25,576 nucleotides of DNA from a virus. The stretch spans positions 1 through 25,576 of the IMG/VR virus record IMGVR_UViG_3300023184_003440. The stretch is one strand, 5' to 3'. Both the position numbers and the translations under genes were made by a program. A model generated the notes under the pieces. It was given only the letters and a program-made list of their open reading frames with translations, was not told the origin of the DNA and did not search any database. Of the stretch, positions 1 to 25,576 are shown one piece after another. How positions within the stretch are numbered: the stretch's first letter is position 1; each line of letters starts with the position of its first letter.

Positions 1-89
1 CCTGTACCTACGTTGGATTTTGATTTATCCAAAGTTCCTACATTTTTTGGGTTTTGGTAATGGTCAATTACTTTTTCACTATATGCCAT
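1..89 (-). CDS. iscU: IscU-like Fe-S cluster scaffold protein, N-terminal fragment
   Basis: Only the first 29 codons lie in the window; the gene runs off the left edge. The translation opens MAYSEKVIDHY, then Q-N-P-K-N-V-G-T and, after a short gap, N-V-G-T-G. This nearly copies the N terminus of bacterial IscU (MAYSEKVIDHYENPRNVG in E. coli). IscU is the scaffold on which the cysteine desulfurase IscS assembles [2Fe-2S] clusters before transfer to target proteins. The three cluster-binding cysteines fall outside the window, so activity cannot be judged. The ATG at 89-87 is the natural start because it reproduces the family N terminus exactly. The gene sits 46 bases after a phage-type gene on the same strand and has its own promoter-like element at 112-143. 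It is most likely a phage auxiliary metabolic gene, although a chromosome junction just outside the window cannot be excluded. Confidence 0.85.
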   Translation of the reverse strand, partial: MAYSEKVIDHYQNPKNVGTLDKSKSNVGT

Positions 90-111
90 GATTTATGATT
101 TTGGTCATATA

Positions 112-143
112 TAAATATACGATAAATATTTGAAATTACCAAC
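112..143 (-). promoter_or_regulatory. Promoter for iscU, shared phage promoter family
   Basis: Read on the minus strand this is TTGGTA, 17 bases, then TATATTTA, followed 22 bases later by the iscU ATG. Three other intergenic sites in the window have the same 5' box and the same 17-base spacing. The TTG and TAnnTTTa boxes fit the Bacteroidetes -33/-7 pattern. The upstream box overlaps the TGG-TAA end of the preceding gene. The -7 box differs slightly from the TATATTAG of the other copies. Confidence 0.55.
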
Positions 144-543
144 TAATTTCCCAATCCTTAAATTCGGATGCTAAACAATCAATTTTATAATCTTTTCTAC
201 CACCCACCACTTCTTGTATTTTATTCTTTGCAGTATTTCTAATACCATTCAAACCATGCGTCAATACTAATGCCGATGGGCCGGATTTCCCTGCTCTTAC
301 ATTTGATTCATTATGCCAAATGTGTAAGTTCATTTGTGAAAGAACTACAATAGCTCTAATGGTTTCAGCCGTAACAGCCTCAGTTCCACTTTCAATACAA
401 ATTTGAATGTCATTTACAATATCTGCAATTTCTTGTGCATACTCTTCTTTGTGTTCGGTAATGAATACTTCTTTTAATTGTGAAATACTCAATCTGTCAA
501 TTAACTCCGCCAATGTAGGGAGATACTTTCTTTCCTTACTCAT
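136..543 (-). CDS. Conserved phage protein of unknown function
   Basis: This is a 135-residue soluble protein with no signal peptide or membrane segment, predicted by eye to be mostly helical. The stretches LPTLAELIDRLSISQLKEVF (residues 8-27) and IRAIVVLSQMNLHIWHNE (62-79) look like a small family that I associate with T4-like marine phages. I cannot name a domain and propose no function. The ATG at 543 overlaps the end of the upstream HNH-like gene by 8 bases, which suggests translational coupling. It is the last gene before the iscU promoter. Confidence 0.7.
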   Translation of the reverse strand: MSKERKYLPTLAELIDRLSISQLKEVFITEHKEEYAQEIADIVNDIQICIESGTEAVTAETIRAIVVLSQMNLHIWHNESNVRAGKSGPSALVLTHGLNGIRNTAKNKIQEVVGGRKDYKIDCLASEFKDWEISW

Positions 544-1144
544 TTGTTTCTATATTTTGGTTGTTTAATAATATTTCTTCAGCTTCTGTGATTTGTCCAC
601 CGTTTTCTGCGTACCAATTTTTTACATTTCGTTCACCTACTAATAAGAAAAAGCAATTATAACATAATGCTCTAATATTGTCTAATTTTCTATTATTCAA
701 ATTTCCATCAAGAAAGTCAATTAATAATGGCATTTTACTATCCGTAATTCTTTCTTCACTAAATCCACAACTACTACAAATTTTTGGAATATATCCACTA
801 GCAAATAATTTATTTTTGAATTTATGTAATGGGTAATGTAAGTGTTTACCATCAATTATATCATCAATGTGATATTTTTTGTTTTTAATACCTTTGGCTT
901 TTTCAATACCAATACCATATGGATTTTTAAGGTCGTCAAAAACACCATACATCTTTGCGTATTTCTTATATGTGTTATAAGATACACCTAATGTTCTTGC
1001 GGCTTCAAATGCCGAACGTGATTTTTCTTGTGCTGCTTTGATTTGGGATTCCATTAAAGGTCTTGCTCCCAATCCTCTTTTTGTAGTTCTACTATTTTCT
1101 AAATTTGGGAAAAACCCTTCTACTTCTTGGTTTTCATTTTCCAT
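536..1144 (-). CDS. HTH plus degenerate HNH zinc-finger protein, possible DNA-binding regulator
   Basis: The protein has 202 residues. Residues 44-70 (AFEAARTLGVSYNTYKKYAK and flanks) look like a helix-turn-helix. Residues 121-166 follow the layout of an HNH endonuclease: C123-x2-C126, a linker, D143-F-L-D-G-N, L-D-N156-I, then C161-x2-C164. The two histidines expected after D143 and after the last cysteine are both phenylalanine (F144 and F165). The zinc-binding frame is therefore kept while the nuclease centre appears lost. This fits a DNA-binding or regulatory protein better than a homing endonuclease. The 33-base gap upstream is A/T-rich and shows no clear promoter. The start is the ATG at 1144; the gene ends 8 bases inside the next gene. 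Confidence 0.65.
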   Translation of the reverse strand: MENENQEVEGFFPNLENSRTTKRGLGARPLMESQIKAAQEKSRSAFEAARTLGVSYNTYKKYAKMYGVFDDLKNPYGIGIEKAKGIKNKKYHIDDIIDGKHLHYPLHKFKNKLFASGYIPKICSSCGFSEERITDSKMPLLIDFLDGNLNNRKLDNIRALCYNCFFLLVGERNVKNWYAENGGQITEAEEILLNNQNIETNE

Positions 1145-1177
1145 ACTAATAACTATTTAATTATACTAATAAGTATA

Positions 1178-1624
1178 TCAAATAATTATTTTTAGTAATT
1201 TATTGAAAGTATTATCCACACCATCCGATGTATCTAAATCTACATAAAATTCGGTAGGTGGTTCGTAATCTAATGCAAACTTATCTTCTCTACCTCTAAT
1301 TTTCTTTGTATGACAATATATCTCTTGTACCTTGCATTGAGACTTAAATTTGTCTCTTAATTCTTTATAAGGACTTACTAACGATATTACGACATCGTTC
1401 CCTGATGCGTCTAAAAACTTTGCTATATCAAATGCTTTGTTAATATTCGCATATCTACCTTCTTTTGAATAGTCTTTGTTTGGAAATAATTCTCTTAATT
1501 GGTCTCCGTCAATATGAAATACAGATTTTCTCCAATTCTTTTTATCCGTTTGTAACCACATTTGTAACTTTTTACCTAAAGTAGTTTTACCACTTCCCGG
1601 TTGACCTGTGAAAAGGTATATCAT
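1178..1624 (-). CDS. Adenylylsulfate (APS) kinase-like P-loop kinase
   Basis: This 148-residue P-loop kinase has Walker A GQPGSGKTT at residues 7-15. DGDQLR (39-44), an R-Y-A-N-I-N segment (57-62) and a SPYKELR segment (84-90) follow the order of CysC-type kinases. Those enzymes phosphorylate adenylyl sulfate to PAPS with ATP in the cytosol. It is shorter than typical CysC proteins (about 180-200 residues) and has a compact C terminus. The same fold is reused by other kinases, notably CDP-amidate kinases in capsule phosphoramidate pathways, so the substrate is uncertain. No sulfotransferase or ATP sulfurylase is visible here. The ATG at 1624 lies 2 bases after the TAG of the HAD gene, indicating co-transcription. 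Confidence 0.7.
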   Translation of the reverse strand: MIYLFTGQPGSGKTTLGKKLQMWLQTDKKNWRKSVFHIDGDQLRELFPNKDYSKEGRYANINKAFDIAKFLDASGNDVVISLVSPYKELRDKFKSQCKVQEIYCHTKKIRGREDKFALDYEPPTEFYVDLDTSDGVDNTFNKLLKIII

Positions 1625-1626
1625 AA

Positions 1627-2487
1627 CTATTTATTTTTTAATGCGAATTGTGCTGCTTTATATGCTGGTTTAGTTTTATCGTATCCTAATGCCGTTTTAA
1701 TCTTAATCATTTTACCCGTTTCTGGATTCTTTACCTTTTTATCTAAATCCTTTGGTAACAACGATTTCAAACTCATATCATCTTTTTTAGGTTCAACTCG
1801 TTTAGTTACTTCCTTATCTTTTTGGGATTTCATGTCAGATTGTTTTGGTGGTGCAGGTATATCGTGTTTGACATGACTAACCTTCATTTTGATATTAGGA
1901 TATTTTTCTTTAAGTTTGTTTACCGCAGTAATGTTTTTATGAGAATCATCTATAAAAAATACATCTCCATATCCTTGTTTAATTTTATCTTCAATCCAAT
2001 CTGCTTTATGTTGTGGGTCATTTGATGCCAACGCAACTACATATATTCCTTCTAATCCAATATCATGTAAATAATCCTTAACAGGTTTGTATGCACTTCT
2101 AGCAGTTAATATTACTACTTTTCTTTCACCTTCTGCATTTGCAACTGTTTTTAATAATTTAGTAACACCTTTAATTTCTTGTGGTTGTTTAACTTGTTCA
2201 AAATCTGAAAAATCATAGTTGTCTCCATCTTTTGGTTCATATACTGCATATTCACCAGGAGTTAATTTTGATTTTTTTCCGTCACCATGTGTTATGTATA
2301 TGTGAGATTTCGTTTTAACCAATGTATCGTCAAAATCAAATACTCTTAATTTTTTAGTTTCTTCCTCTTGTAATGGTGTAAATGCGTTTGCCATTGGGTT
2401 TCCGTAAACTTTACCCAATTCAATATTACGATTTCCTAATTTTGCAAATCGTTGGCCGAAGAAAAATTCTTTAAGTAAATTAACCAT
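1627..2487 (-). CDS. HAD-superfamily phosphatase with basic C-terminal tail
   Basis: The protein has 286 residues. HAD motif I is DFDDT (residues 51-55), motif II is the TARS segment (128-131), a candidate motif III lysine is K161 in HKADW, and motif IV is the DD of FIDDSHKN (180-181). These define a phosphohydrolase active site; the substrate is unknown. About 45 residues precede the domain (FFGQRFAKLGNRNIELG and so on). A lysine/proline-rich linker (about 207-250) leads to a tail containing KNPETGKMIKIKTALGY (253-269), a segment I associate with several T4-like phage proteins. Such tails may mediate DNA or head-core contacts, but that is inference. It ends with TAG. The start overlaps the upstream gene by 8 bases. 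Confidence 0.75.
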   Translation of the reverse strand: MVNLLKEFFFGQRFAKLGNRNIELGKVYGNPMANAFTPLQEEETKKLRVFDFDDTLVKTKSHIYITHGDGKKSKLTPGEYAVYEPKDGDNYDFSDFEQVKQPQEIKGVTKLLKTVANAEGERKVVILTARSAYKPVKDYLHDIGLEGIYVVALASNDPQHKADWIEDKIKQGYGDVFFIDDSHKNITAVNKLKEKYPNIKMKVSHVKHDIPAPPKQSDMKSQKDKEVTKRVEPKKDDMSLKSLLPKDLDKKVKNPETGKMIKIKTALGYDKTKPAYKAAQFALKNK

Positions 2488-2794
2488 TTAATTGTTTCTT
2501 ATTCTTTGGTATTGCCTTTTCTAATTTATCGTTTTCTTTTGTAAGAAATTCAACTTTAACACTCAATGCTGCTACTTCTTTTGTAAGGTTTAACACCATC
2601 ATACGAAGGTCATCTTTTTCTTTTGATGCTAATTCTAATAATGTTTCTAATTTAGAGATACGGTCTTTACAATCGTGTCTGATAAATTCATCATCTCTAT
2701 CTTTATGTAGTGCTCTCTTTTCGTAGTATCTCCAAGCTCCTGTGCCACCTAATACGGTTATTGCCGTAATTATTACTGAATACATATTTTCCAT
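2480..2794 (-). CDS. Small membrane-anchored coiled-coil protein
   Basis: This is a 104-residue protein. Residues 5-21 (YSVIITAITVLGGTGAW) form one hydrophobic segment at the N terminus, followed by a basic stretch (RYYEKRALHKDR). Residues 42-95 are a charged heptad-like region rich in K, E and L, consistent with a coiled coil. It would be anchored in the inner membrane with a cytoplasmic or periplasmic helical tail. The layout resembles small phage membrane proteins, including some lysis accessory proteins, but no specific family is recognisable. Its ATG shares bases with the TAA of the upstream gene (TAATG). One possible Shine-Dalgarno-like GGAG lies 9 bases ahead, although it is also coding sequence. 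Confidence 0.6.
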   Translation of the reverse strand: MENMYSVIITAITVLGGTGAWRYYEKRALHKDRDDEFIRHDCKDRISKLETLLELASKEKDDLRMMVLNLTKEVAALSVKVEFLTKENDKLEKAIPKNKKQLNG

Positions 2795-3168
2795 TACTTT
2801 TCTCCTAATTTATGAAAGCCTGTGTTGGCTTGGTTAATAAAATTCATTGCCTGTGAAATGTGGTCTTGAATCCAACCTGGTAAATTTATTTCTTCTTGAC
2901 CTACTTTACCTTTTAATTCGGTTGCGTTTCTAATAATATCATCCAATTGACCACCTGCCATAGATACTTCGTGGTCTTGTGTTTCAGGACCTTCATTTAA
3001 TCTACTTTTAAGTAATTCGGTCATTTTATTATAGACCTGTTCTCCACCATCCTCACCTAAACGATATGCTCCACCTAATTTTTCATAGATTTGAATCTTA
3101 TGTTTCATTGGAATGTTTTTTTCATTTACTGCTTTCCAAATTTTTGGATGTGTTATTTCAAATTTCAT
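2794..3168 (-). CDS. Conserved phage protein of unknown function
   Basis: This is a 124-residue soluble protein without membrane segments. The segment RLNEGPETQDHEVSMAGGQL (residues 56-75), followed by a D-D-I-I-R-N-A-x-E-L-K helix and LPGWIQDHISQAMNFI (96-111), looks like a small conserved family in T4-like cyanophages and other marine phages, sometimes annotated as structural. I cannot assign a function. The gene begins a short co-oriented block (this gene, the coiled-coil protein, the HAD phosphatase, the APS-kinase-like gene) with overlapping ends. A 28-base A/T-rich gap precedes it, in which I see no copy of the shared promoter. Confidence 0.65.
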   Translation of the reverse strand: MKFEITHPKIWKAVNEKNIPMKHKIQIYEKLGGAYRLGEDGGEQVYNKMTELLKSRLNEGPETQDHEVSMAGGQLDDIIRNATELKGKVGQEEINLPGWIQDHISQAMNFINQANTGFHKLGEK

Positions 3169-3196
3169 ATTTTATATTTGTATACGGATATAAATA

Positions 3197-4087
3197 TTAA
3201 ATTTTATTATTAAATAGTGAAATTTCCGTTTCCCAATTAGAATGTGCTATTTTTTTGAATTCTTCTTTCCTATCTTTTGCTGAAATATATTTTTTAATAG
3301 TTTGGTTTGTTTTATTTTTGTGATTTTCACCAACTATTAGATTTTCCAATATAAATTGTGAAACCAATTTTCCTTTTTGTCTCATCATAAAACTACAAGC
3401 CATAACAAATGTATCTTCTAAGCCATAATGTCCAAATGATTCAGGGATACCAACCTCATTAAGTAATGATTTTGATATCAAAGTGAACCATCCACCTGCA
3501 AACTTAAATGATGGAATTTCTTTGACCTCTATTTCTTCCAATTGTGGTAATGAATCAAAATATATGTTTGAATTCAAATGATAATTGATTTGGTTATTCC
3601 AAAAGTTTTTATTAACCACAACATCCCATGTATTATCCCATTGTTTAACAAATTGTGGGGTTACTATAATATTTTCTAAACCAGTTTCCTTTGCCATTTG
3701 GTAGGCTGATGTAATATAGTATAATGTAGTATCTTTGAATACGATATCACAATCTAACCAAATAAAGAAATCTGCATCTTGATTATTTTTCAAGCTCATT
3801 CTTCTTTGTGATACACACCCCAATATATTTGGATTATCCCAATTCAAATCCCACAAACACCAATCTAAATATTTTTCAACCAATTCAATCGTTCTTTCTT
3901 TAATATATTCTTTTGGTAATTTTGAATTTTCCCAATTGGTCAATTCATCGGATAAACTCATTGTTATATCTATCTTATATTGAACCGACCCATCCAAATA
4001 TACTGAATTTCTTTTTAATCTTTCCAACGTCAATGCCAAATCTTCCAATTCTTGTGGAAGTACAAATATGCTAATTATACCTTTCAT
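3197..4087 (-). CDS. GT-A fold glycosyltransferase
   Basis: This 296-residue protein is the last member of the glycan cluster. WLDCDIVFKD contains a D-C-D (residues 112-114), the metal and nucleotide-sugar binding DxD of GT-A enzymes. Later GGWFTLISKSLLNEVGIP and the acidic GLEDTF (222-227) resemble the acceptor-side and catalytic-base region of GT2/GT7-type transferases. No membrane segment is seen, so it should act in the cytoplasm. Donor and acceptor sugars cannot be inferred. The start overlaps the upstream transferase by 17 bases, so the two are probably translated together. An A/T-rich gap separates it from the next gene, marking the end of the cluster. Confidence 0.75.
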   Translation of the reverse strand: MKGIISIFVLPQELEDLALTLERLKRNSVYLDGSVQYKIDITMSLSDELTNWENSKLPKEYIKERTIELVEKYLDWCLWDLNWDNPNILGCVSQRRMSLKNNQDADFFIWLDCDIVFKDTTLYYITSAYQMAKETGLENIIVTPQFVKQWDNTWDVVVNKNFWNNQINYHLNSNIYFDSLPQLEEIEVKEIPSFKFAGGWFTLISKSLLNEVGIPESFGHYGLEDTFVMACSFMMRQKGKLVSQFILENLIVGENHKNKTNQTIKKYISAKDRKEEFKKIAHSNWETEISLFNNKI

Positions 4088-4865
4088 AAATTTCTTTTTT
4101 AATTTGTGGGTCTCTATCGTATTGATGGACTATTGTAAACTCTTCACCTTTTTGATTATATAATTTTCCATCATTATAAATAGGAGTTGGTTCGGTTATT
4201 GGTAATTTATCTTTATTAACCCATACCGTTCCCAATTGAGTTGCAAATCCTCCCTCTTGGTCTATAAACTCTACACTATGTTTGTAATGGTCTAATCTCA
4301 ATAAAACATTAAATGCAGCTTGGTCGGAAAGTTGTTCTGGGTTTGCAGTTGTTTTACTCCATCTATAAATGTCAATAAATAAATCTCTGATTGCTTCTCT
4401 TTTACCAACAATAGTTCCGGCACAATAACTGATTTGTTCTTTCATTCCAAACTCCCACTCCATAGGAAATGTCGTTCCACTATTTACACATGCCCAAGGG
4501 TCATCCTTTAGTTTGATACATTCACTAAATGCGAGTATATCTCTTCTCATCCATTTGTTTAACCATTCCGTTGGGTCTTTTTGAAATATAACATCTTTTA
4601 CATCTGTCCAAATTATTACATCGGTTTTGTATTCTTGTAATAAAGCGTATATATCTCTGAATCTTTGTAAAATGATATGTTCCTGTAATTCTGATTGAGC
4701 AATTAACCAACCTTTCTTATCTAAATACTGAATAACCTCCTGTGATACCTCATATACCAACATTAGCTTCTCACCTTTGAATCCACTTTGTTCAATCGAT
4801 TCAACATATGGCTTGATATCATCTACTCCGTATTTGGTTATACAGCCTACTATTGTGTATTTCAT
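4071..4865 (-). CDS. Putative glycosyltransferase (nucleotide-diphospho-sugar transferase-like)
   Basis: The protein has 264 residues. VIIWTDVKDVIFQKDP (residues 83-98) places D88 and D91 after a hydrophobic strand, as in the DxD region of GT-A transferases. A glycine-rich CAGTIVGKREAIRDLF (148-163) and DQAAFNVLL (181-189) resemble the acceptor-binding and base segments of nucleotide-diphospho-sugar transferases. No membrane anchor is apparent. The exact family is not clear to me and the donor is unknown. It starts at a TAATG overlap with the previous transferase and overlaps the next one by 17 bases, so it sits in the middle of a coupled glycosyltransferase string. Confidence 0.65.
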   Translation of the reverse strand: MKYTIVGCITKYGVDDIKPYVESIEQSGFKGEKLMLVYEVSQEVIQYLDKKGWLIAQSELQEHIILQRFRDIYALLQEYKTDVIIWTDVKDVIFQKDPTEWLNKWMRRDILAFSECIKLKDDPWACVNSGTTFPMEWEFGMKEQISYCAGTIVGKREAIRDLFIDIYRWSKTTANPEQLSDQAAFNVLLRLDHYKHSVEFIDQEGGFATQLGTVWVNKDKLPITEPTPIYNDGKLYNQKGEEFTIVHQYDRDPQIKKEIYERYN

Positions 4866-5632
4866 TATAACGATTTTATTATTTCTTTATCTTTCATACC
4901 TGTGATAATTTCAAATTGATTCCATTTATCACCTACTTCCCAATGTTCTGCTAATTTATCGTTTTGAATTATTTCACATCCATCTAATTGCATAATAAAT
5001 TGTAAAATATAATCCGCCCAACCAATGATTTTATTAACACTTGCTAAATAATCATAATCATTCCATAGTGAATCTTTATGAGTTTCCCATGCTTTAATAA
5101 ATTTTTCTCTATTAAAAATTGTTCCACCACCAGCTGCGTATCCAGGTGATATTGGATTTCCACCCATATCATTTATATACATAATATATTCGTTGGGAAT
5201 ATTGTTTGGTCTATACCATCCGGTTGGAGATGGTACAGTTGGATGTATTGCCATTGAAAAATCTTGTTTAAGAATGGATGACTCTTTCAATAAAAAATCA
5301 TCTTCTTCCAATAATATCATGTACTTTGAATCGGTTTGCAAACATGCGGTATATATCCCCCTTACCCATTCAAATGTATTTTCTTTAGGCCAGCAATCAT
5401 AACCAACATTTTTACCAGTAAAATTTCCACAATATCCCAATTGAAAATTATTTACACTATAAGTTGCATTAATTTTTTTGCAAATTTTTTGGTAATTTTT
5501 TGTATCACCTTCAAAATCAACATTTATAAAAATATCCGAATTTGGATAAAATTTTCTTAAACTATTTACCGATTTTGTGCCTGCTTCGTGATTTGTCCAT
5601 GCCCATAAATACCCACTTATTAATTTACTCAT
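4865..5632 (-). CDS. Putative glycosyltransferase
   Basis: This is a 255-residue protein. The N-terminal half carries an LRKFYPNSDIFINVD strand-loop typical of proteins that compare sugar-transfer substrates. YMILLEEDDFLL (residues 104-115) has an EEDD at 109-112 in the position of a metal-binding acidic motif. PGYAAGGGTIFNREKF (163-178) looks like the small-residue acceptor loop seen in GT-A enzymes. Assignment as a glycosyltransferase rests on these motifs and on the flanking transferases; substrate and product are unknown. It overlaps the upstream gene by 8 bases and hands over to the next at a TAATG. Confidence 0.6.
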   Translation of the reverse strand: MSKLISGYLWAWTNHEAGTKSVNSLRKFYPNSDIFINVDFEGDTKNYQKICKKINATYSVNNFQLGYCGNFTGKNVGYDCWPKENTFEWVRGIYTACLQTDSKYMILLEEDDFLLKESSILKQDFSMAIHPTVPSPTGWYRPNNIPNEYIMYINDMGGNPISPGYAAGGGTIFNREKFIKAWETHKDSLWNDYDYLASVNKIIGWADYILQFIMQLDGCEIIQNDKLAEHWEVGDKWNQFEIITGMKDKEIIKSL

Positions 5633-6296
5633 CTCTCATTAATTTATATAAATCATTATTAATTGCATTTATAAAGTCATCGCATACCCATTGAACTTTA
5701 TCTTCACCAACTTGATTAACCATTGGTAAATATAAATTATGCATTGCAATACCAACACCATGGGGTGGGTTTGTTTCCATTTCTACAATTGCATCTATTA
5801 GATTTTGGGTCATAGAATGTGGAAATACTATAAATGTATCATTCACAATTGGTAAATTGGTAAATTCCGGTTCTCTCCATAAAAAGTTACATTTAGTAAA
5901 ATCATATTGATATTCCTTAAAAGGGTTCTTAAAAAAGTTAATATCAAATCTGGTTGATATTATTAAATCCAAATTGGATTTTAATAATTGTCTCAAACTA
6001 CTGATATATGCAGCTGAAATCATTTTTATTCCATTGGGTAATTTGTCACCACCACCATATCCATTATAATTTGGATGCATAAATTCTGATTTTACTACCG
6101 GTGAATATGCTTCTATTATTTTATCTTTTTTAGTACTATCGTATGTAAAAATATAAAAAGAAATTTCATGTCCTTCTTCTTTTAGTGGATTAATAATATT
6201 TGACATAAATCCATCAAGCGCATCTTCAAAATTTCTATATCTACCAATTGTTCCATCATTATATGAAACACCTACTAAATTAATTCCTATTTTCAT
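5625..6296 (-). CDS. Putative glycosyltransferase-like protein (RFD motif)
   Basis: This is a 223-residue protein. The N terminus MKIGINLVGVSYNDG looks like the first strand of a nucleotide-binding fold. LIISTRFDINFFKNP (residues 111-125) carries R116-F-D118, matching the RSRYD of the gene at 7891-8553; the two appear to be distant members of one family often found in surface-polysaccharide loci. A late segment VCDDFINAI may supply acidic residues. The catalytic mechanism is not recognisable, and the transferase call leans on context. The start lies 17 bases inside the GNAT gene that precedes it. Confidence 0.5.
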   Translation of the reverse strand: MKIGINLVGVSYNDGTIGRYRNFEDALDGFMSNIINPLKEEGHEISFYIFTYDSTKKDKIIEAYSPVVKSEFMHPNYNGYGGGDKLPNGIKMISAAYISSLRQLLKSNLDLIISTRFDINFFKNPFKEYQYDFTKCNFLWREPEFTNLPIVNDTFIVFPHSMTQNLIDAIVEMETNPPHGVGIAMHNLYLPMVNQVGEDKVQWVCDDFINAINNDLYKLMRDE

Positions 6297-6699
6297 AAAT
6301 CATTTCTATGTATTCTCTATCTCTGATTATTTTAGAATTTCCATTTTCGACAAATCCTAATTCAGTATAAAGATTTTTAGCAAAATTATCAACAAATACC
6401 CAAAGTGATGCGTAATTTTTATCTTTCAAATAAAGTTTATAAGCTTCCCTTGCATACCCCATTCTCCTATGTTTTGGATGAATGTCCATACCAACTATAT
6501 CACCGGTTGTTCTAATATATCCAACGGGCTCATGATTTATTTCAATTATATACCAAATTGGATTTGTTTTAGTAAACCATTCAATACAACCTTCTAATGT
6601 AAATACCGAATCATTTTCTAAATTCACTCTTGTTGTTATATCATTTCTAACTTCCAATAAGAATGGTAAATCCAATTCATTCAATCTGCGTAATATCAT
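6280..6699 (-). CDS. GNAT-family N-acetyltransferase, probable sugar N-acetyltransferase
   Basis: The protein has 139 residues from the chosen start. IVGMDIHPKHRRMGYAREAYK contains the GNAT acetyl-CoA loop (R-R-x-G-Y-A) after a beta strand, and SLWVFVDNFAKNLYTELGF is the usual C-terminal N-x-x-x-x-x-x-Y-x-x-x-G-F signature. The likely reaction is transfer of acetyl (or a related acyl group) from acetyl-CoA to an amine. It follows the aminotransferase gene directly, so the likely substrate is the amino group installed by that enzyme, giving an acetamido sugar; this is inference from pairing. I chose the ATG at 6699 because it forms a TAATG with the aminotransferase stop; in-frame ATGs at 6705 and 6720 would add only 2 or 7 residues. 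Confidence 0.75.
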   Translation of the reverse strand: MILRRLNELDLPFLLEVRNDITTRVNLENDSVFTLEGCIEWFTKTNPIWYIIEINHEPVGYIRTTGDIVGMDIHPKHRRMGYAREAYKLYLKDKNYASLWVFVDNFAKNLYTELGFVENGNSKIIRDREYIEMIYENRN

Positions 6700-7889
6700 T
6701 ACCATCCTTTTTTGATACAATCAACAATATATTGTCTTTCTTCATCGGTTATCCACCAACCCACTGGTATAGAAACTACTTTTGGTAATACTCTATCTAA
6801 TGTTGGTAAAGGACTTCTGAATTCTTTTACTGCGGTATGTTTATCGTTTCTTTCATGTACCTGTGATACTACAATTCCACAATCTTTCATATGTTTGTAG
6901 AATCCATCTCTATTTTCAATTAATAAACTATAAATCCAAAATGCCGAATTGTGGTCTGGTTTTCTTTGTAATAAGGTTACACCATTTACACCTTTCAAAT
7001 TTTCATCATAGAATTTAGCATTTGCTCTATGTTTGCCAATAATGGTTTCAGCATCTTTTAGGTTCTCCATACCCACAGTCGCACATACATCGTTCATATG
7101 GAATTTGAAACCCCACTCAACAATATCTGCTTCACAACGAAAATCTTTTCTATTACCACCTCTATCAATACCATACCAACGAATTAGTTTTGCTCTATTA
7201 TATAATTCCTGATGTGGTAATATCAATAATCCACCATCTATTGCCGTAATGTGTTTAATTGCCTGTAAGGAATACATAACCATATTACCATGATTACCTA
7301 ACTTCTTTCCTTTATATTCCGAACCGAATGAATGTGCACCATCTTCAATAATTGCAGGTCTAAATCCATACAATTCAAATGACTTATCTTGTATCTTTTT
7401 CAATCTATCTAAATCCAAAGGATATCCTCCCCAATGTACCGCAATGATTGCTTTTGTTTTTGGTGTGATTTTTCTTTCTAAATCATCCAAATCCATATTA
7501 AGAGTTTTCTCATCAATATCAACCCATTTGATTTTTAATCCGTTTGCAAGTATGGGCCAGTTTGATGCGGTACAAGTTAATGCGGTTGCAAGAACTTCGT
7601 CACCATCTTTAAGACCCGGCCAATTCCTTTCAATAACCGAATAACCATCTGCTGTTACAGAATTAGATGATTTTTTTAATAAATGTAATGCCAAATGTAA
7701 TCCTGATGTTCCCGAATTCAATGTTACTACTCTATCCGAATTGAAATATTCATTTAATTTTTCTTCAAACTCATCTACTTTTGGGCCTTGTCCAATATAA
7801 CCACTATCTAATATTTTACCAACTTCTATTTTAGCGTTGGGATTCATATGTACTTTGAATAGTTGAATCGGTGTGTTTATTTTTTTCAT
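6699..7889 (-). CDS. DegT/DnrJ/EryC1/StrS-family PLP sugar aminotransferase
   Basis: This 396-residue protein is full length for the family. GYIGQGPKVDEFE (residues 30-42) is the usual N-terminal signature. LNSGTSGLHLALHLL (57-71) holds the phosphate-binding GTS, IIEDGAHSFGSEYKGKKLG (180-198) carries D183 and H186 beside the cofactor ring, and SLQAIKHITAIDGG (207-220) supplies K212, the PLP lysine. These enzymes transaminate keto-sugar nucleotides with glutamate or glutamine as amino donor. The GNAT gene follows in the same operon. No dehydratase to make the keto-sugar is visible in the window, so its substrate would come from the host or from elsewhere in the phage genome. The gene starts just after the stop of the upstream transferase-like gene. 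Confidence 0.9.
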   Translation of the reverse strand: MKKINTPIQLFKVHMNPNAKIEVGKILDSGYIGQGPKVDEFEEKLNEYFNSDRVVTLNSGTSGLHLALHLLKKSSNSVTADGYSVIERNWPGLKDGDEVLATALTCTASNWPILANGLKIKWVDIDEKTLNMDLDDLERKITPKTKAIIAVHWGGYPLDLDRLKKIQDKSFELYGFRPAIIEDGAHSFGSEYKGKKLGNHGNMVMYSLQAIKHITAIDGGLLILPHQELYNRAKLIRWYGIDRGGNRKDFRCEADIVEWGFKFHMNDVCATVGMENLKDAETIIGKHRANAKFYDENLKGVNGVTLLQRKPDHNSAFWIYSLLIENRDGFYKHMKDCGIVVSQVHERNDKHTAVKEFRSPLPTLDRVLPKVVSIPVGWWITDEERQYIVDCIKKGW

Positions 7890-7890
7890 A

Positions 7891-8553
7891 TTAATACCAT
7901 AATTTATTTTCTCTTAATAATTGAAAAGGTAATTCATTTGTTTTGACTGTATCATTAAATAAACCTTTTCTTTCTAATATTTCCGTAAAATTTTTTTCTG
8001 CAAAATTTATAATTCCTGTTGATTTTATATGTGCAACAAATTCATTAAATATGTTTTTGAATATTTTATAAGAATTTGATTGATTTGTTATACATAGGTT
8101 ATCATCAAAAATAGGTTTTCCTGGCCAATGAATACCTGATGTATTTACTTTTGTTAAGTCTAAATTTTCTAATTTAATTGGATTGATTGTACCTACATCA
8201 TATCTACTTCTAATAATACATTCATAATCACCTTCAATCAAATTATATCCAGTTTGCCAACTATAAAACATAGGTAATGCTCTAAAATTTCCAGCAACAT
8301 CATATTGTTCCAATGGTCTGGACATATCATCATTTGGTGATACCACACCATAACGATATTCGGTGAATTTGAATGGAATTTCTTTTATAAACTTTTTTGG
8401 ATTATAAATTTCTAATACTTTCTCATATTCTTCATCTTCCCAAAAGTGTAAATATACATCGGTATCATAATTTTCAATTATATGTTTCCAATAATTTTCA
8501 TACCCTTCTTCTACTTTTCTAGGTAATCCCGTTAATAATAATGCTACTTTCAT
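7891..8553 (-). CDS. Putative glycosyltransferase-like protein (RSRYD motif)
   Basis: This is a 220-residue protein. The N terminus KVALLLTGLPRKVEEGYENYW (from residue 2) and ECIIRSRYDV (111-120) are characteristic of a family I associate with capsule and lipopolysaccharide loci and with some giant viruses. The R-x-R-x-D unit aligns with TRFD in the gene at 5625-6296. A defined enzymatic activity is not known to me. It lies between the GDPD-like gene, which it overlaps by ATGA, and the aminotransferase. It is therefore inside the sugar-modification core and probably acts on the same glycan. Confidence 0.55.
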   Translation of the reverse strand: MKVALLLTGLPRKVEEGYENYWKHIIENYDTDVYLHFWEDEEYEKVLEIYNPKKFIKEIPFKFTEYRYGVVSPNDDMSRPLEQYDVAGNFRALPMFYSWQTGYNLIEGDYECIIRSRYDVGTINPIKLENLDLTKVNTSGIHWPGKPIFDDNLCITNQSNSYKIFKNIFNEFVAHIKSTGIINFAEKNFTEILERKGLFNDTVKTNELPFQLLRENKLWY

Positions 8554-8984
8554 TTATAATCATTTATATAATCTGAACAAATTCCAATACAATTATCCAA
8601 ATTATCATTATAAATTTCAGGCATAACCGCAATACTTCCTTTAATTGGTTGTTTGCCAGGATATGCCCAAACTACATTCATTGACGTAAGTGTCAATGTG
8701 TCTCCTTCATGCCAAAAATAATGATAACTATTAAGCATATTAAACCATTCCACAGCTTCTATATTTTTACAATGTATCCATAAATGTTGTAATCTTTCAC
8801 TAAACCAATGTTGTGAAACACCATATTGTGGAATATCATGTCCTAAAAATAATTGACCTTCTACCATCCATACATCTATTTCAACATCAAATCCTTCACC
8901 AATTGCCTTATCAATATAATTGGGTTCGTTTTCGTATGATTCAAATTTTCCGTTTGTGTTTCCTCTATGTGATATTAGTATCAT
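8550..8984 (-). CDS. GDPD/PI-PLC-like phosphodiesterase, minimal form
   Basis: The protein has 144 residues. ISHRGN (residues 4-9, H6), FDVEIDVW (32-39, E35 and D37) and LGHD (47-50, H49) reproduce the metal and acid-base residues of glycerophosphodiester phosphodiesterases. It is far shorter than typical GDPD enzymes (about 240 residues or more) and ends GICSDYIND. Short proteins of this kind are familiar next to sugar nucleotidyltransferases and HAD phosphatases in bacterial polysaccharide loci, the arrangement found here, but no activity has been established for them as far as I know. Possible roles are hydrolysis or transfer of a glycerol-phosphate-type substituent. ATGA overlaps on both sides couple it to its neighbours. 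Confidence 0.75.
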   Translation of the reverse strand: MILISHRGNTNGKFESYENEPNYIDKAIGEGFDVEIDVWMVEGQLFLGHDIPQYGVSQHWFSERLQHLWIHCKNIEAVEWFNMLNSYHYFWHEGDTLTLTSMNVVWAYPGKQPIKGSIAVMPEIYNDNLDNCIGICSDYINDYK

Positions 8985-10345
8985 TTCTTATTTTCTAAAT
9001 AATAGTTCAAATCTTCTGGTGTACCCAATCCCCACATCTTATCAATGTTGAATGTTTTAATTTTTTTACCATCTCCAATTGCTTCATTGAAAGTTGGACA
9101 AGTATAAAACTCATTATTGGTTCTGATATTCTTTTCAATCATTTGTTCTGCGTATTTTACATAGTCTGAACCTTTAGCCCAATAGTAAACACCAACAGTT
9201 GCGATATCTGAAATCGGATTCTTCTCTGCTACTTCCGTTACATAACCATATTCATCTACTTTAGCGAATGACCATTTTGGGTGTGTTGCTTTGAATGTTA
9301 AAATACCACCATCTACTTTTTGTTCAATCATCTTATACATAAACTCATTACTATCCCACTCTACAAATTGGTCAGAGTTTGCCATAACTAATGGTTGGTC
9401 GTTGTCAATGTATTCTTTTGCTAACAAAGTAGTACACGCAGCACCTTCCGTAATACCATCTACTTCCACAATCTTACAATTTGGAGTGATTAAGTTAAGT
9501 AATGTATCTAAATTATATTTTGCTCTATGTTCTTTTTGAACTACATAGATAAATATTGCATCTATATTAAGATTGTCAACTACAACTTGTATCATTGGTT
9601 TTCCTTCCACATCAATTAGAGGTTTGGGGAATGTGTAACCTGCTGTTGCAAATCGGCTTCCAGCTCCTGCCATTGGGATAAGTACATTCATCTTACCACC
9701 TTGCCATTTTGGTATATTCATAGTATTTTGTGTTTCATCTAATTTACGAATAATTTTTGATATTACCAAATCTTTTGGAGAATCGACTCTCAAAACATTT
9801 GCTCTACTTCTACTTGCTGCCAAAAGTCCGTGTGGTGAGTCCTCTACGATTAAAGTTTCTTCAGGTAATACACCCATCATACTCATAGACTTCCAATACA
9901 TTTCAGGATGCGGTTTAGAGTTCTTTACATCCTCATTAGAGATGATTAAATCCATATACTCAATTATACCTATCTTAGCCAACATAACCAATACTGACCT
10001 TCTAATTGAGTTTGAAGCACATGCTAACTTATACCCCATATCTCTCAATTCCTTAAACAATTCAATCTTTTCTAAATCGGGTTGTAATTGTGAAATAGCT
10101 TCTATCGTTAGGTGTTGCTTTCTATACCAAATATCATCATAGAATTCTGGGTGCAATCCTTTATTTTTTGTAAGTAGTTCTAATTTTTGAGTTGTCTTTA
10201 ATCCATCATATATTGAAAGATGTTCAGCTTCGGTAATTACATACTTATCATCAATTTCTTTTAGAGCTTGATTTAATGTATCGTAGTGTATTTGTTTTGC
10301 TTCAACTAGTACACCATCTAAGTCAAAGATAATTAATTTTGTCAT
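8981..10345 (-). CDS. HAD phosphatase / sugar-phosphate nucleotidyltransferase fusion
   Basis: This 454-residue protein has two domains. Residues 1 to about 200 are a HAD phosphatase: motif I DLDGVL (8-13), a C-A-S-N-S motif II, K-P-H-P near 144, and a VEDSPHG motif IV. Residues 219-454 are a nucleotidyltransferase of the capsule (BcbE-like) type: PMAGAGSRF, the KPLIDVEGKPMIQ segment and a late W-G-L-G-T-P-E-D. The pair could dephosphorylate and then activate a sugar phosphate, or work on consecutive steps of one NDP-sugar pathway; the sugar is unknown. I chose the ATG at 10345, which makes TAATG with the previous stop, over an in-frame ATG 21 bases earlier. A promoter-like site (9739-9770) and an ATG (9721) fall in the linker. 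Confidence 0.85.
   Translation of the reverse strand: MTKLIIFDLDGVLVEAKQIHYDTLNQALKEIDDKYVITEAEHLSIYDGLKTTQKLELLTKNKGLHPEFYDDIWYRKQHLTIEAISQLQPDLEKIELFKELRDMGYKLACASNSIRRSVLVMLAKIGIIEYMDLIISNEDVKNSKPHPEMYWKSMSMMGVLPEETLIVEDSPHGLLAASRSRANVLRVDSPKDLVISKIIRKLDETQNTMNIPKWQGGKMNVLIPMAGAGSRFATAGYTFPKPLIDVEGKPMIQVVVDNLNIDAIFIYVVQKEHRAKYNLDTLLNLITPNCKIVEVDGITEGAACTTLLAKEYIDNDQPLVMANSDQFVEWDSNEFMYKMIEQKVDGGILTFKATHPKWSFAKVDEYGYVTEVAEKNPISDIATVGVYYWAKGSDYVKYAEQMIEKNIRTNNEFYTCPTFNEAIGDGKKIKTFNIDKMWGLGTPEDLNYYLENKK
9739..9770 (-). promoter_or_regulatory. Internal promoter-like element in the HAD-nucleotidyltransferase linker
   Basis: Read on the minus strand this is TTTGGTA, exactly 17 bases, then TAAATTAG. 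Box 1 and spacing match the three best intergenic promoters, and box 2 differs at one base. An in-frame ATG at 9721 follows 17 bases later and would start a 246-residue protein holding the whole nucleotidyltransferase domain. The site overlaps codons for D-L-V-I-S-K and R-K-L-D. Chance occurrence in A/T-rich coding sequence is possible. Confidence 0.4.
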
Positions 10346-11097
10346 TATTTTCCGTATTTTTGCCAATCATTATGTTTGAATAACCCTTCACCATGTGCAA
10401 CACCAAATTCTTGTTCGGCCCACCATTTACTAATATTACCTTCCAATGCAATTCCATCTCCTGCAAATTGTCTAACTGTTTCTAAATAAAAATCTTTCTT
10501 ATACATTGTTGGGTTATTAGTCCAATTACCCCAACGAGATGTTGTTATAAAATGTTGTCCTAATTTTTGTATCTTATCTGGAAATTCAACGGATGGGTCT
10601 AACCAATGTAGTGAATCCAATAAGTGCGGTGAGGTACAACCAATTTCATCATCATAATAAGTTAATTCACTGCCTTTATGTCTAAATGAAAAATGTGGAT
10701 TACCTGGTTGTTCTCTATGTCTATATCTAACAGCATTCATACCACATCCATCTAATAACTTAATACCATCTTGCAATCTTTTATATGTTATTTCTCCGTT
10801 CTCTATTAAATTCCAATCATGTTCTAATACTAAAACATTATCGGTTTGTGCATTTTCGGTTAATCTAATAAATGCTTGACCTATTCCGATATTCTTTTGT
10901 AAACCTATGAAATCTAATCCAAAATGTCTTGCAATTTCCATATCTTGTGGTGTTACTTCCTGAAATAGGATAGTCACATCATTTATCATATCGAATAAAC
11001 CATTTTCGTAATATGTAGTTAACGTATCTACTAATACTTGTCCACTGTTCCATGCTAATATCCCTATACTAATTGGTAGTTTTTTTATTTCTTCCAT
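10345..11097 (-). CDS. Putative GT2-like glycosyltransferase
   Basis: This is a 250-residue protein. PISIGILAWNSGQVLVDTL (residues 8-26) is a GT2-style first strand and helix, LQKNIGIGQAFIRL (66-79) resembles the conserved N-x-G-x-G-x-A helix of GT2 enzymes, and NVLVLEHDWNLIENG (87-101) places E92-H-D94 where the DxD normally lies. A tryptophan-rich C-terminal part (W-G-N-W, K-W-W-A-E-Q-E) may bind acceptor. Proteins of this type occur in phages and giant viruses; donor and acceptor are unknown. The gene starts 12 bases inside the CgeB-like gene and hands over to the HAD-nucleotidyltransferase at a TAATG. Confidence 0.65.
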   Translation of the reverse strand: MEEIKKLPISIGILAWNSGQVLVDTLTTYYENGLFDMINDVTILFQEVTPQDMEIARHFGLDFIGLQKNIGIGQAFIRLTENAQTDNVLVLEHDWNLIENGEITYKRLQDGIKLLDGCGMNAVRYRHREQPGNPHFSFRHKGSELTYYDDEIGCTSPHLLDSLHWLDPSVEFPDKIQKLGQHFITTSRWGNWTNNPTMYKKDFYLETVRQFAGDGIALEGNISKWWAEQEFGVAHGEGLFKHNDWQKYGK

Positions 11098-11963
11098 AAT
11101 TCAAATTTTTGTATTAATTTATCTACTACTTGTATTTGTGTGTAATTTGCTATAACTTTTGCCATTCCATTATATGCAATTCTTTCTCTTTCTTCTTCAT
11201 TTTCATTGTAGTAGTTTATCTTTTCTATACAATCAAACATTTCATCATAATAAACGATATCTTCACCATCTATAAACATATCTCTCAATCCTGTTTCTGG
11301 TGGTAAGTTATCGGTTAAAACCATTTTACCACAGGCCATTGCTTCAAATATTCTACGAGTAATTTCTTTCCATCTACTATTTTGAATAACCATTAAACCT
11401 TTATTCAAAAATTCGGTATGTTCTTCTGCGTTCATTCCATTTTGATTTCCAATTGCACCTTCTGCCCAATGAGTAAGATAGTCTAAAAATTCAGAACCAC
11501 CTCTACCTCTACTCGTTACTCCAACATATTCTGGTTCTAAATTCATTGGGAATTGAACCATTGTGTCTGCCCAATGTGGAACCCAGTCTGCATTAATACC
11601 ACATATTTTATATTCTTCGGCTGATACTTTGTCAGGTGTAATTGTGTAATGAAACCGATTTGCTTTTGGATAATTCCTTTCAAAGTTTTGTGGGTCGTCT
11701 CCACTTTCCTGAATCCAAAATGAATTGGGTTTTAAGTTCTTATCCAACCATTTAGAATCAAATCTACCCCAATCCATAAACAATACAACATCGGTTGGTG
11801 TATCTTGTTGAATCCACAATTGTAATGCGGAATCATCACCATTTGGTATTGGAACTATTTCAGTTTCCCAACCTCTTTCTTTGAATTCATTTAACAATGA
11901 TAGTGGTGTTGACCATGTTTCGTTTGGTTTGCAATCGTATATAAATGTTATTTTATTTTGCAT
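11085..11963 (-). CDS. GT-B glycosyltransferase, CgeB-like
   Basis: The protein has 292 residues from the chosen start. The C-terminal half has GLMVIQNSRWKEITRRIFEA (residues 189-208), then MACGKMVLTDNLPPETGL: the N-x-R-x-x-x-x-x-R-x-F-E-A-M-A-C-G pattern typical of CgeB-like GT4 enzymes, where the glutamate contacts the nucleotide-sugar ribose. VPHWAD (128-133) lies in the inter-domain region. It should be a retaining cytoplasmic glycosyltransferase; the sugar is unknown. An ATG at 12071 would add 36 residues that lie wholly inside the upstream gene and look unlike the family. I therefore use the ATG at 11963, which overlaps the upstream stop by 11 bases. Confidence 0.75.
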   Translation of the reverse strand: MQNKITFIYDCKPNETWSTPLSLLNEFKERGWETEIVPIPNGDDSALQLWIQQDTPTDVVLFMDWGRFDSKWLDKNLKPNSFWIQESGDDPQNFERNYPKANRFHYTITPDKVSAEEYKICGINADWVPHWADTMVQFPMNLEPEYVGVTSRGRGGSEFLDYLTHWAEGAIGNQNGMNAEEHTEFLNKGLMVIQNSRWKEITRRIFEAMACGKMVLTDNLPPETGLRDMFIDGEDIVYYDEMFDCIEKINYYNENEEERERIAYNGMAKVIANYTQIQVVDKLIQKFELWKK

Positions 11964-12600
11964 ATTCTTCTCTTTTGAATAAAATTTCATAATGATTTTC
12001 ACCTTCTCTATTATATGATGAATATGGTTTCCAATTTTTCCCCATTTGAATAAACGAATGTTCTGCAGCAAATCTATTATTTCTTTTTACACCATCTAAA
12101 TTTATTGTTTTAGCGTATGATGCTTTCATCCACCAAAAATTACCAGAATATATTTTCCAAGGGCCGGCTTGTCCATATAATGTACCATATGTGTTATATT
12201 CAGTTTTATCAAAAATATTAAATACGTTTTTATTTAATTCTATATTAAAATAATTCATAAGATGTCTCCAACTTATAATATTTTCATATTGTGAGTCGGT
12301 TTGTTTGGAGGCACCCTTTGTATGAATATACAAAATATAATCGGAATCGTCAAATTTTTCTTTATCATTGAAAATTAAATCCAATGTAACAAATTCGTTA
12401 CCACCCGACCTGATATCACGTACTTTTGATTTATCTAATACTTTTAGTATTTCCGATGTTGGTTTATTATCACCCGCAATAGAAATTCCAATATTTAGTG
12501 TGTAAGGAAAATCAAAATGTTTTTCTATTAAAGAAAATTGTTCATTTATTATAGATTCAACACCATCGATTGCATATATGTGATAATATATGTGTACCAT
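11953..12600 (-). CDS. Putative glycosyltransferase with HTKG motif (rhamnan synthesis F-like)
   Basis: This is a 215-residue protein. DYILYIHTKGASK (residues 87-99), followed by an S-W-R (110-112) and KIYSGNFWWMKASYAKTI (149-166), is the layout of a group of polysaccharide-locus proteins, including RgpF-type rhamnan synthesis proteins, in which a H-T-K-G loop and a Y-S-G-N-F-W-W strand are conserved. These are generally treated as glycosyltransferases. The call is by motif only, and the substrate is unknown. It follows the GT2 gene with a 1-base overlap and overlaps the CgeB-like gene by 11 bases. Confidence 0.6.
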   Translation of the reverse strand: MVHIYYHIYAIDGVESIINEQFSLIEKHFDFPYTLNIGISIAGDNKPTSEILKVLDKSKVRDIRSGGNEFVTLDLIFNDKEKFDDSDYILYIHTKGASKQTDSQYENIISWRHLMNYFNIELNKNVFNIFDKTEYNTYGTLYGQAGPWKIYSGNFWWMKASYAKTINLDGVKRNNRFAAEHSFIQMGKNWKPYSSYNREGENHYEILFKREEYAK

Positions 12601-13223
12601 TATAAAGTGTCGTAGTAATTATTTTGTCTTTCTTGTCTTTCAATTGTTTTAGGATGTCTAATACAATATATTTCATCTGCTGGAAATGATGTGTATGATT
12701 CAAAGCCAACAATTCTTTCATGTACTTTATTCATCCAACCAATTTTGTCAGAGTTTTTATAAATACGAGTTTGAACATCTGGGAAATTTACCCAACCTTT
12801 TTCGTTTACATTCCATCCCCATTTTTGAATATGTGTGTCGGTCAATCCTTCAACTGTATTGATTCTTGGAACAACAATCATATCCTTATCGGTATTTGTA
12901 TCTAATAGAGATTCCATATTTACAATCAAATCTGGTTCTAAATATTCATCGGCATCTAACTGAAATATCCACTCACCTTTACATTGTGAGTTTAATAGAT
13001 TTTTCCATTGTGCAAAATCATTATTAAATTCGGATTCAATAAGTGTAATGTGGTCTGCGTTTGCTTGCAATTCCAAATACTCTACTAATTCTATTGGAGC
13101 TTTTGGTAAATCTAAAAGGACTACTATTTCTGAATTTTCCTCTTTATAATTTAATAATTGTCCTACTAATCTAATCGTTTCTTCGACTTCATTACAAGCC
13201 GTTATTGCGTAACTTAATTTCAT
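12600..13223 (-). CDS. GT2-family glycosyltransferase
   Basis: The protein has 207 residues from the chosen start. KLSYAITACNEVEETIRLV is the N-terminal strand-helix of GT2 enzymes, N-D-F-A-Q-W-K-N sits in the expected N-x-G-x-x-x-x-N position, and GEWIFQLDADEYLEPDLI (residues 83-100) carries the metal-binding D90-A-D92 followed by E93. The C-terminal part W-M-N-K-V-H-E-R matches the acceptor region of the WaaE/KdtX-like group, which adds sugars to lipopolysaccharide core; this is a resemblance, not a firm assignment. I chose the ATG at 13223, which makes TAATG with the previous gene. An in-frame ATG at 13259 would add 12 residues overlapping that gene. Confidence 0.8.
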   Translation of the reverse strand: MKLSYAITACNEVEETIRLVGQLLNYKEENSEIVVLLDLPKAPIELVEYLELQANADHITLIESEFNNDFAQWKNLLNSQCKGEWIFQLDADEYLEPDLIVNMESLLDTNTDKDMIVVPRINTVEGLTDTHIQKWGWNVNEKGWVNFPDVQTRIYKNSDKIGWMNKVHERIVGFESYTSFPADEIYCIRHPKTIERQERQNNYYDTL

Positions 13224-13531
13224 TAAAATATTTTTTTGTTGGATGTTGTATAACTCCATGCAGAACCACTAGGATATCCATAAGCAGTTGATGTACTTCC
13301 AAATCCAAATGGTGGATTAGTTATTGTAATAGAACTAACACCAGGTGTTGTTGTTATTGTTGTTCCCGTTGGTGTTCCAAATGGAAATTTTGGTGATTCA
13401 AGAATTAATACTTTATCCTCTACTTCTGCTAACTTTTCTTTTAATATATCCCATTGTTTTGGAGTAATATTAAATTCGTGTACTCCCTCTGTGAATCCTT
13501 TTAACCAAAGGACAAATTCGTTTGATGTCAT
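13223..13531 (-). CDS. Small phage protein with glycine/threonine-rich tail, unknown function
   Basis: This is a 102-residue protein. Residues 1-40 (MTSNEFVLWLKGFTEG, then P-K-Q-W-D-I-L-K-E-K-L) form a compact helical unit that recurs in many tailed phages, in my experience as a small unassigned protein. Residues 45-97 are low complexity, rich in G, T, S, P and Y (TPTGTTITTTPGV and so on), and look disordered or fibrous. There is no signal peptide or membrane segment. It and the next gene upstream interrupt the glycosyltransferase genes. A possible late-promoter octamer AATAAATA lies 9 bases before its ATG at 13541-13548. Confidence 0.65.
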   Translation of the reverse strand: MTSNEFVLWLKGFTEGVHEFNITPKQWDILKEKLAEVEDKVLILESPKFPFGTPTGTTITTTPGVSSITITNPPFGFGSTSTAYGYPSGSAWSYTTSNKKIF

Positions 13532-13539
13532 AACTGTTT

Positions 13540-14019
13540 TTATTTATTTTGTACTTGATACCTTTCATTAATACCTTCAATATGGTCTCTTGTTGATGTA
13601 AATCCTGGAATATTCATATTCAGTTCAAATGCTTTATCAATTCCTGATAATTTATAAGTTCTATATGCACCATCTACAACCGTAGGAAATTTAGAAATAA
13701 CCGTTTCATATGTTTTTCTAGCTGTTCCTGATAATTCAATTTCGTGAGTAGCATCGTTTGTAAGTTTATGTAATACTCTTTTTAATAACGATGGGTTTAT
13801 TGCACTTAATTTTATACAATGTACTATATCTTTTGATTTGGATACAAATAATGTAAATATGAGTGGTGCGTCCATTGTTCCATATGTTTCCTTAATACCA
13901 TCAACATTTTCATATTGAGATATTTGATAAAATGTTGATTTGACCATTGTTACGGATGGCACTTTTTGTTTAGAAACGATATGAGATAGATATCTCGCAT
14001 TGTAATTTCTATTTATCAT
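13540..14019 (-). CDS. Conserved phage protein of unknown function
   Basis: This is a 159-residue soluble protein. APLIFTLFVSKSKDIVHCIK (residues 51-70) and LKRVLHKLTND (79-89) look like a small family of T4-like phages of aquatic bacteria. Many such proteins sit among replication or structural genes, but I cannot identify a domain and assign no function. The C terminus ends N-K before TAA. The gene starts 2 bases after the stop of the large GT-B gene, so it is probably co-transcribed with it. Confidence 0.65.
   Translation of the reverse strand: MINRNYNARYLSHIVSKQKVPSVTMVKSTFYQISQYENVDGIKETYGTMDAPLIFTLFVSKSKDIVHCIKLSAINPSLLKRVLHKLTNDATHEIELSGTARKTYETVISKFPTVVDGAYRTYKLSGIDKAFELNMNIPGFTSTRDHIEGINERYQVQNK
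13541..13548 (-). promoter_or_regulatory. Possible T4-type late promoter octamer
   Basis: The minus strand reads AATAAATA, ending 9 bases before the ATG at 13531. It fits the NATAAATA form of late promoters reported for T4-like cyanophages. It overlaps the last codons and stop of the upstream gene (AAT AAA TAA), so the match could simply reflect an N-K-stop ending in A/T-rich sequence. Confidence 0.25.
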
Positions 14020-14021
14020 TT

Positions 14022-15290
14022 TTATTTATTTAACATTTTTAATTTTGGTAATTGTAACTGTTGAAATTTGGGTTGCATCTTAGTATAAATACCATATTGT
14101 GTTAAAATGGTATCAAATAATTTAGTCATTTTTTCTAAACCAAAATTTTGTTTATTATGTTTTCCCAATTGAAATGCTTCTATTTTATATTTGTCATAAT
14201 TCTTATAAACATCCTTTATAGATTGTAATGCTTTTGAAATATTTACATTAAACCATTGTGATTCTTTTAATAAAAATTGGTCTGCTGCAGATTCGTGTAC
14301 CAGTTTTAATTCACCTTCCAATAATACTGCACCTTGTTTTAAGAAATCAATATGGCCGCTCCAATTACTTACTAAAATTGGTTTACCTGTCAAACTGAAT
14401 TCTAATAAAGGTCTACCAAATCCTTCACCTTTTGTAAAGTTTAACATTGCTTTTACTTTTGGATGTTCATATAATCCATTCATTTCTGCAGGAGTTAAAT
14501 CTCCATGTAAAAGATAGATTGGAACTTTTTTATAATCATTGCCCAACACCTCTTTAATTTTTTTAATAGTAGTTTCTCTATCCATTACACTAAATCCCGC
14601 TGAACTAGTTTTAAGAACTAATGCAGGTTTAACCTTTTCGTTTTTGAATGCCATTGCGAATGTTTTAATCATCATTCCCACATTCTTTCTATCTTCACCT
14701 AAATCACCTCTTAACCAATGTCCTACAAATAGAAATGCAAAGTCTTCTTTGATTGAATCTAATTCTGTAATATGTGCAACATGCTCTGTTCCAAAATCCA
14801 TTTCATCAAATCCTTCAAATAAAATTTCTACCGGTTTTTGGATTCTATGTTGTTTTATTAATTGGCCTGTTTGTTGATTTGCTTCATTGTATACGGTATC
14901 TACCAAACTCTTTTTTGAATGTTCGGATGGGACTATAATTAAATCCATTCTATTACAACCATGTACCCAATCTAATGGAGAATGTGTTGTTTCAATTGCT
15001 GCAGTAATACCAATGTTATAATGTCCTAATGGTTGAAATTCATTTGGTACGGTAACCTGAATATAGATGTCAGGCTTTTGTTCAATTTTTGGAATAATAC
15101 TATCCACTACCCACTTATGAAATGGTTTATCATAGTTAAGTGCATCCATTGGAGTTGTTCCCCAACGAGTGCTGATTACTTTAATTTCAAATTTATCTAA
15201 TTTATAAAGAGAATGTAATAAATCTCTCGCGTGGTCACCATATCCACTTCTAGTTGCTACTGGTGCTTGAAATACTAATGTTGGTTTCAT
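14022..15290 (-). CDS. GT-B glycosyltransferase (GT4-like)
   Basis: The protein has 422 residues. The N-terminal domain starts FQAPVATRSGYGDHARDLL, with the glycine-rich loop after the first strand that GT4 enzymes use near the acceptor. LFVGHWLRGDLGEDRKNVG (residues 187-205) opens the C-terminal Rossmann domain. FTKGEGFGRPLLEF (285-298) is the E-G-F-G-x-x-x-x-E element that contacts the donor nucleotide and sugar. It should be a retaining, cytoplasmic transferase; the donor is not predictable. It begins 1 base after the preceding GT-B gene, with which it forms a pair separated from the other transferases by two phage-type genes. Confidence 0.85.
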   Translation of the reverse strand: MKPTLVFQAPVATRSGYGDHARDLLHSLYKLDKFEIKVISTRWGTTPMDALNYDKPFHKWVVDSIIPKIEQKPDIYIQVTVPNEFQPLGHYNIGITAAIETTHSPLDWVHGCNRMDLIIVPSEHSKKSLVDTVYNEANQQTGQLIKQHRIQKPVEILFEGFDEMDFGTEHVAHITELDSIKEDFAFLFVGHWLRGDLGEDRKNVGMMIKTFAMAFKNEKVKPALVLKTSSAGFSVMDRETTIKKIKEVLGNDYKKVPIYLLHGDLTPAEMNGLYEHPKVKAMLNFTKGEGFGRPLLEFSLTGKPILVSNWSGHIDFLKQGAVLLEGELKLVHESAADQFLLKESQWFNVNISKALQSIKDVYKNYDKYKIEAFQLGKHNKQNFGLEKMTKLFDTILTQYGIYTKMQPKFQQLQLPKLKMLNK

Positions 15291-15291
15291 A

Positions 15292-16674
15292 CTATAACTC
15301 TATTAACTTAAATTTTTGTTTTGGTTTCCAATTTTCAAATGCTCCTTCCATACCATCAACCAATGTTTTACACATTGCTTCTCTACTTAATAATCCTTCA
15401 CCCATAAAATGTTTTCTACCTTTTAATGCAGCTTTATCTCTATCTTCTTTTGGCATTTTATACCAATCCATAATCAATGGAGTAATATCTTCAAAGTCAA
15501 CTCTATCATCAAAAATGTATGGAGTAGGAACCGAACCTGTTGATGAACGAACTGGCCAAATTGGTTTAACCCAATCTCCCCAAACTACACCTGCTTTTTT
15601 ATGTCTATCATGTAAAGAACCAATTTCTACATAATCTTCTGCAGTAAGTAATTTACCTGTACCATTTTCTCTAAATCCACATTGGTCTTGTAAACCACCT
15701 GTAACTGTTACTATGATTGGTGTCCCTGCCATTACACTTTCCGCAGTTGCTAATCCAAATCCTTCGTTTGATGCCACATTGATTGTTACATCACCCATAT
15801 TATAAAGATAGTTCAATTGTTCTTCTGAATATCTATTTGGTGCAAATACTACATTTGTTTCCGGAGAACAACATTCTGCAATTGTTCTTGGTAAATCCGT
15901 TCCATGTTCTTCCACAGGTTGAGTATGCATTAATAAACACACTTTACTTCTTTCCTCTGGTCTTAATGCTTCTACAAATTTATCAAATGCTAAAATAACA
16001 TCAATTGGTTGTTTTCTACGAATGTTTCTGTTATTCCAATAAAGAACAAACTCATATTCCTTATCTCCAAATATTTCTTTTTTGAATTCTTGTGGAACTT
16101 CAATTGGTTTATATAAATCGGAATTGATACCATGTGGTACATAACTTACTTGCCAATCAGCCGGTTTAGTCCAATGTTTTTCTTTATCCCAACTCCAAAC
16201 TCTTTTAGTAATACCATAAGTTTGTTTTGAAATACATCCAATCCAATCACAACTTTCATAATAATCTCTATTGTATTTTGGGTCTGGTAAATCATCCCAT
16301 ATATGATAAAAGAATAAAGGTACTGATTGACGGATTTCGTGTTCCATTTCATATAACCAAATCCAATATCTAGGGTCAGTGAAGTGTAAGATAGCGTCAG
16401 GTTTTTCAGTCATTAATAATTGACGGATAATGTCTGGATTACCATACCCATCGGATGGATAAATTTTAACACTAGCATCTGCTACACCCGTTCTAGCTCT
16501 AACATCTTCGTTTAGGTCTAATACCTTACCAGCTTCTGGATGTTTGATTGCCGCACCTAATTGTACCCAATCATATTTATCAACAGTTCCCATTACTAAT
16601 TGCTTGGAAACATTTGCAATACCACTTGCCATTCTTAAATCATCCGATAATAACAGAATCTTCTTTTTTGCCAT
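15292..16674 (-). CDS. GT-B glycosyltransferase (GT4-like), first gene of glycan region
   Basis: The protein has 460 residues. LLLSDDLRMASGIANVSKQL (residues 7-26) is the N-terminal GT4 glycine loop, PHGINSDLYKP (180-190) marks the inter-domain hinge, RNIRRK (216-221) includes basic residues for the donor phosphates, and NEGFGLATAESVMAGTPIIV (303-322) is the E-x-G-x-x-x-x-E donor-sugar element. It is a soluble retaining glycosyltransferase with unknown substrates. A perfect TATAAATA octamer lies 7 bases upstream of its ATG in a 37-base gap. This suggests that the glycan region starts a separate, possibly late, transcription unit. Confidence 0.85.
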   Translation of the reverse strand: MAKKKILLLSDDLRMASGIANVSKQLVMGTVDKYDWVQLGAAIKHPEAGKVLDLNEDVRARTGVADASVKIYPSDGYGNPDIIRQLLMTEKPDAILHFTDPRYWIWLYEMEHEIRQSVPLFFYHIWDDLPDPKYNRDYYESCDWIGCISKQTYGITKRVWSWDKEKHWTKPADWQVSYVPHGINSDLYKPIEVPQEFKKEIFGDKEYEFVLYWNNRNIRRKQPIDVILAFDKFVEALRPEERSKVCLLMHTQPVEEHGTDLPRTIAECCSPETNVVFAPNRYSEEQLNYLYNMGDVTINVASNEGFGLATAESVMAGTPIIVTVTGGLQDQCGFRENGTGKLLTAEDYVEIGSLHDRHKKAGVVWGDWVKPIWPVRSSTGSVPTPYIFDDRVDFEDITPLIMDWYKMPKEDRDKAALKGRKHFMGEGLLSREAMCKTLVDGMEGAFENWKPKQKFKLIEL

Positions 16675-16681
16675 AACTTTT

Positions 16682-16689
16682 TATTTATA
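16682..16689 (-). promoter_or_regulatory. T4-type late promoter octamer TATAAATA
   Basis: The minus strand reads TATAAATA, the canonical T4 late -10 element, ending 7 bases before the ATG at 16674, in the gap after the nuclease gene. Late transcription in T4-like phages needs the sliding clamp, which this phage encodes at 20025-20738. The flanks are A/T-rich, so a chance match is possible. Confidence 0.45.
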
Positions 16690-16711
16690 AATAATTATTG
16701 ATTTTTTAATT

Positions 16712-17596
16712 TTATAATACATTTTTTAATCCTCTATCACATATCCCTCTTTGATGAAACTCACACCATTCACACAATTTAGTTGCGTTCTTTGGATATT
16801 CTACATCAGTTCTATAATTACCATCTTTGTCAAATACACTCTCTACAAAGTCCGTAAAACCTTTCCATGCTTTGTTTACTGACACCTTACCATTTGCAGG
16901 TATGTGTTTGCTAATTCTATGTGTTGGAATATCCTCTCTTACTTCTACTTTTCTTTTCAATATAATAAATTCAACATCAATCACATCTTCTGAAATGTTT
17001 AGTAATTCTGCATATAACTTTTTGTATAATAAGATTTGTGCACTTTTAACTGGGTCTGATTTTTGATACTTACTCCAACCTCTTGTAGAAGTCTTAAAGT
17101 CAATAATTCTATACCTACCATTAAAGGTATCTCTAATAACCAAATCTATGAAACCCATAAAGTTTACATTCTCTGAAATCTTTGTGTTTATAGGTTGTTC
17201 AATTGCTACCAACTCATCGTGTTTTAACGAAAAGAATTTGTTAAAGTTTTTGGGTTTTTGAAACCAATCTAATAAGACATTTCCATCTTCTAAAAACTCC
17301 ACCATTTCTTCTTTGGTGCATATTGTAGTATTTCCTATTTCCCCTTCAGTTTCTTTAAGATATGCATCTCTCATTCTTTCTTTTAGATACTCTTGTAAGT
17401 CAATCATTTTGTCAGCTTGTGACTTTGATATTCTTAAACATTTCTCCAAATAGTTTTGAAGTGTTTCGTGCATTGCAGTTCCAAAGATTGAATGTATGTT
17501 AGAGGAGCTTTCTCCTAACTTATCTATGTATGCTAATTTGTATTGTTGTGGGCAGTTATGCCACATACTATATTGTGAAAATGATACTCTTGCCAT
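16712..17596 (-). CDS. PD-(D/E)XK nuclease, RecB/Cas4-type with probable [4Fe-4S] cysteines
   Basis: The protein has 294 residues. H43, then D151 in FMGFIDLV, then D166-F-K168 in RIIDFKTS, then Q187-x3-Y191 give the active-site order of RecB/Cas4-type nucleases (H, D, D-x-K, Q-x-x-x-Y). C15 in HNCPQQYK together with C275-x2-C278-x7-C286 near the C terminus matches the four-cysteine [4Fe-4S] arrangement of Cas4 and AddB-type nucleases. It likely cuts DNA ends or single strands during phage recombination or host-DNA breakdown; no CRISPR array or other cas gene is present. It lies at the end of the replication module, 39 bases after the gp62-like gene, with its own promoter at 17604-17635. Confidence 0.85.
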   Translation of the reverse strand: MARVSFSQYSMWHNCPQQYKLAYIDKLGESSSNIHSIFGTAMHETLQNYLEKCLRISKSQADKMIDLQEYLKERMRDAYLKETEGEIGNTTICTKEEMVEFLEDGNVLLDWFQKPKNFNKFFSLKHDELVAIEQPINTKISENVNFMGFIDLVIRDTFNGRYRIIDFKTSTRGWSKYQKSDPVKSAQILLYKKLYAELLNISEDVIDVEFIILKRKVEVREDIPTHRISKHIPANGKVSVNKAWKGFTDFVESVFDKDGNYRTDVEYPKNATKLCEWCEFHQRGICDRGLKNVL

Positions 17597-17603
17597 AATA
17601 ACT

Positions 17604-17635
17604 CTAATATAAGATAAATTATTGGATTTACCAAA
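17604..17635 (-). promoter_or_regulatory. Promoter for the PD-(D/E)XK nuclease gene
   Basis: The minus strand reads TTTGGTA, 17 bases, TATATTAG, in the gap between the gp62-like and nuclease genes. Both boxes and the spacing are identical to those at 20757-20788 and 24560-24591. The ATG at 17596 lies only 7 bases after the -7 box, so the transcript would be leaderless or nearly so. Confidence 0.7.
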
Positions 17636-18088
17636 TTATATCTTAAGTTTTAGTTTAGTTATTTGCTTTTTATCTATACCATATTTTTCACTAACATATT
17701 TCAAATATTCTCTACCTTCTCTTGAAGAATAAAGAACTTCCAAATATTCTATTGCTTGATTTTCCGAACAATCGTATTCTTTTTTTAACAAGTCTACAAT
17801 GAATTGTTCGTATTTATCTTCCGATTTACCTTTAACATATTTCAAAAAATACTTACCCTTTGGGATAATATTGATATACAACTTATACATTTCCTTTGGA
17901 GACAAAGTTTGACTTAAAGGAAGTAGAGTTGCAACCAATTCTACCCATTCCGGTTTCATAGAAAGAAAACGATTAACCATAAAATTACTCCATGATTTCA
18001 AATCTTCTTCTGAAAGTTTATTAAAATAATTTGGGTCTTGTTCGGAGGTTATTGCGTTAAGATGGTCAAATAACTTTTTAACTGCCAT
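17636..18088 (-). CDS. Probable clamp-loader small subunit (gp62-like)
   Basis: This is a 150-residue, mostly helical protein without membrane segments. SWSNFMVNRFLSMKPEWVEL (residues 32-51) resembles the N-x-x-x-V-N-R-x-L-S stretch I recall in gp62 of T4-like cyanophages, and the second half is lysine-rich. T4 gp62 joins gp44 to load the gp45 clamp on DNA. Identification is helped by position: it follows the gp44-like ATPase gene with one small gene between. It is shorter than T4 gp62 (about 187 residues). Its start forms TAATG with the zinc-ribbon gene. Confidence 0.65.
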   Translation of the reverse strand: MAVKKLFDHLNAITSEQDPNYFNKLSEEDLKSWSNFMVNRFLSMKPEWVELVATLLPLSQTLSPKEMYKLYINIIPKGKYFLKYVKGKSEDKYEQFIVDLLKKEYDCSENQAIEYLEVLYSSREGREYLKYVSEKYGIDKKQITKLKLKI

Positions 18089-18336
18089 TATTTTATAATT
18101 GTAGTTTCTTGCAATTCTTGTGGTAATAATTCATTTAATGGTTTACCACAACCTGCACAAATGTATAACTCAACTGGCATAACCGAATCCTTGGGTGCAC
18201 CTGTTAATAATCTACTAATTTTTTTGAATCTATAACCTGGTAGGAAAATCTTTCCTCCACAATCACAATCCATATCCCTTGCATCGTTTAGATTAAAATT
18301 TGGTGGTAATTGATTCATTTGTTGTCCTTGTTCCAT
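18088..18336 (-). CDS. Small zinc-ribbon protein
   Basis: This is an 82-residue protein. DCDCGGKIF (C24, C26) and ICAGCGKPL (C60, C63) form a two-knuckle C-x-C ... C-x2-C zinc-binding ribbon. The C-terminal ends are glutamate/glutamine-rich. Small zinc-ribbon proteins of this type are common in aquatic T4-like phages. I do not know its role, though a place between the two clamp-loader genes suggests a replication or transcription partner. It starts 5 bases after the gp44-like stop and overlaps the gp62-like start. Confidence 0.65.
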   Translation of the reverse strand: MEQGQQMNQLPPNFNLNDARDMDCDCGGKIFLPGYRFKKISRLLTGAPKDSVMPVELYICAGCGKPLNELLPQELQETTIIK

Positions 18337-18341
18337 TTTGT

Positions 18342-19289
18342 TTATTTTATAATGTTTAATATTTGTATAATTGTAGACATAAATACAATCTCCTTATCTA
18401 CTACCAATGCATCCTTTGAAAGACCATCTGCAATAGTTAAAATTGTATTTGCCACATTTCCACTTGCGTATTCATCTACCTTTTCGTATAACATTGTATA
18501 CATTTCCGAATAATCATTTAATCTATTGTCAGCTACTGCCTGTCTAATTTTCATAAACATATTTCTCTTATCATCGTCTGCCTTTAATAAGTCAATAAGT
18601 TTAGTTGCAAAGTTTGCTTCAACCATTACTCTATGGTCTACTTTCAATTCACCCTTTGCTGATTGTAATTGACAAGTATTAAGTATTCTTCTAATATCTG
18701 GATAATATGAATTAATCACATCAGCCATATTCTTTGGTTCATACTTAATCTTTTCAGCATCTAATATCTTTGCTACCTGAACTGCTACATCTTTTTTAGT
18801 CGGAGGTGTAATTGCGAAAGATTGACATCTACTTTGGATAGGGTCAATGATTTTCTCAATGTAGTTACAGGTTAAGATAAATCTACAATGTTTACTGAAT
18901 GTTTCCATTAAATTTCTCAAAATCGCTTGTGCTCCCGGTGTCATATAATCAAACTCATCTAAGATGATTACTTTGAAACCTGCAAAACCTACCGATGATG
19001 CAAAGTTTTTAACTTTTGTTCTTACAGTATCCACATTGTTTTCATCCGATGCGTTGATAATCATAAAGTCACATTTGATTGTGTTTACGATTAGTTTAGC
19101 AAGTGTGGTCTTACCCGTACCCGCTTTTCCATACAACAATAAATGTGGTATATCATTTGCATCTAAATATTGCTGAATTGTTTCTTTGATGGTTTCATTA
19201 CCAACATAGTCAGCAAGAGTTTGTGGGCGGTATTTCTCCACCCACAAGCTATGTTCTTTTTTATTGTTTTCGTTTGCGAAAAAACTCAT
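18342..19289 (-). CDS. 44: Clamp-loader ATPase subunit (gp44-like, RFC small-subunit type)
   Basis: The protein has 315 residues, close to T4 gp44 (about 319). EKYRPQTLADYVGNE (residues 18-32) is the standard clamp-loader start, GKAGTGKT (54-61) is Walker A, VIILDEFD (107-114) is Walker B (DEFD rather than DEAD), LTCNY (139-143) is sensor 1, and IQSRCQ (151-156) contains the SRC arginine finger that acts in trans. It is an AAA+ ATPase that opens the gp45 ring and places it on primed DNA together with the small subunit. It starts 1 base after the dUTPase stop and is part of the replication operon. Confidence 0.95.
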   Translation of the reverse strand: MSFFANENNKKEHSLWVEKYRPQTLADYVGNETIKETIQQYLDANDIPHLLLYGKAGTGKTTLAKLIVNTIKCDFMIINASDENNVDTVRTKVKNFASSVGFAGFKVIILDEFDYMTPGAQAILRNLMETFSKHCRFILTCNYIEKIIDPIQSRCQSFAITPPTKKDVAVQVAKILDAEKIKYEPKNMADVINSYYPDIRRILNTCQLQSAKGELKVDHRVMVEANFATKLIDLLKADDDKRNMFMKIRQAVADNRLNDYSEMYTMLYEKVDEYASGNVANTILTIADGLSKDALVVDKEIVFMSTIIQILNIIK

Positions 19290-19290
19290 A

Positions 19291-19716
19291 TTATTTTCCA
19301 GTTGAACCGAATCCGCCTTTGCCTCTTTCGGTGTTATTTAATTCTTCTACTTCTTGAAACTCAATTGGTGGATATGGTATTATAATAATTTGTGCAATTT
19401 TATCACCAATACTATAATCAATTGAACCAAATCCTCTCGTTTTATTAAAGGTTGCTTGTAGTTCTCCTCTATATCCCGAATCAATTACTCCTACTGAATT
19501 ACTCAATGTAAGTTCGGTATTTCTAATTGATGAGCGAGGGAAAACTAATCCAACAAATCCTTTTGGAATTTCCATAGCTAAACCCGTTCCGTATGATACC
19601 TGAAATGATGTATTGGATAATTTTGATGTTGCCACTAAATCTAAACCCGCATCACCATCTTTTGCATATTTTGGAATAACTGCGTCTGGACTAAGCTTCT
19701 TTATTTTTACTTGCAT
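19291..19716 (-). CDS. dut: dUTPase (deoxyuridine triphosphatase)
   Basis: The protein has 141 residues, the usual size for the homotrimeric enzyme. All five motifs are present: DAGLDL (22-27), PRSS (60-63), GVIDSGYRGE (76-85), GDKIAQI (104-110) and the glycine-rich RGKGGFGSTG (131-140). It hydrolyses dUTP to dUMP and pyrophosphate, keeping uracil out of phage DNA and feeding thymidylate synthesis. The ATG at 19716 overlaps the upstream small gene by 26 bases. It lies between the clamp and clamp-loader genes, consistent with a role during DNA replication. Confidence 0.95.
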   Translation of the reverse strand: MQVKIKKLSPDAVIPKYAKDGDAGLDLVATSKLSNTSFQVSYGTGLAMEIPKGFVGLVFPRSSIRNTELTLSNSVGVIDSGYRGELQATFNKTRGFGSIDYSIGDKIAQIIIIPYPPIEFQEVEELNNTERGKGGFGSTGK

Positions 19717-20020
19717 TTTGTTCAGTTTGTTCTAATCTTTGTAGTTTTGTTTCTTTTGATATTTCTCTTGGAAAAATTCTAAATGTCATTCCATTTTGTT
19801 GGAAATTCAAACCTTCACCTTCAACTGGATTAATTTGTAAAACCAATGGATTTGGCTCTGCACCCAACTCTTGCCATGCAAAAACAGTTGGTTCATTATT
19901 GAAAAATTGAAAACACCATTCAGCATCTTTAATTGGTTGTGCTTCTGGAATATTTACTTCCTCTTGTGGAGATAATTCGTAACCAACTTCTGTTGGGAAT
20001 AATTCTAATTGTTCACTCAT
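19691..20020 (-). CDS. Small acidic protein of unknown function
   Basis: This is a 109-residue protein, acidic in its first half (EEVNIPEAQPIKDAEWCFQF) and lysine/glutamate-rich at the end. NEPTVFAWQELGAEPNPL (42-59) and a G-L-N-F-Q-Q-N-G strand suggest a small beta-rich domain. There is no membrane segment. I recognise no family. It starts 4 bases after the clamp gene and overlaps the dUTPase start by 26 bases, so it is co-expressed with the replication genes. Confidence 0.6.
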   Translation of the reverse strand: MSEQLELFPTEVGYELSPQEEVNIPEAQPIKDAEWCFQFFNNEPTVFAWQELGAEPNPLVLQINPVEGEGLNFQQNGMTFRIFPREISKETKLQRLEQTEQNASKNKEA

Positions 20021-20024
20021 TTTA

Positions 20025-20738
20025 TTAATTTGAAATTTCTACTAAATAATATTTACATACAAAATCATCAATTTGAAATTCAACATTTGATAATCCGTCA
20101 GTTGAAACTTTTAATTTTGCTGATGTTGCTTCTTTGTTTGCCGTTAAGATTTCTTTCAAATACTTTGCTGAGAAAGAAATTGGTTTTACTGTTTCTGCGT
20201 AATCTTTTTGTGCAGTAAATGTAACTCGGTTTGTAGAGATAGAAGAATAACCAATTGCCATCTTCAAATCACCACCTTCGGTAAAGATTGTGAAAGTATC
20301 TACATCACTCAATGCACCTTTTGCTTTAATGAATTTGTCAATCATATTAGATGCCATATCAATTGAAATACCGAAATCAGGTAATGTTTTCAAATCTGGA
20401 ACTGGAGGAATAACTCCTAAGTCTGCCAATTGATAAGATGTTTCAGTTTCGTCAGACGATAACTTTAATGATACTGATTTATCACCTGCTTTATCAACTT
20501 TTAATGTTAAGTCGTTGTCTAATACACCAATCATATTTTTCAATAATGATGTTGTGTAAATACCGACATTCATTGATGTTGATGTGTAAGCGTTAAACTC
20601 TACCTCACCTAATAATGTTTTATCATCTGAAATAAATCTAACTGATAACTTTGTTCCTTCAGCGTTCCACGCTACTGATTCAATAAGTCCACCTAGTGAA
20701 TACTTTTGAATGAATTTTAATAAATTGTTTTTGTTCAT
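20025..20738 (-). CDS. 45: DNA polymerase sliding clamp (gp45-like)
   Basis: The protein has 237 residues, close to T4 gp45 (228). It lacks crisp motifs, but the order of beta/alpha segments (LLKFIQKYSLGGLIESVAWN, a K-L-S-V-R-F strand, TFTIFTEGGDLKMAI, ISFSAKYLKEIL) follows the two-domain clamp subunits of T4-like phages. Its place directly behind the polymerase and ahead of the clamp-loader genes is the canonical order. It forms a trimeric ring that tethers the polymerase and, in T4, activates late transcription. It has its own promoter at 20757-20788, with the ATG 18 bases beyond the -7 box. Confidence 0.88.
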   Translation of the reverse strand: MNKNNLLKFIQKYSLGGLIESVAWNAEGTKLSVRFISDDKTLLGEVEFNAYTSTSMNVGIYTTSLLKNMIGVLDNDLTLKVDKAGDKSVSLKLSSDETETSYQLADLGVIPPVPDLKTLPDFGISIDMASNMIDKFIKAKGALSDVDTFTIFTEGGDLKMAIGYSSISTNRVTFTAQKDYAETVKPISFSAKYLKEILTANKEATSAKLKVSTDGLSNVEFQIDDFVCKYYLVEISN

Positions 20739-20756
20739 GTTTTATTGTTTGTTTTA

Positions 20757-20788
20757 CTAATATACGACTAATTTTTTATAATACCAAA
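20757..20788 (-). promoter_or_regulatory. Promoter for the sliding-clamp gene
   Basis: The minus strand reads TTTGGTA, 17 bases, TATATTAG, in the 50-base gap between the polymerase and clamp genes. Both boxes and the spacing equal those at 17604-17635 and 24560-24591. It would allow the clamp, dUTPase and clamp-loader genes to be transcribed independently of the polymerase. Confidence 0.7.
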
Positions 20789-23344
20789 TTAAAATGCAAA
20801 AAACTTCTTTGCGGTTTTTGTATCTGCGGTAACTTTATCCCACTTTAATGCGTTATAAAAGTCATCTAATTTGTTTTCTAATTCTGCTTCAAATATTTTG
20901 TTTCTATCTACATATGTTTCCACAAAATCCATAATTTCCTTTGGGTCATTATAATCTTTGAATGCAACTGTTTCTAATCCTAATGGGTTGTCTTTAAGAT
21001 ATACCCACTTTACTTTATCACCATCTCTAATTGGTTCATGCTTATATGGACAATTGAAGAATTTTAATAATCTATTGTATGTTATTCCGGCTTTAACGTG
21101 TGCAGGTGTTCCTTTCTCAAAGTTTGCTACTGCGTCACCTGTTTTCCAACTACCATTATCATACTTACTCAATTCCTTTAATGCTCCACCTTTTGCGATT
21201 GTATTTACAGGTAGTGTTGGTAAACTTTTCTTAAAGGTCAATAGAGTATCATCAATATAATCATGTCCTTTACCCATTAAGATATCTTTCAACATTGTCG
21301 ACATAAACTTTTGAAATGCTTTTGGGAATGAACTTCTAACTACATCCAATCCTTTCACATCTAATTTGTCACATGGTATTCCGTTTTTCAAAATCATCCA
21401 TTGTGCGTATCGTTTCTTTGCTACCCAAAATCCTGCTTTACTGATATATTCCTTTTTAATCTCAAATCTATGTTTGTCTTTTGGAATAAAGAAAAATCTC
21501 TCTGCCAATAAGTCGTAGAATGAATTTAAGAATGTTTGTGTTTCGGTTGCAATATTGTCTACCTCAACTGCCATTCTTTTCTCATCAAATGTCTTATATT
21601 CTGGGTATCTATGTTTTACCAAAGGTTCTGCCATCATATAAATTGAGTCGGTATCAATATAAACATTGTAGTCATCGGTTGTTCCCAATTCTTTCCAATA
21701 TTTTCTATTTGCCATTTCAGCCGTCTTTTTAATTACGACTTGTCCTGTTAGTGTCACTGCTTCAGCATTATCCACATCATAGAAACGAAATGCGGGTAGA
21801 CCTAATACACCATACATTGAGTTCAAAAGGATTTTCTGAACGTGTTGTCTCTTACCATAGAACTCATATAATTCAGTATTTTTTTCCTCACCATATTTCT
21901 TTTCCAATTTACGATATTCAACTCTTTTGTTAAACCATGTATTTAGAATGTCCGCAATCAAACCTGGTTTATCTTGCATATAAAGAACTCCATTAGCTGC
22001 TACACCTAATTGACTATCTTTAATAACATCTGCTAATTCCTGACGGTTATATTCGTACTCATCACCATCCTTACCCTTCAACTTATATATAACTTCCTCA
22101 CCTTTGATATATTGTTCTGCATCCCAATTTGAAATCTTACCAACCTTTGTTTCAGGTGAGATATTTAATGTCATAATGATTGATGGGTATAGAGATGTTA
22201 AATCCAAATCATATATCCAATCATACTTTCCAACGATAGGTTCTTTCACATATGCTCCAATAAACTTCTCTTGGTCGTTATCTCTTAAAGCTTGCATCCT
22301 TTCTCTCCTATCTGCAGGTTTGTTTGTTGCAACCATGTTTTTAGTTTTAAGGTATGCTAAACATGCACCTTCTAACCATTTTGACGAAAACATATAATCT
22401 TCGTAAGGAACATAACCAGCGTGACATATAGCTCGACATAAATCTATAAACTTCAACTTCTCATCCATTGCTACCACTAAGTCCACATCGACAATGTTAT
22501 ACTCAATAAATTTTTCTAAATCATTTACGAATAGGTCATCCAAACTTCCTTCATACTCAACCTTACCTCTACCCAATTCTTTTGTTGCGATGTGGTTTAG
22601 AGTGTATGCTGACTCCAATCCAAAGTTATATTGTTTGTATAGACTGATGTAGTCCAAAATAGATACTCCACCGAATGTCCACTTCTCTCTATAAGGGGAA
22701 TAGAAACATTGTCCTATTCTAGAAAGTCTTTTTGCATGACCTTCACCACATACATTTTTAATACGATTGTAAAGGTATGGAATATCAAAGAAATCTATGT
22801 TCCATCCCGTAAGAATAGTTGGGTCAATTTCCTCGTAATAATTAAGGAAAGCAAGTAAGAGATTTTTCTCGTTATCGAAAACGTGAAGGTTAACCTCTCT
22901 CCCATCTTTGCTAAATGTTTTTGCATTATTTTTTACTGTTTTGTCTTTATCTAATACGAATACATCATAAAGTTTTGTTGCTCCATCATGTGCAGCAATT
23001 GCTGTTAATTCGTTTTGTGCTTCTCGTGTGTTTGGAAGTCCTGTAATCATTTCAACCTCAATGTCAAAAGTCAATACTCTATGTCCTGTTGAGGGTATAT
23101 CACTATTGTAAATATCTACTAATACTCTTGTTGTTTCTGGAACATCACTTTCAAATAAGTCATTTGCTTCATCCTTTTCCCACTTTGAAATACGACTTAG
23201 TTTGTCACCATTCATTGAAAGATGTTCTCCATGTGGGTCTTTCTTATATGCATACTTTCGGTATGGCATTGTTTGATACCCGTTTTTGTCATCCCAAAGA
23301 TGCATTAAATTCTTTTGTCTCTCGTAATAAATGTTTTGATACAT
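20789..23344 (-). CDS. 43: Family-B DNA polymerase (gp43-like) with 3'-5' exonuclease
   Basis: The protein has 851 residues (T4 gp43 has 898). Exonuclease motifs: Exo I FDIEVE (93-98, D94 and E96), Exo II GWNIDFFDIPYL (180-191, D184), Exo III YNIVDVDLV (282-290, D286). Polymerase motifs: A DLTSLYPSII (381-390), B KILLNSMYG (504-512), C YIDTDS (562-567, D564 and D566). All catalytic residues are present, so both proofreading and synthesis should be active. It copies the phage genome together with the gp45 clamp and gp44/gp62 loader encoded downstream. The gene follows the DUF4338-like gene by 8 bases and lacks a promoter of the shared type, so it is probably read from 24560-24591. Confidence 0.97.
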   Translation of the reverse strand: MYQNIYYERQKNLMHLWDDKNGYQTMPYRKYAYKKDPHGEHLSMNGDKLSRISKWEKDEANDLFESDVPETTRVLVDIYNSDIPSTGHRVLTFDIEVEMITGLPNTREAQNELTAIAAHDGATKLYDVFVLDKDKTVKNNAKTFSKDGREVNLHVFDNEKNLLLAFLNYYEEIDPTILTGWNIDFFDIPYLYNRIKNVCGEGHAKRLSRIGQCFYSPYREKWTFGGVSILDYISLYKQYNFGLESAYTLNHIATKELGRGKVEYEGSLDDLFVNDLEKFIEYNIVDVDLVVAMDEKLKFIDLCRAICHAGYVPYEDYMFSSKWLEGACLAYLKTKNMVATNKPADRRERMQALRDNDQEKFIGAYVKEPIVGKYDWIYDLDLTSLYPSIIMTLNISPETKVGKISNWDAEQYIKGEEVIYKLKGKDGDEYEYNRQELADVIKDSQLGVAANGVLYMQDKPGLIADILNTWFNKRVEYRKLEKKYGEEKNTELYEFYGKRQHVQKILLNSMYGVLGLPAFRFYDVDNAEAVTLTGQVVIKKTAEMANRKYWKELGTTDDYNVYIDTDSIYMMAEPLVKHRYPEYKTFDEKRMAVEVDNIATETQTFLNSFYDLLAERFFFIPKDKHRFEIKKEYISKAGFWVAKKRYAQWMILKNGIPCDKLDVKGLDVVRSSFPKAFQKFMSTMLKDILMGKGHDYIDDTLLTFKKSLPTLPVNTIAKGGALKELSKYDNGSWKTGDAVANFEKGTPAHVKAGITYNRLLKFFNCPYKHEPIRDGDKVKWVYLKDNPLGLETVAFKDYNDPKEIMDFVETYVDRNKIFEAELENKLDDFYNALKWDKVTADTKTAKKFFAF

Positions 23345-23352
23345 ATGTTATT

Positions 23353-24555
23353 TTATCTACCCACGTCTGCTAAAAATTTGTCTTTCATTTCCTCCCAAGT
23401 TAAACCAATTGCGTCTGCATAGAATAACTTTTCTGGTTTCAATCTACCTTCTTCATGCAATTTAGAATATCTCTTTATTGCTTTTTCTTTCCACCATTTG
23501 ATTGTATATTCGTCACCTTGTACAAACTTTGGTTTCATTATTAATTTATCCTCATCAATTTTAGAACATAGATAATCATTACCATTCTCATACATTGGTG
23601 CAAAATATACACCTCTCTTAAATCCGTGATGGTATGTATCGTTTTTAATTCCTAACTCTTTGAATATTTGTCCTAATATCTTTTGTTTAACACCACTAAC
23701 TGGGCCGGACTTATCTGCAGATGCTTCTTCAATTTGAGTTTTATACCAATCAGCTTTATTCTCTTGTAACCAATGATGCCATACATCGTAGTATTTGTCA
23801 TCAGGTTTGATACTGATTTTACCTTTACTTTCCCCTAATGTTTTGAAATGTGGAATACCATTGTATTGTGAATGAATACCATATAATGATGTTGTTCCAA
23901 CTGCTACTAATGTATTTTTGTATTTATCTTTCCACTCTTGTCTAAATGTGGGTGAGGTTGTCAATGCTGATACCAACTTACCACCTAAGAAATTATATCC
24001 TAATGGTTGAGTCGCAATGATTGATGTTCCGATTGCCGTACAGTTTAATTTGCCACCATTGAATTTGTCCTCTTTTGTCCAACCAATAAATTCATCTCTA
24101 ACTCCCAACGATGTGATATCACTACCTAAACTGATAACACCCAATATCTTACCACTTACTCTATCTTTTACATAACCCTTAACATTACGACCTGGGTTTG
24201 CTGTAAATTCCATTGAGGAAATCAACTTTCTAACATATGTCCAACGGGTTGCTTCATCACCTTCTCCAACTAATTCAACATAAGGTTGCATTTCTTGGAT
24301 TTCTTTAATTGTTCCCTCTTTGTCTAATAAGTCTTTCGGTTGCCAAATCTTATCGTATTGTTGATGAAGTGCCGGCAGTAATTTCATACTTGCATGCAAA
24401 TCTTCATTCCACTCTAACCACTTTTTATAAAGGGTTTGCTCTTGCACCGACATAGTAAATAAGTAATCCAAGTTTTCAATTAACTCTCTCTTATTTCTTT
24501 CAAAATCAAATGCGTCTGTCTTTTTTATTTCTGTTCCTGTGTCCCAAAATTTCAT
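23353..24555 (-). CDS. DUF4338-like protein of unknown function
   Basis: This is a 400-residue soluble protein. Its core, residues 105-245 (YVRKLISSMEFTANPGRNVK; GKILGVISLGSDITSLGVRD; LNCTAIGTSIIATQPLGYNF; LVAVGTTSLYG), has the order and spacing of the DUF4338 family, which includes DruA of the Druantia anti-phage system. I recall the family only by pattern, so the assignment needs a profile search. The C-terminal part contains a W-W-K-E-K segment and many charged helices. It lies between the Mom-like pair and the polymerase. It could act on DNA, but no catalytic residues can be named. It has a promoter 4 bases upstream of its ATG (24560-24591), implying a leaderless mRNA. Confidence 0.5.
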   Translation of the reverse strand: MKFWDTGTEIKKTDAFDFERNKRELIENLDYLFTMSVQEQTLYKKWLEWNEDLHASMKLLPALHQQYDKIWQPKDLLDKEGTIKEIQEMQPYVELVGEGDEATRWTYVRKLISSMEFTANPGRNVKGYVKDRVSGKILGVISLGSDITSLGVRDEFIGWTKEDKFNGGKLNCTAIGTSIIATQPLGYNFLGGKLVSALTTSPTFRQEWKDKYKNTLVAVGTTSLYGIHSQYNGIPHFKTLGESKGKISIKPDDKYYDVWHHWLQENKADWYKTQIEEASADKSGPVSGVKQKILGQIFKELGIKNDTYHHGFKRGVYFAPMYENGNDYLCSKIDEDKLIMKPKFVQGDEYTIKWWKEKAIKRYSKLHEEGRLKPEKLFYADAIGLTWEEMKDKFLADVGR

Positions 24556-24559
24556 ATGT

Positions 24560-24591
24560 CTAATATACTTAAATTATTTGATATTACCAAA
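24560..24591 (-). promoter_or_regulatory. Promoter for the DUF4338-like and polymerase genes
   Basis: The minus strand reads TTTGGTA, 17 bases, TATATTAG, overlapping the 3' end of the Mom-like gene. It is identical in both boxes and spacing to the sites before the clamp and nuclease genes. Only 4 bases separate the -7 box from the ATG at 24555, so transcription probably starts at or beside the start codon. Confidence 0.7.
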
Positions 24592-25387
24592 ACTTTGTCT
24601 TAATGTCAGTTTCGGGTTCTATCGTTGTATGATGTTGAATTGCTTTGTTAAATTCCTGTGTATTTTTAGGATAAGGTCTAATTTCGTGTTTTAATCGTTT
24701 CTTTAGGTCTTTCTTTTCCTTTTTGTCCTCACCTATAATTTGTATGTATCTATGTTTTGGTGGTTCTTCCCTTCTCCAAAACTCTTTATAACCATCCTTC
24801 CCAATTGCTGCTCTTAATGCTTCTAAATTACCACTACCCCACATAGAGAAAACCGTTCTACTATGTATCCATTTGTAAGGGTCATTTGATAAAGATATTC
24901 CGTAATTTGGCATCAATGCGATGTCAGTATTCATTCCTTGATAAATCCAGTTTGTTGCCTGATAAATACCTCCCAAATGTTCTTGTCCGTTGTCTGCGTA
25001 TGATATTAAAACTTTGATTGCTTTATCATTCTCTCTAAACCATTTGAAAGATTGTCCTAATGCATATGACTCAATGTTTGAACCATACCCATCATCGCAA
25101 TATAATCTTGTTAATTCTAAAATGTTATCTTTTGTTAAACCTTCACAAACCGATGTTGATGCTCTTGCACCTACTGGGAAACCATAAACTAAACATCCTA
25201 TCAATTTATGACTATCACCAACTGCATTTGACTCATCGGTTCTATAAAATATCCCCAATGCGTATCTACAAGCCGTCCATGCGTGCGTATAGTGTTTCTT
25301 TACTATAATCTCTTTTGCAACTGCTGAACTGATTTCTCTAATTGATACTCTGCTCGTATCACAATATAACTTATTTAACTCTTTCAA
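24584..25387 (-). CDS. Mom-like adenine-modification (GNAT-fold) protein, tandem copy 2
   Basis: The protein has 267 residues from a TTG start. VKKHYTHAW (29-37), ILELTRLYCDD (89-99), SNIESYALGQSFKWF (103-117) and ISYADNGQEHLGGIYQATNW (128-147) reproduce the pattern of phage Mu Mom and related proteins: H-Y-x-H, L-x-R-L, S-Y-A-D, H-x-G-x-x-Y-Q-A. Mom proteins convert adenine in DNA to a carbamoylmethyl-adenine that blocks restriction enzymes. The C-terminal 65 residues (F-W-R-R-E-E-P-P-K-H-R-Y and a KKEKKDLKK stretch) are repeated in the truncated gene upstream. No ATG precedes the conserved region in frame, so I accept TTG at 25387, which overlaps the upstream stop by 17 bases. The protein seems intact. 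Confidence 0.75.
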   Translation of the reverse strand: MKELNKLYCDTSRVSIREISSAVAKEIIVKKHYTHAWTACRYALGIFYRTDESNAVGDSHKLIGCLVYGFPVGARASTSVCEGLTKDNILELTRLYCDDGYGSNIESYALGQSFKWFRENDKAIKVLISYADNGQEHLGGIYQATNWIYQGMNTDIALMPNYGISLSNDPYKWIHSRTVFSMWGSGNLEALRAAIGKDGYKEFWRREEPPKHRYIQIIGEDKKEKKDLKKRLKHEIRPYPKNTQEFNKAIQHHTTIEPETDIKTKFW

Positions 25388-25576
25388 TTGGTTCTAATTT
25401 TAATATTTCTTCGGTATATTCCTCTAATGTTTTTGGATATGAATATAGTGGATGTTTTATTCTTTTCAACAATTCCTTTTTATCTTTTTTATCCTTGCCC
25501 AAAATGTAGATATACCTATGTTTCTTTGGTTCTCTCTTTACCCAAAATGGTTTATCAATAAGTTCTTGTAATTTGA
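25371..25576 (-). CDS. Mom-like protein, tandem copy 1, C-terminal fragment cut by window edge
   Basis: The last 67 codons and the TAA stop (25373-25371) are in the window; the rest lies beyond the right edge. The fragment reads K-P-F-W-V-K-R-E-P-K-K-H-R-Y-I-Y-I-L-G, then KDKKDKKELLKR and I-K-H-P. It matches the C terminus of the downstream Mom-like protein nearly residue for residue (F-W-R-R-E-E-P-P-K-H-R-Y-I-Q-I-I-G, then EDKKEKKDLKKR, L-K-H-E). This indicates a tandem duplication. The N-terminal Mom motifs are not visible, so whether copy 1 is intact is unknown. The downstream gene starts inside it, suggesting translational coupling. Confidence 0.7.
   Translation of the reverse strand, partial: KLQELIDKPFWVKREPKKHRYIYILGKDKKDKKELLKRIKHPLYSYPKTLEEYTEEILKLEPIERVK

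Follow-up and report, generated by a model that had tools for sequence, protein, structure and literature searches.

Tandem Mom-like DNA-modification genes in the replication cluster of a T4-like phage lineage

Introduction

Mom is among the least understood phage DNA modifications. Why would a phage carry two of its genes side by side, and do both of them make working enzymes? The question is raised by one end of a viral contig of 25,576 nt (IMG/VR record IMGVR_UViG_3300023184_003440; "the window" designates this whole stretch), where an earlier note, made from the sequence without database searches, described an intact Mom-like gene in tandem with a truncated paralogue, next to T4-type replication genes. 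The features considered here are the following:

18342-19289, minus strand: clamp-loader large subunit (gp44-like), phrog_168, E = 1.2e-84
20789-23344, minus strand: T4-type family B DNA polymerase (PolB), ending in KKFFAF, phrog_262, E = 2.5e-180
23353-24555, minus strand: DruA/DUF4338-family protein of 400 aa, starting MKFWDTG (PF14236, PADLOC, AF2)
24562-24591, minus strand: candidate promoter TTTGG-N19-TATATT (exact match) at the junction of mom2 and the DruA-like gene; the last two codons of mom2 form its -33 box
24584-25387, minus strand: mom2, intact, encoding a 267-aa Mom-family protein (PF25680, phrog_1384, AF2/Foldseek)
25371-25576, minus strand: mom1, the paralogue lying upstream, truncated where the contig stops so that its final 67 residues are present (identified by its identity to Mom2; full in a relative)

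Two members of the Mom family

The assignment of the intact protein to the Mom family, as proposed in the earlier note, is borne out by profile and by fold. Mom2 matches the Pfam Mom profile PF25680 with E = 3.6e-43 and 148 bits (cut-off 27.1), and the PHROGs family phrog_1384 ("Mom-like DNA modification protein") with 160.7 bits and E = 8.3e-47. Its AF2 model (pLDDT 88, with low confidence for the last seven residues) has as top PDB match in Foldseek the phage Mu Mom (8bv8_A, E = 2.1e-14, TM-score on the target 0.71); chains A and B of 8bv8 head the list, other GNATs following with E-values about ten orders of magnitude worse. The Mom variant of the GNAT fold is thus assigned to Mom2 by an AF2 model, and to Mom1 by sequence only. 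The start codon of mom2 is TTG, and ATG in several relatives.

The mom1 and mom2 reading frames overlap by 17 nt in the window, and the Mom1 fragment is 51% identical to residues 201-253 of Mom2 (E = 4.6e-15), so that the C-terminal likeness already noticed in the letters lies far beyond chance. Taken alone, the fragment reaches E = 5.5e-5 with phrog_1384 and 17.2 bits with PF25680, under the cut-off of 27.1. The second gene is nevertheless confirmed as a Mom by its complete counterpart in a relative, L003 (IMGVR_UViG_3300042566_001028, positions 5250-6017 of L003), a protein of 255 aa matching PF25680 with E = 2.2e-43 and 148.7 bits; the profile search therefore recovers Mom2 and the full-length Mom1, but not the window fragment. 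The end of the L003 Mom1 differs from the fragment at one residue in 67, and the L003 Mom2 is 99.6% identical to that of the window. The L003 Mom1 is 47% identical to Mom2, and complete Mom1 proteins in relatives measure about 250-255 aa.

A stable pair among uncultivated relatives

IMG/VR was scanned with Mom2, yielding 273 related stretches of which 80 were kept, and a locus was considered assessable with this query when 900 bp or more of sequence preceded Mom2. An adjacent upstream Mom was found in 56 of 69 assessable loci, with a gap of -17, -14 or +4 nt between the two genes for 54 of the 56 pairs. With Mom1 as the query, a Mom lies downstream in 59 of 70 loci, some spacers reaching 160-800 bp; the two locus sets overlap, and not all loci are independent. 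Large contigs (70-245 kb) harbor exactly two Mom genes in 11 cases out of 12, and one in the other. The two genes are stably paired in a large uncultivated group of related viruses. An assembly duplicate of a single gene was considered and rejected, the copies being ~45-50% identical and recurring in many contigs.

Adjacent Mom1 is missing in 13 of the 69 assessable loci (about one in five), some of which carry a short DruA-like gene there, and the second copy is therefore dispensable in some relatives. A search of 50,697 records of isolate phages matched 256 of them with Mom2 and 313 with Mom1, each at one place, so that the pair goes unseen in cultured phages at that search sensitivity.

Copy number may also exceed two. 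A third, more distant Mom is present elsewhere in L005, L011, L013 and L020, and L246-L248 carry three Moms in a row. In some relatives, a distinct third Mom type of ~200 aa lies upstream, near a replicative helicase gene (L011:727-1326, L013:1307-1906, L027:786-1424, L049:2018-2647); in other stretches, a Mom sits between polB and a putative clamp gene and is followed by a DruA-like gene (L205:2639-3253, L213:1872-2483), and in the Acidobacteriota MAG OFTM328, three contigs each carry a Mom-like locus (L334, L335, L336).

Both copies are old and keep the Mom residues

In an alignment of 79 Moms including that of Mu, Ser124 of Mu (Ser107 in Mom2, Ser109 in Mom1) is invariant in 79 of 79 sequences, as are Mu H58, Y59, E108, R111, N121, Y159 and N163, corresponding to H32, Y33, E91, R94, N104, Y142 and N146 of Mom2. 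The PDB title of 8bv8, "phage Mu protein Mom inactive mutant S124A", concerns this same serine. Published Mom active-site residues are numbered ten lower, and we take them to sit on these same invariant columns. A further sixteen columns, with conservation of 90% or more among the Mom1 and among the Mom2 sequences, nevertheless differ between the two copies, a pattern that fits divided function.

Both copies are under purifying selection, with dN/dS of 0.09-0.14 for Mom1 and 0.02-0.12 for Mom2, next to 0.08 for polB; the idea of a decaying second copy was dropped, as the gene is intact and so constrained. In the tree, Mom2 forms one strong clade (support 100/98) with the Mom1 copies outside it; the Mom1 grouping is moderately supported (83/97), with side branches falling outside, and the nearest isolate outgroup is the Mom of a Polaribacter phage. 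The duplication is old, and its products have been kept together.

Replication genes, a DruA-like neighbour and the probable host

The T4-type replication setting read by eye in the earlier note holds in profile searches, which identify PolB and the clamp loader as listed above; the window PolB is 48.5% identical to that of Microcystis phage Mel-JY01. The 237-aa gene after polB was considered as the sliding clamp by position only, and it falls in a PHROGs family of unknown function. The usual gene order in relatives is thioredoxin, a small HTH gene, Mom1 and Mom2, with other genes sometimes inserted; the HTH gene (65-77 aa) overlaps the mom1 start in many relatives, and the DruA-like gene and polB come after Mom2 in the nearest kin of the window. 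Further along the minus strand, 3197-15290 is an extended series of genes with a probable link to glycans (glycosyltransferase-like ORFs, a DegT aminotransferase, a HAD and nucleotidyltransferase fusion), and 1178-1624 holds an APS-kinase-like gene (PF01583, E = 5e-15).

The DruA-like protein matches PF14236 (E = 3e-19, 69.7 bits, cut-off 27) and the PADLOC DruA model (E = 1.4e-19). Its AF2 model (pLDDT 85) finds mainly GNAT-fold enzymes in the PDB, weakly (best Foldseek E = 4e-3), and the protein is predicted to have a GNAT fold, in agreement with the previous description of DUF4338 as a GNAT domain (PMC10853773). Could it be a divergent Mom, as one cyanophage record suggests by labelling a homologue "methylcarbamoylase mom"? 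This was rejected: hhalign gave a probability of 0.6% (with thin profiles) and 8bv8 is outside the top 50 PDB matches, which are mainly general GNATs, so that the fold is that of a GNAT and the protein is not a Mom. DruA-like proteins have also been noted in Synechococcus phages (PMC12774648). In some relatives, a short DruA/DUF4338 gene (~243-251 aa) directly precedes Mom1 (L003:4519-5250, and L006), which brings the number of consecutive GNAT-fold genes at this locus to as many as four; elsewhere a short gene of this family replaces Mom1 before Mom2 (L026, L028 at 5274-6029, and L030).

The candidate promoter between mom2 and the DruA-like gene recurs as TTTGG-N19-TATATT at 20759-20788 and 17606-17635 of the window (minus strand). 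Only exact sites are counted, because counts are near chance once mismatches are allowed. On the coding strand of the related genome G001, 13 promoter-like sites have a spacing of exactly 19, against 0-3 at other spacings. The known Bacteroidota promoter is TTTG-N19-TAnnTTTG, and this likeness, together with the Polaribacter phage relative, suggests that the hosts are Bacteroidota.

The C termini and the terminal Phe-Trp

The earlier note had regarded the shared C terminus as an extension outside the Mom core, possibly a DNA-binding or partner-binding module, a reading that must be abandoned: the PF25680 profile reaches its last position at residue 241 of Mom2, and the end of Mu Mom itself (QYRYIRFL...RARKRL...PYPK) aligns with the KHRY motif and Lys-rich helix of both copies, so the part common to the two copies belongs to the Mom core, as its ordinary C terminus. 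What is extra is a stretch of roughly 25-30 residues after PYPK, differing between the copies. Mom1 ends around EIxKLEPI, with no [FY]W terminus. The Mom2 tail is acidic, probably disordered, and ends in [FY]W after a variable linker in all 29 representatives, the window Mom2 ending Lys-Phe-Trp in the low-confidence part of the model.

In G001, a terminal FW is found in 4 of 202 ORFs (Mom2, DruA-like, glycosyltransferase-like and lipase-like), all confined to a block of five successive genes around polB; chance would bring four genes so close together about once in 100,000 times, a figure that overstates the weight of the pattern because it was computed after FW had been noticed in the same genes. 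An N-terminal FW is also seen in unrelated genes around polB (L014:8083, L014:11760, L015:8662, and the DruA-like genes), in starts such as MNFWESIDY, MKGLKFWK, MNKFWDSE and MKFWDTG.

Is this a peptide signal or a DNA signal? The TTT-TGG codons of the Mom2 end constitute the promoter -33 box in 11 of 29 representatives, window included, and the terminal Phe codon is TTT in 27 of 27 (76 of 77 in genes starting with FW), vs about 65% elsewhere in the same genes. The terminal FW is thus conserved partly at the DNA level, which weakens a pure peptide signal; the peptide reading survives, since the 18 representatives that lack the promoter there still end in [FY]W. A docking peptide is in consequence a hypothesis with a real confounder, the FW codons doubling as a TTT-biased -33 box.

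Why are two copies kept?

According to the explanation that we favor, with a probability of roughly 0.7, the locus encodes two paralogous, catalytically competent Mom enzymes, whose frames overlap, and belongs to the replication cluster of a T4-like phage lineage that probably infects Bacteroidota. Like Mu Mom, each enzyme would attach a carbamoylmethyl (glycinamide-type) group to N6 of adenine in the phage genome, and many host restriction enzymes would then be unable to cut; blocking restriction in this way is, from the analysis, the most likely role of both proteins. The duplicates would persist through divided work, most likely by target-sequence context, the next possibility being a heterodimer of two active subunits; sequence contexts, precursor groups and a hetero-oligomer had all been put forward in the earlier note as possible reasons. 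Counting against this explanation are the low identity to Mu Mom (26%), the ease with which GNATs shift substrate, the loci that lack an adjacent Mom1 and the moderate support for the Mom1 grouping. With the catalytic Ser retained in Mom1 and Mom2 alike and a Mom structure that is dimeric, such a heterodimer is possible (Mom, 8bv8 and PHROG 1384, has been treated as a dimer, with an AF-Multimer ipTM of 0.88; PMC13232217). In its obligate form, each partner giving a different half of the DNA-binding surface, it would agree with the differences fixed between the copies and with the frequent 14-17 nt overlaps, which favor equal production; we consider it unlikely, however, as Mom2 appears able to work alone, given the loci without adjacent Mom1 and the pairs spaced 160-800 bp apart. 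Similar odds apply to a second copy that only supplies more enzyme of the same specificity, bringing modification over a protection threshold before the DNA is cleaved. There is a precedent in T4, which withstands restriction only if glucosylation exceeds about 80% and for which having a second glucosyltransferase makes a difference only when defences are combined (PMC13216743), but copies that are only 42-47% identical, old and with fixed differences would not be kept distinct by dosage alone.

A somewhat more doubtful proposal, which can be compatible with the favored explanation, is that the Phe-Trp tail of Mom2, absent in Mom1, docks on a replisome hub such as the sliding clamp, one Mom working at the fork and the other elsewhere. 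T4 gp43, gp55 and gp33 bind the clamp via hydrophobic acidic C termini, carried by a divergent linker in gp55 (PMC2988020), T4 alpha-glucosyltransferase co-purifies with gp45 (PMC13216743), and the only four terminal-FW genes of G001 are neighbours. Against this stand the promoter overlap and codon bias described above, and the T4 motif is not identical; the clamp contact is moreover not the main cause of alpha-glucosylation dominance in T4 (PMC13216743). PolB here ends in FFAF and not FW, and a gp55 homologue, sought for comparison of clamp tails, was not found. It is a little less probable again that the whole locus forms a replication-coupled module, in which two active Moms and one or two DruA-family GNATs, produced as a block beside the polymerase, would dock on a common replisome hub by short aromatic terminal peptides (the C-terminal FW of Mom2, the N-terminal FW of the DruA-like protein and its neighbours), modify adenines as they are copied, and split contexts or host defences between them. 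The GNAT fold is a versatile one, and after Mu Mom the structures closest to Mom2 are those of other GNATs; one or both Moms might then be ordinary GNAT acyltransferases acting on something else, e.g., a host protein or tRNA. This we hold to be very improbable, since the residues found in nearly all Moms, among them the Ser that is mutated in inactive Mu Mom, are present in both copies, and the setting is a DNA replication cluster.

Comparison with known systems

The isolate examples of Mom found here are all single genes. An old, conserved pair of active-looking Moms in a widespread lineage offers a natural test of what sets the sequence choice of Mom. It also bears on the joint use of modifying enzymes by phages facing more than one host nuclease, of which the two glucosyltransferases of T4 are a recent example. 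Beside this DNA-modification pair, moreover, the phages carry a GNAT of the DruA family, which is known from bacterial defence.

With Mu Mom (8bv8; PF25680), this lineage shares the GNAT-type fold, Ser124 and the other near-universal residues, and the end running from QYRY/KHRY through a Lys/Arg-rich helix to PYPK, at 26% identity; the tails after PYPK are extra relative to Mu Mom. Mu has a single mom gene regulated by the zinc-finger protein Com, whereas there are two copies about 47% identical here. The HTH gene overlapping the mom1 start gives a layout reminiscent of Mu com-mom, and a profile search for Com (PF10122) in five relatives gave no match, nor did its positive control.

Among isolates, the closest relative is a Mom-like protein (YP_009209713) encoded by Polaribacter phage P12002L and sharing 42-44% identity with each copy; this 49-kb phage, named for its Bacteroidota host, has one Mom copy, adjoining a DNA methyltransferase gene. 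Jumbo phages are also large phages with members of the family, but their Mom domains are typically fused to a restriction-endonuclease fold (PMC7824862), while those described here are stand-alone and duplicated. T4 likewise maintains two enzymes that modify DNA, its alpha- and beta-glucosyltransferases (PMC13216743), although these act on hydroxymethylcytosine and are not tandem Mom paralogues. Finally, the gene downstream of mom2 belongs to the same family as DruA of Druantia type I (DUF4338, PF14236), but here it resides in a phage and adjoins Mom, the scanned neighbours being replication or unrelated genes among which no other Druantia gene was identified.
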